A stretch of 64,000 bases of DNA from Anaerolineales bacterium (lineage in GTDB: Bacteria > Chloroflexota > Anaerolineae > Aggregatilineales > UBA2796), in the NCBI GenBank assembly GCA_015075625.1, contig JABTTZ010000003.1, positions 558,001-622,000 on the forward strand. Direction: 5' to 3'. Shown in pieces: positions 1-64,000 of the stretch. Position numbers and translations under genes: made by a program. The notes beneath the pieces are model-generated. The model saw nothing but the letters and a program-made list of their open reading frames with translations. It did no database searches and was not told the DNA's origin. Within the stretch, counting starts at the first letter, position 1. Each line of letters starts with the position of its first letter.

Positions 1-598
1 TAATGAGCGCCCCCTGTGCATGAGCATGGGCAGTGAGCGCTGCCATGTCGTGCATTGCGCCGGTGCGGTAATTCACATGGGTGAGCAGGACGACAGCCGT
101 TTCCGTGGTAATCGCAGTGGGCAGATCGGCTGCCTGAACAAGGCGCAGATCATACCCGCCGCCAAGCAGATCAATGACCCCTTGTGCCATGTACAAATCA
201 GTAGGGAAATTGTCGATTTCCGAGACGATCACCCGCCGCTCTGGACGAAGGCGAAGGGCGGCGACGAGTGTTTTGAACACATTCACCGAGGTCGAATCGG
301 CAACAACGACCTCCCCCGATGCAGCCCCAATCAGGCGGGCGATTTTATCCCCCACGCGGCGGGGCATTTCGTACCAACCCGCCTGATTCCACCCCCGGAC
401 AAGCAGCATCCCCCATTCCTCACGAATGGCTGCCTCTAGACGGGCGGGCGTCCCTTTCGGGAGCGCCCCCAACGAGTTTCCATCAAGGTAAATTACGTTC
501 GGTGGAAGGATGAATTCATCCCGAAACGGGGCTAAGGGATCGCTGGCATCAAGCGCCTCGGCGTCGGCACGACTCAACGGGCGCGAGGGGTGGCTCAT
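1..598 (-). CDS. kynU: Kynureninase, N-terminal part (cut by the window edge)
   Basis: The minus strand is open from an ATG at 598 to the left edge, giving 199 residues of an expected 400 or so. Kynureninase is a cytosolic PLP-dependent fold-type I hydrolase that cleaves kynurenine to anthranilate and alanine in tryptophan catabolism. The N-terminus shows family signatures: 'YLDGNSLGALP' near residue 38, 'EEWGMLLVRGWN' near 65, then 'VVVADSTSVNVFKTL' and 'VSEIDNFPTDLYM', which shape the cofactor pocket. The PLP lysine would lie beyond the window. The start is 8 bp after the stop of the GAF/SpoIIE gene, so they may be cotranscribed, although no functional link is evident. Assignment is by motif recognition and is strong. 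Confidence 0.9.
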   Translation of the reverse strand, partial: MSHPSRPLSRADAEALDASDPLAPFRDEFILPPNVIYLDGNSLGALPKGTPARLEAAIREEWGMLLVRGWNQAGWYEMPRRVGDKIARLIGAASGEVVVADSTSVNVFKTLVAALRLRPERRVIVSEIDNFPTDLYMAQGVIDLLGGGYDLRLVQAADLPTAITTETAVVLLTHVNYRTGAMHDMAALTAHAHAQGALI

Positions 599-605
599 AG
601 GGACT

Positions 606-3600
606 TCACTCCATCATTGGCGGGTTGACAGGCTTCAACATCGGCTTTTCCATCGGTGGGCGTCCGGTGCGCTTTTCACCGAGGCGTTTCAAGACAATCA
701 AGGTGAGGTCATCAAATTGGGGGACAGAGCCGCTGAACTCATCAACACCGCGCATGACGCGATCTGTGATTTCTTGGGCGCTCAGCGTCCGATGTGTCAA
801 AACGGTAGATTGCAACCCTACAACGCCGAATTCAGCGTTATCAGCACGCAGCGCATCGGTGATACCATCCGTGTAGGCGACCATGATATCTCCCGGCTCA
901 AGGATAATGCGTCGCTTTTCTAGGCGCATCGTCTCCACCACGCCAAGTGCAATACCCTTTCCAGATAGTTCCGCCGTAGCACCCTCACTGTTGATCACCA
1001 ACGGCGGATTATGCCCCATACAGGCGTAGACAATCTCCCCGGTGCGGGGGTCCCACACGCCGTACCAGACCGTGACGAATAAATCCGTCCGGCTATCAGA
1101 AAGGAGAAGTTGGTTCACCCGCAGCATGGTTTCCACCGGATCGGTGCGGGTGAAAGCGGCAGCGCGGATGTTCGTCCGGCACAGCGCCATAAAGAGCGCC
1201 GCCGGAACGCCCTTATCGGCAACATCGGCAATGACGATCCCGATTCGATTTTCTTTCAGAGGGATAAAGTCGTAGAAATCACCGCCAACCTGCCGTGCGG
1301 CGCGGTAGAAGGTTGCTAACTCCCACCCTCTGGGAGAGGGAAGTTTATCGGGGAGGAAACTGCGCTGGATGCCTTGCGCCACTTCCAGTTCCCGCTCCAA
1401 GCGCTGCTGCTGGTTGACCTGTTCTTGAAGGCGTGCCGTCTCTAGGGCTAATGCTGCTTGGTGGGCAATCCCGCTCAGAATCTTCAGCCGTTGGTGGCGG
1501 TTGCCCGGTTCGCCTAAGGCGGGACGCTCCACCAGCATCACCCCAATGAGGACGCCTTTCGCCACAAAGGGTAGGGCAACAACAGTTTTTACCTCCAACA
1601 AGGCAACGAGTTCAGCCGGCAGTTGGGCGCGAGGGTGTTTGCTGATCTCTGGATCGGGATCATCATCATCGCCAGTCAGGATCAATGCCGTCCCGTGTGT
1701 CAGCATAGCAAGAGCAAAGGGGTGATCCTCATCCAGAGTAAACGTTTTGAAGATGGTTTCCCCTTCGGTGGACAGCCCGTATGCCGAGACACCATAAAAT
1801 TGCCGATCTTCTGCACGGTATTCAAGAATCACACACCACGACACACCGACAAGCATCGGCGTCAGGCGGGTGAGCGTATCGAACGTTCCGACAAGATCAA
1901 GCGTACTATTGACGGACTCGGCAACGGAAAGAAGTGCTGTCGTCACCCACGCTTCTTCTTGTTGGGCGGCGAAAAGCTGCGCCCCTTCAATGGCAAGCGC
2001 TGCCTGATTGGCAAAGGTATTGATGATCTCAATATCCTCGGCGTTGAATTGATCCGGCCCGATCCGTTCGACGGCAAGCAAACCGATCTCCCGCCCACCA
2101 ACCTGCATTGGCGCATAGAGGCGATCTTGCCCACTTTCGGCAATCATCGGGTCGGGTAGTTCCATCCGCCGCAGCAATTCCCACATTTGGTCGATCACTG
2201 GGCGGCGTCCGTCCGCCTCGCCTAAGATACATTGCCCCAAGACCTCTGCTTCGTTGACGACGCCGCGCACCGCCCGCACAACGTAATCCACCCGTTCTTC
2301 CCCCCGCCGCAGCAAGATGAGGGCAGCCTCGTAATCAACGACGCGCTCTAAACTTCCCAACAACCCATCAAGGACACTCTGAAGGTCTAAGGAGGAGACG
2401 AGGACGGCGCTCACTTCACGAAGTGTTTCGGCAAGGATACGACGGCGTGTTTCGGTGGCAAACAACCCGGCATTCCGAATGCCAATCGCCACTGTATCCG
2501 CCAGCGCTTGGACAAGCGTCACATCTTCGGGGGTAAATGCTTCTCGATCTGTACTCTGAATATCGAAAACACCGAGTGTCCGGTTGTTCAAGGCAATGGG
2601 AACGGTCATCTCGCTGCGGGTATCTTCAATCCCCGGTGCCGTCACATAGCGCTCGTCACGCCCTACATCGCCGCTGATCAGGGCGTGTCCCGTTCGCGCC
2701 ACCCAGGGGATGAATCCATTATCGTTCAGATTGTAGGAAAGCTGCTCAATCGACCACCGGGCGCTGTGAGCGCCGCTCCCGCTGCGAAAGACAATCCGTT
2801 CCCCACTGCGCAAAAAGAGGTGAACGCGATCATAGCCAAAGTAATCGGAGACGAGATCGACCACCTCATCAAGTAGATCGTTCACGTCCAAAATGGAGAC
2901 CACTGCCCGCGATGCTTCAGCGACGGCATTCAGCCGCTCAGCTTGCCGCCGTGCCGCATCGAAGGTTTCCGCCTCTTGGATCGCCAGCGCCAACTGCCCG
3001 GCAAGCGATTCCAACGTGAAGGCGTCATCATCCTTGAAGGCGTCCAATTGATCGCTTTGCACATCCAGAACGCCCAAAACGCGCCGCTCAATCATGAGCG
3101 GCAGGCAAAATTCAGAGCGTGTTTTGGGCAGGGCAGCAAGCGGCAAGTAACGAGAGTCCTTGCTGACATCGGGGACGATAATCGCCCCCGCTTGGCTATA
3201 GGCTGCCCCCGCCAAGCCCTCTCCGGGCTTCAAGGCAAAGGCGCGTCGATCAAAGTCATTTTGGCTGCTGGCGCGTAGACGCACCTCATCCCGATGCGGA
3301 TCGTAGGTGTAGACATTCACCGCATAGTAATTGAAGGTATTGTGAACAAGGGTGACAATCTGCCGAAACAGATTAGGGAGCGGCTGGACGGCGGTCAGTT
3401 GGCGGGTCACCTCGCTGATCACGCGCAGTTGGTCGGCACGGGTGCGGGCTTGGCGGTAAAGTTGGGCGTTTTTAATAGCGCTGGCAATTTGGTTGGCAAT
3501 CACCGTCAACAAACGCAACTGCTCATCACTAAAGGAGTCGGCTTGATCGCTCTGGACGGCAATTACCCCAATTCCCTCCCCGCCGACAAGAAGTGGCACA

Positions 3601-4079
3601 AAGAGCGCCGAACGGGGGGGATTCACGCTGTCGTAGCTTGGTTGGGCGGGCAATGCTTCCCACTCGCGGACAAAATCGCCTACCCGTATCCCGCTCCCCG
3701 TCTTACGCACCCAACCAATCAAGCCGCTGGATGCCCCACCGAGGAATCGCTGGGGGGGAAGGCGTTCGCCATCGCGCACCCACACTCTGATCGCGTAATC
3801 ATCATTCTCGAACAAGCCAAGCTGAAAATTCCGTGTATCAACAATGCGCGAGGCTTGTTGATAGACGAGTTCATTCAGGGCATCGGGGCGAAGCTGCGCA
3901 CCGAGGATTGCCCGCCCAATGCCCACCAACATTTCCAAATCGGGTCGGGATGCGCTCTGTTCGGCGCGTTCCCGCCCGCGTTTTAAGCCTCGGATATAGC
4001 CAACAAGCAAGCCAACCGTCAGCATTCCGACGGTCAGCAAACTGACGGCAACAATGACGACGACTAGGTTGAGTTCCAC
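606..4079 (-). CDS. Five-GAF sensor protein with SpoIIE/RsbU-type PP2C phosphatase domain
   Basis: 1157 residues from a GTG start. One N-terminal membrane helix (about 6-28) is followed by five tandem GAF-like domains (roughly 50-210, 215-375, 385-545, 550-705, 715-875), a short coiled linker ('QQQRLERELEVAQGIQ') and a C-terminal SpoIIE/PP2C phosphatase (about 905-1125). The phosphatase shows the metal-binding signatures 'GGDFYDF', 'DVADKGVPAALFMAL' and 'YTDGITDA'. In the family such enzymes dephosphorylate a STAS-domain antagonist and so free it to sequester an anti-sigma kinase. The two genes upstream encode exactly those partners and precede it by 16 bp, so this is probably the input and phosphatase arm of a partner-switching pathway. 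The GAF ligands cannot be read from sequence. The domain count is by eye and may be off by one. Confidence 0.88.
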   Translation of the reverse strand: MELNLVVVIVAVSLLTVGMLTVGLLVGYIRGLKRGRERAEQSASRPDLEMLVGIGRAILGAQLRPDALNELVYQQASRIVDTRNFQLGLFENDDYAIRVWVRDGERLPPQRFLGGASSGLIGWVRKTGSGIRVGDFVREWEALPAQPSYDSVNPPRSALFVPLLVGGEGIGVIAVQSDQADSFSDEQLRLLTVIANQIASAIKNAQLYRQARTRADQLRVISEVTRQLTAVQPLPNLFRQIVTLVHNTFNYYAVNVYTYDPHRDEVRLRASSQNDFDRRAFALKPGEGLAGAAYSQAGAIIVPDVSKDSRYLPLAALPKTRSEFCLPLMIERRVLGVLDVQSDQLDAFKDDDAFTLESLAGQLALAIQEAETFDAARRQAERLNAVAEASRAVVSILDVNDLLDEVVDLVSDYFGYDRVHLFLRSGERIVFRSGSGAHSARWSIEQLSYNLNDNGFIPWVARTGHALISGDVGRDERYVTAPGIEDTRSEMTVPIALNNRTLGVFDIQSTDREAFTPEDVTLVQALADTVAIGIRNAGLFATETRRRILAETLREVSAVLVSSLDLQSVLDGLLGSLERVVDYEAALILLRRGEERVDYVVRAVRGVVNEAEVLGQCILGEADGRRPVIDQMWELLRRMELPDPMIAESGQDRLYAPMQVGGREIGLLAVERIGPDQFNAEDIEIINTFANQAALAIEGAQLFAAQQEEAWVTTALLSVAESVNSTLDLVGTFDTLTRLTPMLVGVSWCVILEYRAEDRQFYGVSAYGLSTEGETIFKTFTLDEDHPFALAMLTHGTALILTGDDDDPDPEISKHPRAQLPAELVALLEVKTVVALPFVAKGVLIGVMLVERPALGEPGNRHQRLKILSGIAHQAALALETARLQEQVNQQQRLERELEVAQGIQRSFLPDKLPSPRGWELATFYRAARQVGGDFYDFIPLKENRIGIVIADVADKGVPAALFMALCRTNIRAAAFTRTDPVETMLRVNQLLLSDSRTDLFVTVWYGVWDPRTGEIVYACMGHNPPLVINSEGATAELSGKGIALGVVETMRLEKRRIILEPGDIMVAYTDGITDALRADNAEFGVVGLQSTVLTHRTLSAQEITDRVMRGVDEFSGSVPQFDDLTLIVLKRLGEKRTGRPPMEKPMLKPVNPPMME

Positions 4080-4095
4080 AGCCGAAATCCGAAGG

Positions 4096-4884
4096 CTAGG
4101 CAGACAAGATGGCAGCTACCGCATCTTGCGCGGTGGGTTTGATGATGAATAATGTGTCGAATCCCGACATTTCAAAGGTTTCTTGAACGCGGGGCTTGAG
4201 TCCGGCAAGGGTAATTCCCCCATTCAGCGCTTGTAAACGGCGTAAGGCACTGAGCAGCGCCTTTAGCCCTGTGCTGGAGATGTAGGTTACACCGTCCATA
4301 TCAACGACAATTCGCCGCTGCCCAGCGCTGATCTGGCTGGTGAGTGCCGCTTCTAACTGCCGTCCAACAGATGAATCCACCCGCCCAACAGGTGCCATGA
4401 CCAGCACCCCGTCGTCGGTTGTATAGACGGTAAAAGGTGTGGGCGTTTCTGGCATAACACGCTCGCCTTCCCCCCGTTTCACCATGGTCAACACATTATG
4501 CCCATTCTTATAGGCGTAATGGACAGCGTTCATCGTTTTTGTGATGAAATACCACCCCAACCCGCCCGGTTCACGGTTTTCCAGTGGGCTATTTGTATCC
4601 GGCGCCGGAAGCGTTGTTGGGTCAAAGGGGGCGCTTTCATCAGCGACGATCATCGTCAATTGAGCGGGTTGAAGACGAAGGATCAATTCAATCGTATAAT
4701 CGTCCCCACCGCCGCCATAGCCATGCTCAATGATGTTTGTACACCATTCATCCACCGCCATTTGACAGTGGTAGGAGGCACGATCATCCAGCCCAACCGT
4801 GTTTGCCGCTTCTGCTACGAAATCACAGGCGAGTAGAACACGCTCCAAAACGCCCGGAATTACCAACCGTCGTTCTTCAGCCAT
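4096..4884 (-). CDS. RsbW-like serine kinase (HATPase) fused to a STAS domain
   Basis: About 262 residues. The N-terminal half is an anti-sigma-type GHKL kinase: N-box 'AVDEWCTNIIEHGY', G1 'DESAPFDP', G2 'GGLGWYFI'. The C-terminal half (about 155-262) is a STAS domain with 'VDMDGVTYISSTGLKAL', whose Ser pair is the usual phospho-acceptor. RsbW-type kinases bind and inhibit a sigma factor or another client and phosphorylate the STAS antagonist. Here kinase and a STAS domain share one chain, which is unusual because they are normally separate. I prefer the ATG at 4884, about 9 nt after AGGTGAG, over the ATG at 4893. The gene lies between a free STAS gene and the phosphatase gene. No sigma factor is adjacent, so the client is unknown. 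Confidence 0.87.
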   Translation of the reverse strand: MAEERRLVIPGVLERVLLACDFVAEAANTVGLDDRASYHCQMAVDEWCTNIIEHGYGGGGDDYTIELILRLQPAQLTMIVADESAPFDPTTLPAPDTNSPLENREPGGLGWYFITKTMNAVHYAYKNGHNVLTMVKRGEGERVMPETPTPFTVYTTDDGVLVMAPVGRVDSSVGRQLEAALTSQISAGQRRIVVDMDGVTYISSTGLKALLSALRRLQALNGGITLAGLKPRVQETFEMSGFDTLFIIKPTAQDAVAAILSA

Positions 4885-4907
4885 GAGGGGCATCTCACCT
4901 GCCGGCG

Positions 4908-5240
4908 CTAGAAGCTGCCGACTGCTTCCACTTGAGTCATAAAGACTTGGAAGATCATGTTCAAGCCCGCCAATTCAAGGACTTCTTTCGCCCGTGCCGA
5001 GGGGCTGGCAATCCGAATATCGCCGTTGTTGCTGCGGATTTTCTTCACCGCAGCGACCATCTCGCGCAGCCCGGCGCTGCTCATGTACTCCACACCGCTT
5101 AAATCAAGGACAAGCATCGTGCGCCCGGCATCGATTTGTTCATTCAGAGAATCACCCAATTTATTTGCATTGGTACTGTCCACACGTCCGCTCACTTCAA
5201 TCAAAACAACGCGGCGCATTTCAGAAACATTGATGTGCAT
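4908..5240 (-). CDS. STAS-domain anti-sigma factor antagonist
   Basis: A 110-residue single STAS domain resembling SpoIIAA/RsbV. The phosphorylation loop reads 'LDLSGVEYMSSAGLREM' with Ser54-Ser55, and 'EVSGRVDSTNANKL' is the typical first half. In this family the unphosphorylated form binds the RsbW-like kinase and releases its client; the kinase phosphorylates the serine and the PP2C phosphatase removes it. The ATG at 5240 is preferred because GGGGAG (5251-5256) sits 10 nt upstream; a TTG six codons earlier is possible. It is the first gene of the module and is followed by the kinase-STAS fusion 23 bp later. Confidence 0.92.
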   Translation of the reverse strand: MHINVSEMRRVVLIEVSGRVDSTNANKLGDSLNEQIDAGRTMLVLDLSGVEYMSSAGLREMVAAVKKIRSNNGDIRIASPSARAKEVLELAGLNMIFQVFMTQVEAVGSF

Positions 5241-5306
5241 AAGGATGTCTCTCCCCAAAAAAGCCTATACCATAATGCTGGCGGCATTATAACATACAGA
5301 ATACGC

Positions 5307-6320
5307 TTAGCGCCCAAAAGCAACAATGACCGGATGGTGATCCGAGCCACCCGTATCTTCGCCCACATGGGCAGAGAGCGCCCGCAGTCCGCCCCGATAA
5401 AAGATATGATCCAGCCGCACAAGCAAGGGGATGGGCAAGGGTGAGCCTCTCCCACGCGGAAGACTCTGCGGCGTTTGCCAGTTGGGAAAGGTCAATCCCA
5501 AGCCATAGCCCACCTCGCGGTAAGCGTCGCTCATGACCGCCGCAATCTCAGCATAGACATTCGTCTGGTCATTCAGATTCATGTCCCCTGCCATGATTAC
5601 AATGCCATGTTCCGCCTTCACCCGCGCCAAAAGGTAGCCCACCTCACGGGCGCGAGGTTCGGCATCGAAAAGAACCCCCACCATCCCAGGATGGACAGGG
5701 TGGACGTTGTAGATTACCACATCCCCTGCCGGCGTAGCGATCACAACGCGCTGCTGCCCCTGACGGTTTGGAATGTCGGCGTGGGTAAAGTAACGATCCT
5801 CGCGAATGGGAAATTTGCTCAGGACGCCTTGCCCATCGGTACGCAGTGTGCCATGTAAGGCACGGTATGGGTACTGCCCCGCCAAATCGCGCTCAAGCTG
5901 TGCGGCAAGGGCATCGCTCAGTTCTTGCAAGCAAACAATATCGGCATCCATCTCGGCAATCACCCGCACCATCGGCGCAAGGTGAACATCCTCGGCGTGC
6001 AGGTTATAGGTCATCAGCGTAAATGAAGCCGTTTCGGGAGGCAGGGTGGGGCTTTGACGAAGGTACAGTCCGCCATAGGTAAGGATGAATTCTAGGGCAG
6101 GAAGCGCCGCCCCCCACGCCACCCGCCGCCGCCGAAAAAGGATTGCCAATGGCAAAACAATCAGCCCCGGCAGCATCAGCCAATGGGCAAAGCTGTTCAG
6201 GAAACCAATCGGGGCAAAGGCAATATCGCTCACAAAGCGGCGGGCAATCAAAAAAAGAGCGGCGGCGACACTGTACAAACCACCTGTTGCCCATAAGAGG
6301 CGCGAGACGAAAGGGATCAT
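5307..6320 (-). CDS. Membrane-anchored endonuclease/exonuclease/phosphatase (EEP) family protein
   Basis: 337 residues. Three hydrophobic helices fill about residues 1-90, followed by an EEP-fold hydrolase domain. EEP signatures appear in order: 'TYNLHAED', 'VCLQELS', 'IYNVHPVHPG', 'MAGDMNLND', 'LDHIFYRG' and C-terminal 'SDHHPV', covering the metal-binding Asn/Glu and the catalytic Asp/His positions. Members of this DNase I-like superfamily cleave phosphodiesters in nucleic acids, phospholipids or inositol phosphates; the substrate here is unknown. The domain should face outward or sit at the membrane. It lies 30 bp downstream of the radical SAM gene's start in a run of same-strand genes. Confidence 0.85.
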   Translation of the reverse strand: MIPFVSRLLWATGGLYSVAAALFLIARRFVSDIAFAPIGFLNSFAHWLMLPGLIVLPLAILFRRRRVAWGAALPALEFILTYGGLYLRQSPTLPPETASFTLMTYNLHAEDVHLAPMVRVIAEMDADIVCLQELSDALAAQLERDLAGQYPYRALHGTLRTDGQGVLSKFPIREDRYFTHADIPNRQGQQRVVIATPAGDVVIYNVHPVHPGMVGVLFDAEPRAREVGYLLARVKAEHGIVIMAGDMNLNDQTNVYAEIAAVMSDAYREVGYGLGLTFPNWQTPQSLPRGRGSPLPIPLLVRLDHIFYRGGLRALSAHVGEDTGGSDHHPVIVAFGR

Positions 6321-6350
6321 GAGTGCGTTGAAATGTCCTCGCCTTCCTGA

Positions 6351-8288
6351 TTAGCCACTCGTCAGAGGAATCACCTCGCCTAGATCGCGCCCGCGCAAAT
6401 GCTTGGGAACAACAGGCGGACATTCCCATGCTTCGGCGGGGGTGTTCATCCGCGTCTGGGTAAATTTGGGCAAAATCCCGCAAGCAAAGCATTGGTCGCG
6501 GCAGTCTACCCGCGTTTCCCCCCGCTGGGACATCAGATAATCATCGAGCAGGAATTTCTTCTTCACCGCCACATCAAGATGTTCCCATGGGAAGATTTCA
6601 TCAAGAGGGCGTGTGCGTTGGGTGTAGAACGTCATGTCTAGCCCACAGGCAGCAAACGCCGTCTCCCATGTCTCGAACGAGAAATGATCTTGCCAAGCGT
6701 CAAACCTTGCCCCGTGTTCCCATGCGTGCCGAATCACCCGCCCCAAACGCCGATCTCCCCGACTGAGGAACGCCTCAAAGACGGTTTCCTTCGGGTTGTT
6801 CCAGCGCAGGTGCAGCCCGTTTCCTTTCACCTGATCTTTCAAGAGACGTTGTTTGGCGTAAACCTGATCCAGTGTATCGCAGGCGACCCACTGAAAGGGT
6901 GTGTGCGGCTTGGGAACGAACGTACTCACACTCACGTTGAGCGTCGCCCGATTCCCGTGAAAAGCACGCCCCTCTTGAAGGACACGTTTGGAAAGATCGA
7001 TGATCGCTTGCACATCGTCCAGCGTTTCGGAGGGGTGTCCGATCATGAAATAGAGCTTGATTGTCCGCCATCCGCGCTTGTAGATTTCCCGTGCCGTCGT
7101 CAAGACCTGTTCATCAGGGACATATTTGTTGATGATGTCGCGCATCTTCTCTGTGGCGGCTTCCGGCGCAAGCGTGAACCCGCTCCGCCGTGTATCTTTG
7201 AGGGCGTCCATCAAATCGGCAGACATGCTTTCGATGCGCAGACTTGGCAGCCCAATACTCAAGCCCTGTGCGCCCCATTCATCCCCAATAAGCGTCACAA
7301 GGTCTTTCACGTTTGTATAGTCTGAGGACGACAAACTGAGAAGTCCGATTTCCTCAAACCCTGTGTTCGCCACAATCTCGCCCACCGCCTGAACGACCTC
7401 GGCAACGGAGCGTTCCCGCACCGGACGGGTGACCATACCCGCGTGGCAAAAGCGGCAGCCCCGTGTACAGCCGCGCATGATCTCAATGGGGGCGCGGTTG
7501 TGAACGGTATCGACGTTCGGGACAATAAACTTTGTGAAGGGGGGCGGCAAAATCGGGACGATTCGTTTTAAGATTTTTGCGGGAGCATCCGACATGTTCG
7601 GCGTGATTGCCTGCACCCGCCCATCGGCATGATAAGCAACATCATAGAAACTAGGGATGTAAAGCCCCTCCACCCTTGCCAACTGCCGAAGCTGTTCGCG
7701 GCGGGGCTGCCCCTTCGTCGCCATGAGGATGCGGGCAATATCAAGGATGATCTCCTCGCCCTCGCCAATGACGAATGCATCGATAAAATCTGCCATCGGT
7801 TCGGGGTTGAAACAGGCATGACCACCAGCGATCACCAACGGGTAGCGTTCATCGCGCTCTGCGGCGAGGATAGGCATTCCCGCCAGATCGAGCATCGTCA
7901 GCGCGTTGGTGAAAAGCTGTTCGTAGGGAAGGCTGATCCCTAACAGGTCAAAGGCACGAATAGCATGTTTCGTCTCTAGGCTGTAGAGCGGAATATCTGC
8001 CCGCCGCATGGCATCTTCCATATCCACCCAGGGGCTGTAGACGCGCTCTGCCAGCATATCGGGCTGCTTGTTATAGACATCGTAAAGCAGCATCAACCCC
8101 AGATTCGACATACCGAGGTCGTAAATGTCAGGGAAGGCAAGGGCGGCGCGGAAGGGTGTTGTCTGCCAATCCTTGACGACTTGATTGTACTCGCCACCGA
8201 CATAGCGCCCCGGCTTCGTCACCGAGCGCAAGACGCGATCCAGTTTTCGTTCAATCTGTTCAGGGGATGGAATCACAGTAAACCTCAC
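6351..8288 (-). CDS. B12-binding-type radical SAM protein (TIGR03960-like)
   Basis: 645 residues from a GTG start. An N-terminal cobalamin-binding-like Rossmann region ('FPDIYDLGMSNLGLMLLYD') precedes the radical SAM core, whose cluster motif 'CTRGCRFC' is at about residues 271-280. Later parts include 'PKPHTPFQW' and a C-terminal Cys-rich segment 'CRDQCFACGI'. This matches the TIGR03960 family, which usually neighbours or is fused to a DUF2344/TIGR03936 protein in clusters with rne/rng or ribosomal genes. That partner is not visible here. The chemical reaction of the family is not established to my knowledge. Expected location is cytosolic. Confidence 0.88.
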   Translation of the reverse strand: MRFTVIPSPEQIERKLDRVLRSVTKPGRYVGGEYNQVVKDWQTTPFRAALAFPDIYDLGMSNLGLMLLYDVYNKQPDMLAERVYSPWVDMEDAMRRADIPLYSLETKHAIRAFDLLGISLPYEQLFTNALTMLDLAGMPILAAERDERYPLVIAGGHACFNPEPMADFIDAFVIGEGEEIILDIARILMATKGQPRREQLRQLARVEGLYIPSFYDVAYHADGRVQAITPNMSDAPAKILKRIVPILPPPFTKFIVPNVDTVHNRAPIEIMRGCTRGCRFCHAGMVTRPVRERSVAEVVQAVGEIVANTGFEEIGLLSLSSSDYTNVKDLVTLIGDEWGAQGLSIGLPSLRIESMSADLMDALKDTRRSGFTLAPEAATEKMRDIINKYVPDEQVLTTAREIYKRGWRTIKLYFMIGHPSETLDDVQAIIDLSKRVLQEGRAFHGNRATLNVSVSTFVPKPHTPFQWVACDTLDQVYAKQRLLKDQVKGNGLHLRWNNPKETVFEAFLSRGDRRLGRVIRHAWEHGARFDAWQDHFSFETWETAFAACGLDMTFYTQRTRPLDEIFPWEHLDVAVKKKFLLDDYLMSQRGETRVDCRDQCFACGILPKFTQTRMNTPAEAWECPPVVPKHLRGRDLGEVIPLTSG

Positions 8289-8336
8289 GACGCGCTTACG
8301 AACAATACAGAGAATCTAGAGACAACCATGATTGTA

Positions 8337-9377
8337 TCAGCCTTTGCTGCTATCCCAGACAATCACCCGCGCTTGGGGTTGAGGGGTTGTCCACTCCCAA
8401 AGAAACCGCGCATCCGAGATCGTCAGATTGACACAGCCATGACTGCGCTTGAAGCCAAACCCATCATGCCAATAGACAGCGTGAAAACCGACCTCGCCCG
8501 TAAAAAACATGGCATAGGGAACGGCGGGGAGGGAGTACCCATCTGCCTCGCCCATCGACCCGCGCAGGTTTGTCCGCTCTAAGCGCTGGTAAATCTGAAA
8601 GCTCCCTGCCGGCGTACTTGTATTGCTCAAGCCAGTGGAGACAAGCGTCCCCCCAACGAGCCGATCCCCCTCGTAATAATGGGCGGTTTGTTCATAGAGA
8701 TCAACAGCGATCCACCGCTCGCCGGCTTGTGGGGTGTATTGTGGGCGGCGGGTGGGGTCGATCAGGGCGATCTTGCGCTGCTCAATCCACTGCCCGGGTG
8801 CAATGAGATACCACGTCCAGCCGCCCTTTTTCACCGCCGCATAAAGGGTCACCAACGTGTAGCGTTTGACCACCGCCCACTCAGCGCGGGTTACACCGCC
8901 GGGGATATGGGCGGGAATGGACGCTTGCAAGACCCACGCCACAGGGTAGCGAGGCACTTCGTCAAAGGTGACTCCGGCAAACTCTGAGGCAAAGGTTTTC
9001 GTCAGATCGGTGATCCGAATCCACGTCCCATCGCGCAGCTTGGCAAAGCCATCTTTGACCCCGTACAAACTGACAAAATTCGTCCCATCACCAGCGCCCC
9101 CCACCGCAGCCCCGTTTGGCGCGTCATAGAGGGGAGCGCCAGCAGTGACGCGGTAAAAGGTGTACCCATCAACTTCCTTCACATTCACAGTGATAGGGGT
9201 TACTTTGGGCGCGGGGTAGGCGTTTATCGCCGCCAAAAGCGCCTCATATTGAGCGGTGGGTAACCCGTGTGTACAGCCGGGGAGCGTTTCCGCCGCGGTG
9301 CAGTCCTGTGCGGCTGCCGGAATTGTCGGCAGGATAAGGGCAGCCAACAGAAACACAGCAAAAAGACGTTTGACCAT
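8337..9377 (-). CDS. Secreted L,D-transpeptidase (YkuD domain)
   Basis: 346 residues with a clear signal peptide ('MVKRLFAVFLLAALILPTIPAAAQ'-type, split here as h-region then AAA-Q cleavage). An SH3-like region occupies about 75-125, and the YkuD catalytic domain about 230-346. The active-site motif is 'HAVYWHDGF...SHGCVNL', with the nucleophile Cys near residue 312. In the family such enzymes form 3-3 cross-links in peptidoglycan or attach proteins to it outside the membrane. The neighbours, rlmN and the radical SAM gene, give no pathway context. Confidence 0.92.
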   Translation of the reverse strand: MVKRLFAVFLLAALILPTIPAAAQDCTAAETLPGCTHGLPTAQYEALLAAINAYPAPKVTPITVNVKEVDGYTFYRVTAGAPLYDAPNGAAVGGAGDGTNFVSLYGVKDGFAKLRDGTWIRITDLTKTFASEFAGVTFDEVPRYPVAWVLQASIPAHIPGGVTRAEWAVVKRYTLVTLYAAVKKGGWTWYLIAPGQWIEQRKIALIDPTRRPQYTPQAGERWIAVDLYEQTAHYYEGDRLVGGTLVSTGLSNTSTPAGSFQIYQRLERTNLRGSMGEADGYSLPAVPYAMFFTGEVGFHAVYWHDGFGFKRSHGCVNLTISDARFLWEWTTPQPQARVIVWDSSKG

Positions 9378-9425
9378 GAGTCCAATCCATCCTAAACTAG
9401 CACAAGAGTCGTTCAGGGGAGGGCA

Positions 9426-10484
9426 TTACCCCTGTTTGCGGCGTTCACGCTCCATGACTTGCGTTTTCAACTGCCCACAGCCCGCCTGAATATCAATCCC
9501 ACGCCGGACGCGCACCGTACTGGTGATTCCATGTCGGGTCAGTTCGGCTTGAAAGGCATCGACCCGATCTAGGTCAGAAGGTGCGCCATCGTAGCCGCCT
9601 GTTGGGTTGAGGGGAATCATGTTGACATGACAGAGCAGACCCTTAAGCAGTGTCCCTAAGCGTGCTGCTTGCTCAATCGTGTCGTTCTCGCCGCGAATGA
9701 GCGCCCATTCAAAGGTCACCCGCCGCCCAATTTTGCTGACATAATAACGCGCCGCGCTGATCACATCGGCAATGGGATGGCGGCGGTTGACAGGTAAAAG
9801 GGCATTCCGCTCCTCATCGGTTGCCGCGTGAAGGCTGATCGCCAGCCCCACCTGCAACCCCTCATCAGCAAAGCGGCGCATTGCGGGGACAAGCCCCACC
9901 GTACTGAGCGTGATGTGCCGCGCCCCAATGTTCAGCCCGTCTGGATCGTGCAGCTTGTGGATTGCCTTTAGGGTGTTTTCGTAATTATGGAGCGGCTCGC
10001 CCATGCCCATCAAGACGATATTGCTCAGCCGATCCCCCTGCCCTTCCAACAAGCGGGCGAAGTGAAGCGCCTGCTGGACAATCTCTCCATCGGTGAGGTG
10101 GCGGGCAAAGCCCATTTGCCCTGTGGCGCAGAAAACACAGCCCATCGCACAGCCGGCTTGGGTAGAAATGCACGCCGTCCGCCGCCCATCGTCATATTCC
10201 ATGAGGACGCTCTCAATCAACTGCCCATCGGGGAGGCGAAAAAGGCGTTTCACCGTTTGCCCGTCAATGGAAAGTTGATCGCTGACAAGGGTGAGCGTGC
10301 CGATCACGGTTTCCGCCGCTAAACGCTCTCGAAGCGCTTTGGGAAGGTTCGTCATCGCCTCAAAGGTTTCAACCTTGTTTTGGTAAAGCCACGCCCATAG
10401 CTGCTTGGCGCGGTAGACGGGCTGTTCCCACCCCTTCAGAAGGTCAGTCAGAGCGGGTAGATCAAGGTCATAAAGGGTGATCAT
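9426..10484 (-). CDS. rlmN: 23S rRNA (adenine2503-C2)-methyltransferase RlmN
   Basis: 352 residues, the usual RlmN length. The radical SAM cluster motif 'CAMGCVFCATGQMGF' is at about 112-126. 'LSNIVLMGMGEPLHNYENT' follows, and the C-terminal segment 'RRGIDIQAGCGQL' carries the catalytic cysteine found in RlmN/Cfr enzymes. RlmN methylates C2 of A2503 in 23S rRNA and A37 in some tRNAs using two SAM molecules. RlmN is preferred over Cfr because of the N-terminal 'WEQPVYRAKQLWAWLY' region and the plain housekeeping setting. Confidence 0.95.
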   Translation of the reverse strand: MITLYDLDLPALTDLLKGWEQPVYRAKQLWAWLYQNKVETFEAMTNLPKALRERLAAETVIGTLTLVSDQLSIDGQTVKRLFRLPDGQLIESVLMEYDDGRRTACISTQAGCAMGCVFCATGQMGFARHLTDGEIVQQALHFARLLEGQGDRLSNIVLMGMGEPLHNYENTLKAIHKLHDPDGLNIGARHITLSTVGLVPAMRRFADEGLQVGLAISLHAATDEERNALLPVNRRHPIADVISAARYYVSKIGRRVTFEWALIRGENDTIEQAARLGTLLKGLLCHVNMIPLNPTGGYDGAPSDLDRVDAFQAELTRHGITSTVRVRRGIDIQAGCGQLKTQVMERERRKQG

Positions 10485-10573
10485 ATCGGGGTCTCTACAT
10501 CGTCACGATAGGCGATCCTATCACAGGATTAGGCAGATTGTTAGGGGCTGAGCGCTGATTTTATGCTACACGC

Positions 10574-12043
10574 TCAATACGCGCCATTTCCTAGTAAGAC
10601 ATTCGGAATCGTCCGCAGCAAGATTTGCATATCCAACCCTAGCGACCAGTTCTCAATGTAGTAGATGTCCAGCAAACATTGTTCCTCAAAGGGGATTTTG
10701 CTCCGCCCGCTGACTTGCCACAGCCCCGTAATCCCCGGCAGCGTGTTCAGCCGCTGCCGCTGCCATGCTTCGTAAAGTTCTACCTCGTCGGGCGTTGGCG
10801 GGCGCGGTCCGATAATGCTCATCTCCCCGCGCAGCACGTTGATCAGATTGGGAAGTTCGTCTAGGCTTGTCCGGCGCAGCCAGCGCCCCACCCGCGTCCG
10901 GCGCGGATCGTTTACTAATTTGGGGCGTTTGGGGTCAGCCCCTGTTGTGCGGATCAATTCGGCGTGCATCTTGTCTGCACCGGGAATCATCGTCCGAAAT
11001 TTGATCATCTGGAAGGGGCGCCCATCTTTCCCGATCCGTTTTTGGCTGTAAAAGATCGCCCCCCGCGAATCAAGCCAGACAGAGAGGGAAATCAAGCCCA
11101 TAATGGGGAGCAAAAACGGCAAACTCAGAGCAATCAGCACCAGATCGAGGGCGCGTTTCGTGGCATATTCCGTTGGGTTCATGCGTACTGCACTGCGCAA
11201 GCCTAAAAGGGGTATCCCCTCCAAACTCTCGGCATGAATGTGGCTCATCCCTAATTGAAACAGATCAGGGACAACCCGACAAACAATGTTGTGCGCTTCG
11301 CAATCGCGCACAACGGCGATAATTTTATCGCGAGCATCCCATGGCAAGGCGACAATCACAAGGTCAGCTTCGCGCCCCTTGAGCAACCCTTCTAGATTGC
11401 TCAGGTCGCCTAACCCCTTTAAGCGCCCCATGTCCACTTGACCGCGTTCGGGGTTGTCGTCAAGATAGCCAACGGGGATGTAACTGAGATCGGGCTTTGC
11501 CAGTAGCGCGCTGAGAACAGTCCGCCCGACATGCCCCGCTCCCACCAGCAGAACGCGCTCCAACCCAATATTGCGGCGGCGCATTGCCTGCCGAATCAGG
11601 CGGTAGACAAGGCGAGCCAGCGCTAACAGAAAAACAGTGATCCCCGCCGCCATGATCAGCAAAAGGCGGGAAAAACCACGTGGTTGGAGCAAGAAACTGA
11701 GCGCCATAATCAACACAGTGGCGATTCCTGCCCCGTTAATCAGGCGGTAGATTTCTTCTGTCCAGGTGCGTCCGCGTTCCATGCGGTAAAGCCCGGTGAT
11801 AGGCGGCACAATGACCAAGAGAATGGCGAAGATCAGTGCGTAAGGGATAAAACTAGCAAAGGGCGAAAACAGCGCTTCATCCACCGGGCGGATAATCTGC
11901 CATGTGTAGCGAAGAAGGTATGCCACCCCAAAGGCGGTCAAAACAAGGACAAAATCGATCAGGGGCAAGGCACGGAAATAGCGCCGCGCCCAATCAATCT
12001 TGCCGTTAGAGGGAGCGGTGGTTGGCTGTTCGTGGACAATCAT
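10574..12043 (-). CDS. Polyprenyl glycosylphosphotransferase (exopolysaccharide initiating sugar transferase)
   Basis: 489 residues. About five membrane helices lie in 30-170, then a Rossmann-like domain ('VLLVGAGHVGRTVLSALL') at about 175-290, a further hydrophobic segment ('LDLVLIALSLPFLLPIMG') and a C-terminal bacterial sugar transferase domain with 'FYSQKRIGKDGRPFQMIKF', 'DELPNLINVL' and 'PGITGLWQVSGR'. This is the WbaP/WcaJ-like layout. Such enzymes move a sugar-1-phosphate from an NDP-sugar to undecaprenyl phosphate, starting a polysaccharide repeat unit at the inner membrane face. Its start overlaps the stop of the GT4 gene by 4 bp, so both are probably translated from one message. Confidence 0.92.
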   Translation of the reverse strand: MIVHEQPTTAPSNGKIDWARRYFRALPLIDFVLVLTAFGVAYLLRYTWQIIRPVDEALFSPFASFIPYALIFAILLVIVPPITGLYRMERGRTWTEEIYRLINGAGIATVLIMALSFLLQPRGFSRLLLIMAAGITVFLLALARLVYRLIRQAMRRRNIGLERVLLVGAGHVGRTVLSALLAKPDLSYIPVGYLDDNPERGQVDMGRLKGLGDLSNLEGLLKGREADLVIVALPWDARDKIIAVVRDCEAHNIVCRVVPDLFQLGMSHIHAESLEGIPLLGLRSAVRMNPTEYATKRALDLVLIALSLPFLLPIMGLISLSVWLDSRGAIFYSQKRIGKDGRPFQMIKFRTMIPGADKMHAELIRTTGADPKRPKLVNDPRRTRVGRWLRRTSLDELPNLINVLRGEMSIIGPRPPTPDEVELYEAWQRQRLNTLPGITGLWQVSGRSKIPFEEQCLLDIYYIENWSLGLDMQILLRTIPNVLLGNGAY

Positions 12044-13155
12044 GGTTGAAACGCTTGTTTATAACTGGCTACCGTTTGGCGGGCGGTGTTTTCCCATGTG
12101 AACTGCGCTGCTCGCATCCGTGCTGCTTCGCCTTGCGCCCTTCGCCATGCCCGATCCTGAATCATCTGGTGAAGTGCCGCCGTCCATGCCGAAATATCGT
12201 CGGGGGGAAGGGCTGCGCCTGTCTCGCCTACGGCTTCGGGCAAACTGGAGACATTGGAGACGAAGGCGGGCGTCCCGCACGCCATTGCCTCTGTGACGGG
12301 CATCCCCCACCCTTCAAAAACAGAAGGATAGACGAACGCATCGGCGGCATTGTACCAAAAAATGAGTGCCTCATCAGGCACATAACCCGGGAGAAGCACC
12401 CACCGCCGCAGATCGTGGGCGTCCAATGTCGCCTCAATCGCTGCCAAGCCCCACCCCGCACCCCCCGCCAAAACAAGCGGAATACGATCCTTCTCAGGGA
12501 GCGCCGCATATGCCCGCAGCAGCATTGGGAGATTTTTGCGCGGTTCAAGCGTCCCCACAAAAAGCAAAAAGCGTTCTGGTAAGCCCATACGCTCTCGCCA
12601 TGTGGCAATCTCAGCGATTGGTAGGGGCGCAAAACGAGAGTCCACACCGGGAATGGCGAGGTCAATCTTTTCCTTTGGCACACCCAACAATTCCCTTAGA
12701 TCGGTGGCAGTGGATTGGGAAATCGCCATGATCCGCCGCGCCCGCCGACAGCTAAGCCGTGTGAATGTCCGCAGATAGAGTCGCCGCGAGGCAGGCAGCC
12801 CCTCTGGGTAACGCAGGAAGGTTAGATCGTAAACAGTCAGCACAAAAGGGCGCGGCATAACCAGCGGGGCGACAAATGCCAACTCGTGGACGAGATCACA
12901 GCCGCTCAGTTGGAAGGGTTGAATGACCTGTTCCCACAGGATGCGGCGCAAGGGGCGCTCTGCCACCCAACGCGCCCGCCGAATTATGAAGGCTGGATTG
13001 CTTGGTGGATCGCCCGCCCCAACGAAAACCGTACCGCGCAGGTCGGGAGCAGCGGCGGGAAGATGGGCGAGAAGATTCTGAATATAGCCGTGAATCCCCG
13101 CCCGACGGTAATTTGCTCCCGATGCCAGCAGATGTGCGTTAAGTCCAATATGCAT
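12040..13155 (-). CDS. Glycosyltransferase family 4 (GT-B fold)
   Basis: About 371 residues from the ATG at 13155, which lies 1 bp after the livM stop; a longer reading from 13218 would overlap livM and lacks conservation. Signatures of GT4 enzymes are 'FVGTLEPRKNLPMLLRAYAAL', 'LLPGYVPDEAL' and the acidic 'PSVFEGWGMPVTEAMACGTP' motif that holds the nucleotide-sugar donor. It probably extends a lipid-linked oligosaccharide begun by the adjoining sugar transferase (4-bp overlap). Donor and acceptor sugars cannot be told. Confidence 0.9.
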   Translation of the reverse strand: MHIGLNAHLLASGANYRRAGIHGYIQNLLAHLPAAAPDLRGTVFVGAGDPPSNPAFIIRRARWVAERPLRRILWEQVIQPFQLSGCDLVHELAFVAPLVMPRPFVLTVYDLTFLRYPEGLPASRRLYLRTFTRLSCRRARRIMAISQSTATDLRELLGVPKEKIDLAIPGVDSRFAPLPIAEIATWRERMGLPERFLLFVGTLEPRKNLPMLLRAYAALPEKDRIPLVLAGGAGWGLAAIEATLDAHDLRRWVLLPGYVPDEALIFWYNAADAFVYPSVFEGWGMPVTEAMACGTPAFVSNVSSLPEAVGETGAALPPDDISAWTAALHQMIQDRAWRRAQGEAARMRAAQFTWENTARQTVASYKQAFQP

Positions 13156-13156
13156 A

Positions 13157-14050
13157 TCAGCTAGGGTGTTCCCGATGCTTGCCCCGTCGTCGCCATGTAG
13201 CGGGGTTGAACAAACCAACCAACCCGCTTGGCAAGTAAATGATCACCAACAGAAGCGCTGCTCCAATCAACACGCCGCGCCATTGTTGAGAAAAACGCAG
13301 CACCTCTGGCAAAGCGCGGAGGGCAAACCCGCCCAAAATTGGACCAACAAAAACGGATGTCCCCCCCAAGACGGCAAAAGCGAGGATGTTCACCGCTTGG
13401 GTGAACCCGAAATCATCGGGCTTGATGGTGCGGGAGAGGAAGGTATGAAAAACCCCTGCCAAACCTGCCAACGCCGCGCTGAGCATGAACACGCCAACCT
13501 TTGCATAGACGACGTTGATACCCATCGTTGCCGCCGCCCGTTCATCCTGACGGATTGCCGCCATACCCCGCCCAAAACGCGAGCGATGCAGTCGGATAAT
13601 GAAGTAGCCGACGACGACGACGGCAAAGACAAGATGAGCGGTGTTCACCAGCACGGGGAGGTCTTTCAAACCTTGCCCCCCACCAATAATAACGCGGTCT
13701 TTTATCCCACTAACGCCCGCCGCAATATCATCCACATTGAGAGCTAAAATACGCACCACCTCCCCAAAGCCGATGGTGGCAATGGCGAGATAAATATCGC
13801 GTAGACGTAAGACGGGCAAGCCAATAGGAAGGGCGATCAGAGCGCAGATGAGCGGGGCGACGAGAAAGGTGAGTTCAAAGGGGACATTAAAATAGCGCCA
13901 CGCAACGGCGCTGACGTATGCGCCAATGGACATGAACCCCGCATTTGCCAGCGAGAACATTCCCGTGTAAAGCGTTAGATAGATGCTCAACCCAAGCAGG
14001 GCATCCCGCAGCATCTGGTTAAAGACAACCTCTTGGTAGGGGCTAAGCAC
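13157..14050 (-). CDS. livM: Branched-chain amino acid-type ABC transporter permease LivM
   Basis: 297 residues of a polytopic permease with about 8-9 helices. The LivM signatures are 'IGAYVSAVAWRYF' near the N-terminus, 'IGFGEVVRILALN', 'GMAAIRQDERAAATMGIN' (the coupling loop contacting the ATPase) and 'ILAFAVLGGTSVFVGPILGGF'. LivH and LivM form the membrane channel of high-affinity amino acid (or urea/amide) importers. Only the two permeases are here; the LivG/LivF ATPases and LivJ-type binding protein are not in the window. It overlaps livH by 8 bp. Confidence 0.92.
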   Translation of the reverse strand: MLSPYQEVVFNQMLRDALLGLSIYLTLYTGMFSLANAGFMSIGAYVSAVAWRYFNVPFELTFLVAPLICALIALPIGLPVLRLRDIYLAIATIGFGEVVRILALNVDDIAAGVSGIKDRVIIGGGQGLKDLPVLVNTAHLVFAVVVVGYFIIRLHRSRFGRGMAAIRQDERAAATMGINVVYAKVGVFMLSAALAGLAGVFHTFLSRTIKPDDFGFTQAVNILAFAVLGGTSVFVGPILGGFALRALPEVLRFSQQWRGVLIGAALLLVIIYLPSGLVGLFNPATWRRRGKHREHPS

Positions 14051-14936
14051 GGGTCACGTCTTTCTGCCCAATCAACCCCTGTGGGCGGACAATGAGCATA
14101 AGGAAAAGAATGACAAAGACTACCGCGTCGCGGTAGTTGCTGCCCCCTACGGCAACGCTCAGGCGCTCTAACCCAGAGACGGTAAACCCACCCAAAACCG
14201 CGCCGGGGATGCTCCCCATCCCGCCAAGGATAATTGCCGTCAAGCCCTTCAGTGCCACTTGATCGCCCATGAACGGCAGCACCGAGTTATACGTTAGCCC
14301 ATAAAGCATTCCGGCAATTCCCGCCAACGCTCCGGCAAGGAAGAATGTGCTGGCGAAGATGCGTCCGACGTTCACCCCTAATAATGAGGCTGTACGGGCA
14401 TTGAACGCCACCGCCCGCATCGCCTGACCAAGTTTCGTTCGGGTGACGATGAGGTTTAAGAGGCTCATCAACACGAGCGCCGTCACCAACACAATGACCT
14501 GAATCAGCGTCACGCGGAAGGGTAAGCCGGGAATTGCGCCAGCGGGAAGGATATCGAAGGGGAAGCGGCGCGGATCGGGCGTGAAAACAAGTTGGGCGAT
14601 GCTCACCAGCAGAGTTGCTGCGCCAATACTGGCGATCAGTTGGGCAATACGCGGGGCATTCCGGCGGCGCAGCGGGCGAAATGCCACCGTATCCACAGCA
14701 ACGCCGAGCACCCCCGCCCCAATCATGGCAATCGGAAAGGCAATCAGCAGCGGGAGTTTCCATTCAAGGACGCTGTATAACCCGAAATAAGCGCCCCACA
14801 TGAATACCGCGCTGTGGGCAAGGTTCAGCGTGCCGAGGATGCTGAACACAAGGGCATAACCGAGGGCAAACAGGCTGTAAATTGCACCGAGGGCAACCGC
14901 GTTGGCAACTTGTTGAAGGAATTCGTTGGCGATCAT
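14043..14936 (-). CDS. livH: Branched-chain amino acid-type ABC transporter permease LivH
   Basis: About 297 residues from the ATG at 14936; a longer frame reaches 15011, but its first 25 residues look non-coding. Motifs typical of LivH are 'NAVALGAIYSLFALGYALVF', 'LGTLNLAHSAVFMWGAY', 'GQAMRAVAFNARTASLLGVN' (coupling loop) and 'GLTAIILGGMGSIPGAVLGG'. It partners LivM, whose start overlaps its end. It is the first gene of the leftward run that begins next to the DnaA-box cluster. No strong ribosome binding site is seen before either start. Substrate is unknown without the binding protein. Confidence 0.92.
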   Translation of the reverse strand: MIANEFLQQVANAVALGAIYSLFALGYALVFSILGTLNLAHSAVFMWGAYFGLYSVLEWKLPLLIAFPIAMIGAGVLGVAVDTVAFRPLRRRNAPRIAQLIASIGAATLLVSIAQLVFTPDPRRFPFDILPAGAIPGLPFRVTLIQVIVLVTALVLMSLLNLIVTRTKLGQAMRAVAFNARTASLLGVNVGRIFASTFFLAGALAGIAGMLYGLTYNSVLPFMGDQVALKGLTAIILGGMGSIPGAVLGGFTVSGLERLSVAVGGSNYRDAVVFVILFLMLIVRPQGLIGQKDVTRA

Positions 14937-15143
14937 GAAAGAAGGGTTTTCTGAACATCGGTATGAATTAGGCGAATCAGTGAATGCATCCAGTCGATCA
15001 AAACCGATCACGACTAGGGAGCATACTCACCTCAATGCCCCTGATAGTTTACACCAAGCCCAGCAAACTCGTAAGCGTCGGGGCTAGGTTCTGTTGACAG
15101 TGTAATCCCAGTGATCCCGCCTTACGTTCTAAAAGAGGATGGA

Positions 15144-15404
15144 TTCCTTATTATGAATCATTCTATAGTTTGTAGTAGCCATAGGGGGTGTGGATATGTG
15201 GATAACTCCCTCAAAATCTGCCTGAACCCGCATGGTGAGGGGGAAAAGTTTTCAACACCCTATGTTGAAAACTCGCCAAGTTTTCAACACTTTCCACAAG
15301 TTTGTTTGGGTTGATCGATGGTGGGGAAGAGATGTGTTGAAAAGTGCCAAAGTTATCCACAGGTTTTCAACACAAAAGGGTGAGTTTTCAACAGGTTTTC
15401 AACA
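15144..15404. other. oriC: Candidate chromosomal replication origin (DnaA-box cluster)
   Basis: Eleven DnaA-box-like 9-mers lie in 15189-15404. Two are perfect TTATCCACA (15197-15205 on minus, 15353-15361 on plus). Seven are identical TTTTCAACA (plus at 15249, 15281, 15364, 15385, 15396; minus at 15263, 15335). Two are near-matches (ATATCCACA at 15189 on minus, CTTTCCACA at 15290). An AT-rich stretch (15144-15178) adjoins and could be the unwinding element. Every gene to the left of the cluster runs leftward and most genes for the next 10 kb to the right run rightward, as expected at an origin. dnaA and dnaN are not nearby, so a DnaA-titration or regulatory site is the main alternative. Confidence 0.62.
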
Positions 15405-15438
15405 CCTTAAAACGTACCCCTCCGAATTCAACCCCCGC

Positions 15439-15468
15439 TTGCCTTTCTCCACCATCCTATGTTATACT
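15439..15468 (+). promoter_or_regulatory. Sigma-70-type promoter upstream of the SAM riboswitch
   Basis: TTGCCT (15439-15444) and TATACT (15463-15468) are separated by 18 bp. The predicted start near 15475 coincides with the 5' edge of the riboswitch aptamer, which supports the assignment. Confidence 0.6.
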
Positions 15469-15473
15469 CTCTC

Positions 15474-15566
15474 GTGGACATCAGGAGCGGTTCGGGAAAC
15501 ATCCGAACCCGGCAACCTGGGACGGACACCCCAAGGTGCTATCCCGCGAAGACTCGCGGGGATGCG
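15474..15566 (+). ncRNA. SAM riboswitch (SAM-I/SAM-IV clan)
   Basis: The core shows the S-box landmarks in order: 'CAGGAGCGG' (5' side of the junction), a hairpin with 7-bp arms GGTTCGG/CCGAACC, 'CCGGCAACC', a short GGG/CCC hairpin, 'AAGGTGCTA' and a hairpin CCCGCGA/TCGCGGG. The first and last segments (CATC and GATG) could close a short P1. SAM-I-clan RNAs bind S-adenosylmethionine and usually shut off methionine or sulfur genes. A promoter precedes it and an intrinsic terminator follows before the ACT-domain genes, so transcriptional attenuation by SAM is likely. The exact subclass (SAM-I, SAM-IV or a variant) needs a covariance-model search. Confidence 0.75.
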
Positions 15567-15627
15567 GCTTTTTGAAGGATTTTCCTTCGTGAGCAAACCA
15601 AGTGTCTGAACGATGCCGACCATCACA

Positions 15628-15674
15628 CGCCTACAACCCCTGATTGTCCGGGATTGTGGGCGTTTTTGTTTGTT
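15628..15674 (+). terminator. Intrinsic terminator of the SAM riboswitch leader
   Basis: A 13-position stem (15628-15640 with 15650-15662, containing one mismatch and one G-T pair) is followed by a T-rich tract from 15663. It lies between the aptamer and the first ORF, as in riboswitch-controlled attenuation. Confidence 0.65.
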
Positions 15675-15753
15675 GAGGGAAGGTCGGTGTCGCCTCCCAC
15701 AGGCTTGCCTCCTGATCACTGAACCGAATCACCTATGACACGGAGCAGAGATC

Positions 15754-16332
15754 ATGAGTCAGCAGATTTTTCTCAGCAGCGCTTATACCTTGATTGGTGT
15801 GGATCGTTTCGGGATCGGTAATCCTCCCGACCTTACCGGACGGGCGTACCTCGCCGCCGCCGAAGCGAACGTGACGCCTTTGGTCATGTCGCAGGCGTGC
15901 GCAACGGGCAATTTTTGCCTTGTTGTACCTCAAGAGGGGGCATTTGCCTTACTGGATTCGCTGCGGGCGAATTTTCAAGAAGAAATTACTACGATTTGGG
16001 CGCGGTTCGATGTGGCACTTCTTCGCGCTCCGTTCACCGCAGTGGAGGCACTCGGTGCGGCGGGAGTGAATCTTCTCTTTATTCATTCCGCGGGCATAGG
16101 CGAGGCGTGGCTTGCCCTTGCCAATGACGATCTCCCCCGCGCCGAACAAGTACTACACCCGCTAGTCACCTCATGCTATACTGGTTCTACTCATCCTACC
16201 GATGCCGAAAACACGGTTACAACCCACATCCAACACCATGCCTCATACCTTCACCCTGATCGCTCTGCCCGGAACTTACGCCGTGTGCCGCCTGCGGGCG
16301 AATGCGCCCCTTCCGGCGTGGGTGCGTATTGA
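15754..16332 (+). CDS. Tandem ACT-domain protein, aspartokinase-C-terminus-like
   Basis: 192 residues. The first about 140 residues look like the two regulatory ACT domains of an aspartokinase without the catalytic kinase: 'LTGRAYLAAAEANVTPLVMSQ' is followed by 'NFCLVVPQEGAFALLDSL', then 'ALGAAGVNLLFIHSAG' and 'AWLALANDDLPRAEQVL'. ACT domains bind amino acids. The SAM riboswitch and terminator directly upstream suggest a role in methionine or aspartate-family regulation; that is inference. The last 50 or so residues are His/Arg-rich, do not look like ACT sequence and overlap the next gene out of frame, so the true end of the conserved protein is uncertain and a frameshift is possible. Confidence 0.65.
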   Translation: MSQQIFLSSAYTLIGVDRFGIGNPPDLTGRAYLAAAEANVTPLVMSQACATGNFCLVVPQEGAFALLDSLRANFQEEITTIWARFDVALLRAPFTAVEALGAAGVNLLFIHSAGIGEAWLALANDDLPRAEQVLHPLVTSCYTGSTHPTDAENTVTTHIQHHASYLHPDRSARNLRRVPPAGECAPSGVGAY

Positions 16333-16690
16333 TGATTCCGGCGGCTTCGTCTCCGTCACCCGCACACCAGAGGAACTCTCTCTTGTTGTGTCCGATGCCG
16401 CCCTACCACCGGGGCTGCGAACGGAGGATGCGGCAGGTAGTTACGAGGTTTTTGAGGATCATCCTGATCTCAAAGCAGAACGAGGCTGGACAGCGCTGCG
16501 CATCGCCGGAACGCTCGATTTTGGGATGACGGGCGTCCTTGCTGCGCTCACCGGCGTTTTAGCGCCGGTGGGGATCACCGTTTTCACCATCTCCACCTAT
16601 GACACCGATTATCTCTTTGTGCGCCACGAGAGCCTAGAGCGGGCGGCGCGTGTTCTCCGTTTAGAGGGGCATACCATTGATGTAGGCTGA
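16238..16690 (+). CDS. ACT-domain protein (ACT_7/CASTOR-like)
   Basis: About 150 residues from the ATG at 16238; an ATG 12 codons earlier is possible and neither has a clear ribosome binding site, which suggests translational coupling to the preceding ORF. The C-terminal half, 'LDFGMTGVLAALTGVLAPVG' then 'ITVFTISTYDTDYLFVRHE', is a typical ACT_7-type domain. The N-terminal half has a partner beta-alpha unit ('GGFVSVTRTPEELSLVVSD'). Relatives sense amino acids such as lysine, threonine or arginine. It overlaps the first ACT gene by 95 bp, and both follow the SAM riboswitch. Confidence 0.75.
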   Translation: MPHTFTLIALPGTYAVCRLRANAPLPAWVRIDDSGGFVSVTRTPEELSLVVSDAALPPGLRTEDAAGSYEVFEDHPDLKAERGWTALRIAGTLDFGMTGVLAALTGVLAPVGITVFTISTYDTDYLFVRHESLERAARVLRLEGHTIDVG

Positions 16691-16719
16691 CGCCTTTCCC
16701 ACGCTCAAGCACCGCTCAC

Positions 16720-16746
16720 TTTCTAGACCCTTCGCAGCGTTATAAT
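16720..16746 (+). promoter_or_regulatory. Putative promoter of the propeller/SH3b gene
   Basis: A perfect TATAAT at 16741-16746 has only a weak -35 match upstream (about 16720). Transcription would begin near 16753, so the ATG at 16754 would be almost leaderless. The ATG at 16775 would have GGAAAGG (16756-16762) upstream. This decides the start used below. Confidence 0.45.
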
Positions 16747-16774
16747 CAGGGCTATGGAAAGGGTTATAGCGATT

Positions 16775-18814
16775 ATGCGAACACGCTCGTACAGCGTTTT
16801 TCTCTTGGCACTGTGTTCCTTAGCACTGTGTTTATCGGGTTTTCCTACACAACCACCCATTGCGGCAGCGCAGCCGCTCGATCCCCCTTTATTCCTCCTT
16901 ATGGATGGCGATTTATGGGCGTACAACGAGGCGTCTACGACGCTCACCCAACTCACCCGTTGGGGCTATAACCAGACCCCCGTTGTCTCGCCTGATGGTC
17001 GCCGTGTCGCCTATGCTTCAACCGCCGAAATAGCGATTGAGGCGCTCCGGCGCTATGGGGAAACACCGAACATCCCCCCCGCCAATATCTGGATTTGGGA
17101 TGTCGCCAGCGGGACAGCGACGCGCATTGCCCAACAGCCCGCCAATGCCTCGTTCGGTATGGGCTACCAAACGGAAACCTTCGTTCGCCGCAGTACGCCC
17201 GCATGGTCGCCCGATGGGACGATGTTGGCATGGGTAGAGGAGACCGTTACCCAAACAACCACTGGTGGGCAGGCAAGCCTACAGGCAGTCCCCCAACTAA
17301 CCATCTATGATTTTCGGGTGAATGCCGCTCGCGCCGTCGTTCCTATTGATAACCGCAGTATGCCCGTTGGAATCCCGCAGTGGGGGAAATCAGGTATCGC
17401 GCTGCGGCTGCCTCAGACGGGGGCATCCGATACCCCTGGGGATCGCTTCATCGCCTACAATGACGCCGGATTAAAGACCTTCGATCTCGTCCTTCCGCCT
17501 GTTACAGGGTCCTTCATTCTCGATTATGGGTGGGTGAATCAGATTGGACAGGAATACCTCGGTGCTGCCTATCAAAACGGCTCATGGACGCTGATCAATC
17601 CGGCAAATGCCACGACCCTAAAAGCAACCGGTGTTCCAGAACTTTACAGCCTTCGTGCGCCGTCGGGCGTCTCGGCGCGGTGGTCACCACGCAGCATGGG
17701 CTTCAGTTGGATTGCAACGGGGAATGGGCAAGATGTGGCGCTTAGCACCTTCAGCGGCGTTCCCAGCCAGTTTGCCCTTGCCCCATCTGGTCAGGCATTG
17801 GCATATATTGCTGATGCGGTCTATCTTTTGCGGGGGGGAAAGACCATTCGTATTCCTGGTACAGAGCGGGTGGCAACAAACCGCCTTGCCTATCTGACAT
17901 GGGGCGCGATGGGCTATCGCGCCACAACCTATCCCATTGCCCAACCACCTCCCATCCAAGCGACGCTTACGCCGTTCACTGGGGCATGTGCGGGGGCGCC
18001 CCCCGCACGCCTAACGGTGGGGATGGTCGGGCGGGTGATCGTTGATCCGCAGAATCGCCCCAATGCCTTGAATAGTCAACCCTCGCCGCCTTCCCGCGAT
18101 CCCAACAGTGTTCGCTTGGGGAGTATTCCGGCAGGCGGCGTTTTCACCGTGCGGAATGGTCCGATCTGCAAGGCGGGTTATCTCTGGTGGTTGGTCAGCT
18201 ACAACGACCAACTTGGTTGGACGGCAGAGGGCGAAGGTACAACCTATTGGCTAGAGCCGCACACAGGCGCCCCACCTTCCGCTTGCGCCCCGAATTTGCC
18301 CCCTCGGTTACAGATTGGCGGACGGGCGCGAGTGACACCGGGGGTTGCCAACGCAGTACGCACCGCGCCCTCTACCCAAGAGACGATTAGCCAAGTGGCG
18401 GGGGCAATTCCCGGCGGGGCGATTTTCAATGTTCTCAATGGTCCACTGTGTGGGGATGGGTATACGTGGTGGCAGGTCGAATACCTCGGCGTGCGCGGGT
18501 GGACGCCAGAGGGCGAGGGGTTCACCTATTGGGTAGAGCCGCTCTACTGTGGGTTTGATCTCCCCTCACGGTTGGTGATCGGTCAACAGGCACGAGTGAC
18601 ACCCGGGCTGCCCAATGCGCTACGTACACAACCCTCTACTGATGAGGCGATCAGTGCCGTCCTCGCGCCGATTCCTGGTGGGGGTGTTTTTACGGTGTTG
18701 GCAGGTCCACGCTGTGGGGATGGCTTGGTGTGGTGGCAAGTGAATTACAATGGCTTGCTCGGTTGGACACCAGAGGGGGAGAAATCCACCTATTGGCTAG
18801 AACCCGTAAACTAA
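16775..18814 (+). CDS. Secreted protein: TolB-like beta-propeller plus three SH3b repeats
   Basis: About 679 residues. A signal peptide ('MRTRSYSVFLLALCSLALC...' ending near 'PPIAAAQP') starts at the ATG at 16775; the ATG at 16754 is the alternative. Residues about 35-390 contain PD40/TolB-like propeller blades ('VVSPDGRRVAYAS', 'PAWSPDGTMLAWVEE', 'ALAPSGQALAYIADA'). Three about 85-residue SH3b modules follow, each with a Cys-led start, 'GGxFxVxxGPxC', a 'WWxVxYxGxxGWTPEGE' core and 'YWxEP'. Such proteins sit outside the membrane and probably bind cell-wall material; no catalytic motif is seen. It is a lone plus-strand gene with its own TATAAT. Confidence 0.82.
   Translation: MRTRSYSVFLLALCSLALCLSGFPTQPPIAAAQPLDPPLFLLMDGDLWAYNEASTTLTQLTRWGYNQTPVVSPDGRRVAYASTAEIAIEALRRYGETPNIPPANIWIWDVASGTATRIAQQPANASFGMGYQTETFVRRSTPAWSPDGTMLAWVEETVTQTTTGGQASLQAVPQLTIYDFRVNAARAVVPIDNRSMPVGIPQWGKSGIALRLPQTGASDTPGDRFIAYNDAGLKTFDLVLPPVTGSFILDYGWVNQIGQEYLGAAYQNGSWTLINPANATTLKATGVPELYSLRAPSGVSARWSPRSMGFSWIATGNGQDVALSTFSGVPSQFALAPSGQALAYIADAVYLLRGGKTIRIPGTERVATNRLAYLTWGAMGYRATTYPIAQPPPIQATLTPFTGACAGAPPARLTVGMVGRVIVDPQNRPNALNSQPSPPSRDPNSVRLGSIPAGGVFTVRNGPICKAGYLWWLVSYNDQLGWTAEGEGTTYWLEPHTGAPPSACAPNLPPRLQIGGRARVTPGVANAVRTAPSTQETISQVAGAIPGGAIFNVLNGPLCGDGYTWWQVEYLGVRGWTPEGEGFTYWVEPLYCGFDLPSRLVIGQQARVTPGLPNALRTQPSTDEAISAVLAPIPGGGVFTVLAGPRCGDGLVWWQVNYNGLLGWTPEGEKSTYWLEPVN
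17984..18808 (+). repeat. Three tandem SH3b-coding repeats
   Basis: Three in-frame units of about 270 bp start near 17984, 18280 and 18546. The second and third share most residues ('RVTPG', 'GWTPEGE', 'YWxEP'), while the first is more divergent. This suggests a recent duplication of the last unit. Confidence 0.7.
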
Positions 18815-18841
18815 TCGCCATCGTGCGGGCAAAGGAGTCTT

Positions 18842-19681
18842 ATGCCATCGCATATCTTCACTGGAAAGTTGATGCACAGCCGCCGCGCCGACACAACACA
18901 CTATTTCGTCTATGGTGTGTATATGCTGGCGCTCGATCTGGATGATTTACCGCGCTTTAATGCTGATATGCCTGGGTTCGGTTACAACCGCCGCGCCCTC
19001 GTCAGCATCCATGACCGCGATCATCTTCCCGATGTGCATGGAAAGCGCGTCCCTCTGCGAGAGATGGTGCTATCCCATATGGAAAAGGCAGGGATCGCCC
19101 TCGGTGACGCCCCCAAACTGTATATGGTGACGAATCCGCGCATCGCTGGCTACTGTTTCAACCCGCTGACCGTCTATTATGCCTACCGTGCCGATTCGCC
19201 CGACCTTGCCGCCATTCTTATGGAGGTGAACAACACGCATGGGGAACAGCACCCCTATGTGATGCACGCCGGGACGGAGATTCCCCCCAAACGCCCCGAA
19301 GAAACGCGCTTGAACATGCGCCGCTATAGCGCTCAGAAAGCCTTTTTTGTGTCGCCCTTCATCCCGATGGATGCCACCTACGAGCTTTCTGCAACGGCGG
19401 TCAATGGGGAGGGTGGGACGCTGATTGTTCATTTGGATGAATTTTGGGATGGCAAACAGCAGTTCACGGCACGGTTGTGGGGGGAAACTATCCCACTGAC
19501 GCCCGCCGCGCTGCGCGGGGTGCTGCTTCGCTATCCCTTTATGACCTTGAAGGTCATTGGGGCAATCCATTGGGAAGGGTTGAAATTGCTGTGGAAGAGG
19601 ACCCCTTATCGGGCATGGCGGGGCTGGCGGGATCGCTGGCGTGTGGAACGCTCTGATCAACAGGCTGAATCGGGAGCGTGA
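18842..19681 (+). CDS. DUF1365 family protein
   Basis: 279 residues. The family signature is intact: 'IFTGKLMHSRRADTTHYFVY' at the N-terminus, 'YGVYMLALDLDDLP', 'RIAGYCFNPLTVYYAY' near 105 and 'MEVNNTHGEQHPYVMH' near 135. DUF1365 proteins are often next to a FAD-dependent amine oxidase and a cyclopropane-fatty-acid synthase-type methyltransferase, and are proposed to act in lipid modification; neither partner is adjacent here. The 3' end overlaps the convergent histidine kinase gene by 128 bp. Molecular function is unknown. Confidence 0.88.
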   Translation: MPSHIFTGKLMHSRRADTTHYFVYGVYMLALDLDDLPRFNADMPGFGYNRRALVSIHDRDHLPDVHGKRVPLREMVLSHMEKAGIALGDAPKLYMVTNPRIAGYCFNPLTVYYAYRADSPDLAAILMEVNNTHGEQHPYVMHAGTEIPPKRPEETRLNMRRYSAQKAFFVSPFIPMDATYELSATAVNGEGGTLIVHLDEFWDGKQQFTARLWGETIPLTPAALRGVLLRYPFMTLKVIGAIHWEGLKLLWKRTPYRAWRGWRDRWRVERSDQQAESGA

Positions 19682-20900
19682 CTATGAAGGCACTCCCCAT
19701 CCCTAAGGCGCTTTGAAGGGTGATGTCCCCGCCATGGAGCCGCGCCAACTGGCGGGCAATATCCAACCCCAACCCTACCCCCGAACTTTGGCGATCCCGT
19801 TTCACAAAGGGGACAAAGACCATCTCATGTTCATCTTCAGGGATGCCTGCTCCGGTATCACGCACGGTGATGAGGAGCGTTGTTCCGCGTGCCTGTGTCT
19901 CGATGTGGATTGTCCCCGTCTCGGTGTATTTTGCGGCGTTCACGGCAAGGTTGCGGATGATCTGCCGCAACCGCAGTTCATCCGCGATCAAGGGCGGTAG
20001 GGCAGGGGCAAGGTTCAGCTTTAGTTGGACGGAAGGTTTCAGGCTGTCCCGCACCTCTCCGGCAATTGCCGTACACAGATCATTCACAGCGCACAGGGTG
20101 GGATGGAGTTTCATTTTTCCAGTGGCAAGATGGGCGCTGTCGAGCAGATCGCTCACCAAGTGATTGAGTTGTTCGCCTTCCTCTACCAGCTGCTGAAGAT
20201 ATTCCCCATGTGTAGGGGACAACTCTGCCCGCCGAAGCAGTTTGGCAAAGCCCAAGACCGAATTCAACGGGGTACGCAGTTCGTGGCTCACCCTCGCCAG
20301 AAACTGCTGGCTGCGTTGGGTGACTTCTTGGGCAACATGCACTGTGTTCAGTTCTACGGCGAGGCGGTTTAAGAACCGTAACGTTTGAAAGGTCAGGGTG
20401 GCAATCAGAATGTTGTAGCTGACCAAGATCAGGCGGCGCGGGTTAAGCTGAGGGACAACGGGCAAGATCTCATACATCAGACTGACCCAAAACGCCAAGA
20501 CACAAACCGTCTGGACGAACAACCGGCGCCGTCCGCTCAACATCATTGCGGCGAAGGTATAGGGGAGCATGAACGAGATAGAGGTGACACCCCCTAAGCC
20601 ATCGACAAGCATCCCCTGAAAGAGAAACCCCCCAACAATGCCCAGTAACCAAAGATCGGTAGCGGCGCGTAACTGGGCAACGATCAAGAGAAAAAAGCTG
20701 ATCACAACGGGAATGAGGTAAATTCGCGCAAAGGCAATCGCTTGAAGTTCAGCCGAAAGCCAGAGGATAACCAACCCGATGAGGACAAGGGTGATCTGCC
20801 CCGACCAATAGCGGCGAATACGTTCGCTGGCTTGCCCTTTGACGGCATCGGGAAGTTCCCCCTCATCCGGCAAGGGTACGTTCAATAATCTGCGCCACAT
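19554..20900 (-). CDS. Membrane sensor histidine kinase
   Basis: 448 residues. The N-terminal 175 residues hold five or six membrane helices. A HisKA domain with 'FLARVSHELRTPLNSVLGFAKLL' puts the phospho-acceptor His near residue 203. The HATPase has N-box 'RNLAVNAAKYT', 'RDTGAGIPEDEHEMVF' and 'GVGLGLDIARQLARLHGG', ending at the usual 'GMGSAFIVTLP'; about 40 extra residues of no clear domain follow and lie opposite the DUF1365 gene. It overlaps the response-regulator gene by 38 bp, so the two are a probable two-component pair. The signal is unknown. Confidence 0.9.
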   Translation of the reverse strand: MWRRLLNVPLPDEGELPDAVKGQASERIRRYWSGQITLVLIGLVILWLSAELQAIAFARIYLIPVVISFFLLIVAQLRAATDLWLLGIVGGFLFQGMLVDGLGGVTSISFMLPYTFAAMMLSGRRRLFVQTVCVLAFWVSLMYEILPVVPQLNPRRLILVSYNILIATLTFQTLRFLNRLAVELNTVHVAQEVTQRSQQFLARVSHELRTPLNSVLGFAKLLRRAELSPTHGEYLQQLVEEGEQLNHLVSDLLDSAHLATGKMKLHPTLCAVNDLCTAIAGEVRDSLKPSVQLKLNLAPALPPLIADELRLRQIIRNLAVNAAKYTETGTIHIETQARGTTLLITVRDTGAGIPEDEHEMVFVPFVKRDRQSSGVGLGLDIARQLARLHGGDITLQSALGMGSAFIVTLPIQPVDQSVPHASDPASPAMPDKGSSSTAISTLPNGLPQ

Positions 20901-21219
20901 AGGTTGGGTCTAATGGTTTTGCCAAATACGAATCGATGCGGGTGCCTAAGGTTGCCCCATCCACCGCCTCGGCATAGGCAGAAACAAGGACTGCCGGAGC
21001 AGGGTGCGCCGTTTTCAACGCTGTGATAAGCGTTATCCCATCGGTGTCGGGAAGATCGAGATCAACAATGTAGAGCGCCGGACGTTCGGTATGGGCAAGC
21101 CGGAGCGCCTCTGTCCCCGTTCCCGCCGTGATCAGGCGGTGCGTCGTAAATTCAGCGATGATTGCCCGCATGAGCAGTTGTGCCGGAGGGTGATCTTCCA
21201 CATAGAGTATTGTTGGCAT
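20863..21219 (-). CDS. Single-domain response regulator
   Basis: 118 residues from the ATG at 21219; a longer frame adds about 31 unlikely residues. It is a bare receiver domain: acidic pair 'YVEDH' (Glu8-Asp9), phospho-acceptor Asp53 in 'YIVDLDLPDTDG', 'VLVSAYAE' and the Lys of 'SYLAKPLD'. There is no DNA-binding output, so it probably works by protein contact, like CheY or Spo0F, or passes phosphate on. Its end overlaps the start of the histidine kinase, its likely partner. Confidence 0.9.
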   Translation of the reverse strand: MPTILYVEDHPPAQLLMRAIIAEFTTHRLITAGTGTEALRLAHTERPALYIVDLDLPDTDGITLITALKTAHPAPAVLVSAYAEAVDGATLGTRIDSYLAKPLDPTYVAQIIERTLAG

Positions 21220-21382
21220 GGTAGAGAAAAGTGTATCACAGGGCGAACAAACGCGGCGTCTGCCTCGCCAGAATTCCTTTTGTGCCGCTCCACATTGAAT
21301 ATCTTTCCCCACCTGCGCTAGAATCCTTATTTAGCATTCTCTCCCAATACGGCTATGTTGGGATGTGTGGTGGAGGTAGCCG

Positions 21383-21922
21383 ATGCAAAAGCGATTTCGT
21401 ATCCTTATTGCCCTTTGCGGGCTGGCTCTGGCGTTGTTTCCTACGCTGCCTATCAGCGGGCAAACGGGCAAAAAAACGCCCGAATTCCGCCTTCTCATCC
21501 CAGTGATCCAAGTTGATGTGCCGATCATTACCGCCCGCCGCACCCGCACAAGTTGGAGCGTGGCGCGGCTTGGCACGAAATATGCCGGACATTTAGAAGG
21601 GATGAGACTCCCCGGCAAGGGAGGGAACATCGGGATCGCTGCGCACGTTGAACTCTCGGCAACGAAACCCGGACCCTTCATCGATCTCGATCAACTCGTC
21701 GTGGGTGATGTGATCATCGTTCGCTATGGGGATGTTGATCATGTTTATGAAGTGTCCTCCACGTTTACCGTCAAACCAACGGACATTGAATTTGTTGCCG
21801 CTACGCCCTACGAGGTGCTGACTCTGATCACCTGTGAGAGTGACGGAAGCGGCACAGCGCGTGGGCGGTATGCCCTGCGCCGGATTGTCCGAGCGCTGCC
21901 ACAAGGAAGCCAACCAGAATGA
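21383..21922 (+). CDS. Sortase family transpeptidase
   Basis: 179 residues with an N-terminal signal/anchor helix ('ILIALCGLALALFPTL'). The sortase fold shows 'LLIPVIQVDVPI', catalytic His88 in 'NIGIAAHVE', nucleophile Cys151 in 'LTLITCES' and an Arg in 'GRYALRRIV'. Sortases cut sorting signals and join proteins to the wall or to pilins outside the membrane. No LPxTG-like substrate is clear in the window. GGTGGAGG upstream supports the start. Its stop overlaps the ppc start by 4 bp, so the two are translationally coupled despite unrelated roles. Confidence 0.9.
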   Translation: MQKRFRILIALCGLALALFPTLPISGQTGKKTPEFRLLIPVIQVDVPIITARRTRTSWSVARLGTKYAGHLEGMRLPGKGGNIGIAAHVELSATKPGPFIDLDQLVVGDVIIVRYGDVDHVYEVSSTFTVKPTDIEFVAATPYEVLTLITCESDGSGTARGRYALRRIVRALPQGSQPE

Positions 21923-24624
21923 CTGCAACCGGAGAATTTCCTGCTGTGACGAATGCTGCCTCTCCCGATGTGAACCCCCTCAGCGCTGATATTCGCTTTC
22001 TCGGCGGGTTGTTAGGCGACGTGATTCGGGCGCAGCATGGTGAAGCGAGTTTTCAACTTGTTGAGCGTATCCGTACCTTTGCCCGCGCCCGCCGCCGAGG
22101 GGATGCCGCTGCCGGAGATGCGTTGACAGCAGAGATCGCCGCCCTTGATCTCGATTCATTGCGCGTTTTGATCAAAGCATTCAGCAATTATTTTCAACTG
22201 ATTAACATTGCCGAAGATCAACAGCGGATTCGCGTCCTGCGCGGGCGGGAGGTAGAGGGGACGATCAAGGAATCGATTGAAAGCGCCGTCCGCACCCTTC
22301 ATGCCGATGGGTTAGATGCCACTGCTATGCGCAAACTGCTCAGGACGGTCAGCCTAAGATTTGTCCTCACCGCGCACCCCTCCGAGGCGAAGCGCAAAGA
22401 GGTTCTGCTCAAACTGCGGGCGATTGCCCAAACCCTAAGCGCCTACAACACAAATGGACTGCTCCCCCGCGAACGGCGCGAACGCGAACTGAATTTGATT
22501 GAAGTGATCGAGGAACTCTGGCAAACGCGCCCCACCCGCGCCGCCCGCGCCACCGTCATGGATGAGGTTGATTTTGGCATGTACTTCATGACCTCGGTGG
22601 TCATGGAGTCAGCAGCCGATACCTATGCCGAATTAGAGACAACGCTGAACGCACTTTACCCCGGTGAAGAATGGTCGGATATGCCGCTTATTTTGCGTTA
22701 TGCCAGTTGGATCGGTGGGGATCGGGATGGCAATCCGAACGTGACCGATACCGTCACACTGGAAACGATCACTGTCATGCGCCGTGCCGCCCGCGAGGTC
22801 TATCTGCGGGAGATCGCTACCCTGCGCGATCACCTGACCCAAGCAACCAGTGAAGTGGGCGTCTCTGAACCATTGTTAGCGGCGCTGAAAGGCATTGAGA
22901 GCGACCTAGCCGCGAAATACCCGGGCGAACCATACCGCCAAATGATGAGTCACATTCACGAGCGCCTGAGCACCGATGGCTATGTGAGTGGGGATGACCT
23001 CCTCAGCGATCTTTGTCTTGTTCGGGACAGTTTGGATGCGAACCGAGGATGGAAAGTGGCGCAGGGTGGTTTAGGGCGGCTGATTCGCAAAGTGATGGTT
23101 TTTGGTTTGCACCTTGCTCCCCTCGAAGTTCGTGAGGATGCACGACGTTTCACGGCAGCGCTTGATGAAATTTTTGGGACGTATGGACAGCCCTATCTAT
23201 CACTTTCTGAGGAAGAACGGCAGGCACTCTTGAATCGGGAGATTGGGGAGAAGCGTCCACTGTTCCCGCTTGAGCCGGATTTTTCGGAGGGAACGAATCA
23301 GGTGATTGCCCTCTGGCGGATGATCGGACGGGCGCACCGGCGTTTTGGTAAGGCGTGTATTGATACCGTCCTTGCCAGTATGTCCCAATCACCGAGCGAT
23401 GTTTTGGCGATGCTTTTGTTTGCCCGCGAGGTAGGTATCCAACGTGATGTTGACCTTGCCCCCCTCTTTGAGACCATTGACGATCTTCAGGCTGCGCCGG
23501 CGATCATGCGAACCCTTTATACGAATCCGCATTATCGGGCGTACCTTACCGAGCGCGGGGATCGCCAACAGATCATGTTGGGCTATTCCGATAGCAACAA
23601 AGACGGTGGCTATCTCGCCTCAAATTGGAATCTGTACACGGCACAAGATGCCCTTGCCCGCGTGTGCAAGGAATATGGCATAGCCCTTGAACTCTTTCAT
23701 GGGCGGGGGGGGAGCATCGGGCGGGGCGGAGGACCGACCCACCAGACGATTCTTGCTGCCCCACCTACCTCCCGTCCGGGGCGGATCAAGATCACCGAAC
23801 AAGGGGAAGTGATCGCCTATCGCTACAGCAACCCGCAGATTGCCCGACGGCATTTAGGACAGGTGTTGAATGCAGTCATCCTCACCGGACAGCCGGCAAC
23901 GGGTGGCGAAACCTTGCCAGAGACATGGCGTGGGGCAATGGATACTCTTGCTAACGAGGGAAAAACCGCCTATCGGAATCTGGTCTATGAGACACCCGGA
24001 TTTTTGGACTATTGGTCGCAAGCGACACCCATTGATGAACTCTCAAATTTACCCATTAGTTCGCGCCCAGCACGGCGGCGAAAGGGCGGGTTTGACGGAC
24101 TGCGGGCGATTCCATGGGTGTTTTCCTGGATGCAGTGTCGGGCGATCATTCCGAGTTGGTATGGGATTGGGACGGCAGTAGCAGCTTACACACAACAAAT
24201 ACCAGAGGGCATGGCGACACTGCAAACGATGTACCGTGAGTGGTCGTTTTTCAATGTCCTTGTCCAAAACACGGAATTGGATTTGGCGAAAGCAGATATG
24301 GACATCGCCGCCCTCTATGCCGGATTGGTTGGAGATGTTGCTATACGGGAGTCCATTTACAGCCGGATACGGGAAGAACATACCCGCTCTTGCGAGGCGA
24401 TCTGTACGATCAGTGGGCAGACATCGCTCTTAGAAAATGTCCCCGTCATTCAGCGCTCGATTGAGCGACGAAACCCCTATGTCGATCCTTTGAATTTCAT
24501 TCAGGTGGCGCTTCTACGCCGTCTGCGTGACCTCCCCCCCGAAGCGAGTGAACGTGATGGATATATGGAGGCGGCATTGGCGACGATTAACGGGATTGCG
24601 GCGGGGATGAAAACGACGGGTTGA
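21919..24624 (+). CDS. ppc: Phosphoenolpyruvate carboxylase
   Basis: 901 residues, full length for bacterial PEPC. The cytosolic enzyme carboxylates phosphoenolpyruvate to oxaloacetate, refilling the TCA cycle. The catalytic-His motif is 'VLTAHPSEAKRKE' near 150 (the usual form has TE, here SE). 'GGDRDGNPNVT' follows near 270, 'MLGYSDSNKDGGYLASNW' near 550, and the glycine-rich 'FHGRGGSIGRGGGPTH' near 595. The last residues 'KTTG' fit the conserved C-terminal TG. The ATG overlaps the sortase stop by 4 bp. Confidence 0.97.
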   Translation: MTATGEFPAVTNAASPDVNPLSADIRFLGGLLGDVIRAQHGEASFQLVERIRTFARARRRGDAAAGDALTAEIAALDLDSLRVLIKAFSNYFQLINIAEDQQRIRVLRGREVEGTIKESIESAVRTLHADGLDATAMRKLLRTVSLRFVLTAHPSEAKRKEVLLKLRAIAQTLSAYNTNGLLPRERRERELNLIEVIEELWQTRPTRAARATVMDEVDFGMYFMTSVVMESAADTYAELETTLNALYPGEEWSDMPLILRYASWIGGDRDGNPNVTDTVTLETITVMRRAAREVYLREIATLRDHLTQATSEVGVSEPLLAALKGIESDLAAKYPGEPYRQMMSHIHERLSTDGYVSGDDLLSDLCLVRDSLDANRGWKVAQGGLGRLIRKVMVFGLHLAPLEVREDARRFTAALDEIFGTYGQPYLSLSEEERQALLNREIGEKRPLFPLEPDFSEGTNQVIALWRMIGRAHRRFGKACIDTVLASMSQSPSDVLAMLLFAREVGIQRDVDLAPLFETIDDLQAAPAIMRTLYTNPHYRAYLTERGDRQQIMLGYSDSNKDGGYLASNWNLYTAQDALARVCKEYGIALELFHGRGGSIGRGGGPTHQTILAAPPTSRPGRIKITEQGEVIAYRYSNPQIARRHLGQVLNAVILTGQPATGGETLPETWRGAMDTLANEGKTAYRNLVYETPGFLDYWSQATPIDELSNLPISSRPARRRKGGFDGLRAIPWVFSWMQCRAIIPSWYGIGTAVAAYTQQIPEGMATLQTMYREWSFFNVLVQNTELDLAKADMDIAALYAGLVGDVAIRESIYSRIREEHTRSCEAICTISGQTSLLENVPVIQRSIERRNPYVDPLNFIQVALLRRLRDLPPEASERDGYMEAALATINGIAAGMKTTG

Positions 24625-24670
24625 GGTTGCTCCGTGAAGGCAGCCTCAACCGATAACGGTGTTGTGCCAC

Positions 24671-25306
24671 CTAGTCGACACAGGTCGTTGGGATATAGCC
24701 GTTCTGCTCCCCACTTACGAAAATTTCCGTCCATGCCTGTCCAACCGCATCCAGTTTGGGAATGGGGCTGACAAACCATGTTTGCCTGCTTTGGATCACC
24801 GAGCCGTTCTTGACAGGACTGCCACCTGGGGCGTCAAAGACCGCAATGGTGCAGGTGATGGTATGCAAGACAAATGAAGCGGGGATGGGGCGTCCAGGGT
24901 TATCGACTACAGGGGGGACGCTTGTCTCTCTTGGGGTGAATGTCCCCGCGCAGCTATCCGTATGGGCAAAGAAGAATTCCTGATCGAAGTCGTCAGGGCT
25001 AGGGCTTGATGACCCAAAAACATAGTAGCGAAGCAATGTTCCCTCATTATAGGCGGGGACATACAATCCCGCGCCGAACCCCCCACTGATCGAAGGGGTG
25101 GTATAGGTAAGATCGGTGTGTCCGTTTTCGGTGTTGACGATCATAAGGATAACGTAGGGGGCGTTGGTTGTGCCGCTGGCGAATAAGCCATCGCACTTCC
25201 ATTTAACGTAATCCAAATCGACTTCGGCATGTACCTTGCCCGCCGGTTGAACAGTGTTGGCAAGGATGAGGGCAAACACAACAACGAGAAGCGATAGCCT
25301 TTTCAT
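24671..25306 (-). CDS. Small secreted protein with a C-terminal SH3b-like region
   Basis: 211 residues with a signal peptide ('LSLLVVVFALILANTVQP'). The mature part has scattered cysteines ('KWKCDGL', 'DSCAGTF', 'TITCTIAVF', 'PTTCVD') that could form disulfides. The last 65 residues ('TIAVFDAPGGSPVKNGSVI' to 'AWTEIFVSGEQNGYIPTTC') look like one SH3b domain. GGAGGAA lies upstream of the ATG. Convergent with ppc. No specific function is recognised. Confidence 0.7.
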   Translation of the reverse strand: MKRLSLLVVVFALILANTVQPAGKVHAEVDLDYVKWKCDGLFASGTTNAPYVILMIVNTENGHTDLTYTTPSISGGFGAGLYVPAYNEGTLLRYYVFGSSSPSPDDFDQEFFFAHTDSCAGTFTPRETSVPPVVDNPGRPIPASFVLHTITCTIAVFDAPGGSPVKNGSVIQSRQTWFVSPIPKLDAVGQAWTEIFVSGEQNGYIPTTCVD

Positions 25307-25457
25307 GAGATTCCTCCAAACGAATTAAGACGAACGATAGTGAGAATGTGATAAGGACATACCAACTGGGCGGGCAGCCTATGACCGCCACAAAATGACC
25401 TTCTGTGGGTCAAAGGGTTTTGGGGTACGCATCACCTCCTTTATGGGATACCCACAA

Positions 25458-26084
25458 TCAAACAGCCATCAAGCTCATACTCCTGCGAGGCAAACCCGAA
25501 CAAGGTACAAAAGGCTGGATCACTGTTGAGGGATGAGGTAAGGGATATGGGCTGAAAGGCAAGCCCATTGCACTCGCCATGAACCACATGTTTTGTAGGC
25601 AGTGGGCAAGGGACTGCCACTCTAAATCGCGGACAACAAGCGGGACGCGCTTCTGTTCGGCGACAATGCGGTAATAGGGAGCATTCGCCATGTGGAGGAA
25701 ATGTCTACGTTGGGTTTCGGCGTGGTTGGCGAGCAGCGCTGTTTGATCGTAAACGGCTAAGGGGAGTGTTCGTCCTATCCGCAGGCGATCCGTTAGACGC
25801 ATGGCACGACGGACAATCCCAAAACGGCTGATGTGCGCTATCCGGCGGGCATGTTTGAGAAACAAGGCATGGACAGCCTCTCGCGCCTCTGATCCACGTT
25901 GAAGGGCGATAAAACGGCGGAGGGCAGTTTTGGTATCCACGCCCAGAATTGCATAAGGGGCGTAGAAGCCAGCCCTAATAATCTCCTCAATAAGTGTTTG
26001 AGGCGGAACTTCGGGGGCAAAGTGGCGCACCGTATGGCGCGTCGTGATAAGTTCATAGAGCGTTTCAGCAGGTGTGGTTGGCAT
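25458..26084 (-). CDS. Nitroreductase-like flavoprotein
   Basis: About 208 residues from the ATG at 26084 (or the ATG two codons earlier), with GTGAG just upstream; a frame open to 26177 looks non-coding at its 5' end. The N-terminus 'LYELITTRHTVRHFAPEVPP' followed by 'LIEEIIRAGFYAPYAIL' is the start of the nitroreductase FMN fold. The middle ('RTLPLAVYDQTALLANHAET') is unusual, but 'SLAHCLQNMWFMASAMGLP' matches the conserved helix near the cofactor. These enzymes reduce nitro or quinone compounds with NAD(P)H. The upstream region shares a 14-bp sequence with the tetR promoter, so TetR control is likely. Confidence 0.75.
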   Translation of the reverse strand: MPTTPAETLYELITTRHTVRHFAPEVPPQTLIEEIIRAGFYAPYAILGVDTKTALRRFIALQRGSEAREAVHALFLKHARRIAHISRFGIVRRAMRLTDRLRIGRTLPLAVYDQTALLANHAETQRRHFLHMANAPYYRIVAEQKRVPLVVRDLEWQSLAHCLQNMWFMASAMGLPFSPYPLPHPSTVIQPFVPCSGLPRRSMSLMAV

Positions 26085-26099
26085 GATCATCTCACGTTG

Positions 26100-26113
26100 A
26101 TAATTGATTGCTC
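26100..26113 (+). promoter_or_regulatory. Putative TetR operator at the nitroreductase gene
   Basis: ATAATTGATTGCTC lies 15 bp upstream of the nitroreductase ATG. The same 14-mer occurs in inverted orientation 13 bp upstream of the tetR ATG (26805-26818). The shared distance to the start codons suggests one repressor acts at both. Confidence 0.55.
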
Positions 26114-26203
26114 GCTCATTAAAAGGATATAAAAAAGGTGTCTGAACAAGAGACACCACAATGATTTCGGAAGCCACTGTGTAGAGAGCGCCTTAGAAGG
26201 GAA

Positions 26204-26791
26204 CTAACCCCCTTTTTCGGGAGCGATACTTGCCCAAAGGACACTGATTACGCCATGGATCAAGTCTTCCACAATAGGGATCGGCGCGTCTTGTAAAATC
26301 TCGAGCAGGCTCAAACTGGTTGCCGTGCCAAAAATCACTTGGGCTACTGCTGCGGGATCGCAGGGACGAAGGCGTCCGAGACTTACCTCCTCCCCAATGA
26401 AAAGCGCCAAACGAAGGGCATCGGTAAGGGCGACATCTTTCACGGTCTCAGCGTGATCGGGACGGCGTATCGACCACGCGATCATCACTTTAGGTAATCT
26501 TTCCCGCGTTGTGCGGTAGATATGATGGGCGATGTGCGCTAGGTTTGCTCTGAGATCACCCTTGCCAAGCAGTTTGTCGAGTTCGTCCACCCAAATCGCC
26601 GTTATTGGGTGATCGTTCATGGCGGCGAAAAAGAGCGCCTCTTTCGTGGGAAAGCGTTTGAAGATCGATCCTGATGAAACGCCAGCACGGGCGGCAATAT
26701 CGGCGGTAGATGCCTCGAATCCCTCGGCTAGGAAGATTTCGCGGGCAGCGGCTAGAATTTGGTTATCTGTGATTGTTTGTTTGCGTGCCAT
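26204..26791 (-). CDS. TetR/AcrR family transcriptional regulator
   Basis: About 195 residues from the ATG at 26791 ('MARKQTITDNQIL'). The N-terminal HTH is typical of the family: 'AAREIFLAEGFEASTADIAA' followed by 'RAGVSSGSIFKRFPTKEALF'. The C-terminal ligand domain is helical and not diagnostic. Family members repress neighbouring genes until a small molecule binds. A candidate operator sits 13 bp upstream of its start and another before the adjacent nitroreductase gene, pointing to autoregulation plus control of that enzyme. Confidence 0.88.
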   Translation of the reverse strand: MARKQTITDNQILAAAREIFLAEGFEASTADIAARAGVSSGSIFKRFPTKEALFFAAMNDHPITAIWVDELDKLLGKGDLRANLAHIAHHIYRTTRERLPKVMIAWSIRRPDHAETVKDVALTDALRLALFIGEEVSLGRLRPCDPAAVAQVIFGTATSLSLLEILQDAPIPIVEDLIHGVISVLWASIAPEKGG

Positions 26792-26804
26792 GTTTATAAT
26801 TATT

Positions 26805-26818
26805 GAGCAATCAATTAT
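26805..26818 (-). promoter_or_regulatory. Putative TetR autoregulatory operator
   Basis: Read on the minus strand this is ATAATTGATTGCTC, identical to the site before the nitroreductase gene. Here it continues as a small inverted repeat TTGA-TTGC-TCAA. Confidence 0.5.
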
Positions 26819-26891
26819 TTTTGTCAAGAAGGGAATTTTTCGCAGTTTTCAAAGGGAGATTGTGTGAGACAGGCTGTAGGCAAATTTGGTA

Positions 26892-26920
26892 TTGACAGAG
26901 ACAATCTGGCTGAGTATCAT
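26892..26920 (+). promoter_or_regulatory. Promoter of tRNA-Lys
   Basis: Consensus TTGACA (26892-26897), 17-bp spacer, TATCAT (26915-26920). The predicted start is about 5 nt before the tRNA. Confidence 0.8.
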
Positions 26921-26931
26921 GAACATGGTTC

Positions 26932-27004
26932 GCTTCCGTAGCTCAATTGGCAGAGCAGTTGACTCTTAATCAATTGGTTAGAGGTTCGAGTCCTCTCGGA
27001 AGCA
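26932..27004 (+). tRNA. tRNA-Lys (anticodon CTT)
   Basis: 73 nt folding as a full cloverleaf. The acceptor arms are GCTTCCG and CGGAAGC with discriminator A. The anticodon stem GTTGA/TCAAT encloses the loop CTCTTAA, giving anticodon CTT (reads AAG). The T-arm is AGAGG-TTCGAGT-CCTCT. CCA is not encoded. The 3' 42 bp are duplicated at 36759-36800, showing that the gene served as an integration site and was restored by the element. Confidence 0.97.
26963..27004 (+). repeat. attL: 42-bp direct repeat inside tRNA-Lys
   Basis: Runs from the anticodon loop to the tRNA 3' end and is identical to 36759-36800. The bases just outside differ at both ends. Confidence 0.92.
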
Positions 27005-27014
27005 TTCTCACAGT

Positions 27015-27044
27015 GCGGGTAAATCCAGGTTCGGGTTTACCCGC
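27015..27044 (+). terminator. Element-borne terminator-like hairpin after tRNA-Lys
   Basis: A 12-bp stem (27015-27026 with 27033-27044, one G-T pair) and a 6-nt loop are followed by ATTTGCTT. It may replace the tRNA's original terminator, now 9.8 kb away. Confidence 0.5.
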
Positions 27045-27062
27045 ATTTGCTTAAAAGGTCAC

Positions 27063-27959
27063 TCAATCAGCATCAGCACTACTAGAACGCCCAAACACGG
27101 TCTTTAAGGGGCTGTGAAGGTCATGCCGCGCCGCTATCTCATCACTATCATAAACCGCATAGTGCGCCGCCGTCGTAGATACGTCGGCATGACCTAAGAG
27201 TGTTGCCAGTGTTGCCAGATCGCCACCCTGTCTGAGGTATTCCCGTGCCGCAAAGTGCCGGAAACTATGGATATTATACCGCCCTTTGATCCCCGCCCGT
27301 TTTGCCAACCTCATAAGCAGTTGACGCAACCCCCAATAGGTCAGAGGATCACCCTTCGATGTACAGAAGAGCGCCACACCGTGTTTAGGGCGTGCCATTA
27401 GGTAGGTTTTCAGGACACTCATCGTCAGCCTTGTGTAGGGGACGGGGCGCTTTTTCCCAAACTTCTCTTTGACGATTGCCCGCCGCTTTGTCAGGTCAAG
27501 ATCGTCAATCTTTAGGGTGAGCAAGCCCCCCGCACGGATACCTGTGTCCGCCAACATGAGGATGATTGCCCTATCCCGCGCCCCGATCCATCCCCCACCA
27601 CACGCCTGATAGATCGCTTTTAGGTCAGCCGGGGAAATCGCTCTAGGGTGGGGTGTGGGGCGACCTGGTTTCTTAATCCCCCCCATTGGGTTCACCTTCC
27701 CTGTTTCCCGTTCAACCCATGCCCAGAATGCCCGCAAGGCTACACTGTAGCCTGATATTGTTGCCTTGCTCGCTGTTTTTGAGCGTAGGGCGATCATCAA
27801 TTCACGCATATCAGGGGTGCTGATCTGACCTACATTAACGTTGCCATAGTTATCAGAGAGAGGTTTCAACATTGCCCTATACCACTTCAGCGTTTTGGGG
27901 TCTGTGCCGTCCGCTTGCTTTGCCTCTAGGAAGTTCTGAATCGCGTTCATGGTCTTCAT
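27063..27959 (-). CDS. int: Tyrosine recombinase/integrase
   Basis: 298 residues. An N-terminal SAM-like core-binding domain spans about 1-95, and the catalytic domain about 105-285. The active-site set is complete: Arg142 in 'ADTGIRAGGLLTL', His231 and Arg234 in 'HSFRHFAA', His257 in 'LLGHADVSTT' and the nucleophile Tyr267 in 'AHYAVY'. It sits 58 bp inside attL and faces the tRNA, the usual layout for tRNA-targeting elements. It would carry out integration and, with a directionality factor, excision. Its start overlaps the methyltransferase stop by 4 bp. Confidence 0.95.
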   Translation of the reverse strand: MKTMNAIQNFLEAKQADGTDPKTLKWYRAMLKPLSDNYGNVNVGQISTPDMRELMIALRSKTASKATISGYSVALRAFWAWVERETGKVNPMGGIKKPGRPTPHPRAISPADLKAIYQACGGGWIGARDRAIILMLADTGIRAGGLLTLKIDDLDLTKRRAIVKEKFGKKRPVPYTRLTMSVLKTYLMARPKHGVALFCTSKGDPLTYWGLRQLLMRLAKRAGIKGRYNIHSFRHFAAREYLRQGGDLATLATLLGHADVSTTAAHYAVYDSDEIAARHDLHSPLKTVFGRSSSADAD

Positions 27960-28651
27960 TCTAACTCCCAGAGAGAATGCTGTATGCCAACCTTTGGTGT
28001 CACGAGCGCCAGCTTCTCATGAATCCCAGTGTTAAGGAGTTTCATGAGTTGAAGCCCGATGAATTGGGTGTATGCCGGGGGGATCGCCTCAAAAAGTTGC
28101 CGTTTATTGGTGATCCAATCAATTCCCATCGCCTGAGAAGCTGCCCTTTTGTTGGTCAGGTTTCCCGCTACAGACACATAGCCAGCCCCAATGCGTTCGT
28201 TTTTGCATGAGCAACGTTGCTTAGTTTTTTGGAGACGGACATTACTTTCAAACAAGCGATGTCTAAAAACCCCCAACCCGAACATCGTTCCACACAGGCA
28301 CAAGCCGCCTCGGATGGGCGACCCTTGCACATTCTCAATGATGAACGGTTTCCCGCTCGCCACCAACATTGCCTTTGTTTGGTGATATAGGTCAGGATAG
28401 ACCTTGCCCCATTTGCGGGCTAAAGCTGATGCACGACTGTAAACATGGCAAGGTGGGGAGGCATGGATCACGTCATAGCTTAGAAGCGCCTCATAATCCA
28501 TACTGAGGGCGTCCATTTGCAAAAAAGGGAAAGGATAATTGGGTTGCGGCTTAACATCGACACCTGTTACCTGAAAACCCGCCCGCGCATAGCCCATTGC
28601 CGCGCCGCCCCCCCCACAAAACAAGTCCAATAGTTTAAACCGGTTACTCAT
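27956..28651 (-). CDS. Orphan DNA cytosine-5 methyltransferase
   Basis: 231 residues, short for the family. The catalytic motifs are present: motif I 'LDLFCGGGGAAMGY' (SAM binding), motif IV 'HASPPCHVYS' with catalytic Cys68, motif VI 'IIENV', and 'FRHRLFE' (motif VIII). The target-recognition region is small. There is no restriction gene beside it, so protection of the element from host restriction or regulation is more likely than a restriction-modification system. It overlaps both neighbours by 4 bp and so belongs to the leftward operon. Confidence 0.88.
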   Translation of the reverse strand: MSNRFKLLDLFCGGGGAAMGYARAGFQVTGVDVKPQPNYPFPFLQMDALSMDYEALLSYDVIHASPPCHVYSRASALARKWGKVYPDLYHQTKAMLVASGKPFIIENVQGSPIRGGLCLCGTMFGLGVFRHRLFESNVRLQKTKQRCSCKNERIGAGYVSVAGNLTNKRAASQAMGIDWITNKRQLFEAIPPAYTQFIGLQLMKLLNTGIHEKLALVTPKVGIQHSLWELE

Positions 28652-29349
28652 GATTCCACCTCCGCATGAATCGCCGCACAGTGCCGACTATGCGCCCGCA
28701 ATGCGTTATCCGCATTCCGTTTGGTTTGGTACATCCCGTGCCACTCGCAGCACGGGCATTTTACGTGATAGGCGTCCGCTTCCTCCGTTTGTATGTTTTT
28801 TTCTAAGGGTACAACTTTCTCAACAACCATGAGCGCATTTGTCACGTCAGGGACGGGTATAGAGGGGGTTGTAGGGAGCGCATTATCATTGCGCTCTCGG
28901 TGCACCCCCCCTGACAAGGTGTAGAGCGTGGTAGACAGGGGTAACAGCGCGGGGACGATCCAGATTGCTGAATCTCTGAGAAGGGTCGCCACCCCGCCCC
29001 ACGACTGACGCACGCCGGGGGCAAGTTCCAATGCGGGCATGTGGTGGATCATGTATGTCCATTGGAGATAATATGTCGCAATGGCAAAGACAATGAACGT
29101 CACATATCGTGTTGGGGTACGTTGCCCCGCCCGTATTTCCGCGCTGGTGGCAATCTGTCCCACGTCCATAGCAAAAGCGATTAGGAGCGCTGGTATCAGC
29201 CAAAAAAGATAAGGGAGCAATCCATCTGTGTGAATATCGGGTTGCGCCCCCGTAAAGAGTGTTCCCAGACTCCATGTAGAGTGAACAAGTGCCGCGAGTC
29301 CCGTTGCCAAAATGAATGGCTGTTCAGTCAGATGTTTAGAGAGTTTCAT
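28648..29349 (-). CDS. DUF2637-like membrane protein with C-terminal zinc-finger-like motif
   Basis: 233 residues. Four hydrophobic helices fill about 10-150, with 'AMDVGQIATSAEIRAGQR' between two of them, as in DUF2637/SpdB-like proteins of actinobacterial plasmids and integrative elements. The C-terminus has a C2HC-type finger, 'CPCCEWHGMY' with 'HSRHC' about 20 residues later. Relatives are linked to plasmid spread or replication, but function is not established. It is the gene between primase-helicase and methyltransferase in the same operon and overlaps the latter by 4 bp. Confidence 0.6.
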   Translation of the reverse strand: MKLSKHLTEQPFILATGLAALVHSTWSLGTLFTGAQPDIHTDGLLPYLFWLIPALLIAFAMDVGQIATSAEIRAGQRTPTRYVTFIVFAIATYYLQWTYMIHHMPALELAPGVRQSWGGVATLLRDSAIWIVPALLPLSTTLYTLSGGVHRERNDNALPTTPSIPVPDVTNALMVVEKVVPLEKNIQTEEADAYHVKCPCCEWHGMYQTKRNADNALRAHSRHCAAIHAEVES

Positions 29350-29472
29350 GGTGTACCTTTTCTCTAAAGTGGCGCTAGTGGCGTATAGGGGTCATTTCTG
29401 GGTATTTCTCCTGTGATTTTTTTAATTGAGTGTAATTTCCCAAAAAGCCCCCTGATGCGCCACATGCGCCAC

Positions 29473-31677
29473 TTACTTTTTTGCGAGAGGGAGTCCAATG
29501 CCAAGCCAGGTACGAGTCCCCGTCGTTCCTTTATGGGGCTTGAATCCCCGTTCCTGAAGACGTAAGCCAAGTTGCCGCTTACTCATGGCACGCTCCCCAA
29601 CGTCTTCACACCATGAGGAATATTGTTTGTAGAGGGCATGGGCGGTTGCAACCGCGTTCGGGGAGAGTTCGCACGATTCACGGATGAACTCAGCAAGAAC
29701 GTCCATCTCGGAGCGGTAATCGGCGGTAGCTTCACGGATACGTTTGGGGTCATTTAGCCCATGTGCTTGCCATTTGCGGCAGCCATCAAGCGCCCAATTG
29801 AGTATCCCCGGCAATTCCGCCCGCAGCTTCTCAGTCAGGTTGGGATCGCGCCCTTCAGGGGGGATGGTCACGGTGAACGGGATCAGGCGAATCCGTCGCC
29901 AAATGCCTTCATCTGTCCCCTTCACAAGGGGCTTGTGATTACCATACATCCAGAGTTTGTGAGTTGGGGTGAACTCAAAAAACTCCTGATGCAGAAAACG
30001 GGCGACGATGCGATCTCCCCCGGTAAGGTCTTTGATCACTGCTTCTGCCAATCTCTGTCCTTCCTCAGTTTCACGGGCAACCACCATGCGCATCCCCTTC
30101 AACCGCGCCACATCATTTGGCACGCCCTTCCCTTCACGGTTCATGAGGGTCTCGGTAGGGGTTTTCACGGTGTATTCCCCCATGAGGCTGATGAGGGTTT
30201 CAATGAAGGTGGATTTTCCGTTTTTTCCCGTTCCTATCATAAAGAAAAGGGATTGCTCCCCCACGTCGCCCGTCAGGGTGTAGCCCACCGCCCGCTGGAG
30301 GAATTCAATCATGTCGTCATCCCCCGCCATGACGACCCGGAGGAACTTGACCCATGTAGCGCATGTAGCGCGGGGGTCATAATCTACTTCCAAGCGCCGG
30401 GAAATGAGATTTTTGGGGTCGTGTGCGGCGGCTTGCCCGGTGCGAAGGTCAATCGTCATATTCCGACAATTCAAAAGCCAATGATTCCCGTCTAGCGCAT
30501 CGGGCTTTACGGCAATCGTCTTTTCCGTTTTGCACAGGGAAATCATGTTTTCTAACCGTGAGCGCGACTCGCTGTTCAGAGCATGTTTCACAAGCGCCCG
30601 ACGCTCTTTATCGTCGGTTATGTCAGATGCTTCCCCATACATGCTCATAACGGTCTTTTTCGCCGCCCGCATGATCCCGCCCGTTTCATCCTTGCCCCAT
30701 CGTGTCCCATCCCAGACATACCATTGCCCATAGGCATTGACATAGCGCAAGCGCTCCCCGTACAGTTTGACCATGCGCCGGGCATTCCCTAAATCTGTCA
30801 GGTTCATGGTTTCGTCCAGAGAAGGTTGTTTGTCAGGGGTAGGGGATTTATCTTGCGAAAAGGCGAGCTTACGGGGCGTTGCCTTGCCTGACTCAATCCC
30901 CGATTTTATCGTCGCCGTAATTTCCGCCTCGCCTAATCCTATCGCCAGCGCCGCGCCTTCCAACGCCTTGAATACGTCAAATTCTCGGATCATCCCTGAT
31001 GGGACAAGTTGCCCCAAGTTGAATGCCGCCGTGTTTAGGGTGTTATTTCGTTCCCCCTCTTGGGCATTTATAAGAGTGTTTATTTCACGGTCAAAGGCGG
31101 CGGCAATATAGGCGGCGGGATCGCGTACTTCCTCCCCCGCCCGTCCCCCCTTCCCTTTTGGCAGGGCGGCGCGGCGTTCCTTCATCGTCAGAAGGTCTAG
31201 CAGCCAACCCGGAGCGGCGGCGGGGGCAACATCGTGTATCCATTTGTAGTGAATACCCGACGGGTGCAGTGAGGGTGGGGCGACCACATACCCACCATCC
31301 CCCCGAATGTCGCAACCGGGCAAGAGTCCCGTCCGATTCCCGATTGCCAGACCATCGGGGTAGGCAAAGTATAGATGGTAGCCCCGTGCTGTTTTGACGG
31401 TCATGGTCACGGGCAAGCCCCGCGCCGCCACGTCTTGATATGCCTCTTCGGTGTCGCAGTCTAAAACGAACATCCCAGACATTTTTCCAGTGACAATCCC
31501 GATGTTGGGGAGCGGCTCGCCCTGAAACCAGGCGATGATTTCAGCGGGGGTTGCCCGCCGTGTCCGCTGATAGGTTTTTAGATCGAATCCCTTGATGGGC
31601 GTCTTATCGCCCGCCGAAAGGGGAATCACTGAAAACCTATCAAGGAGCTTCGTGGCTGCGTACAAAACATGGTTCAT
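29473..31677 (-). CDS. Primase-helicase: AEP prim-pol plus D5/P4-type SF3 helicase
   Basis: About 734 residues from the ATG at 31677, with GAGGA 5 nt upstream. The N-terminus is a bifunctional prim-pol-like domain ('IPLSAGDKTPIKGF', 'FVLDCDTEEAY', 'GYHLYFAYPDG', 'DIRGDGGYVVAPPS'). The middle is D5_N-like ('WYVWDGTRWGKDE'), then an SF3 helicase with Walker A 'GTGKNGKSTFIETL' near 485, 'MRMVVARETEEGQRL' and 'HKLWMYGNHKP'. Such proteins prime and unwind DNA to start replication of phages, satellites and plasmids. It overlaps the preceding small gene by 4 bp (ATGA). Confidence 0.92.
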   Translation of the reverse strand: MNHVLYAATKLLDRFSVIPLSAGDKTPIKGFDLKTYQRTRRATPAEIIAWFQGEPLPNIGIVTGKMSGMFVLDCDTEEAYQDVAARGLPVTMTVKTARGYHLYFAYPDGLAIGNRTGLLPGCDIRGDGGYVVAPPSLHPSGIHYKWIHDVAPAAAPGWLLDLLTMKERRAALPKGKGGRAGEEVRDPAAYIAAAFDREINTLINAQEGERNNTLNTAAFNLGQLVPSGMIREFDVFKALEGAALAIGLGEAEITATIKSGIESGKATPRKLAFSQDKSPTPDKQPSLDETMNLTDLGNARRMVKLYGERLRYVNAYGQWYVWDGTRWGKDETGGIMRAAKKTVMSMYGEASDITDDKERRALVKHALNSESRSRLENMISLCKTEKTIAVKPDALDGNHWLLNCRNMTIDLRTGQAAAHDPKNLISRRLEVDYDPRATCATWVKFLRVVMAGDDDMIEFLQRAVGYTLTGDVGEQSLFFMIGTGKNGKSTFIETLISLMGEYTVKTPTETLMNREGKGVPNDVARLKGMRMVVARETEEGQRLAEAVIKDLTGGDRIVARFLHQEFFEFTPTHKLWMYGNHKPLVKGTDEGIWRRIRLIPFTVTIPPEGRDPNLTEKLRAELPGILNWALDGCRKWQAHGLNDPKRIREATADYRSEMDVLAEFIRESCELSPNAVATAHALYKQYSSWCEDVGERAMSKRQLGLRLQERGFKPHKGTTGTRTWLGIGLPLAKK

Positions 31678-31937
31678 CTTTTCCTCGCTGGGCGGATAAT
31701 GGGAATGCGATATTTTTTCGCCATTTCCCCACATGCCCTCGCCGCTCGGCGGCGGGCATTGGGGGCTTTTATGATTGGGTCCGGGTCTGTAAATCGATGG
31801 GTTAATTCAACTTCCCCTAAGACGAGGATTACAAGCCATGTGCTTTGATAGCCGCACGATTCTTGCTCATACGAGCAAAATCCTTTTGCGGCTATCTCTT
31901 CATCATCTATATGGAAAAGGGGAAGTTGGAAACTCAT
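31674..31937 (-). CDS. Small conserved-position protein of the replication operon
   Basis: 87 residues from the ATG at 31937, two bases after the exonuclease stop and overlapping the primase start by 4 bp. The tight fit on both sides supports a real gene; a longer frame to 32261 would run antiparallel-free through the exonuclease gene in another frame and is rejected. Sequence: 'MSFQLPLFHIDDEEIAAKGF', a VILVLGEVEL strand, and a basic tail ending 'RPARKR'. No family is recognised. Confidence 0.55.
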   Translation of the reverse strand: MSFQLPLFHIDDEEIAAKGFCSYEQESCGYQSTWLVILVLGEVELTHRFTDPDPIIKAPNARRRAARACGEMAKKYRIPIIRPARKR

Positions 31938-31939
31938 CT

Positions 31940-32485
31940 TTATCTGAAAATATGGTTCATGAGCGAGAGGGTCATTTGGCAATCGCCCAATGCTGAATGG
32001 GCATCTCGAAAAGGGAGACTTTGTTGGCGCATGGCACTTGTCAGTTTGTGCCAACGCCATGAACGATGATAATCGTTCCAATCCCCCAGATATTCCGCGT
32101 ATGCCAACATAGCGCAGTGGTATCGCGCTATGTCCCATGCTTCCTTTATTTGGTGTACCCCATCGGAGGACCGTAACATTTTCACATCGTATTGAGCGTT
32201 GTAGATGATTACGTCCCGCTCTGTCAGAATCCCCCGTATAGCCCCCCGAATTGCTGTCCACAAGGGAGCGTCCAACACATCCCGATCCGTTATCCCGTGT
32301 ACCGCCGCCGCGTCGTCAGGTATGCTGTACACGGGTCGGATACGGGTATTGAGTAGGGAATTTCCTAGATGGTCAATAATCGCTATTTCAACGATTTCAG
32401 ACCCGTACCCTAGCCCGGTAGTTTCGGTGTCCAAAACAATAAAGTTTTGGCTTTCCCAGACCGTCTTAAGCATTTTTAGAGACAT
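31940..32485 (-). CDS. DEDDh-family 3'-5' exonuclease (DnaQ-like)
   Basis: About 181 residues from the ATG at 32485, with GGAAGGTG 6 nt upstream; the frame is open to 32539 but that part overlaps the upstream gene. ExoI motif 'FIVLDTETTGLG' (Asp19, Glu21), 'AAVHGITDRDVLDAP', ExoII 'IYNAQYDVKML' and ExoIII 'AHSALGDCQMTL' give the full DEDDh set. Like DnaQ proofreading subunits it should remove 3' nucleotides using two metals. Its place before the primase suggests a role in element replication or recombination. Confidence 0.9.
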   Translation of the reverse strand: MSLKMLKTVWESQNFIVLDTETTGLGYGSEIVEIAIIDHLGNSLLNTRIRPVYSIPDDAAAVHGITDRDVLDAPLWTAIRGAIRGILTERDVIIYNAQYDVKMLRSSDGVHQIKEAWDIARYHCAMLAYAEYLGDWNDYHRSWRWHKLTSAMRQQSLPFRDAHSALGDCQMTLSLMNHIFR

Positions 32486-32882
32486 AATCACCTTCCAATT
32501 CATAGGTGTACACGTCATAGAGGTCACCTTCAGCCGCAATGTAAGCGTTCAGCGCCGTCATGCACGCCCGGAACGCCCGTTGCCAATTCAGTTCCCCCGA
32601 CAGAGAGAAATCTTTTTTTTGCGATAGTGCGATCAGCGTTTCCTGCGCTGATCGCCAGGCGGCGCGATACCCCGCCAGGCACTCAGGCGTATCGTAGGGG
32701 GCGACAAGCCAATCTTCTGCATCCTGCTCGTAGCCAAATGGGTACAACATCGGTAAATCCTCCACTTCAAGGACTCCAAAACTGACAAGACCTCCAGTCG
32801 CTTCAGTTAGAAGCTGCCCCTCCATGCAGGATGAGCAAAAACCGTTTAGACTCCCATCCTGACCGCATCGCTGACACTTCAT
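32466..32882 (-). CDS. Zinc-ribbon protein of unknown function
   Basis: About 138 residues from the ATG at 32882, preceded by GGGAGGA. The N-terminus holds a likely zinc ribbon, 'CQRCGQDGSLNGFCSSC'. The rest is acidic and aromatic ('VEDLPMLYPFGYEQDAEDWL', 'YDVYTYELEGDYV') with no known domain. Its end overlaps the exonuclease start by about 20 bp. First or second gene of the leftward operon. Confidence 0.65.
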   Translation of the reverse strand: MKCQRCGQDGSLNGFCSSCMEGQLLTEATGGLVSFGVLEVEDLPMLYPFGYEQDAEDWLVAPYDTPECLAGYRAAWRSAQETLIALSQKKDFSLSGELNWQRAFRACMTALNAYIAAEGDLYDVYTYELEGDYVSKNA

Positions 32883-32967
32883 AGTTCCTCCCTTGCTTTT
32901 GCCCACCCACGCCAACCCACAATCTCGCCCCTCACCTAGCGGATTATGGATTGGTGTGGAGGGGCAA

Positions 32968-33162
32968 CTACTTCTTGCGGGTCCTCACCAGCTTCGCCAC
33001 CTTCACTACTCGATACCCGTTGCGGGCAAGCCACCATTGGACGGACGTGTAAGACACGCCCAATTCACGCGCCGCCGCACGGATTGACCCGCCGCGCTCT
33101 ACTGCCTTTTTCAACGCTTGAATGTTCAATGTCTTTCCTGTCACTAGATAATCACGACACAA
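32968..33162 (-). CDS. Small helix-turn-helix protein, Cro-like position
   Basis: Up to 64 residues. 'LKKAVERGGSIRAAARELGV' and 'SYTSVQWWLARNGYRVVKV' form a clear HTH of the Fis/HTH_23 type. The start is uncertain: TTG at 33162, GTG at 33144, or TTG at about 33129 preceded by AGGAAAG. It is divergent from the XRE repressor across a region with operator-like inverted repeats, so it could be the early regulator that opposes the repressor. Confidence 0.6.
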   Translation of the reverse strand: MCRDYLVTGKTLNIQALKKAVERGGSIRAAARELGVSYTSVQWWLARNGYRVVKVAKLVRTRKK

Positions 33163-33237
33163 ATGGCGTGTCGGTGCGTATAAAAAATAACGCCATTTGC
33201 GTCATGAATAATATACGCCTGATATGGCGGTTGTGTC
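33155..33237. promoter_or_regulatory. Operator-like repeats of the divergent switch
   Basis: AAATGGCG (33161-33168) and CGCCATTT (33191-33198) form an inverted repeat 22 bp apart; a third site ATATGGCG lies at 33222-33229. GACACAA (33156-33162) and TTGTGTC (33231-33237) form an outer inverted repeat. The region lies between two divergent DNA-binding proteins, as in phage repressor/Cro switches. Confidence 0.6.
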
Positions 33238-33275
33238 AAGTGGTCAAATCAGGGTAATCTTTCTTAGGGGTAAAA

Positions 33276-33602
33276 ATGGCTCTCAGTGACAGGATAAAAA
33301 CTACCCGCGAACTGCGAAAACTTTCTCAACAGGATTTGGCAGATCGGACGGGTATAAGCGTTAGACAGATTCTGAGATATGAAAACGGGGATAGTGATCC
33401 TACCGCCGCCGTACTTTCACGGATTGCGCGGGAATTGGAAGTAAGCGCTGACTATCTATTGGGTTTTGTGGATAACCCTACTGAGCATGTCCGTGAAGAG
33501 GATTTGACACCCGATGAACGTGAGCTAGTTTTCGCATACAAAAACAAACGATATAAGGAATTAATTTTACTACTTGCCGGACTGATAAAGGGTGAAAATT
33601 AG
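33276..33602 (+). CDS. XRE-family repressor
   Basis: 108 residues. An N-terminal Xre/cI-type HTH spans about 1-65: 'LSQQDLADRTGISVRQILRY' followed by 'ENGDSDPTAAVLSRIARELE' and 'VSADYLLG'. A short helical tail ('EDLTPDERELVFAYKNKRYK') may give dimerisation. There is no peptidase domain, so release would not be by LexA-like self-cleavage. AGGGG lies upstream of the ATG. It probably keeps the element quiescent by binding the repeats directly upstream. Confidence 0.88.
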   Translation: MALSDRIKTTRELRKLSQQDLADRTGISVRQILRYENGDSDPTAAVLSRIARELEVSADYLLGFVDNPTEHVREEDLTPDERELVFAYKNKRYKELILLLAGLIKGEN

Positions 33603-33775
33603 CTTGATAAGGCGTCGTACAGCATTGCGCTGTGCGCTGTTTAGAGAGCGATACCATCTGACCAAAAGCAGTATTTCTGTATTCATGCACACATAGTAGT
33701 ACGCACGTTCTATATTTGCAAGTCATTTGAATAGGGGTAGAGTAAGGTTGTACCTCTGTATTGGAGGATTGATCC

Positions 33776-34015
33776 ATGACCCCTGAAACCATCCTAAAAA
33801 AATGCCCTGTATGTCAGGGCGAAAACCTTGTATGGGGCGTTGTTCCCGCTGTAAGCACGGCTTTTTACTTTCGACCTAGAGGGGCAAGTTTAGGGCAACA
33901 GGTCAAAGATTTGCTTAGGGCAAGCAGTCTTTTGGCATGGCGGAAAGGCGTTGATACATGCCTATGTCAGGATTGCGGCTATTTGATGCATTTTGCCGTT
34001 CTTCCCAAAAAGTGA
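33776..34015 (+). CDS. Small zinc-ribbon protein
   Basis: 79 residues with TTGGAGG upstream. Two Cys pairs, 'CPVCQGENLVWG' at 10-13 and 'CLCQDCGYLMHF' near 65, bracket a hydrophobic middle and fit a zinc ribbon. It is the second plus-strand gene after the repressor, 173 bp downstream. No function is recognised; similar small proteins are common in phage and plasmid accessory sets. Confidence 0.65.
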   Translation: MTPETILKKCPVCQGENLVWGVVPAVSTAFYFRPRGASLGQQVKDLLRASSLLAWRKGVDTCLCQDCGYLMHFAVLPKK

Positions 34016-34016
34016 T

Positions 34017-34250
34017 TTAAAGCTCCTGTTCTGTCTTTTTATCGCGGACAGACGTATCGTAGTGGGCTGTGGCGCGGTAAACAATCGTTTCTTTGACAAG
34101 TTCGTAGAGGCGTGCATTGAGTAGGTCTAGGCGCTCCTGATATTTTGACGCCTGATCTTGACGTTCCTTGCGCTCCTGAAACCACGCCATGATGAAGACG
34201 CCCCCTACCACGAAATTCGACGCGATACTGGCAATTTGTTCCGGTGTCAT
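34017..34250 (-). CDS. Small bitopic membrane protein with coiled coil (holin-like position)
   Basis: About 77 residues from the ATG at 34250, with AGGAAAA 4-5 nt upstream. One membrane helix ('SIASNFVVGGVFIMAWF') is followed by a charged predicted coiled coil ('QERKERQDQASKYQERLDLL'). It follows the collagen-repeat gene by 7 bp. Size, topology and place after a fibre-like gene resemble phage holin or BhlA-type proteins, but nothing in the sequence proves this and no endolysin is next to it. Confidence 0.5.
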   Translation of the reverse strand: MTPEQIASIASNFVVGGVFIMAWFQERKERQDQASKYQERLDLLNARLYELVKETIVYRATAHYDTSVRDKKTEQEL

Positions 34251-34257
34251 TCTTTTC

Positions 34258-35697
34258 CTATTCTCCTGGCGCCCATAGCCGTATACTGTCAATTCCCACA
34301 TACAGGTCTACGCCCCAACAATTCGACACTGAAATGCGGTAATCACCCACACTTAGTTCGTTGTCAAATATTATGGTTCGCTCTGTCCAACCCGATAGAT
34401 TTTCAATCAAATCTGCTTTGATAAGGTTGCCTTGAGCATCGCTCACGCTCCATTCAACATTAAGTCTGTTGTTATATATTTTTGCCGTGATTTTTTCGAC
34501 TGGTCTATCTACAGTAAAGTCAACGAATATTGTTGTTTGGTTTGTACAGTCGTTCGGGCTGCTTACGATTGTTGACTTATACCACCGCGATCCCCCATCA
34601 CCCCCGCTTTCTTGGATCACACCAAGTCCGATTGATGGTGGAGTTGTGTACGGGTATGTGACAGGATCGAAAGTGATTATGCGCGGCTCAATAACATCAG
34701 CGCAGCCGCACCCTGAACAATCGTATACGGCGTAAATCCCACTTTGGGACGCCGCTTGTAAGCCAACTAGTCCCAACGTTTCCATGAATAGCCTGAATTC
34801 GTTTATGAGCGCTTGATTCGGGTCATAAATGACCCCAGATACAGCGTCTAGTACGTCTTGGATGTTTTCTTCTGTGACACCTCGATCTGGCGTGACGGCG
34901 CAGTAGATCGCACAGGCTATATCGCTCCATAGAGCAGCATCATCCAATGCATTCTGAAGAGATGGGAGATCGCTTAAGAATAGAGCATTAACAAATCTTT
35001 TCGCTGCGTCAGACACTGCGGAAATCAAGACGCCGACAACCGGAAGTTTCTCTGCTAGCTTAACCCCCATGAGGCTTTCTATTATGTCAATAACTGTTTC
35101 ATTTCTTGATTTTTGACCCTCACGTGCCTCAATAATAAGCCCTACAACCTTCTTGATAATCCCCTCTGCTAAAAAACCCGCCACATTGCACGAATCCTGA
35201 TCATCCTCTCCTGTACTTTCGGGCAAGGGAAACGTCGTTCCATCAGCACCCTTATCACCCTTATCCCCTTTTTCGCCTTGTGCGCCGGGGATGCCTTGCT
35301 CCCCCTGTATACCACGTTCCCCTTGCTCTCCCTGTATGCCACGCTCTCCTTGTACCCCCTGAGCGCCACAAGTGGAGAAATCACCAATGGGTATCCATGC
35401 CCCATCAGAGAAAATCTGTAGCTCACACCCCATAACGCGAATGTCTTCAATCATTGTGCAAGCGTCCTGCTGAAAGATGCTAATCAAGTTCCCCGCTCGA
35501 CGGGTAGCAAGGGTGATCTCTTCAATTGTTCCCTGATAAGTTTGGGGCGCTAGAAGGGACGTAAGCGCCCCTAGAATGTAGGGGCGCCAGGCACGGTTGA
35601 ATGTAACACAGATAAGATCGCCCGGATCGTTTGGTTCGATTCCGGGCGGCGTTACAGGGAGAGGGAAGGGTGCTTGTGGAAAGACGACGATACTCAC
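34258..35697 (-). CDS. Collagen-like-repeat fibre/surface protein
   Basis: 479 residues from a GTG start. Residues about 105-155 are Gly-X-Y triplets ('GERGIQGEQGERGIQGEQG', 'GEKGDKGDKGADG'), a collagen-like triple helix. The preceding part ('SDGAWIPIGDFSTCGAQG') is typical of phage fibre trimers. Following parts are helical, with a CGC motif ('YDCSGCGCADVIEP') and a C-terminal beta-sandwich-like domain ('AKIYNNRLNVEWSVSDAQG', 'SVSNCWGVDLYVGIDSIRLW') that could bind carbohydrate. It is 6 bp downstream of another unknown gene and upstream of a holin-like gene. A virion fibre is the favoured reading, a secreted host-surface protein the alternative. Confidence 0.7.
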   Translation of the reverse strand: MSIVVFPQAPFPLPVTPPGIEPNDPGDLICVTFNRAWRPYILGALTSLLAPQTYQGTIEEITLATRRAGNLISIFQQDACTMIEDIRVMGCELQIFSDGAWIPIGDFSTCGAQGVQGERGIQGEQGERGIQGEQGIPGAQGEKGDKGDKGADGTTFPLPESTGEDDQDSCNVAGFLAEGIIKKVVGLIIEAREGQKSRNETVIDIIESLMGVKLAEKLPVVGVLISAVSDAAKRFVNALFLSDLPSLQNALDDAALWSDIACAIYCAVTPDRGVTEENIQDVLDAVSGVIYDPNQALINEFRLFMETLGLVGLQAASQSGIYAVYDCSGCGCADVIEPRIITFDPVTYPYTTPPSIGLGVIQESGGDGGSRWYKSTIVSSPNDCTNQTTIFVDFTVDRPVEKITAKIYNNRLNVEWSVSDAQGNLIKADLIENLSGWTERTIIFDNELSVGDYRISVSNCWGVDLYVGIDSIRLWAPGE

Positions 35698-35703
35698 GGA
35701 ATC

Positions 35704-36654
35704 TCACTTCCGAAATCGTTTGGTTGCTTTCACAAGCGCTGTTAGGTCATTCTCATACCTGTCCGATGGTGCTACCGCTGGATCGTCAATGTCTGCCGCA
35801 ATCCCATTCAAAATCGCGTCCCGCAACGCTTGCACAGCGGTATCGCCGGTGTTCACGCTATCGCCCTCAAAGAGGGCTGGAGTAAAGGAAGGGATATAAA
35901 TCCCGTGCGAGTAACTGGTCCCCGCTGCGGTAAAGTTGAACAATGCGCCTTTCTGTACCTCGCAATAAGCGACAGGGACAGTATCTAAGCCGCCCGGTAA
36001 GCTTAACCCAAACTCCAAACTGGCACTGACAATGATTCCGTCAATCACATCATCAAGGGCAGTTGCAAGCACATTCGCCAACTGCTGAAAACGCGCAAGG
36101 GTGATCCCCGTGCTAGGGATATGAAAAGGGACGCTATAGGTATCGCCGTCGGCATCCCGAACGGAAAAGGAAATAACACTGATAGCCATTTTATCCTCCG
36201 TGTGAACTCCCCCGATTGGCGCTTGCACATACGATAGCGCCATCCAAGCAATTGAGGATGTGACATTTTGTGGGCTGATACCTGCATTTACAATATCAAC
36301 ACGTTTAACCACACCTGCATTGCCAGACGGAATGGGCAACGACACCCAATTCGCAACTGTACTGAACAAGTCATATGCGCCAATATTGAGACCATCTATA
36401 AAGACATCAACTAGGGAACCTTCTGGCGAATTGAAAAAAAGCATATCAAACGAATCAGCAATGACGTAGAGTGTTGCCGCAGCGCCGGGGATACCCGTTG
36501 CAGCCGCAGCACTTCCTAGCCCTACGCCCGCGTAATATGCCCATGATTTGTTTTCGCCAGCGATAAAGTCAGTTGCCACGCGCCAACCCACATTCAAGAT
36601 AGGACCCGCCAGTGCAGCCCGAATATCAAAAATTTCATAGGGTTGGTAGATCAC
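35704..36654 (-). CDS. Putative structural protein of the integrated element
   Basis: About 316 residues from a GTG at 36654 that has GAGGA 6-7 nt upstream; an ATG at 36678 lacks a site. The first third holds a hydrophobic Gly/Ala-rich segment ('YYAGVGLGSAAAATGIPGAA') and the rest is beta-rich ('LVDVFIDGLNIGAYDLFST', 'FSVRDADGDTYSVPFHIPS', 'YCEVQKGALFNFTAAG'). No family is recognised. First gene of the rightmost block and next to attR. With the collagen-repeat gene 6 bp away, a virion or surface role is a guess from position. Confidence 0.5.
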   Translation of the reverse strand: MIYQPYEIFDIRAALAGPILNVGWRVATDFIAGENKSWAYYAGVGLGSAAAATGIPGAAATLYVIADSFDMLFFNSPEGSLVDVFIDGLNIGAYDLFSTVANWVSLPIPSGNAGVVKRVDIVNAGISPQNVTSSIAWMALSYVQAPIGGVHTEDKMAISVISFSVRDADGDTYSVPFHIPSTGITLARFQQLANVLATALDDVIDGIIVSASLEFGLSLPGGLDTVPVAYCEVQKGALFNFTAAGTSYSHGIYIPSFTPALFEGDSVNTGDTAVQALRDAILNGIAADIDDPAVAPSDRYENDLTALVKATKRFRK

Positions 36655-36758
36655 GAATCGTCCTCGCCGCGATTTCATGCGAACGCGGCAAGCGTACAGG
36701 AGTTCTAGGTGACAATCAAGATGAGTTGGGAGGTAATTAGGGGAAAATGTGCAAGTTT

Positions 36759-36800
36759 CTCTTAATCAATTGGTTAGAGGTTCGAGTCCTCTCGGAAGCA
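36759..36800 (+). repeat. attR: 42-bp copy of the tRNA-Lys 3' end
   Basis: Identical to 26963-27004. It lacks the 5' half of the tRNA, so it is not a functional gene. It marks the right junction of the element. Confidence 0.92.
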
Positions 36801-36804
36801 CTTT

Positions 36805-36840
36805 GCCCCGTCGCCATATAGGTAGATGGGGCTTTTTCTT
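36805..36840 (+). terminator. Original terminator of tRNA-Lys, displaced by the element
   Basis: An 8-bp stem GCCCCGTC/GATGGGGC (one G-T pair) is followed by TTTTTCTT, starting 5 bp after attR. Its position right behind the tRNA 3' end copy suggests it ended the tRNA transcript before insertion. The 36841-37054 stretch after it shows no gene. Confidence 0.75.
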
Positions 36841-37054
36841 GTGTTGAACGTGTTTACCCTGTATTCACCGAAAGGGGTAGGTTGAGCGCAAGCGCATAAC
36901 GCCTTGTAAAAAGTCTGGTTGTAGTCTAACCCGCAAGGGTACTGCTATAGCGATAACCCGTCAGCCCGATAAGCCCTCAGGGTAAGATTCCCCTAGCTCT
37001 CACCGTCCATAACGAGCGCCAACACATGTCTAACACAGCGAGGCTACCCCACCC

Positions 37055-38314
37055 GTGCAATCCCTCACGCAGTTATTTGCCCGCCCCAACCATGCTCCCG
37101 CCACATCAGGACACCGCCTTGTCTGGGCGGTCAGTTTGGGTCACTTAGCCAACGACATTTGTATGTCCACTGGACCGGTCACGATGACCTTCCTTGCCAC
37201 CTACATCTTGAAGATTAGCCCCATTCAAGTGGGATTGGCGATCAGCCTGCGCGAGTTTATCGGCGCAGTCTCGCAGCCCTTTTTCGGCTGGCTTACAGAT
37301 CGCAGCGGGGGGCGAATTCAAGCCCCATCCGGTGTTTTGTGGGTTGCCCTGATGACACTCTGCGCCATCTTCCTTGCCATGACCGGAAACTTTTACCTGA
37401 CGCTGATTCCCTATGCGCTGGCGGCAGTGGGAAGCGGGGCGTTTCACCCCGTTGGGGCAATGCACGCCTCTGGCTTGAAACAAAGCGGGTCGGCACGGAA
37501 CACCGCTTATTTTTTCCTTGCCGGGCAGACGGGGCTTGCCATGGGACCGCTGTTGGCGGGGTTGCTTTTGGATAACGCACTGCGTGCCAGCGGTGGCGAA
37601 CCTGCACCGATGCATATGCTACCCATGCTCTCCCTACTGGTGCTGGTACTGCCTGCGGTGATCTTCATGGGGTTAAGCCTTCCCAACCGCAGCACTTATG
37701 CCAATGCCCAGAAAGCAACCGTTGGCGAAAGCGTCAATGTGTGGCAATCCCTGAAAGCGGTAGGGTGGGGGACATTGGCGCTGTTGGGCGTATTTATCAT
37801 TCTCCGCAGCATCGTCCATTTGGGAACAGCAAATTTCCTCCCTTTCATTTTTGCTGATAAGGGGTGGCAACCTAGCGAATATGGGGGGATAACGAGCTTA
37901 TTTTGGATTTCCTCCGCCGTTGCGGGGGTCATCTTTGGGCGGTTGGCAGATCGCTTTGACCGCCGCCGTGTGATTGCCATCAGCCTTGTCCTTGCCGCGC
38001 CGTTGGTCGTCCTTTTGCCACTGATTGACTCAAAGATAGCGCTGGTGGTGGCCATGGCAACCGGCGCCATGGCGGGTGGGGCATTTCCGGCGGTGGTTGT
38101 TGTTGCCCAAAGTTTGCTGCCGGGGAGTAAGGGATTTGCTTCTGGGTTGATTCTCGGCGCGATCTTTGCGACGGGGGCGGGGGGAAGTCAGGTGTTGGGT
38201 GTTCTTATTGACCGGATCGGGTTTTCCGGGGCATTTCAGGTGGTGGGAGTCATCGCCCTGATCGCCGCCGGCGTCGCGCTGCTGCTACCGCATCGTTTTT
38301 CAGGCAAGGGGTGA
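37055..38314 (+). CDS. MFS transporter, fosmidomycin-resistance (Fsr)-like
   Basis: 419 residues from a GTG, with about 12 membrane helices. The Fsr-like subset signatures are 'SLGHLANDICMSTGPV' near the N-terminus, the MFS loop 'GWLTDRSGGR' and 'AVGSGAFHPVGAMHASGL' in helix 4; a second loop is 'GRLADRFDRRRV'. MFS proteins export drugs or move small solutes using the proton gradient. Substrate cannot be assigned. It is the first host gene right of the integrated element. Confidence 0.85.
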   Translation: MQSLTQLFARPNHAPATSGHRLVWAVSLGHLANDICMSTGPVTMTFLATYILKISPIQVGLAISLREFIGAVSQPFFGWLTDRSGGRIQAPSGVLWVALMTLCAIFLAMTGNFYLTLIPYALAAVGSGAFHPVGAMHASGLKQSGSARNTAYFFLAGQTGLAMGPLLAGLLLDNALRASGGEPAPMHMLPMLSLLVLVLPAVIFMGLSLPNRSTYANAQKATVGESVNVWQSLKAVGWGTLALLGVFIILRSIVHLGTANFLPFIFADKGWQPSEYGGITSLFWISSAVAGVIFGRLADRFDRRRVIAISLVLAAPLVVLLPLIDSKIALVVAMATGAMAGGAFPAVVVVAQSLLPGSKGFASGLILGAIFATGAGGSQVLGVLIDRIGFSGAFQVVGVIALIAAGVALLLPHRFSGKG

Positions 38315-38322
38315 GGGATAAC

Positions 38323-38775
38323 TCATCCCGCAATTGGGGCAGCCTTAGCCTCGCTAACGCCCGCTGCGGATTGAACGTCCAGGGCGGCTGCCAACTTTTG
38401 GGTGTCTTCATACAGGCGCATCTGGGCAATCTGTCCCCACTTCAAACGGATGAATTGGGCAACCTCGTTGGTATAGAGTTGCCCATTTTTGAGGGTGGCG
38501 CTGACCTGAAATTGAACAGCGATGGGTGTATCCCAGGGCAACCCCTGAATCACCACACCGCGCACCGTGAACTGAATACCGGGAAAGATTCGATAAAGGC
38601 GTGTATACCACTGCCCAATACCATCGCGGCTGTGGCGCTCCCCGCCGAGGGATAAATCGCCAGCGACATGGTGGTAAGCCGAGGGGCTAAACTGCCTCAC
38701 TATCGCCTCGTAATCGCCCTGATTGAGCTTTTGGAAGTTACTCAGCAGTTTCCGCCGAACAATGGTGTGATACAC
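38323..38775 (-). CDS. SnoaL/NTF2-like ester-cyclase family protein
   Basis: 150 residues from a GTG with GGAG 8 nt upstream. 'LSNFQKLNQGDYEAIVRQF', 'DGIGQWYTRLYRIFPGIQFT' and 'RGVVIQGLPWDTPIAVQFQV' give the alpha plus beta NTF2-like cone of SnoaL-type proteins, including ketosteroid isomerase and polyketide cyclase relatives. The substrate is unknown. It is convergent with the MFS gene, with an 8-bp gap. Confidence 0.75.
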   Translation of the reverse strand: MYHTIVRRKLLSNFQKLNQGDYEAIVRQFSPSAYHHVAGDLSLGGERHSRDGIGQWYTRLYRIFPGIQFTVRGVVIQGLPWDTPIAVQFQVSATLKNGQLYTNEVAQFIRLKWGQIAQMRLYEDTQKLAAALDVQSAAGVSEAKAAPIAG

Positions 38776-38885
38776 AGATAGAATCTCCGTTCATCGATCC
38801 GCCCATAGCGTTGCTAAGTTCATCATCCCCTTCCTCTCTCATCATAACGTGCGGGGAGAGAGGAAAGAGCGTGAGAACAGTCAAT

Positions 38886-40679
38886 CTATCCCGTGATCGG
38901 GACGCTCACCAACGTACCAGAGACGATGATCACGTAGGGCGCGTAAACCCACCCTGTATATGCCCCAAAACGCACTTGCAGCCAAGTGTTGTTGCTGTTG
39001 CGCCCGATGATGTCTACCACAGTTCCCCATTCCAAAATACCTTGTGTGGGGTAAGCGTTGCTCGGTCCTGTGCGCAGTTGCAAGCCGCTGATCAGCTTGC
39101 CGCGGACGCCGGTGGGGATGGGGTTGGGCGGTGGGGTGACCCCGCCAATGGGCAGTGTCAGGATTGACCCGCTGAGGATGCGCAGATAGGGTGCATAGAC
39201 CCATCCGGCAATTCCCGTTTGGGTTGCCATACGCACCCATGAACCATCGGCGTTGCGCTCATACAACTGCATAAGCGTCCCGCGCGGGATGCTCGTCAGA
39301 CGTGGGTAGCTGACGCCCGGTCCGATACGGACGTTCAAGGCACTGGCAAAATCGACCATTGCCGTTGTCCCCGTCAGGTTGGGAGGGGGCTGCCCGCCAA
39401 AGGGGTAGAGGATCGGTTGCTGCCCATCGGGGGGAGTCCACGTGAGGAAGGTGACGCCCTGACCGCGATCTTGGAAGTATTCGAGGCGGAGCGTGTGACA
39501 GCCAGAGGCAAGATTCACCGTTGCTTGGTAGGTCGTTGCTGCCTGCAAACGCCATTGATCAATGATGAGGATGTTATCGACAAACAGCCGCGCCCCATCG
39601 TCAACAGTGAGGAAGAAGGTCGTTGGGCGTCCAAAGCCACAGACACGGCGCGTCCAACGGGCGCTGAAGTTCTCCCGCACCCCAGATGTCGGCGGCTGAT
39701 TCGTCCATGTGGCATTAATCCCGCTCCGTCCTTCGTTGCGGGTAAAGCCCGGCGATCCACTCAGGTGCTGGTTGGGGAAATATTCAGCATACCACTCGTC
39801 GCTTTGGATGGGGGGACCAATTGCCAGATCGTAGGTGAGGCGGGCGGTTGCCTCACCAAAGAAATGGCTGTATTCAACGCGCAAGGTGTGGAGTCCCGCC
39901 CCAATCGCCACATCAATGCTATATGCCGTAAGGGGTTGGTCAAACCAGCGGTCAATGATCAATATGTCATCAATAAAAAGGCGCACCCCGCCCTTGCCAG
40001 CAAGCAAGAAGCGATACGTTGCCGCGCTGAAAGGGAACGTCCCCGTCCAGCGAGCGCTGAAGTTATCAGCGTAAATGAAGGGATCGGGCGAGCCAAAGCC
40101 CCAAAAGTAATTGATCGCATACTCATAGCGGGTGATCGTTGGGTAGCCAGAGAGGTACGGGTTATTGAAGTACTGAGCCGTCCAAGCCGAACTAGGCGTT
40201 TGCACCAAATCCCACGAGACCGCGATTCGCGCCTCACCCTGCGCCTGATAGTAATCGACGCGCAGGGAGTGATTGCCCGTCGCTAGGGTGTAGTTCACAT
40301 AGTAGGTCGTCGCTGCTTGGTCGCGCCATGCATCAAGAATCAAAATACCATCTACAAAAACGCGCACGCCGTCGTCAGCGGTGATGGTGAAGCGGTAGGT
40401 TCCGGCGTTGAAATATTGGATAGACTGCCACGAGGCTGACCAATAGGTAGAACCAATGCCCACGCCGGGGGGATTGAACCCCCAGTTGAAAACGACAGCC
40501 GGATCGATCCGGTAAAAGACAGGCGCTCCCGAAAGCGTTGGATTTCCGTAATAAGCCCCTGTCCAGTTTGAACCCGTCTCGGCACGAGCAGGGGGTGGGG
40601 CAGTAAGCGCCCCAAACGCGCAGACAATAATCAGCGCTATACGCACGACACGGGCGAGTCTTGCACTCCGGTTTTTCAT
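38886..40679 (-). CDS. Secreted protein with three PA14-like and two SH3b domains
   Basis: 597 residues with a signal peptide ('IALIIVCAFGALTAPPPARA'). Three PA14-like beta-barrel units (about 35-165, 170-300, 305-435) each contain 'ADDGVRVFVDGILILDAW' or a close variant ('LFIDDILIIDRW', 'LFVDNILIIDQW') and an 'HTLRVEY' strand. Two SH3b domains follow ('VRIGPGVSYPRLTSIPRG', 'LRTGPSNAYPTQGILEWG'), both ending 'GWVYAPY'. PA14 domains bind sugars and SH3b domains bind wall peptides, so it may bridge the wall to glycans. No catalytic motif is seen. Confidence 0.82.
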   Translation of the reverse strand: MKNRSARLARVVRIALIIVCAFGALTAPPPARAETGSNWTGAYYGNPTLSGAPVFYRIDPAVVFNWGFNPPGVGIGSTYWSASWQSIQYFNAGTYRFTITADDGVRVFVDGILILDAWRDQAATTYYVNYTLATGNHSLRVDYYQAQGEARIAVSWDLVQTPSSAWTAQYFNNPYLSGYPTITRYEYAINYFWGFGSPDPFIYADNFSARWTGTFPFSAATYRFLLAGKGGVRLFIDDILIIDRWFDQPLTAYSIDVAIGAGLHTLRVEYSHFFGEATARLTYDLAIGPPIQSDEWYAEYFPNQHLSGSPGFTRNEGRSGINATWTNQPPTSGVRENFSARWTRRVCGFGRPTTFFLTVDDGARLFVDNILIIDQWRLQAATTYQATVNLASGCHTLRLEYFQDRGQGVTFLTWTPPDGQQPILYPFGGQPPPNLTGTTAMVDFASALNVRIGPGVSYPRLTSIPRGTLMQLYERNADGSWVRMATQTGIAGWVYAPYLRILSGSILTLPIGGVTPPPNPIPTGVRGKLISGLQLRTGPSNAYPTQGILEWGTVVDIIGRNSNNTWLQVRFGAYTGWVYAPYVIIVSGTLVSVPITG

Positions 40680-40870
40680 GCCACCCCATCCCCTCTCTGA
40701 ATAAAACTTCCTCCATTCTACACCACTCGCAAGGAGAACGTGTTATTCATGCATCCAACGCGCCAAGAGATCGTTATGGTGTCGTAGGTTGTCATGAAGA
40801 TGTGGCGTTGACTAGAGGGTAAAGGGCAGCGTGATTGTGGAGTATGAGGGGGAAAGATTTTGTCTTTGTG

Positions 40871-40953
40871 CCGGTAGGGTAGGGGCGACCACATATGATC
40901 ATTCCTACCCTGTGCAAGAGAAAGTGACGGCGCACACGATGCGCCCCTACCGG
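40871..40953. repeat. Intergenic inverted repeat, REP/MITE-like
   Basis: The left arm (40871-40887, CCGGTAGGGTAGGGGCG) and the right arm (40941-40953, GCGCCCCTACCGG) pair over 9-13 bases; an inner CCTACCC at 40904-40910 offers an alternative. It lies in the 279-bp gap 40680-40958, which otherwise holds nothing I recognise. Confidence 0.45.
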
Positions 40954-40958
40954 ACAGC

Positions 40959-42317
40959 CTAACGACGCATCACCCGTCCAAGCGTATCACACGCCGGGCA
41001 GCCACCGCCGGGGCGGATAATGGCAAAGCCCCCTTGAGGGTCTTCGCCATAGTAATTGAAATCGACGTTGAAAATGATCATCAGGCGAACTTTTCCTGAG
41101 TTAGAGGCACGTACTGCCGCTTGCGCCAGCCACGCCGCATGTTCGCCTACATCCGTTCCCGCCGCCCACGCAAAGCCACCGGGCAACGGCGGGTAGCCCT
41201 CAGAGGTGAGGTAGCCAAGCTCGGTGAAACAGGCTTTTTTCCCGCCAAAGCCCTTTAAGCCCCGCGCCAACATCGTATCAAAATAGCGCGTTGGGTAGTT
41301 ATCTCCGCGTGGGTCGCCGCTCCGTTGGGTAGGGCTGACGATTCCTTCGTTGTAATGGATACCGATGCAATCGGCATAACGCCCCGCACCTGCCGCCGCC
41401 ATACCCGCCGTGTAGCGATCATCGTTCCAAACACGATCCGTCCCAAAGGCACCCTCCGCGCCGGTTGGGGCAGGCGCACCAGTAATCACTATGGTGCCCG
41501 GATTATTCGCCTTGATCGCGTTGTAAGCCTTCGCCAAAAGGCGGACGTACAGGGCGGGGTCGATGTAGCCTTGCGCCCATTCGCGGTCAATATTCTGCTC
41601 GTTCCAGATTTCGATAGCATCCGCGCCATTACGGGCAAGTTCGCCCACATAACCAGCATAGACATCATGGTAGGCGTCGTTCATCACCTGCCCTTTGTCA
41701 CCGATCACGGAAAGAAGAATTCGGAAGCCATTGGCGTGTGCTTCCCCGATCATCCCAATCGCACCACCATCCCCAGCATGTGCCTGCCGTTTCACCCATG
41801 TCATGCCCGCTGTGCGCATGGCATTCACTGTTCCACCACCTAAACCGTAGACTTGCCCGCCCAATTCAAAGCCGCCGGAGACAGATCCCCGCACCACTGG
41901 GGCGGGAAGGCTGCCACCATCCCCGCTTGGTGGGGGTGTGCTATCGCCACCGCTTGCCGCCGAAGCGGGTTCGGCAGGGGCGCTCGTCGGGGCGTCAGCG
42001 GGCGTTACGGGGAGGACGGCAATTCCAGTTGAGGAGGTGATCTGAATGTAATTGAGTGCCACCCAACCCGTCAGCCCGCCGGAAACGCCGTAGCCCCAGT
42101 TGCGGTCTTGGCTTTTCCCGCTCAAAACGATCTCTGCCCCTTTAGGAAGGGTTGTAATTTTGGTGGCGCGGCTGTTGGGCTGCGCACGCATGTTCAGCGA
42201 ACTGGCGGTGACGATGGCAGTTACCGTCTCTTGGGCGGTAGCAAGACCCATCCCAGAGAAAAGCAAGGCAATGATGATAAACAGCGCGAAGAACCGCGCA
42301 ACATAACGATGATCCAT
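40959..42317 (-). CDS. Secreted SH3b protein with clan-A glycosidase-like domain
   Basis: 452 residues. After a signal segment ('FALFIIIALLFSGMGLATAQ') comes one SH3b domain (about 35-95, 'SLNMRAQPNSRATKITTLPK'), a Pro/Ser/Ala linker, then a TIM-barrel-like domain (about 150-452). That domain has 'DAIEIWNEQNIDREW', with the Asn-Glu pair expected for the acid/base, and 'KKACFTELGYLTSEGY', a candidate nucleophile Glu, as in GH5/GH39-type enzymes. The C-terminus has 'CPACDTLGRV'. The domain is paralogous to that of the LysM protein at 46225-47655. The substrate is not known. Confidence 0.78.
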   Translation of the reverse strand: MDHRYVARFFALFIIIALLFSGMGLATAQETVTAIVTASSLNMRAQPNSRATKITTLPKGAEIVLSGKSQDRNWGYGVSGGLTGWVALNYIQITSSTGIAVLPVTPADAPTSAPAEPASAASGGDSTPPPSGDGGSLPAPVVRGSVSGGFELGGQVYGLGGGTVNAMRTAGMTWVKRQAHAGDGGAIGMIGEAHANGFRILLSVIGDKGQVMNDAYHDVYAGYVGELARNGADAIEIWNEQNIDREWAQGYIDPALYVRLLAKAYNAIKANNPGTIVITGAPAPTGAEGAFGTDRVWNDDRYTAGMAAAGAGRYADCIGIHYNEGIVSPTQRSGDPRGDNYPTRYFDTMLARGLKGFGGKKACFTELGYLTSEGYPPLPGGFAWAAGTDVGEHAAWLAQAAVRASNSGKVRLMIIFNVDFNYYGEDPQGGFAIIRPGGGCPACDTLGRVMRR

Positions 42318-42437
42318 TGAAAAAACCCCTCAACACATGATCAAATCGAACAGTGTGGGGATTATACCATTCGTGGGTTTGTGTTCAGGTGGAAAAGTGC
42401 GCTATTGTTAGCAGGGAGACACCATCGCTGCACAGGT

Positions 42438-42467
42438 TGAACACAGTTAAACACCATTAAACACAGT
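42438..42467 (+). repeat. Three tandem 10-bp repeats upstream of a hypothetical gene
   Basis: TTGAACACAG, TTAAACACCA and TTAAACACAG follow one another without gaps, ending 14 bp before the ATG at 42482. A 10-bp period is close to one helical turn, which suits a regulator binding one DNA face. Confidence 0.5.
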
Positions 42468-42481
42468 TTAGAGAGGGCGCC

Positions 42482-43156
42482 ATGTACGAAGACCTTGCCA
42501 AAGATCGTTTATTGGAGACGGAAAACCTGACCGACGCCCTTGATAGTGAAGCGGGCGATTGGTTGTTGAATTGGGGAATCAGCCAAATTCCACGGATGCT
42601 GAACGATGTAACGGACGAAGCCGCCGCGAACGAGAAAATTTCTGGGCTGATGCGCGTTATGCGCACGCTAAACGGGCTTGGTGCAGACGCCCCCGAACGC
42701 CCGGCAGAAGAGTTAAGCGAGGCGATTCAAGCTTTTTTAGAGGGTCATCAAGGCATCGTTTCGGTAGGGAAACCCTTCGCCGCTGCGCCGATCATGAATA
42801 CGGTGGATGGTGGTTTTGAAGGCAATAACGAGGGAAAATCAGCCAGCGGGTTAGCCAGCGCAATTGCCGGAAAAACACCCCTAGAAGCGTTGAAGCTGAT
42901 CACGGCGATAGTCACTCCCAACGAAGCGCCGCCGCCATCGGAAGTGCCTGTGCCTGCCCAAGCTGAATCTGATCCGGCTGCACCATTTGCGGCAATGAAC
43001 CTGATTGCCCAAGCCATCCAAGCAACGATGCCGCCTGCGGACTCTGTGACATCACCTGTGGAAACATCAGATGCGGAGTCACCATCTTCCCGCCGCGCTC
43101 AAGGGGATAGCGGAAAAGTGAGCGAGGGTTGGGGAAAACCACCCAAAGACGATTAG
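42482..43156 (+). CDS. Hypothetical acidic protein
   Basis: 224 residues with GAGAGG 5 nt before the ATG. The first 150 residues look helical ('LLNWGISQIPRMLNDVTDEA', 'EKISGLMRVMRTLNGLG'). The tail is Pro/Ser/Ala/Glu-rich and low-complexity ('APPPSEVPVPAQAESD'). There is no signal peptide and no recognised domain. It is preceded by 10-bp tandem repeats, with asd 119 bp downstream on the same strand. Confidence 0.6.
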   Translation: MYEDLAKDRLLETENLTDALDSEAGDWLLNWGISQIPRMLNDVTDEAAANEKISGLMRVMRTLNGLGADAPERPAEELSEAIQAFLEGHQGIVSVGKPFAAAPIMNTVDGGFEGNNEGKSASGLASAIAGKTPLEALKLITAIVTPNEAPPPSEVPVPAQAESDPAAPFAAMNLIAQAIQATMPPADSVTSPVETSDAESPSSRRAQGDSGKVSEGWGKPPKDD

Positions 43157-43275
43157 CCTTTTGCACCCTGATAAGGGAATAGCGGGGATACCCTGCGTTT
43201 GTGAGCTTTCCTAATTGCCACGCCTCATCCGCCTGTGCTATCGTGATCATTCTTGCACAGAGGAGAACTTAGATC

Positions 43276-44385
43276 ATGAGTTATGGTACATCAAATGGGC
43301 ATCCGCCGCGTCAAAAATTAGGGGTTGCTGTTTTAGGGGCAACAGGGACGGTAGGACAGCGCTTTATTCAACTGCTTGCCGATCATCCATGGTTCACGGT
43401 GACGGAAGTTGCCGCATCGGAGCGCAGTGCTGGAAAACCCTATGAGGAAGCGTGCCAATGGAAGCTCCCCGGCGCTATTCCGGCAGATGTTGCCCGTTTG
43501 AAAGTACTGCCCTTAGAGGCAGCGTTTACCGCCCCGATCATTATGTCTGCACTCCCAGGCGAGGTGGCAAAATACCTTGAACCAGCACTAGCAGCCGCCG
43601 GACATTTGGTATCTTCAAACACCAGTGCCAACCGGATGGGGCAGGATATTCCTTTGCTGCTGCCGGAGATCAACGCCGATCACGTTCGCCTTATCGATGC
43701 GCAGCGGGCGCGGGGTTGGGCGGGCGGGCTGGTCACCATGTCCAATTGCACGATTGTTGGGGTGGTTATGGCGCTTGCCCCGCTGCGCCGTTTTGGTATT
43801 GAGCGGGTGAACCTCGTCAGTATGCAGGCGATCAGCGGCGCGGGCTACCCCGGTGTTTCCTCTTTTGACATCCTCGATAATGTAATTCCCTACATTGGCG
43901 GGGAAGAAGACAAAGCGGAAAGCGAGCCGAAGAAAATCTTAGGGGCGCTGGCGGAGGGTGAAATCAACGCCTTCGCGATGGACATCAGTGCCGCTTGCCA
44001 CCGCGTCCCCGTCATGGATGGGCATACCGTTGCTGTCTCAGTGGGTTTTCGCCAAAGACCCACCGAAGCCGAGATACGCCAAGCGTGGGAAACCTTCTCT
44101 GGGCATCCATTGTCGGCAGCCTTACCCAGCCACCCCGCACCGGTGATTGCCTATGTTGAGGAATCAGATCGCCCCCAACCACGACGGGATCGGGACAGCG
44201 GGCGGGGCATGACGACAACGATTGGACGGTTACGCCCTTGCTCTGTTCTCGATTACAAATTCGTCACTCTTTCCCATAATACAATTCGCGGTGCGGCAGG
44301 CGGGGCGATTCTGAATGCGGAACTTCTTGTAATGCAAGGGTATGCCAGCCATTTTGAAACGGCTACTGCGCTGGAGGCAAACTAG
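43276..44385 (+). CDS. asd: Aspartate-semialdehyde dehydrogenase
   Basis: 369 residues. N-terminal NADP-binding 'VAVLGATGTVGQRFIQLL', active-site Cys158 in 'VTMSNCTIVGV', 'SGAGYPGVSSFDILDN', and the basic/His region 'AACHRVPVMDGHTVAV' mark the archaeal/fungal-type branch of ASADH. It reduces aspartyl phosphate to aspartate semialdehyde, the branch point to lysine, threonine and methionine. GAGGAG lies upstream. Note the SAM riboswitch and aspartokinase-like ACT genes of the same pathway at 15.5 kb. Confidence 0.95.
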   Translation: MSYGTSNGHPPRQKLGVAVLGATGTVGQRFIQLLADHPWFTVTEVAASERSAGKPYEEACQWKLPGAIPADVARLKVLPLEAAFTAPIIMSALPGEVAKYLEPALAAAGHLVSSNTSANRMGQDIPLLLPEINADHVRLIDAQRARGWAGGLVTMSNCTIVGVVMALAPLRRFGIERVNLVSMQAISGAGYPGVSSFDILDNVIPYIGGEEDKAESEPKKILGALAEGEINAFAMDISAACHRVPVMDGHTVAVSVGFRQRPTEAEIRQAWETFSGHPLSAALPSHPAPVIAYVEESDRPQPRRDRDSGRGMTTTIGRLRPCSVLDYKFVTLSHNTIRGAAGGAILNAELLVMQGYASHFETATALEAN

Positions 44386-44431
44386 GGTGGCGCGGGGCTG
44401 AAGCCGTCGCGCTAAGGATAATCACCCCGTT

Positions 44432-44473
44432 GGGGCTTGAAGGCAAGCCGGTTGTTTTTGCCTTCCAAGCCCC
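44432..44473. terminator. Hairpin between convergent asd and the multi-TM gene
   Basis: Arms 44432-44446 and 44458-44473 pair over about 15 bp with one bulged base. There is no long T tract, so it may act weakly or in both directions. Confidence 0.45.
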
Positions 44474-44489
44474 TAAAAGGTGACCAGAG

Positions 44490-45092
44490 TCACCGCTGCC
44501 GTGACTGAACAAGAAACCCAAAGGTTGCCAAGACAATCCAGATGATCAAAATGACAATGCCGCTGGTGTTCGTCTGCGTCATGGTGGCGAGATTATCCAC
44601 CGTGTAAACGCGAGTTGTATTGCCAGAGGTTAACCCCAACAAGACCAGCCCACCGATAACCATGAGCGCCGAACCAGTGACCGCCGTACTCAATTTGATG
44701 ATGATCTTCGCCGCCGCAAACGAGAGCAGCGCCCCAATAACCGCCAGAACGATGATGATGATAGTCGTTGTTGTCTGATCCAACCGCAGCAGTTGGGTAC
44801 TGATCATGAACCCCACCACTGCGCCAAGAAGCAAACCCGCTAACAAAACAGCGATCCGCCACAACCAAAAGAAAATCAACCCAAAGAGGATGCCCAACCC
44901 AAGCGCGGCAATGACCTTGATAATTGTTTCGGGGTTGTTCTGGGTGAGCGCCAACCCTAAGGTTGCCCCAAAGAGAAAGCCAATGAGCGTGAGGTATTGG
45001 CGAAACACACGATAGCCAAAAAAGCACGCCACAACGCCAAAAACAACATTCAGAAGGGCGAACAGAGTCACAAGTGATGAATCAATAATCAT
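44490..45092 (-). CDS. Multi-pass membrane protein, DUF4203/TMEM198-like
   Basis: 200 residues of almost continuous hydrophobic helices, about seven. Gly-rich turns 'LIGFLFGATLGLALTQ' and 'LLLGAVVGFMISTQLLRLDQ' repeat in the DUF4203 manner. No charged active site is seen. AGGGGG lies 6 nt upstream of the ATG. Function is unknown. It lies 24 bp downstream of the stop side of its neighbour and is on the same strand as aroE, which ends close behind its start. Confidence 0.6.
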   Translation of the reverse strand: MIIDSSLVTLFALLNVVFGVVACFFGYRVFRQYLTLIGFLFGATLGLALTQNNPETIIKVIAALGLGILFGLIFFWLWRIAVLLAGLLLGAVVGFMISTQLLRLDQTTTTIIIIVLAVIGALLSFAAAKIIIKLSTAVTGSALMVIGGLVLLGLTSGNTTRVYTVDNLATMTQTNTSGIVILIIWIVLATFGFLVQSRQR

Positions 45093-45116
45093 ACAATCCC
45101 CCTAGCGATGATTGCC

Positions 45117-45977
45117 TTACCCAAGTTCAAGCCGTGTTACACACACAGCACGCATCACCTCAATATTCGGGCGACGCCCCGTCCAGACCTCAAAGGCTGC
45201 TGCCCCCTGATAGACGAGCATTCCCACCCCACCCACAGTGGTTAAGCCGGCGGCTTTCGCATCGCGCATGAGACGGGTTTCTAAGGGGCGATAGACGGTA
45301 TCATAAACGGTTGCCCCCGCCGGAAATGGAACATCCTCCACCCAAGGGGTGCGATCCACACTGGGAAACATGCCCACTGGCGTTGTATTCACAATGAGGG
45401 TTGCCCCGACGCTGATCGTCCCCAATTGGTCTGGGGAGGCAGCGCTCACCTTGCTCCCCGACCATGATTTCTTCAAAAATTCGACAAGTGTATCGGCGTG
45501 TTCGGCGGTGCGGTTGACAAAAATGACCTCACACCCCGAACGAACCAGCCCAGAGCCAACTGCCCGCGCCGCGCCCCCCGCACCGAGGACAATCACTTTT
45601 GCCCCTGAGCCAATCTTGACACGATTGGCGGCAATATCGGCAAGAAACCCCGTCATATCAGTGTTTAGCCCTTCCAGTTTACCCGTTGCGTTATCAATGC
45701 GGACGGTGTTCACCGCCCCAACGATTTTCACGGCATCGGTGATTGAATCCAAGAAGGGGATGATACTCACTTTGTGAGGGACCGTCACGTTTACGCCGCG
45801 AAAGCCGAGGGCGCTTAGCCCGCGCACCGCATCGGGGAGTTTTTCGGGATGGACAAGTAGGGGCAGATAGCGCCAATTTAGACCTAGATTTTCGAGGGCG
45901 GCGTTCTGCATGAGGGGAGAGAGGGTATGGGCAATTGGATAACCCATCACCCCAAGAAGTTGCGTTTGACCATCCAT
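45117..45977 (-). CDS. aroE: Shikimate dehydrogenase (NADP)
   Basis: 286 residues. The substrate domain has 'VMGYPIAHTLSPLMQNAAL', 'GVNVTVPHK' with catalytic Lys69, and 'GLNTDMTGF' with Asp107. The NADP domain has 'VIVLGAGGAARAVGSGLV', 'IFVNRTAEHA' and 'VGGVGMLVYQGAAAFEVWTG'. It reduces 3-dehydroshikimate in the aromatic amino acid pathway. AroE is preferred over YdiB/quinate forms from general fit only. Cytosolic. Confidence 0.95.
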   Translation of the reverse strand: MDGQTQLLGVMGYPIAHTLSPLMQNAALENLGLNWRYLPLLVHPEKLPDAVRGLSALGFRGVNVTVPHKVSIIPFLDSITDAVKIVGAVNTVRIDNATGKLEGLNTDMTGFLADIAANRVKIGSGAKVIVLGAGGAARAVGSGLVRSGCEVIFVNRTAEHADTLVEFLKKSWSGSKVSAASPDQLGTISVGATLIVNTTPVGMFPSVDRTPWVEDVPFPAGATVYDTVYRPLETRLMRDAKAAGLTTVGGVGMLVYQGAAAFEVWTGRRPNIEVMRAVCVTRLELG

Positions 45978-46129
45978 CGTTTACGCTTTGCCCCTCATCA
46001 TCCTAAGCCTAATATCGTAGCCTGTTTACCTTGTGCGTATGGCATGGGGAAGTCTAACACAAAAGGCGCTTTATTCCTCTAGACGTTAAGGCTCTTACCC
46101 TCTCCGTCTAGCAGATTGCGAATCCATGC

Positions 46130-46135
46130 TATACT
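46130..46135 (+). promoter_or_regulatory. Possible -10 element of the LysM/glycosidase-like gene
   Basis: TATACT about 90 bp before the chosen ATG, without a good -35. It overlaps the first codons of the longer ORF reading and so argues for the later start. The gap 45978-46224 otherwise shows only a 7-bp inverted repeat (CTAGACG/CGTCTAG, about 46080-46112). Confidence 0.3.
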
Positions 46136-46224
46136 TGCCCAAGAACCTAGAGCGCAGACCGCTTATCGGGGATACGCACGGCGGCGCTCTTGTGTGCGAT
46201 CCAATTTCTAAGGGAGGACACGTC

Positions 46225-47655
46225 ATGCGTCGTCTTGTACTCGTTTCGCTTGTGGCACTTTTGGTCATGGCATCCATTGGCATTGCCACCCCCGCACAAG
46301 CCCAAACCCCCGGACAGCAGCTCCATACCGTTCAACGGGGCGAAAACCTTTTCCGTATTGGGCTGAAATATGGTGTGTCTGCCGCCGCAATCGCCCAAGC
46401 CAACCGCATTTCAAACCCGAACTTGATTTATGTTGGGCAAGTCCTTGTCATTCCACCCGGCGGGACGACTCCTCCGGTGGTCACCCCCCCACCGCCCACC
46501 CCTCCCCCCCCCGCAGCGACGACCTATACCGTCCAGCGTGGGGATTGGTTGGCGAAGATTGCCCGTCAGTTTGGGGTTTCGGTAACCGCCCTTGCTAGCC
46601 TGAACAATATTGTGAATGTCAACCTGATCTACCCCGGACAGGTGTTGAAAATCCCTGCTGGTGGGACGCCCAACCCGAATCCAAATCCCAATCCCAACCC
46701 GAACCCAAATCCGAATCCGAATCCCAACCCAAATCCAATCACAGGCTTTGAATTGGGCGGACAGGTGCTAGATTTGAATGGAAACACACAAGCCGTCTTG
46801 CAAAGCGCGAAGATGGCATGGGTGAAGTTCCAAGTTCAGAATGGCGACGGGAATGCTGCCAACATCATCGCCAACGCGAAGGGGCTAGGCTTCAAGGTCA
46901 TGGTTGGCGTTGTGGGGGATAAGAATCAGGTTTTGAACCCGCAATACCAAGATGGCTATGCGAACTATGTGAAAAGCCTTGCCGCTGCTGGCGCAGATGC
47001 GATTCAAGTTTGGAACGAGATGAACATTGACCGCGAATGGCCGCAAGGGCAGATCAACGCCGCGCTGTATGTCGGTTTGCTTCAAAAGGCACACACCGCG
47101 ATCAAAGCGGGCAATGGTGCAACGCTGGTGATCACCGGCGCTCCCGCCCCAACCGGCGCGGAAGGCGCATTTGGGCGCGATAAGGTTCAAAACGACGACA
47201 CCTACTACCGCGATATGGCGTTGGCGGGTGCGGGAAACTTTGCCGATTGCATCGGCGTCCACTACAACGAAGGGATCGTCCCGCCCACCCAAACCAGCGG
47301 CGACCCGCGTGGGGATAATTACCCAACGCGCTATCTGCCGACGATGTTGGCGCGGGCGCTTCAGAATTTCCCCGGTAAGGCGGCGTGCTTCAGCGAGTTG
47401 GGCTACCTCTCGCCGGAAGGGTATGGTCCTCTGCCCGGTGGGTTCTCGTGGGCGGCAAACACAACGGCACAGCAGCAAGCGCAGTACTTGGGGCAAGCCG
47501 TAGCCTATCTGCGCAACAGCGGGAAAGTCCGCTTGATGATTGTCTTCAACATCGACTTCACCCGCTATGATGATGATCCGCAGGCAGGCTATGCCATTAT
47601 CCGTCCGGGAAATGTGTGCATCGCCTGTGCCACCATTTCGGCGGCAATGCCTTAG
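46225..47655 (+). CDS. Secreted LysM protein with clan-A glycosidase-like domain
   Basis: About 476 residues from the ATG at 46225, with AGGGAGG 7 nt upstream and a signal peptide ('LVLVSLVALLVMASIGIAT'). Two LysM domains ('HTVQRGENLFRIGLKYGVSA', 'YTVQRGDWLAKIARQFGVSV'), each closing with 'LIYxGQVLxIP', should bind peptidoglycan or chitin-like glycans. An Asn-Pro repeat linker leads to a TIM-barrel-like domain with 'DAIQVWNEMNIDREW' and 'KAACFSELGYLSPEGY', the same candidate catalytic Glu pair as the SH3b paralogue at 40959-42317. Substrate is unknown. Confidence 0.82.
   Translation: MRRLVLVSLVALLVMASIGIATPAQAQTPGQQLHTVQRGENLFRIGLKYGVSAAAIAQANRISNPNLIYVGQVLVIPPGGTTPPVVTPPPPTPPPPAATTYTVQRGDWLAKIARQFGVSVTALASLNNIVNVNLIYPGQVLKIPAGGTPNPNPNPNPNPNPNPNPNPNPNPITGFELGGQVLDLNGNTQAVLQSAKMAWVKFQVQNGDGNAANIIANAKGLGFKVMVGVVGDKNQVLNPQYQDGYANYVKSLAAAGADAIQVWNEMNIDREWPQGQINAALYVGLLQKAHTAIKAGNGATLVITGAPAPTGAEGAFGRDKVQNDDTYYRDMALAGAGNFADCIGVHYNEGIVPPTQTSGDPRGDNYPTRYLPTMLARALQNFPGKAACFSELGYLSPEGYGPLPGGFSWAANTTAQQQAQYLGQAVAYLRNSGKVRLMIVFNIDFTRYDDDPQAGYAIIRPGNVCIACATISAAMP
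46671..46738 (+). repeat. Asn-Pro coding repeat
   Basis: About 11 consecutive Asn-Pro codon pairs (hexamers AAYCCN) form the linker between LysM and catalytic-like domains. Such tracts vary in length by slippage. Confidence 0.8.
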
Positions 47656-47692
47656 GGCAGGGACTTGCTATGGTCTAAAGCCGTAATGGAAA

Positions 47693-47744
47693 GGCGACCT
47701 CTTGTGGTCGCCCGTTGGGAGCGCCAAAAGGCGCTCCCTTTTGT
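47693..47744 (+). terminator. Double hairpin terminator after the LysM gene
   Basis: First hairpin GGCGACC/GGTCGCC (47693-47712). Second, 9-bp, GGGAGCGCC-AAAA-GGCGCTCCC (47717-47738), is followed by TTTTGT. Confidence 0.75.
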
Positions 47745-47750
47745 GCTGCG

Positions 47751-49088
47751 CTAGGCTTTCTTTGTTTTTTTTGCTTTGCCCCCACCGCTTTCTTTTGAGT
47801 GATCACTCATTTCGGTACGAAGTGCCGCCCCAAACGCTGGCGGATAGCTTGCCTCAATGGTCAGGGTCTCTGCCCCGTGAAACGCCATAAAATCACGCAT
47901 CGCCTCTGCTATCGCTGCAATCATTGGCTCCGTGATGGTGATATCCGGTTCAAGATGAAGCGCCCGTAAAATCAAGACCTTTGTTTTGCGCTCTAGTTTG
48001 GGGTCAAAGCGCCCGATGAGCGCATCGCGGTAAAGGATAGGCAGCGAGAAATAGCCCCACCGCCGTTGGGGGGCAGGCTTGTAACATTCAAGTGTTTGGG
48101 TGAATCCCCAAAAAAGCTCATCACGACGGGTTGCCCAAAACAGGTTGTCAAACGGGGTGAGAAAGGTCGTATGCTCAGCGTGAAGCGACCCCTCGGCAAT
48201 CGCCTCTAAGGTCGGCAGATTGTCCCGATGGACGATCAGCGTTTCTTCCTTACCGCCCATTACGGACCCTTGCACTGTCACTAGTTCGCCTGTCTCAATC
48301 AGATCACGAATGATCCCACGTCCTTCGGGGCGTTTTACACGGAGGTAATCTGAGGCGTGATCAGGCTTGCACACACCCAATGCCCGCGCCCCGCGCAGGA
48401 TGAGAAAGCGGCGCATTGCTTCTGGGGTCGGCTCACTGGTATCCACCCATGTGGGCAGCACACGTTCTTGAAGATCGTAGACTCGCTGAAATTTTTCGCG
48501 TCGGGTGACCATCGTCTCCCCGATGTTGTAGAGCCGCTCAAGGGCAATCTTGGCTGGTTTCCAATTCCACCATGACCCACCGCGATGCCGTTTGTCCTCA
48601 AAATCGGACGCCCGCAGGGCGCCTTCCGCTTCGATCCGCGTGCGAACATGACCGACAAGCGCTCGATTTTCGTCCTTTTCTGCCCATGTCTCCCACCATT
48701 TATTGCGCCCTTCGCGGAATTGTCGCATCAGCGGCAAACGGTAGCGATAATCTTTCAGGGGGATCAGACAGGCTTCTTTCAGCCAATATTCAAAAAGCTG
48801 CCGATCTGTCCCTTTGCCATCTGTGCCAAACGCGACCTGATCGAGATGGGCGGGATCGTAACGCCCAACGCGGCTGAATAGGCATAAATACTGACTGCGG
48901 TGTACCATTTGGAGGGTGTCAATCTGAACACAGCCAAGCTGATCGACAACGCCGAAAATCCGTTCGTGGGTGGGCGACGCAGTAGGGGGCGTTCCCAACC
49001 CCTGTGCGTGCAGCGCCAACGCACGAAGGGCGCTCAACGAGTAAATGGGGCGGTTTTTTGTGGTGCGGCGCGGTTTTGGCGTAGACAT
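47751..49088 (-). CDS. YcaQ/AlkX-like HTH_42 DNA glycosylase family protein
   Basis: 445 residues. The winged-helix HTH_42 family signature is clear: 'FGVVDQLGCVQIDTLQMVHR' with the QxD catalytic-type motif, 'SWWNWKPAKIALERLYNIGE', 'FLTPFDNLFWATRRDELFWG' and 'RRWGYFSLPILYRDALIGRF'. Characterised members (E. coli YcaQ, Streptomyces AlkX/AlkZ types) are DNA glycosylases for interstrand cross-links or bulky alkyl adducts. The C-terminus is a Lys-rich tail ('GGGKAKKTKKA'). It is divergent from tatD across 99 bp. Confidence 0.87.
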   Translation of the reverse strand: MSTPKPRRTTKNRPIYSLSALRALALHAQGLGTPPTASPTHERIFGVVDQLGCVQIDTLQMVHRSQYLCLFSRVGRYDPAHLDQVAFGTDGKGTDRQLFEYWLKEACLIPLKDYRYRLPLMRQFREGRNKWWETWAEKDENRALVGHVRTRIEAEGALRASDFEDKRHRGGSWWNWKPAKIALERLYNIGETMVTRREKFQRVYDLQERVLPTWVDTSEPTPEAMRRFLILRGARALGVCKPDHASDYLRVKRPEGRGIIRDLIETGELVTVQGSVMGGKEETLIVHRDNLPTLEAIAEGSLHAEHTTFLTPFDNLFWATRRDELFWGFTQTLECYKPAPQRRWGYFSLPILYRDALIGRFDPKLERKTKVLILRALHLEPDITITEPMIAAIAEAMRDFMAFHGAETLTIEASYPPAFGAALRTEMSDHSKESGGGKAKKTKKA

Positions 49089-49187
49089 AAACGACTCACT
49101 TCGGTATGATCACAGTAGAAACGTGCGTTCTATTGTAACCGACCTTTGTCTTAAACTGAATACCAACACCATGATGGGACATACCTT

Positions 49188-50045
49188 GTGAATAATTCTG
49201 TGGATCGCCTTGATCGCTTAATTGATACCCATTGTCATCTTGATTTCGAGGCATTTGATACAGATCGCCCAGAAGTGATCGCACGGGCAGCGGCAGCAGG
49301 GGTGACGCGCCTCATCATCCCCGCCATCAACGCGGAGTCGGGGGCGGCAGCGCTTCATCTTGCCGCCACCTATCCGGGGATTTACGTGGGCGTGGGCATC
49401 CATCCTAATGATACAAAGGACTATGATCCCGCTTTGCTCGTCTCCATTGGCGAACAGGCGCGTGAGGCAAAATGCTGCGCCATTGGGGAGATTGGGCTGG
49501 ATTATTACCGCGATTGGAGTCCAAAGGCAGACCAGCGCCGCGCCTTTGAAGATCATTTGATGTTGGCGGCGGCGGTGGGCAAGCCAGTGATCATTCACAA
49601 CCGCGAGGCAGCCGAGGATGTGATCGCTATTCTACGGGCATGGATTGGGGGATTAGATGGCGATTTACGGGCGCGTCCGGGCGTTCTCCATTCGTTTTCC
49701 GCCTCATGGGAGATCGCTGAACAAGCGCTTGATTTGGGGTTTTATCTGGGCTTTACAGGTCCGGTCACCTTCAAAAATGCTGAGGACACTCGCCGGATTG
49801 CCGCCGCTGCGCCCTTGGAGCGAATCTTAGTGGAGACGGATGCCCCCTATCTAACCCCGCATCCGCATCGAGGGCAGCGCAACGAACCACGCTATGTTCG
49901 CCTTGTTGCTGAGCGTCTGGCGGCACTGCGAAACATGTCTGACGCGGATTTTTTTGCCCTGACGACGGGCAACGCCGAGCGTCTGTTTCAACTGCCAATT
50001 GTCGCTAGAGCCGAAGATGTCACGGTTAATGCGCCTGATCATTGA
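49188..50045 (+). CDS. tatD: TatD family metal-dependent hydrolase (DNase)
   Basis: 285 residues from a GTG. The amidohydrolase metal ligands are in place: 'LIDTHCHLDF', 'AIGEIGLDYYRD', 'PVIIHNREA', 'GVLHSFSAS' and 'ILVETDAPYLTPHPHRGQRN'. TatD-type enzymes are 3'-5' exonucleases on damaged DNA or RNA and D-tyrosyl-type deacylase relatives exist; no Tat export role is needed. The 3' end overlaps the beginning of lipM. Confidence 0.93.
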   Translation: MNNSVDRLDRLIDTHCHLDFEAFDTDRPEVIARAAAAGVTRLIIPAINAESGAAALHLAATYPGIYVGVGIHPNDTKDYDPALLVSIGEQAREAKCCAIGEIGLDYYRDWSPKADQRRAFEDHLMLAAAVGKPVIIHNREAAEDVIAILRAWIGGLDGDLRARPGVLHSFSASWEIAEQALDLGFYLGFTGPVTFKNAEDTRRIAAAAPLERILVETDAPYLTPHPHRGQRNEPRYVRLVAERLAALRNMSDADFFALTTGNAERLFQLPIVARAEDVTVNAPDH

Positions 50046-50826
50046 TCCCCCTTCGGATGGGGCAACGCAGATGGCAACCGATGAGGCGATTTTAATGGCG
50101 GTGGCGCGGGGAGAGCAGCCCCCAACGCTCCGTCTTTACCGTTGGTCGCCGCCATGCCTCTCATTGGGTTATGGACAGCCCCTCTCTGATATTGACAGAG
50201 GACGTGTGGCGGCGCGGGGGTGGGGACTTGTCCGCCGTTTGACGGGGGGGCGGGCGATTCTGCACTATGATGAGCTGACCTACAGCATCAGCTTACCCGC
50301 CGATCACCCCCTTGCGGCGGGGTCGATTGTGACAAGTTACCGCCGCCTGAGCGCGGCACTGCTAGAAGCGATGCGACGGTTGGGCTTACCTGCTGCCGCA
50401 GAACCTAGCCCCGATGGGGTGACGCTTGGGGCAGTCTGCATCGAAGTCCCCTCGAACTATGAGATCACCAGTGGCGGGCGCAAGCTGATTGGCAGCGCCC
50501 AAGCCCGCAAACATGGCGGCGTCATCCAACATGGCTCCTTACCCTTGCAGGGTGATCCTGGCTTGATTAGCGAGGGGCTGCGTTTCACCAACGAGGTAGA
50601 ACGGGCGGCGGCGGCGGAGCGTGTCCGCGAACGGGCGACGACAATCATGGCGAGTGTGGGTCAGGTGGTGGGGTGGGAACGGGCTGCTGAAGCGGTAATC
50701 GATAGTTTTGCCGCATGTTTTGGGATCACCATGCAGCCTGCCCATCTGAGTGAGGCTGAACGGATTGCCCTTCAAACGCTGCGCAACTCACGTTACGGAT
50801 CGGCAGCATGGACGGAACGCTTTTGA
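50017..50826 (+). CDS. lipM: Octanoyltransferase LipM / lipoate-protein ligase family
   Basis: About 269 residues from the ATG at 50017 (TTG at 49999 and ATG at 50029 are options), overlapping tatD by 29 bp. Signatures: 'LSLGYGQPLSDID', 'LVRRLTGGRAILHYDELTYS', and 'AVCIEVPSNYEI' with Cys141, followed by 'GRKLIGSAQARKHGGVIQHG'. The cysteine within C-x4-S-x-YE matches LipM, which moves octanoyl from acyl carrier protein to GcvH in lipoate synthesis, rather than LplA, which lacks it. LplA-like activity is the alternative. Confidence 0.85.
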   Translation: MSRLMRLIIDPPSDGATQMATDEAILMAVARGEQPPTLRLYRWSPPCLSLGYGQPLSDIDRGRVAARGWGLVRRLTGGRAILHYDELTYSISLPADHPLAAGSIVTSYRRLSAALLEAMRRLGLPAAAEPSPDGVTLGAVCIEVPSNYEITSGGRKLIGSAQARKHGGVIQHGSLPLQGDPGLISEGLRFTNEVERAAAAERVRERATTIMASVGQVVGWERAAEAVIDSFAACFGITMQPAHLSEAERIALQTLRNSRYGSAAWTERF

Positions 50827-50856
50827 GCGGTGTAAACAGGGGCGAAACGGCAAAGG

Positions 50857-51327
50857 TTACTTTTCCCCTTGCTTAATGACCTTACCTTCGCTAGATGGTT
50901 CGCCCTCAATTTCCTCTAGTTCGCCATCGTGGGTGAGGCGCATTGCCCGCTTGCGTTTTTCCGCCCCTGATTCATCCTCGCCAAGCAGCATTCGCGCCAT
51001 AATCGCACCCATCGCCCGATCTCGCATCTGGCGCTGCCCCCAATTTGTCTCAAGGATGATCATGATGAATTGGAACAGCAGTCCGACGCCCCACCCCACA
51101 TTGAGCATAATCGCCGCTGCTGAAACCCAATCCGTCTCGTTGCCGGGAAAATTCATCCCATTTAACGGGCTATGCCCGGCTCGGATGAGAACAATCCACG
51201 CAAATATGGAAAAGCCAACAAACATCAATGCATTCACGCCGAACAAAATCCAGCGGGTGAGCGCTTTTTGGCGGCGGATGGACACCTCCACTTGACGGCG
51301 GAGTTCTTGTTTGTCGATATTCTCCAT
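50857..51327 (-). CDS. 2TM-domain protein
   Basis: 156 residues. Two membrane helices ('ILFGVNALMFVGFSIFAWIV', 'AAIMLNVGWGVGLLFQFIMI') sit between a charged N-terminus and the conserved-type 'RQMRDRAMGAIMARML', then an acidic disordered tail. This is the 2TM-domain layout; such regions are seen alone or as anchors. It is separated from the next operon by an intrinsic terminator and so probably has its own promoter. Confidence 0.65.
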   Translation of the reverse strand: MENIDKQELRRQVEVSIRRQKALTRWILFGVNALMFVGFSIFAWIVLIRAGHSPLNGMNFPGNETDWVSAAAIMLNVGWGVGLLFQFIMIILETNWGQRQMRDRAMGAIMARMLLGEDESGAEKRKRAMRLTHDGELEEIEGEPSSEGKVIKQGEK

Positions 51328-51351
51328 GTGAGAATGCTCCTACGGGTGGCT

Positions 51352-51390
51352 CTTAGAACAAAACGGGGCGGTGTCTGTCATCCCGCCCCG
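51352..51390 (-). terminator. Intrinsic terminator of the MutL/DUF6754 operon
   Basis: Read on the minus strand, an 8-bp stem CGGGGCGG/CCGCCCCG (51364-51371 with 51383-51390) is followed by TTTTGTTCT. It is 37 bp after the last stop. Confidence 0.8.
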
Positions 51391-51427
51391 ACACATATGT
51401 CTAGCTATCTACGGCAGAAGACAGGTC

Positions 51428-52330
51428 TTAGCGCCTCACGCGCAGCCGCCGTGCGGCTACGATTACCCCCACCAAACCGAGTGCCGCCAAAGCAAAGAGC
51501 GGTAGGTTATTCGGCGTGGCGTCACCAACACCCACATCGTCAAAGAACCCACCTTGTGGGAGCGCCGTTGCCGTTGGGCTAGGGGTTTGTGTTGGGGTGC
51601 CCGGCGTTCCCGGAGAGGTGGGGGTTCCCGGCGTGCCAACCTGAATGGTGATAATCACCGGCGGCGTTTGGTCTGTATTGGGCGGAAGGGTGGCGATGGT
51701 AGGGGGGGGCGTTGTGCCAATTGGACCAGATGCCGTCAGGGTTAGTCCGGCGTTACGGGTGGCAATGGCGTTCAGCGTCCCCGCCAATTCTGTTGGGTTT
51801 AGGGTGAGCGCCCGCAGCGTCATATCGAGCGATTCCTGAGTCATCGTTAACTGGTTGCTTAGGGAATCTTCAGTCCCTTTAATGGCAGCCGCCGTGCCAG
51901 CAAGATCAACCGTCGGAGAGGGAGTGTTTGTGTTCGTTGGCGTATTCGTTGGTGATGGCGTAAAGGTGTACGTTGAAGTTGGCGTACTGGTTGGTGTGGG
52001 TGTGAAGGAAAGGGCGATTTGTGTCAGCGTGAGGAAGCGATTGACCTCATCATTGGTTGCGTTGATGGCGCTGATCGTCCCTTGACGTTCTACCCGAATG
52101 CGACTTTCTTCCACCGCCACAAGGAGGATGATCACGATGCCGATCAGGATCAGCAACACGAGCAACCCGGCGATGAGGAAGAAGCGCGTGTTGCGGCGCG
52201 GCGGCAACCCACCAGCAATAGGCATTTCATCGCCGTTGCCATTTCCGCCTGTCCCACCGCGTCCAGCGTCTCCCTCAAACTCGTCGAAGTCGCTGAAGTC
52301 GAAGATATCGTTCTCGTTCTGATTGGTCAT
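51428..52330 (-). CDS. Thr/Pro-rich membrane-anchored protein, last gene of the operon
   Basis: 300 residues. An acidic Asp/Phe/Gly-rich start ('IFDFSDFDEFEGDAGRGG') precedes one membrane helix ('FFLIAGLLVLLILIGIVIIL'). A Thr/Pro/Ser stalk ('FTPTPTSTPTSTYTFTPSP') and a second hydrophobic C-terminal helix ending in 'RRLRVRR' follow. The end resembles a cell-surface anchor without an LPxTG motif. No known domain. The gap to the preceding gene is 36 bp, with GGGGGAGGG before the ATG. Confidence 0.65.
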   Translation of the reverse strand: MTNQNENDIFDFSDFDEFEGDAGRGGTGGNGNGDEMPIAGGLPPRRNTRFFLIAGLLVLLILIGIVIILLVAVEESRIRVERQGTISAINATNDEVNRFLTLTQIALSFTPTPTSTPTSTYTFTPSPTNTPTNTNTPSPTVDLAGTAAAIKGTEDSLSNQLTMTQESLDMTLRALTLNPTELAGTLNAIATRNAGLTLTASGPIGTTPPPTIATLPPNTDQTPPVIITIQVGTPGTPTSPGTPGTPTQTPSPTATALPQGGFFDDVGVGDATPNNLPLFALAALGLVGVIVAARRLRVRR

Positions 52331-52366
52331 GGTCCCTCCCCCTTGAGGGGTAGCCGCAATCTCTGC

Positions 52367-53470
52367 TTAACTTCTCCCCGCCTCTAGCGGGCGTCCGAGC
52401 AGTTCAAGGTTCGCCAACGGCACGAAGACGACCTCTCCACTCGTTAATTGGACTTCTGCACCCAGCGCCAACAAGCCATTTTCTAATGGACGTGGGCTGG
52501 TAGGCAGGCGGTAAACACGCCCCGAATGTCCGGCATGGGGCGCCCGTGTCAGCCGCACTGTCGCGCCCACCACCACTGGTTGATTGATCTCTGGCGCAGG
52601 TGGTTTCGCCGTTGTACTCAGTGGTACGGTAATGTCTGGACGGGCAAGTGACCAACGTCCCGATGTGCGGGCATCAATACCTGCTGGGCGGTTGGCGTTA
52701 CCCCGCAGGACATTGTACACGATCTCTGACATTGGGTGATCGCCAAAGCCTTCTGTGAGCAAAACTGGGAAGGGCTGCCGCAAGGCAATCTCCCGTAGGG
52801 CAGAGGGCATACTCGGCGCAACGAGGGCAGCCAGTTCACGGTTTTGGGCAATTGTAAAAACGCTTAAACTGGTAATCGGCTTGGTCAAGATGATCGCCGT
52901 TCCTTGAACGCGCTGCACCATATCATCACCGCCAGCAAGGGATTCAATGCCGCCTTCCGGCTCAAGGGTAAGCGTGGCGTAAGCCTCTTTGCCGTTTCCC
53001 CACCCGCCTTGCACAAACGCACCGATGGTTTCCACCGTGACGCTTGTTTCACCTTTTACCGAACTGATGCTCCCCGGTAGAAGCGCCCGCACCTCAACAT
53101 CCACCGGATCGCGGCGAAGGATAACATTGGTCCCATCCAAACGTATAAAAACCGCTGGAATAGGCGAGGACATAACCTTTTCCCGCCGTCCAGAGCCAAG
53201 CGAAAAGATGGGCTGCCCATCTTGGATACGCTCACCGGGGCGAACTTGCAAAACGTCTTGGGAGATCAGCGATGGATCATTGATGCCAAGCGCCGCCAGC
53301 GCATCCAAAATGACAAAATCTCCCGGTTGGCTACCGGACAAGACAACAGTATCGGGCTGGACGGGCGCACCCTGCCGCACTTGGGCTTTTCCAGAGGCGC
53401 CAGGGGGGAAAGCGCGTTCCTTGCGAATGACGGTTGCCCCCAAGACAAGTGTCTGTGCCGGATAGTACAT
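52367..53470 (-). CDS. Unknown protein with hybrid-motif-like and KOW-like regions
   Basis: 367 residues, no membrane helix or signal. The first 130 residues are beta-rich with spaced 'VRPGERIQDGQPIFSLGSG' and 'VEVRALLPGSISSVKGETSV', reminiscent of sandwich barrel hybrid folds. The C-terminal 'PVVVGATVRLTRAPHAGHSG' followed by 'RVYRLPTSPRP' looks KOW-like. I do not recognise the family. It is translated 3 bp after the MutL-like gene and is likely cytosolic, so it may be a partner of that protein. Confidence 0.6.
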   Translation of the reverse strand: MYYPAQTLVLGATVIRKERAFPPGASGKAQVRQGAPVQPDTVVLSGSQPGDFVILDALAALGINDPSLISQDVLQVRPGERIQDGQPIFSLGSGRREKVMSSPIPAVFIRLDGTNVILRRDPVDVEVRALLPGSISSVKGETSVTVETIGAFVQGGWGNGKEAYATLTLEPEGGIESLAGGDDMVQRVQGTAIILTKPITSLSVFTIAQNRELAALVAPSMPSALREIALRQPFPVLLTEGFGDHPMSEIVYNVLRGNANRPAGIDARTSGRWSLARPDITVPLSTTAKPPAPEINQPVVVGATVRLTRAPHAGHSGRVYRLPTSPRPLENGLLALGAEVQLTSGEVVFVPLANLELLGRPLEAGRS

Positions 53471-53473
53471 TGT

Positions 53474-55225
53474 TTATCCCATCGCCTGTGCCACGCCATT
53501 GTACCAAGCGCTAAGGAGTGCCTCGCGCTTTGTGTCGTCACGGGGGAGTGTCAATGGTCGTCCGCGCCCATCGCAGATGAGACCAAGCACCCCACCTTCT
53601 GTCTCAAAGGTTACTCGCCGTCGCCCATCAAGCGTTAGCCCCCGACTGAGTTTTACCGTGATCTTTGCTTTCTGTCCAACAGGGAGGGCAATCACCCTTA
53701 CCGCCCCTGCGGGGATAGCTCGATTCACCTCTCGCCCGTTGGCATATTTGATCAGGATTTCCATCGCTGTCCCCCCAGTCGGGCGTCCATCTGGGCAGAT
53801 CGCAGTGCCGCTGAGTAGGGCATTTGAATCCAAGAGTTGGACAGCGGCAGCCGTATCCGTATATGCCATAGCGCCGAGGGCTGGCATCACCCCATAGGGA
53901 TCAAGCCGCAGCGGAAAGACTCCTACCGCCCCAAGTGCATCGAGAATGAGGAGCGCCCCTAGATGGGGGTTGTCTCCCATCGCTAAAACACCCCCTCCGG
54001 CAATGATAGGCATCCCTGCGACGAGGACATCGCCACCTATTCCCCATTCAGGGCGGGCGGCGATCACTGTTTGGCGGAGCGCTTCGCGGGCAAAAGCAAA
54101 ATCAACATCCATCTCGCGCCGCGTCTGAGGGATCGTTGCCGGATGTAGGAGGCGATTAAGGGCAATATCGGTGAACGCCGTTGAGGTCAATTCTGTCCCT
54201 AACCAACGGTTCAAATTCGCTACACCAATTGCCCGCACGGCTTCGCTAATGCTTGCACCAATCCCTAAATCAGGGCGGATTGCGGTGTGGACACGCCCCT
54301 TGAATCCGGCAATCACCGTCGTCATGGCGCTTCCCACATCAAGGTAGAGCGCTCCATTGGGATTTTCAGGCTGTTCGCCTAACAACCGCAAGACATTGCC
54401 CACTGCTTGGGCAGTTGGTAAGACCCCAACATCACTCAAATCTTTCAGTTCTTCAAACCCGCCAACCCCGGCGGCACGGTATTCGCCATAGGCAATGGCA
54501 AGCTCCAAAACAGCCGGTTCAAGCACTTCCATCGTCAGGTTGGGGCGCACATTGCGGGCAAGGAATAGGCGACACTCGCCGCTGAGGGTTTCGACCACAT
54601 CCTGATGAAGTGACTCGTTCCCAGCGTAGAGAACGGTGGGTTTAGGATCAGGCGCAAGCAGGACGGCATAGCGCACCGTCTGAAGCAAGTTGTAGACTGG
54701 CGCAACTGCTCCGCCATTCGTCCCACCGACAATGAAGATCACATCGGGTTCACGGCGAAGGATCATATTCAGTTGGGTTTCGGCGGAGCGAAGATCGTCT
54801 AGGCTGAGGGTTTCGACAACCTCCGCATACGTGCCGCGTAGAACTTTCACCGCGCTGGCGAGGCTGAGATCAGGCGTCAACCCGACAAGCATGACACGCA
54901 TCGGACGCCCAGCGCTAGCGGTAGCAAGGAATGACCGCGCCCCGCTGCCGTCTCGCGTCCCTCGCAGAAGGAGGTTGTTCTCGGCATCCATGAAATAGCG
55001 CCCAGTCTGGCTCGTCATTTCATCAAGCGCCCGCCGCAAGCCAACACCGACATCCCCAATAGGGGCGTTGGCTGTGGTCAGTACCTGCGCCCGCGCTGTT
55101 AGACGATAAGCGTTTTCCACAACATCAAACAACATGACACGGGTGTGGGCGCTGCCCACATCGGCGGCAAGGATTGCCCCAGTGGTTGAGGTGTTTGCTT
55201 TACGGGCGCGTAATGCCGTCGTCAT
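53474..55225 (-). CDS. MutL/GlmL-like ASKHA-fold ATPase family protein
   Basis: 583 residues. ASKHA-type phosphate loops are visible: 'ILAADVGSAHTRVMLFD' near 20 (phosphate 1), 'LYLDVGSAMTTVIAGFKG' near 295 (phosphate 2) and a Gly-rich 'AGMPIIAGGGVLAMGDNP' near 400 (adenosine-type). This is the layout of the MutL family, known from glutamate mutase operons as GlmL, a presumed reactivating or chaperone factor. No glutamate mutase S or E subunits are present, and the neighbours are membrane proteins, so the partner must differ. It has no membrane helix. Spacing is 3-6 bp to both neighbours. Confidence 0.8.
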   Translation of the reverse strand: MTTALRARKANTSTTGAILAADVGSAHTRVMLFDVVENAYRLTARAQVLTTANAPIGDVGVGLRRALDEMTSQTGRYFMDAENNLLLRGTRDGSGARSFLATASAGRPMRVMLVGLTPDLSLASAVKVLRGTYAEVVETLSLDDLRSAETQLNMILRREPDVIFIVGGTNGGAVAPVYNLLQTVRYAVLLAPDPKPTVLYAGNESLHQDVVETLSGECRLFLARNVRPNLTMEVLEPAVLELAIAYGEYRAAGVGGFEELKDLSDVGVLPTAQAVGNVLRLLGEQPENPNGALYLDVGSAMTTVIAGFKGRVHTAIRPDLGIGASISEAVRAIGVANLNRWLGTELTSTAFTDIALNRLLHPATIPQTRREMDVDFAFAREALRQTVIAARPEWGIGGDVLVAGMPIIAGGGVLAMGDNPHLGALLILDALGAVGVFPLRLDPYGVMPALGAMAYTDTAAAVQLLDSNALLSGTAICPDGRPTGGTAMEILIKYANGREVNRAIPAGAVRVIALPVGQKAKITVKLSRGLTLDGRRRVTFETEGGVLGLICDGRGRPLTLPRDDTKREALLSAWYNGVAQAMG

Positions 55226-55231
55226 GGGCGG

Positions 55232-55888
55232 TTACCTTCCTAACCCCAAAAGCCGATCCGCGATCACACTGGTTAGCACGGTGAGCGAAGACAAGATGAG
55301 CAGACCATATGCCGCGCCCATCGTCACAGCGATGAATGCCTGCCCGATACGTCCACTAACGCGGATAGGAAGCCACATCCGCGCTTCTCCATCTGGACGG
55401 CGCGAGCCGATGTAGGTGAAATAGAGCAGCACGGTAACCGTTCCGGCAAGGACAATAAACCCATCGACAATATTCAGCGGCGTCCAGCCTCGAATTGTCC
55501 CTTCGATAAGAGGAATGAGCGTCCCTGTCACTGCCCCCCAAACGGCGATTCCTACGCCAACACCAAGGACGAGCGCCAGCCCGAATGTACCGAGCATTCC
55601 TAATCTGCCCCGTGTACTGCGCAAGAGCAGGAGGAGTCCGATTAGGAAAGGAATTGCTCCCAAGACAAGCCGTGCGGGCTGCATCGGTTGGGCAAGGATG
55701 GTTTGGTTCAGCCATGGGATGACGATGCTCTCTACCGCAGTGATGAGGGCAAACCCCGCCGCCGCCCCCACTAAAGCATGGACGGCAAGGCGGTAGAGAA
55801 AATTATCCGCCAGTAAATAGCTGAAAATAGCGAGAGTGAGAACCACCCCGGCAATGGCAGCGATGCGATCCATCGTTTCAGGCGACAT
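55232..55888 (-). CDS. Multi-pass membrane protein of the MutL/DUF6754 operon
   Basis: 218 residues with about six membrane helices ('IAAIAGVVLTLAIFSYLLA', 'LVLGAIPFLIGLLLLLRST', 'GLALVLGVGVGIAVWGAV', 'FIVLAGTVTVLLYFTYIG', 'AYGLLILSSLTVLTSVIA'). There is no recognised domain. A basic soluble loop 'GSRRPDGEARMWLPIRVSG' sits before the last helices. It starts 9 bp after the 1153-residue gene and ends 6 bp before the MutL-like gene. Confidence 0.7.
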   Translation of the reverse strand: MSPETMDRIAAIAGVVLTLAIFSYLLADNFLYRLAVHALVGAAAGFALITAVESIVIPWLNQTILAQPMQPARLVLGAIPFLIGLLLLLRSTRGRLGMLGTFGLALVLGVGVGIAVWGAVTGTLIPLIEGTIRGWTPLNIVDGFIVLAGTVTVLLYFTYIGSRRPDGEARMWLPIRVSGRIGQAFIAVTMGAAYGLLILSSLTVLTSVIADRLLGLGR

Positions 55889-55897
55889 AGGTTTCCT

Positions 55898-58800
55898 TTA
55901 GCGCCGTCGGCGTCCGGCGTTCAATGCCCCAATAATGATCCCGATAAACACAATCAACGCAGTAACCAGTGAGGCTAAGCTGAGACTTTGCCAGCGTTGG
56001 GCGGCACGTTGGACATTGGCTTCCCCGCCCATTTCGGCGCTTAGATTGCGAAGCTCGCGGTAAATGAGCGCGTCACGCAGCCCACTAAGGGGACCCAAGA
56101 TACGCCCGACGCCATTCGGCGCACTAGCATAGCTGCGAGTTACCGCCGCGCTTGCCGCCGATGTAATAAATGCCACACGGAACGCGCCGTTTGCTGCTCC
56201 GGCAAGACGATACTGTTCTACCCACGTGCGGACATCCTCTTGCGTCTCAGCAAGAACAAAAACAGGGGTATTGCGCAGACTGCTTATCTCAGAATCTGTG
56301 ACGCCGCTTGGCTGACCGTTGACATCTGAGGCAAAGAGGTAATTTCGCCAGAAGCCCGGCGCGTTCACCGCACTCGCCAAACTTTGAACACCCAAGGCGC
56401 CGCCGGGAAGATAGGCAAGGACGAGCGATGCATTCAAGCCGCTCATTTGTCCGGCAATCTGGCGGGCGCGTAAAACGCCAGCCGGTGTTGTGCTGACAAA
56501 AATGGGACGCGCCCCTTTCCGTACTATATCTGCCACGATCAAACGAGCGAGTTCATCGAGTTCTCCGGCAGCAGTAGGGGCATACTCAAAAGCAACCAGA
56601 ACGGCTTGACCGCCTTGAAGGACGTCTATTGTCTCTGTCACCTCGGCAAAATCAGCTTGTTGGGCAGCAGACAGGGCGGCAAACGTGGGCATCGGCGCAA
56701 TGGTCAGCCCACGCACAAAGAAGGGTAAAACAACTGCCGCAGCCAAAAGCAGCGTGACGAGAATGCGGTCCAATTTAGGGGCTGCCCGTGTGCGGGCAAT
56801 GGGCGAGGCGCCCATGACGGTTTCTGTATCGATGCGGTTCATCAATACATCGTCTTGCGCGTTCAACAAGGTTTGTAAGGCTTGGATGCGCTTCGTTTGA
56901 AGGTCGGTAAAGGTCAACTTCCCGATGTTGGTAGCATTGGGGACAACCCCGCCAAACGTTGCTGCCGGGAGAATGGCATCACTGATTCCAGACAGCGCCC
57001 CGCTTGGCGCTGGCGCTTCCGGCGCGGGCTTTTCTCGGTAAAGTTTCACCCGCTCTCGGAGAAGTTTCGCCTCATTAGGAAGATCCGCAGCGGGCGAATC
57101 CTTCAGTTTGATTTGTTGATCGCCAATCCGCAAGACCACTGGCAAATCGGCGGCACGGGCATCAACCACCCAATCGGGAATCGAAGGAGCAGCCTCGATC
57201 AGGCGTTCAGAGGCGGCAGGAGGAGTCTCTGGCGGGAGGGGAATCGCCAATTTGGGAAGTGCTGCGGTGGGGTGTTTGGGGAGGTTTACAGTGGGCGGGG
57301 CAGCCTCCAACGTCAGGCTGAAATCCTCACTGGCTTGGGCTATATCGTCCAACATGGAGGCATTAAGCGTCTCCGAGGGCGGCATGTTCGGTGAATCGGC
57401 AAAACTGAACTCAGCGTCAAAATCAATCTGGGGTAGGGCGGTCTCTGGTATGGCTAGGATATCGTTCAATGCACCAGAGGCAGGCAGGTTGAGAAGGGCA
57501 TCAATATCAACCCCGCTGGTGTCAAGTTCCGGCAAGCCGGATGCTCTGGGCATGCTAGGCATCGGACGGGGAATGTCTGGCGGTTCGTCATCACTGCTAA
57601 ACAGGGCAGCAAGGGGGTCGTCCTCATCGGCTGCTGCCGGAGGCGCCATAGAAGGCGAGGGGGCTTGCCCAACACTTTCCATATCAACGGTTGCCAGCCA
57701 GTCCAGTTGATCGAAATCGAGGTCGGCGGCATCCGCAGCAGGGGCAGAGGTCTCCGCCGCTCCCATCAGTTCAGCGGGGACACCCGGCACGTCGCGCATC
57801 CACTCTGGGAGGTCGGCGTCGGTGATTCCCGTCAGCGCTTCTATATCCGGCATATCTGCGTCGGAATCGTCCGCCGCTATCTCGCCAATGCCCAGAATGT
57901 CCATATCCAACCCCTCAAGGAGATCGGGAGCATTCGCTAATTCATGTATCTGTGACTCGGTGGGCATCGGCACATCGCCCGGCTGTGGGGCAGAGTCCGC
58001 GGCGAGGAACTGCTCTGGGGCAATATACCCACTGACAAGATCGGTTTCTTCGCCGTGCATCCAGTCCGGTTCTGGAAATTCGGCGGTGATGTTAGGCTGT
58101 TCTGGCAGTTTGTTCGTATTGGTGATCCACGATTGCGGTGGTGCGGCGGGTAATCCCGGCGGGGCAAGGGAAACTGGCGTCTCTGTAATCCATGGTGGAA
58201 TGTCTTCTTTGCCCCCATTATCAGAGGCGGAATCACCCTTGAAGAAATCAGGCAGATCATCGGTCATGGGCAGAGCCGACGGCGCTGGATCCGCAAAGGG
58301 ATCGGCGTCATCCAGTCTGCTGGGAAGTTCGCCCGTCTCGCCGGGTTTGAAAATATCGGCTAAGCCGTAATCGGGTATGGTTGTGGTAGAGGTGATGCGC
58401 CCCGGCGCAGCAGGGGGAGATTCGGCGGGACGATCCCCAAAAAGGTCAAGGAGATCGTCATCAACAGGCAAGGGATCAAGCCCTGATGCGCTATCTATTG
58501 GGAGGGTAAACGGATCATGAGCATCGGGGGGTGAGTCTGCACCAGATACATCCCACGCCAACGGTTCATCAAAGGAGGATATGGCGTCTTGGGGAAGGGC
58601 TATGGCTGCTGCTCCTTCGCCAAACAGGGCTTCAAGATCGTCTAGCGATCCCTCTCCACCTTGTTCAGGAATAGGCTGTATGACTGCGGCGAAGGGATCA
58701 TCCTCTGGTGTCAAGGAAAGATCGCTTGCCGCGCTGGTGAGATCGCCACTGGCGAGGTCTGCCTCTGTGATAGCAAACATCTCAGAGGTGCTAAGCGCGG

Positions 58801-59359
58801 CGAAGGGATCGGCATCAAGGGGCAAATCGCCTTCTCCAAAACCCGTCTCGCCAGAGATTGGGCGCAGCCCAAAATCGGACAGTGGATCGGCGGCTTCAAC
58901 GATCTCACCAGCATCCTCAGCAGAGAGGAAATCGGCAAAATTCTCTGACTCCGAGGCGTCGATCTCGAAGGCATCGGGTGTCATAGTCTCTGGGGCAATG
59001 CGCTGCCCAAAGGCGTTCAGATTAATATTCTGCCAGAGGTCGCTCACGGAGGCTTCATCGCCCATCCGTGAGGCAGCCGCAGGCTTGCTCGCTGGATCGC
59101 CACCCGTCCAGGGGACATACCCCTGACTAGGTGCGCTGCGCCCTTTCCGCCCGACTTCAACCACCCAGGGAACAGCCTGCCACGAGGTGCTGCGCAGTTG
59201 CGACCCAATTTCGGGGGGAAGACGTTTGTTCCATGGGAGAGCGCCCACCGCTGTGAGCATTCCCGTCGCCCGCTTGCCACCATAGGTGATGCCAGCCGTC
59301 TTCAACCAAGCTGGCAAATCCTCATCATCAAAAAGGGGGCGATCCAAGCGATCCGTCAT
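55898..59359 (-). CDS. 1153-residue membrane protein with giant acidic N-terminal half and extracytoplasmic Rossmann-like domain
   Basis: Residues 1-130 are folded-looking ('PAWLKTAGITYGGKRATGML'). About 130-760 form an acidic Asp/Pro/Ser/Ala-rich disordered region with short motifs such as 'DDLPDFFKG', 'PPWITETP', 'DLPEWMRDVPG' and 'IPDWVVDAR'. A helix at about 863-886 leads to a likely extracytoplasmic alpha/beta domain of about 230 residues ('QAVLVAFEYAPTAAGELDEL', 'IVRKGARPIFVSTTPAG', 'NTPVFVLAETQEDVRTW'), closed by a last helix and 'RRRR'. The acidic part contains repeated W-containing acidic motifs that could dock partner proteins. No known family is recognised. Confidence 0.65.
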   Translation of the reverse strand: MTDRLDRPLFDDEDLPAWLKTAGITYGGKRATGMLTAVGALPWNKRLPPEIGSQLRSTSWQAVPWVVEVGRKGRSAPSQGYVPWTGGDPASKPAAASRMGDEASVSDLWQNINLNAFGQRIAPETMTPDAFEIDASESENFADFLSAEDAGEIVEAADPLSDFGLRPISGETGFGEGDLPLDADPFAALSTSEMFAITEADLASGDLTSAASDLSLTPEDDPFAAVIQPIPEQGGEGSLDDLEALFGEGAAAIALPQDAISSFDEPLAWDVSGADSPPDAHDPFTLPIDSASGLDPLPVDDDLLDLFGDRPAESPPAAPGRITSTTTIPDYGLADIFKPGETGELPSRLDDADPFADPAPSALPMTDDLPDFFKGDSASDNGGKEDIPPWITETPVSLAPPGLPAAPPQSWITNTNKLPEQPNITAEFPEPDWMHGEETDLVSGYIAPEQFLAADSAPQPGDVPMPTESQIHELANAPDLLEGLDMDILGIGEIAADDSDADMPDIEALTGITDADLPEWMRDVPGVPAELMGAAETSAPAADAADLDFDQLDWLATVDMESVGQAPSPSMAPPAAADEDDPLAALFSSDDEPPDIPRPMPSMPRASGLPELDTSGVDIDALLNLPASGALNDILAIPETALPQIDFDAEFSFADSPNMPPSETLNASMLDDIAQASEDFSLTLEAAPPTVNLPKHPTAALPKLAIPLPPETPPAASERLIEAAPSIPDWVVDARAADLPVVLRIGDQQIKLKDSPAADLPNEAKLLRERVKLYREKPAPEAPAPSGALSGISDAILPAATFGGVVPNATNIGKLTFTDLQTKRIQALQTLLNAQDDVLMNRIDTETVMGASPIARTRAAPKLDRILVTLLLAAAVVLPFFVRGLTIAPMPTFAALSAAQQADFAEVTETIDVLQGGQAVLVAFEYAPTAAGELDELARLIVADIVRKGARPIFVSTTPAGVLRARQIAGQMSGLNASLVLAYLPGGALGVQSLASAVNAPGFWRNYLFASDVNGQPSGVTDSEISSLRNTPVFVLAETQEDVRTWVEQYRLAGAANGAFRVAFITSAASAAVTRSYASAPNGVGRILGPLSGLRDALIYRELRNLSAEMGGEANVQRAAQRWQSLSLASLVTALIVFIGIIIGALNAGRRRR

Positions 59360-59362
59360 GAG

Positions 59363-60049
59363 TTACTCCCCGAAGGTTCGATCTTGCCCAACGAATACCC
59401 GCGCCCCGACAATCACGACACCGAGCGCCACTCCGATTAGCAGCCCACGCATCCCGCCATTGACGGGGACAGCCAAAAGCCACTCGCGGACTGTCGTCAG
59501 GAAGGTAAAGCCGCCAAAGGTGCTGTAGCCAGCGACAACAATGATTAAGGAGAGGGCAAAAAGCAGCGTCCAAAGCGTCAGCCGACGGCGAAGCAAGCGA
59601 TAGGCGGCATAGACGAGAAAGAAAAACAATAACCCCGCCAATGCCGATTCAACAGATGTTTGCAAAACATCGTATAAGGTGAGCGAGAGCGGTTTGGTCG
59701 GGAGGGTCGTGGGGTTGGCGTTTGCTGCCGTAAGCCGCTCAACAAGGCGCACGCCAACAACAGCGACCAATGTGATTACAGTGATTACACCGTAGAGATT
59801 TGCCGGAAACTTTTCGCCCCCGCGCAGGTTCGCGCCAATCAAATTAAGAATGCCGAGGATGATCGCCACTGCTGCCGTGACGCTGATTAGCTGGATGAGG
59901 ACATTCCCCACCCCACCCACGCTGCCGCGAAGATCAGGGGTGGGCGGTTCAAGGGTGAATAAGGTCAAGAGCATGACCGCCCCGGTGAGCGCAGCGAGAA
60001 TTGCCACCCCAAAACGAAAGCGGCGCGGTGCGGTGGATCGATTCGCCAT
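59363..60049 (-). CDS. Multi-pass membrane protein of the MutL/DUF6754 operon
   Basis: 228 residues with about six helices ('FGVAILAALTGAVMLLTLF', 'LIQLISVTAAVAIILGILNL', 'LYGVITVITLVAVVGVRLV', 'ALAGLLFFFLVYAAYRLL', 'TLLFALSLIIVVAGYSTFGG', 'GLLIGVALGVVIVGARVFV'). It is built like the other multi-pass protein of the operon, though not alike in sequence. The start shares one base with the stop of the DUF6754-like gene, which implies coupled translation. Function unknown. Confidence 0.7.
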   Translation of the reverse strand: MANRSTAPRRFRFGVAILAALTGAVMLLTLFTLEPPTPDLRGSVGGVGNVLIQLISVTAAVAIILGILNLIGANLRGGEKFPANLYGVITVITLVAVVGVRLVERLTAANANPTTLPTKPLSLTLYDVLQTSVESALAGLLFFFLVYAAYRLLRRRLTLWTLLFALSLIIVVAGYSTFGGFTFLTTVREWLLAVPVNGGMRGLLIGVALGVVIVGARVFVGQDRTFGE

Positions 60050-60780
60050 TAGAACGCTACCCCTAAACCGGAGAGTAACCCAAAGAGAAGAATCAAAATG
60101 ACAATGGCAAAGCGGAGACTATCCATAGCGACAATGCTTCCCACGTCCCGCCTGCCAATCTTTTCATAAGCATTGCCAAGATAAAGTTCTTCGCCAAAGA
60201 GGGGGTTATCGGCAATGACATATGCGACGGACTGCCCTTCGATGAGATCGCTGTGAGCGACCAGCCCTCGATCATAGCGGGTCGCATTTTCGCCAATCAG
60301 GATCAGCTCTGCACCAAACCGCCCGGTGATCACATTGGCCACATAGTCGCCTTCCAGAAGCGCTGCCCCAACCCCCGCCGCAAATGCGAGAGAGAGTGAC
60401 CCCGATGGATACCAACGGGCGAATGTGCCTCGGAAACGATCTTCTGCCCCGCGCAGACGCATTGCGCGGCGAAGGCGATCTTGTGCCAAGACGAGAGTCA
60501 AGGGATCACTCGTTGTCACCCTAACAGGAAATTCGGCGTGGGCGGTACGCAGTGCGGCTTGATAGGCAATCTCCGATCCGGCTAAGACCGATCCCGCGCC
60601 GACGCCGCCCAAGGTTCCGCTGCCTAGCGAGACATGCGCCCCGCGTCCCCCCTCTACTGCGCCACTCAAGATACGTGCCGCCGCCTCAAATCCCGGCACA
60701 CGCCTCAAGGCAATATTTCGCGCTCGCGCCCCGGCGATTATTGTGAGGAAAACAGCGAGAATTAAGACCACATAGAGCAT
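60049..60780 (-). CDS. DUF6754-like membrane protein
   Basis: 243 residues. One N-terminal helix ('VVLILAVFLTIIAGARA') and one C-terminal helix ('FAIVILILLFGLLSGLGVAF') flank a soluble alpha/beta domain. Features recalling DUF6754 are an early Gly-rich 'GGRGAHVSLGSGTLGGVGAG', 'RVTTSDPLTLVLAQDRLRRA' and the segment 'GRFGAELILIGENATRYDRG' with 'NPLFGEELYLGNAY' near the end. No catalytic role is known for the family. It is the second gene of the operon and abuts both neighbours. Confidence 0.65.
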   Translation of the reverse strand: MLYVVLILAVFLTIIAGARARNIALRRVPGFEAAARILSGAVEGGRGAHVSLGSGTLGGVGAGSVLAGSEIAYQAALRTAHAEFPVRVTTSDPLTLVLAQDRLRRAMRLRGAEDRFRGTFARWYPSGSLSLAFAAGVGAALLEGDYVANVITGRFGAELILIGENATRYDRGLVAHSDLIEGQSVAYVIADNPLFGEELYLGNAYEKIGRRDVGSIVAMDSLRFAIVILILLFGLLSGLGVAF

Positions 60781-61062
60781 CTACGCTTCCTCACCTTCTT
60801 GGTCATCATGATCAAGTGTCGCCCGTAGCCAACGTATCCCGGCGGGATCGGAAAGCAGCCGCGCCAGATCGCTGATCTCTTGGGGAGGGAAAAACAGATT
60901 CAAGACAGGCTGTGCAGCATAGAGCATTTGCCCGCCAAGAACCCCTAACGGAAGCGCCGCCCCAAGAAAGACTCCCGCAAATCCCATACCGCGCCCCGCC
61001 GACCAATGGCGAAGGCGAAGGCGAAGGCGTTCTAGGCGTTCGGGAGGAATCACGGTGATCAC
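60781..61062 (-). CDS. Small membrane protein, first gene of the operon
   Basis: 93 residues with a basic N-terminus ('PPERLERLRLRLRHW'), one long or two short helices ('MGFAGVFLGAALPLGVLGGQ'), and an acidic tail ('LDHDDQEGEEA'). It ends one base before the DUF6754-like start. No family is recognised. The 61063-61298 gap upstream must hold the operon promoter; it is AT-richer, but I see no clear consensus there. Confidence 0.6.
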   Translation of the reverse strand: MITVIPPERLERLRLRLRHWSAGRGMGFAGVFLGAALPLGVLGGQMLYAAQPVLNLFFPPQEISDLARLLSDPAGIRWLRATLDHDDQEGEEA

Positions 61063-61298
61063 GTTGTGCAGAACCGATCTGTGAAAAGAATGAACGGCGA
61101 GGAGTATAGCACGCGGATGAAAAAGCGGAAAACACGGCAGTGTTCGTTAGAAAAGACAAACAAAAATAGCCGAGATTCATTTAGAAAAGATCGGATACTT
61201 TACGTCTAATTATGAGAAGGTCGTGACGTTTGGGGTTCAGAACCTCCTTGCCCCTTTTTTCTGTATATAGGGAAAGGGGGGATATATTCGAGCGTACT

Positions 61299-62780
61299 TT
61301 ATAAGATAGGCGTGCCGCGCCGTCCCCCTAACGCTGAAGCCAGTTCGCGCCACGCGGCACCTAAGCGCTGCATTCCTTCCTCAATTTGTGTGGGGGGTTG
61401 GGCGGCGAAATTTAGGCGCAGGTAATACGCACTTTCGGGATCGATATCATCGGTGTAGAACATTGCCCCAATAGCAAAAGTGACCCCATGTTGAATCGCA
61501 CTCATATAGAGATCTGTGGCAGTAGGACCATCCATTGGAAGGCGAATCCAAAGATACATCCCTCCCGGTGGTTCGTTGAAGGTAGCTTCGCTTGGCAAGT
61601 GCCGCCGTGCTGCCGCCAATGCAATATTGCGTCGTTCGCGGCACGCCCGTCGGACACGATCCAAATGCCCAACCAATGCCCCGCTTGCCAAAAAATAGTG
61701 CATTGCCCGCTGATTTAACCCGGGCGTGCAAATATCCGCCGCTTGTTTCACGCGCAAGGTGCGTTCCCATGCCGCCCCTTGTGTAATGAGATAGCCAATC
61801 CGTGTACCGGGGAGGACGACCTTCGAGAAGCCGCTGGCGTGAATGACGATTCCCGTCTCATCAAGCGCCTTCAACGGTGGAGGGGGATCGGCGCTATAGC
61901 TTAGTTCGTGATATACACTGTCTTCAAGAATAGGGATGCTATGCTCAACGGCGATCCGCACAAGATGACGGCGGCGGTGGAGGGGCATGACTGTCCCTGT
62001 TGGGTTGTGATGTGTAGGCGCTATGTAAATCAGGCGAGGCTTGTGAGTGTTAATTGCCGCATCCAAAAGATCGGTGCGCAGTCCGTGATCATCCATCGGT
62101 ACGCCAATGACGCCGACCCGCCGAATTCGGCAAATATCCAAAATGCCTAAATAGGTAGGATTTGTCGTCAACAAAATATCGCCTTCGGTGAGCAGCGCTT
62201 GAATTGCCAAATCAAGCGCTTGTTGGCAGCCACCGGTGATCAACACCTGATCTGGGGTGCAGCGAATTCCTAATGCAGCACTGTATTGGCTGACAATTTC
62301 TCGTAGAGGGTGATAGCCCTCGGTTTCCTCATAAGCGACGGCAGTTGCACCATCGCGCCGGAGGACATGATTGATCGCGGCTTGAATGGCACTTACGGGG
62401 AGAAATTCCTCAGCCGGTGCGCCGCCACTGAAGGCGATCATGCCTGGTTTCCCGGCAAGGCGATAGACGGATTGGTTAATAGGGTTCGCCGCGATAGAGG
62501 GAAGCGTCCGTGCATCACCCCCTCCACCAGCGGCGGCAGCGGTGATGAACGTTCCTCGCCCGGGGCGTGCCTCAACCAAGCCTGCCTCTTGGAGGTAAGC
62601 ATAGGCATTCACAATACTGATGCGACTAACATCAAGCATTTGGGCAAGATCGCGGCTGGGGGGCAGACGTTCGCCCGGACGAAGGATGCCCTCGGCAATC
62701 TGCGCTTTGATCAGGCGAATAACCTGTTGGTAAAGGGGTTCAACACTGTGTTTATCAACGGTGAGGTGGAAGGTGGTCAT
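61299..62780 (-). CDS. MocR-type regulator: GntR HTH fused to PLP aminotransferase fold
   Basis: About 493 residues from the ATG at 62780, with GGAGG 6-7 nt upstream. A GntR winged helix spans about 10-80 ('LYQQVIRLIKAQIAEGILRP', 'GERLPPSRDLAQMLDVSR'). The fold-type I aminotransferase part has 'ITGGCQQALDLAIQALL', 'YIAPTHHNPTGTVMPLHRR' and the PLP-lysine segment 'HASGFSKVVLPGTRIGYL'. MocR proteins such as PdxR, GabR and TauR sense an amine or PLP. Some are true aminotransferases of 2-aminoadipate type. The effector cannot be told. It lies 15 bp after the roadblock gene. Confidence 0.9.
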   Translation of the reverse strand: MTTFHLTVDKHSVEPLYQQVIRLIKAQIAEGILRPGERLPPSRDLAQMLDVSRISIVNAYAYLQEAGLVEARPGRGTFITAAAAGGGGDARTLPSIAANPINQSVYRLAGKPGMIAFSGGAPAEEFLPVSAIQAAINHVLRRDGATAVAYEETEGYHPLREIVSQYSAALGIRCTPDQVLITGGCQQALDLAIQALLTEGDILLTTNPTYLGILDICRIRRVGVIGVPMDDHGLRTDLLDAAINTHKPRLIYIAPTHHNPTGTVMPLHRRRHLVRIAVEHSIPILEDSVYHELSYSADPPPPLKALDETGIVIHASGFSKVVLPGTRIGYLITQGAAWERTLRVKQAADICTPGLNQRAMHYFLASGALVGHLDRVRRACRERRNIALAAARRHLPSEATFNEPPGGMYLWIRLPMDGPTATDLYMSAIQHGVTFAIGAMFYTDDIDPESAYYLRLNFAAQPPTQIEEGMQRLGAAWRELASALGGRRGTPIL

Positions 62781-62795
62781 AGACACCTCCTCGCC

Positions 62796-63332
62796 TTAGA
62801 CGCCAGCAAGATCATTGGGGTCACGCGGTTCACGTCGATTGCCGCGATTTTGCCTATCGCCACCCGCTGCCAACCAGTTAGAAACAGACTCGATTAGGTC
62901 TTGGACATCAAATTCATCAAAGGGGGATGACTTCCGTTGGGAACGCTCAGGGAGCGACTGGGGAGATTGTAGCTGGTTCAGCGCGTTGGTGATTGTGCTT
63001 TCGGGAATGTTACGGAGTGTTTGTTGTATGGTCGTTGTGATTGCTTCAAGGGGGGCGTTGACACCGGTTAGGAGAATTAAATAGTAGGCAGCCCCGCAGG
63101 GTATAACAAGGATATGCCCGTCTTGTGTGGTCAATTGGAGCAAGTGCATCTCACCACGTCCGAGGGCATCGGCAAGCCCGCGAGCTAAGACCTCTGCGGC
63201 ACGGATCATTGAAGCCACGCGGCGAGCCTCACTGCCAATCCGATTGGAAGTCGCCACTAAGCGCCCTGTCTGATCCACAAGCAGTGCCACATCGACATGT
63301 GGACTGTGGGTAAGGTCGTAAAACCAGTCCAT
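62796..63332 (-). CDS. Roadblock/LC7-domain protein
   Basis: 178 residues. The first 110 form a roadblock/LC7 fold ('HVDVALLVDQTGRLVATSNR', 'EMHLLQLTTQDGHILVIPCG', 'AAYYLILLTGVNAPLEAITT'), followed by a polar tail ('RGNRREPRDPNDLAGV'). Bacterial roadblock proteins such as MglB regulate small GTPases of the MglA type. No such GTPase gene is adjacent; the tail and the downstream MocR gene give no partner. Confidence 0.82.
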   Translation of the reverse strand: MDWFYDLTHSPHVDVALLVDQTGRLVATSNRIGSEARRVASMIRAAEVLARGLADALGRGEMHLLQLTTQDGHILVIPCGAAYYLILLTGVNAPLEAITTTIQQTLRNIPESTITNALNQLQSPQSLPERSQRKSSPFDEFDVQDLIESVSNWLAAGGDRQNRGNRREPRDPNDLAGV

Positions 63333-63431
63333 GAAAAATGCCCCCTACACGTCTCTTGTTTCATTATAATGCAGGCGATCAAGAGTTCTGCCTTGCTGAG
63401 ATACCCCCTTATGCTTAGCCCCCTATGTAAA

Positions 63432-64000
63432 CTACACTGGCAACCCATAGATCAAGACCCCTACTTGATCCACTTGCCCCATAAGTTCTAAGATGCTGAG
63501 CGTTGCTGTCACCTCGGCAATGGGCAAGCCGCACCCCAGCGCCACATCATTTACATGTGCCGCGCCCTGCTTTAAATAGGTGAGAATCGTTTTTTCTGTT
63601 GGTGTTAGGGCACCTTTAGGTGGTTTGGAGATAGGTACAGGCGGCGAAGGCATACTCACAGGGACACTTTGATGATGACGAGAGGGTGAGGGTGTTCCCA
63701 AGCCAAAAGCATTCAAGACATCCTCTACGCTTGTAATGACCCCTGCCCCTTCTTGAATGAGCCTGTTTGTCCCAACGCTGGCGGGTGAAAGGGCATTCCC
63801 CGGCACTGCGAATACGTCCCGCCCTTGCTCTAATGCGGCGTCCGTCGTATGCCGCGTTCCCGTTCGCCCCCCTGCCTCCACAACCAATACCGCCCGCGCT
63901 AACCCGCTGATGATGCGAGCGCGTGGGGGAAAACTTTTATCGGTGATCAGCGCTCCGGGGGGGCGTTCAGAAACAAGCGCCCCCTGCGCGGCAATCATCG
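63432..64000 (-). CDS. dprA: DNA-processing protein DprA, C-terminal part (cut by the window edge)
   Basis: At least 188 residues; the frame is open to the right edge, and the Met at 63998 is internal by comparison with the family. The Rossmann-like DprA core shows 'ISGLARAVLVVEAGGRTGTR', 'AALEQGRDVFAVPGNALSPA' and 'GTNRLIQEGAGVITSVEDVL'. The end is a winged-helix DprA_WH domain ('LTPTEKTILTYLKQGAAHVN', 'ATLSILELMGQVDQVG'). DprA loads RecA on incoming single-stranded DNA during natural transformation. Confidence 0.93.
   Translation of the reverse strand, partial: MIAAQGALVSERPPGALITDKSFPPRARIISGLARAVLVVEAGGRTGTRHTTDAALEQGRDVFAVPGNALSPASVGTNRLIQEGAGVITSVEDVLNAFGLGTPSPSRHHQSVPVSMPSPPVPISKPPKGALTPTEKTILTYLKQGAAHVNDVALGCGLPIAEVTATLSILELMGQVDQVGVLIYGLPV

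Follow-up and report, generated by a model that had tools for sequence, protein, structure and literature searches.

We observed a dense cluster of DnaA-type sites in a 64,000-nucleotide stretch of a Chloroflexota genome (the window, G000:C3:558001-622000; the genome, G000, comprises 4.68 Mb in five contigs). A sequence scan located eleven such sites within 216 bp (window 15189-15404), namely nine exact boxes (two TTATCCACA and seven TTTTCAACA) and two near matches (ATATCCACA and CTTTCCACA), all of them present as the original prediction had described. The cluster lies between divergent neighbors, a branched-chain amino-acid (liv-type) permease gene on one side and, on the other, a SAM-I/IV riboswitch and the genes linked to it. 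The riboswitch aptamer (15473-15610, 44.2 bits at a gathering threshold of 41.1) is situated directly to the right of the cluster and is followed by two overlapping open reading frames, 15754-16332 and 16202-16690, the second of which carries an ACT domain. The overlap of these two frames recurs in G010, the sole genus mate in our comparison set.

Features of the DnaA-box cluster and its unwinding module, in window coordinates.
Feature	Position	Strand	Remarks
AT-rich stretch, probable first strand-opening site (unwinding element)	15127..15166		Borders the module of trios and box pair; likewise in relatives
DnaA-trio-like repeats	15160..15184	+	GAT ACC GAT GAT GTT when read 3'->5' away from the box pair, beyond a GGGG spacer of 4 nt
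Tandem DnaA box pair TTATCCACATATCCACA	15189..15205	-	Near match ATATCCACA at 15189(-) and TTATCCACA at 15197(-); adjoins the trios
DnaA box TTTTCAACA	15249..15257	+	Counterpart of the first box in the relatives' plus/minus/plus module
DnaA box TTTTCAACA	15263..15271	-	Next box 18 bp on, likewise in relatives
DnaA box TTTTCAACA at 15281(+) and abutting near-box CTTTCCACA at 15290(+)	15281..15298	+	
DnaA box TTTTCAACA	15335..15343	-	Segment exceeds that of relatives by ~20 bp
DnaA box TTATCCACA, unchanged form	15353..15361	+	Order and flank match TTATCCACA of G003 and TTTTCAACA of G010
DnaA box TTTTCAACA	15364..15372	+	Extra 11-bp unit relative to G003
Two DnaA boxes TTTTCAACA, 11 bp apart (gagTTTTCAACAggTTTTCAACA), at 15385 and 15396	15385..15404	+	G003 counterpart is gagTTATCCACAggTTATCCACA

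The density of the cluster is far beyond chance. TTWTCMACA occurs 193 times in the whole 4.68-Mb genome, giving 0.009 expected sites per 216 bp and a Poisson P(≥9) of ~1e-24 for nine boxes in that span. A better cluster elsewhere, in particular near dnaA, was looked for, and the genome yielded no second paired-box site among direct and inverted pairs with up to 30 bp between boxes. The gene for DnaA is located on contig C1 (C1:1273148-1274575) and the cluster on C3. When C1 was scanned in full, the TTWTCMACA sites nearest to dnaA were at C1:1188433 and C1:1282032, with none between C1:1188442 and C1:1282031. The dnaN gene lies at C3:502008, 71 kb from the cluster, and the claim that neither gene is adjacent was confirmed. 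Two weak Bac_DnaA-family matches were noted in 479-aa open frames on C2 (L002 and L003, G000:C2:512465-513442), which are probably another AAA+ sequence.

To one side of the boxes lies a module resembling known unwinding regions. The AT-rich stretch reported beside the boxes is real: at 72.5% AT it ranks among the top 0.15% of all 40-mers in the window. The trio-like repeats lie on its side toward the tandem box pair; the chance of finding GATGAT 0-16 nt from a random point is 0.0016. A published search rule for the basal unwinding system (BUS) asks for an unbroken run of at least three NAN trios no more than 16 bp from a box (PMC8287927). The 4-nt spacer from the pair to the first GAT is well inside this distance, and no three consecutive NAN trios were found in G000, where the longest run is two (GAT GAT). 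G003, G004, G006 and G008 likewise fall short of three, while runs of 3-5 were seen in G002, G007, G009 and G010.

We compared the region across a family set of 11 genomes, consisting of G000 and ten relatives, all apparently at draft level or assembled from metagenomes. Recurrence of the boxes in close relatives had been proposed as a check, and we found a homologous cluster in 8 of the 10: G002, G003, G004, G006, G007, G008, G009 (by pattern search) and G010, in the last of which it sits at a contig end. With the patterns used, G001 and G005 showed no cluster. The clusters share one layout in the same orientation, running from trio-like repeats through a minus-strand tandem pair and plus/minus/plus boxes to further plus-strand boxes, several of them at 11-bp steps. 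Spacings in the plus/minus/plus module are 14-16 and 18 bp, and the 18-bp step is kept in 8 of 9 genomes, the minus box of G004 lacking a match at its last base. The gap from the tandem pair to this module is ~100-130 bp in relatives, compared to ~50 bp in G000. The trio register is common to nine family genomes, with a 4-nt spacer between box pair and first GAN trio in eight and a 3-nt spacer in G010. Seven of the 11 family genomes carry an exact copy of the 17-mer pair TTATCCACATATCCACA at the cluster (G007 has two there), and an eighth, G009, differs from it by a single C->A change; the pair was absent from all 149 other genomes sampled from the class. Identical DnaA domain IV sequences match G010, G003, G006 and G009 to the public MAGs Anaerolinea sp. 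CH2, Chloroflexi bacterium CFX4, SJ7 and Centralia_MAG_208, respectively. We also noted that G003 encodes a second, diverged DnaA-like protein with 34% identity (L177, G003:C22:6443-7750).

A skew change had been anticipated at the cluster (~15.2 kb) and was not seen. In a scan of nearly all of C3, raw GC and AT skew and gene-strand-corrected third-position skew showed no change at C3:573 kb beyond the local gene-strand effect. In 20-kb blocks sampled throughout G000, |GC skew| was at most 0.072 with inconsistent sign, and contig C11 of G003, which carries that genome's cluster, was equally flat along its whole length. Since neither G000 nor the tested relative has a usable skew, we regard this result as uninformative rather than refuting. 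The reported switch in gene direction held in part: long open reading frames in the 15 kb to the left are all on the minus strand, pointing away from the cluster, but to the right only half of the coding length within 15 kb, and 31% within 50 kb, is directed away from it. The switch is therefore local, and the argument from divergent genes is weak beyond ~15 kb.

Taken together, ~15127-15404 is very probably the chromosomal oriC of this Chloroflexota genome, situated away from dnaA, as the original prediction proposed. A detached origin best explains the unique paired box group, its conserved layout in 8 of 10 relatives, the family-specific 17-bp pair, the in-register trios, the AT-rich stretch, the differing flanking genes and the retention of DnaA contact residues. 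Against it stand the missing skew change, the interrupted trio run and the lack of a cluster in G001 and G005. In the mechanism that we propose, DnaA would bind the array of direct and inverted boxes, partly spaced at 11 bp (one helical turn), and the tandem pair would direct it onto one strand of the adjacent trio repeats. The AT-rich stretch would then open and the helicase be loaded. The seven TTTTCAACA boxes may serve as alternative DnaA sites, equivalent to the canonical ones.

Next to the conserved layout, the boxes themselves have changed. Most predicted initiator sites in G000 are shifted from the usual TTATCCACA to TTTTCAACA, two forms that differ at positions 3 and 6, while the canonical form is retained by the pair next to the trios and by one internal box. 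Boxes could be matched across genomes by order, spacing and flanks. For example, ctcgccaag directly precedes the TTTTCAACA box at 15281 and, in exactly the same way, a TTATCCACA box of G003; ctcgccaagTTATCCACA and gagTTATCCACAggTTATCCACA of G003 are the counterparts of ctcgccaagTTTTCAACA and gagTTTTCAACAggTTTTCAACA in G000. Because flanks are kept and only box positions 3 and 6 differ, these are substitutions and not copied units; an exception seems to be the box at 15364, apparently an added 11-bp unit. The original prediction regarded TTTTCAACA as a lineage-specific box, and we reject a lineage-fixed form because the genus mate is mixed: G010 retains TTATCCACA at several places that are TTTTCAACA in G000, and of its other matched boxes two are TTTTCAACA and one is TTTTCCACA. 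In other genera of the family, TTATCAACA appears instead. A role for TTTTCAACA as a widespread class box was likewise rejected, as its paired form occurs in 8 of 298 class genomes and forms an array in G000 alone.

We considered whether an altered DnaA specificity, fixed in the genus, underlies this change. Seven identical TTTTCAACA boxes with retained flanks would fit such a rewired recognition code, as would the covariation of positions 3 and 6 when the boxes of G000 and G010 are pooled (5 A3C6, 9 T3A6, 1 T3C6 and 0 A3A6 boxes; Fisher p=0.002), which is suggestive only, since boxes that share an origin are not independent observations. The genus also has specific DnaA residues near DNA (H402, L405 and D417-G418-G419, E. 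coli numbering). However, at the listed base-contact residues (399, 423, 432-435 and 439; PMC5043019) the DnaA of G000 is the same as that of some TTATCCACA-using relatives, and several boxes that are TTTTCAACA in G000 are still TTATCCACA in G010. Position 438 is variable across the family. A fixed change of specificity is therefore unlikely on this evidence, although a shifted preference of DnaA may be involved. Instead, we read the G000 DnaA as probably tolerant of both forms, with turnover of sites, and infer that it accepts TTTTCAACA as an alternative to TTATCCACA. We tentatively suggest that origin boxes in this genus move site by site between the coupled forms TTATCCACA and TTTTCAACA, positions 3 and 6 changing as a pair, with spacing, flanks and DnaA base-contact residues unchanged.

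Returning to the origin itself, we weighed a DnaA-titration or reactivation locus, similar to datA or DARS of E. coli, for which the many boxes in a non-coding stretch and the absent skew signal would speak. Such a locus would leave the genome without any other paired box group to act as origin, and the conserved module of trios, tandem pair and AT-rich sequence is of the unwinding type, which makes this reading very improbable. An operator through which DnaA or some other regulator controls the divergent permease and riboswitch genes would suit the position of the array, but is hardly credible, since the array persists while its neighbors change (a GAF histidine kinase in G010 and G007, FHA-domain genes in G002, G003 and G004, an M23 peptidase in G009 and an ARMT1-like protein also among the differing neighbors in relatives), which argues against a single-gene operator, and since in G010 the counterparts of the riboswitch-linked genes occupy a different contig from the array, where the 10 kb examined contained no boxes.

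The proposed origin resembles Bacillus subtilis oriC (BUS) in its box pair, short spacer, DnaA-trios, AT-rich stretch and further box array. It differs in that dnaA is not adjacent, the trios are interrupted and the boxes are mostly TTTTCAACA. Origins away from dnaA are known from E. coli (PMC8287927) and origins without typical GC skew from Cyanobacteria (PMC10225481), and species-specific box motifs are described as well (PMC10225481, PMC8287927); G000 shares with them an origin off dnaA or an unusable skew, and differs in gene neighbors and box form (TTTTCCACA in Cyanobacteria). The Mollicutes DnaA-box consensus TT(T/A)TC(C/A)ACA (PMC3322544, citing Cordova 2002) covers both TTATCCACA and TTTTCAACA. 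Mollicutes are an unrelated lineage, and in G000 changes at position 3 seem coupled to those at position 6 and not independent of them. What appears to be new is that several boxes changed at both positions with flanks, spacing and DnaA base-contact residues unaltered. Among titles and abstracts, we found none describing a Chloroflexi origin. For a Chloroflexota family in which near-zero skew and a separate dnaA would defeat origin finding based on either, the region supplies an origin with good support. Site-by-site box replacement within a preserved architecture would amount to a small natural experiment on the evolution of initiator binding sites.

Finally, we observed a ~38-bp element (CTAGGTTCTGTTGACAGTGTAATCCCAGTGATCCCGCC) at 15084-15121, of which ~40 partial or full copies occur genome-wide. 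It resembles the terminus of a mobile or MITE-like repeat.

Follow-up and report, generated by a model that had tools for sequence, protein, structure and literature searches.

What kind of mobile element occupies the 3' end of a tRNA-Lys gene in an Anaerolineales bacterium? The locus lies in a 64,000-nt stretch of DNA (GCA_015075625.1 JABTTZ010000003.1:558001-622000; hereafter the window), from whose first letter all positions are counted (Table 1). Two identical 42-bp repeats of the tRNA-Lys(CTT) 3' end, 9,796 bp apart, enclose a 9.8-kb element, as an initial annotation of this DNA had described; in the whole 4.68-Mb genome the sole other full-identity match to the repeat is the right copy, and the remaining tRNA matches have 77-86% identity. 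Downstream of the displaced right copy lies GCCCCgtcgccatatagGTAGATGGGGCttttt, apparently the old tRNA terminator. The GC content is 51.3% within the element versus 55.9% and 56.4% in the flanks, and that of the right-hand block (49.1%) is below every equal-sized segment outside (minimum 52.4%). An empty tRNA-Lys site was sought in relatives, in which the flanks are not syntenic. Judged from its sequence, the 9.8-kb stretch is one genuine mobile element, inserted by site-specific recombination at the tRNA-Lys 3' end.

Table 1. Features of the tRNA-Lys element and its boundaries (positions in the 64,000-nt window).
Feature	Position	Strand	Match or remark
tRNA-Lys(CTT), intact, integration site	26932..27004	+	ARAGORN
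attL 42-bp core, 3' part of tRNA-Lys(CTT)	26963-27004		exact repeat
Tyrosine recombinase (integrase)	27063..27959	-	PF00589 2e-30
Small C5-type DNA methyltransferase, PPC motif	27956..28651	-	PF00145 barely above cut-off; phrog_363 1.2e-33
Membrane protein, C-terminal Cys/His zinc-finger-like segment	28648..29349	-
Putative replication origin beside primase gene	29367..29474	.
Prim-Pol + D5_N + SF3 helicase, P4-family primase, start codon uncertain	29473..31734	-	PF09250, PF08706
DEDDh (DnaQ-like) exonuclease, start uncertain	31940..32539	-	PF00929 1.7e-16; phrog_192
Small protein, possible zinc ribbon, start uncertain	32466..32915	-	weak PF07191
Small HTH protein, first gene in leftward early operon	32968..33162	-
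Switch region between HTH and repressor	33149..33239	.
Cro/CI-type repressor (RstR-like), divergent from early operon	33276..33602	+	PF01381 9e-17
79-aa zinc-ribbon-like protein, accessory slot	33776..34015	+
Small protein, one N-terminal transmembrane segment then charged tail	34017..34250	-
479-aa collagen-repeat fibre	34258..35697	-	PF01391 8.9e-9; N-terminal docking domain ~1-112, collagen stalk 111-153, helical region, C-terminal CBM-like beta-sandwich ~387-479
324-aa protein (beta protein)	35704..36678	-
324-aa protein, C-terminal half (beta domain)	35704-36207		counterpart encoded directly upstream of fibre in G685
324-aa protein, N-terminal half	36208-36678		fold not recognised
attR, exact 42-bp duplicate of tRNA-Lys 3' end	36759..36800	+

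The gene calls were checked with Pfam, PHROGs and NCBIfam (twelve ORFs scanned), which agree with the initial assignment of an integrase, a prim-pol/SF3 protein, a repressor switch, a methyltransferase and a collagen repeat. The integrase residues R142, H231, R234, H257 and Y267 are invariant in a three-sequence alignment. The Prim-Pol/SF3 protein scores 318.8 bits against TIGR01613 (NCBIfam 'phage/plasmid primase, P4 family', cut-off 108.7), and in the adjoining gap (29367-29474) two GTGGCG and two CGCCAC iterons flank a T-rich stretch. The primase-side gaps of all four elements of the family described below have this arrangement of a T-rich stretch flanked by short repeats in both orientations (CATCTTCCC/GGGAAGAT in the genome G685 and TGACGCA/TGCGTCA in the genome G605); compared with random segments the pattern is strong in G685 (0/2000) and modest in the window (68/2000), and these iteron-like gaps may be the replication origins. 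Between the small HTH gene and the repressor gene, an inverted repeat (33149-33169/33190-33210) overlaps a near-consensus minus-strand promoter (TTGACA-18-TATATT, 33239-33210). The two proteins are 63% and 57% identical, respectively, to counterparts in the G605 element L033; the repressor also matches NF041951, below that model's cut-off. Two life-cycle stages are well-supported predictions from the sequence: integration, and self-replication under control of the repressor.

Among the other left-side genes, the methyltransferase is 60% identical to its counterpart in the second G605 element, L030. The membrane protein encoded at 28648-29349 has a 50% identical homologue in the G685 element, which gives a sub-threshold match to SpdB (E 0.037); the window protein itself has no Pfam match, and its earlier labelling as DUF2637-like finds no support there. 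The accessory slot of the 79-aa protein is occupied in L033 by a HEC-01 defence pair, a typical cargo of satellites.

A search for the gene set in other Chloroflexota, suggested by the initial annotation, yielded three related elements in two other genomes, giving a family of four elements in three genomes, with both att ends for the window and G685 elements. G685 (same order) was reached through a DNA search; its single element, of 10.1 kb, is bounded by its own 42-bp repeats of tRNA-Gly and contains prim-pol and D5 as two genes, a repressor and two beta-fibre pairs, with 38% identity to the window element in the integrase. G605 (same family; MAG ACE_CHL12, Anaerolineae bacterium) was reached through the primase, and its elements L030 and L033 share ~58% identity with the window element in the primase and 41% in the integrase. 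L030 also clearly matches the exonuclease and methyltransferase, and L033 matches the HTH protein and repressor instead. L033 adjoins an intact tRNA-Lys and L030 a 51-bp tRNA-Lys remnant; the far ends of both were sought and not found. In the late blocks of the G605 elements, genes for proteins of 173 aa and 88 aa, the latter a membrane protein, accompany those for a tail-collar protein (PF07484 3.9e-14) and a 482-aa fibre. Because the relatives carry right-hand genes, which in G685 sit between that element's own att repeats, this block is part of the element and not a group of chromosomal bystanders, a possibility that the initial annotation had raised against its own reading. A profile of the beta protein run on 396 genomes of the class found its own element only, in a sample that did not include G685 and with a first-look filter that limits sensitivity. 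Since the IMG/VR searches were pattern-based and the GTDB genomes were sampled with a loose first filter, the distribution is a lower bound. By its gene content, the window element belongs to a small, unreported family.

Clear homologues of the 324-aa protein (C-terminal half) and of the collagen protein exist in G685 (tblastn E 1e-9 and 3e-14; Z 19 and 16 over shuffles for the beta domain and 27 for the fibre). The matches in G605 are at similar positions but much weaker: the 173-aa protein is marginal with respect to beta (Z 2.6), and the fibre is related to G685 fibre 2 (Z 5.3) and, in its central region, to the window fibre (Z 6.9). The two G685 fibres match strongly over ~70 N-terminal residues and have unrelated C-termini (Z -0.6). 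Likewise, the window fibre matches both G685 fibres at the N-terminus (Z 17.3 for fibre 2, Z 4.5 for fibre 1) but not at the C-terminus (Z 1.0 for fibre 2). One fibre head among the relatives belongs to the tail-fibre family phrog_24210 (E 2.5e-30), and another relative has a fibre of the collar type (PF07484). A fixed dock with an exchangeable head is the usual signature of receptor-binding fibres; these sequence comparisons identify the collagen protein as a modular fibre for receptor binding, with a conserved N-terminal dock and heads that are unrelated between elements. Other collagen matches in the phylum were rejected as relatives, sharing the Gly-X-Y repeat only. The fibre features bear out the suggestion that the right-hand block could be virion-like. 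Structure prediction, also proposed at that stage, was informative in part: the fibre model is usable in its C-terminal domain only (pLDDT 67-78), which resembles carbohydrate-binding modules and phage tail fibres (Foldseek), and the model of the 324-aa protein is unusable (pLDDT 34). For the small membrane protein, the annotated start at 34250 is the most likely, because homologues align from MTPEQ; the G605 and G685 proteins are alike (Z 5.2), the window protein is weakly similar to that of G605 (Z 3.0) and has no match in G685, and its architecture may be holin-like. Expression of the block coupled to excision, by read-through from int across attP, was considered and discarded: it fits the layouts of the window and G605 elements, but the G685 block is inverted.

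Between the two G605 elements (dS 0.14-0.56), dN/dS is 0.023 for the beta-position protein, 0.036 for the fibre, 0.082 for the collar and 0.21 for the membrane protein, compared with 0.047 for the primase and 0.07 for the integrase. The right-hand genes are therefore maintained and are not relics. These values bear on the idea that a prophage was reduced, by decay or deletion, to the tail-fibre end of its late operon, for which the resemblance of the fibre, collar and holin-like genes to those at the 3' end of late operons in tailed phages can be cited. However, the same reduced gene set recurs in separate lineages at different tRNA sites, with intact att repeats and frames and dN/dS of 0.02-0.08 in the fibre cassette, and this origin, which we reject, is very improbable.

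Pfam, PHROGs and NCBIfam recognised no capsid, portal, terminase, protease, relaxase or FtsK gene in the twelve ORFs, in line with the earlier observation that packaging and transfer genes are not recognisable. The relatives are likewise without HK97 capsid, portal and terminase, and no known capsid-redirection or packaging gene was recognised in the element. With attachment proteins as the sole virion-like proteins, the simplest route is that the particle is built by something else, as for a satellite. The reading that we tentatively favour, at slightly under even chances, is that of a satellite-like integrative element that depends on a helper but replicates by itself and brings its own adsorption cassette of two or three genes, comprising the beta partner and the modular fibre, with the small membrane protein near by. 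Induction would lead to excision and replication; the element would be packaged by a helper virus, most probably a tailed phage; the shared N-terminal domain of the fibre would dock on the helper particle; and the element-carrying particle would then bind a carbohydrate receptor preferred by the element. The small membrane protein may have a role in lysis. The plan shared by the G685 element, with its own 42-bp att repeats, and the two G605 elements supports the satellite reading, as do the conserved dock with exchanged heads, the purifying selection on the fibre genes and the HEC-01 pair in one relative.

As to donors and helpers, the initial annotation had named homology of the right-hand genes to a described phage as evidence that would count against it, and the right-hand proteins have no match among 50,697 phage records. 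The docking domain and beta protein were not found in these records or in the IMG/VR contigs reached, so that no donor phage was identified; DNA motif scans of IMG/VR for the two also gave no match, and a primase-based IMG/VR search returned generic phage primases without the fibre cassette. No helper was identified, which counts against the satellite reading: in the element's own genome, terminase (PF03237) and portal (PF04860), the two helper families searched, are absent, although a virulent helper would not be present as a prophage. Spacer-like matches to the element within the order are short, mismatched ones only.

The main alternative, which we consider improbable, is a small autonomous temperate virus (~10 kb) with a coat unrecognisable by sequence, whose particle would be formed by beta or by the 324-aa protein's N-terminal half, with the collagen protein as spike. 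Such a virus would account for a size that hardly varies (9.8 and 10.1 kb, with att repeats), for the presence of replication, a repressor switch, a fibre and a small membrane protein, and for a conserved beta protein on which purifying selection is strong in the two G605 elements. However, a separate beta protein is paired with each of the two G685 fibres, which is more in keeping with an adaptor than with a shell and argues that beta is a fibre partner; moreover, no packaging ATPase was seen, and about four right-hand genes are few for a virion.

Conjugative mobilisation stays a further rival, because the fibre elements share parts with FtsK elements. In the host genome, a tRNA-Cys-linked element encodes a second, related integrase together with one FtsK/SpoIIIE and one actin-like protein, and another genome, G590, has a related integrase in a similar tRNA-linked FtsK/SpoIIIE element. 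The window exonuclease is 66% identical to that of the tRNA-Cys-linked element, and the weak SpdB match of the G685 membrane protein points the same way. Actinomycete integrative and conjugative elements (AICEs) insert in tRNA genes, can use Prim-Pol and rarely D5, and in some cases lack tra (PMC3218068); the window element shares with them tRNA integration, Prim-Pol replication and possibly a Spd-like membrane protein, but is without the FtsK/SpoIIIE translocase, the defining AICE transfer gene. It might thus be an AICE-like element that lost FtsK/TraB and is mobilised by the FtsK elements of the same bacteria, with the cassette as a surface adhesin for cell contact. We regard this as somewhat less probable still than an autonomous virus: FtsK is found in none of the four fibre elements (PF01580 is absent from the window element and present in L141 and L142), no repeats or non-coding identity are shared with the own-genome FtsK element outside the exonuclease gene, and the fibres have no evident signal peptide and resemble phage fibres.

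Returning to the satellite reading, phage satellites are described as 7-20 kb in size, with an integrase, att repeats and genes for regulation and replication and without viral structural genes (PMC13376191); the 9.8-10.1 kb of this family falls inside that range, and the window element has each of these parts, but fibre-type structural genes too. P4-like satellites, which have a cos site in common with their helper and are mobilised by a P2-like phage, share its size (~10 kb), tRNA integrase, P4-family primase-helicase, repressor switch and iteron-like repeats near the primase, but the window element has the fibre cassette and is from another phylum, no helper was identified for it, and AlpA, Sid, Psu and Delta have no match in any scanned ORF (Pfam, PHROGs, NCBIfam). 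Phage-inducible chromosomal islands (PICIs) and capsid-forming PICIs (cf-PICIs) have in common with it a chromosomal satellite-like layout and a repressor divergent from an early operon, but their small terminase, Rpp and capsid genes were not recognised. Whereas cf-PICIs bring their own head and borrow tails, only attachment proteins are brought here; neither the capsid, portal and terminase of cf-PICIs nor the HK97 capsid, portal and terminase of tailed temperate phages were found. The Streptomyces satellite phage MiniFlayer, a precedent for a tail-fibre adsorption module, encodes capsid and packaging proteins but lacks a replicase (PMC10690885), the reverse of the window element, with its replication genes and without recognised capsid or packaging genes. 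Charybdis elements of marine archaea (4.6 kb, circular, occasionally integrated) have a conserved Gp3 double Greek key, fibre or protrusion proteins with variable heads on a conserved helical N-terminal domain, and accessory methyltransferases; they show no hallmark of a capsid or terminase, and posed to their authors the same question of satellite or virus (PMC12324425). By description only, they are similar to the window element in small size, methyltransferase, fixed-dock fibres and lack of a capsid hallmark, but the latter is bigger and has replication genes, which Charybdis is without (PMC12324425). No described class matches the whole gene set, as had been surmised.

The literature searched contains no earlier report of such a satellite-like element in Chloroflexota, for which it would be unusual. 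Known satellites hijack their helpers by capsid re-sizing, by redirection of packaging or by providing their own heads. A family of integrative satellites that add no structural part but a swappable receptor-binding cassette, giving helper particles the satellite's adsorption specificity, is possible though unlikely. If true, the helper would be exploited through re-targeting by the fibre, instead of capsid re-sizing or capsid substitution, and an attachment-only satellite would uncouple the builder of the particle from the cell that is entered, opening a route to host-range change and gene flow.

In the switch region of the window element, between the small HTH gene and the Cro/CI-type repressor, RNA folding is stronger than in shuffled sequences (z -3.7), an effect that the operator-like inverted repeats probably explain. 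To the left of the element, a TetR-type gene is flanked by a 25-nt imperfect inverted repeat (84%).

Locations of the features discussed
Feature	Locus	Position
TetR-flanking inverted repeat	Window	26100-26124 / 26794-26818
Switch region	Window	33140-33280 (+)
tRNA-Cys element	L141 (window's own genome)	about 646-13844
tRNA-Gly FtsK element	L142 (G590:C23:140001-157000)	
Integrase end with tRNA-Lys piece	L030 (G605)	13635-13708
HEC-01 pair	L033 (G605)	12364-14188
Pentapeptide-repeat and TIR-like genes	L033 (G605)	17423-19968
Tailed-phage-like region	L127/L128 (G602:C147)	

The integrase end of the G605 fibre element L030 adjoins only a 51-bp 3' piece of tRNA-Lys, without the 5' half. The related element L033 carries a candidate HEC-01 anti-phage pair, placed between the repressor and membrane protein genes, the second gene having a broken or shifted frame. 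A pentapeptide-repeat protein gene and a TIR-like gene adjoin its fibre block and possibly lie inside the element; no attR was found in L033 before the contig end. G602, a genome from the same family as the window's, contains a compact tailed-phage-like region with portal and tail genes, from which the fibre docking domain is absent.

A second tRNA-linked mobile element, in the window's own genome, occupies tRNA-Cys and encodes an integrase, FtsK/SpoIIIE, an actin-like MreB/ParM protein and an exonuclease 66% identical to that of the window element. No far att site was located for it within G000:C2:1171001-1190000. The element is AICE-like, and G590 contains an FtsK element resembling it, which lies at tRNA-Gly and has two repressors as well as a mannosyltransferase-like gene adjoining FtsK.
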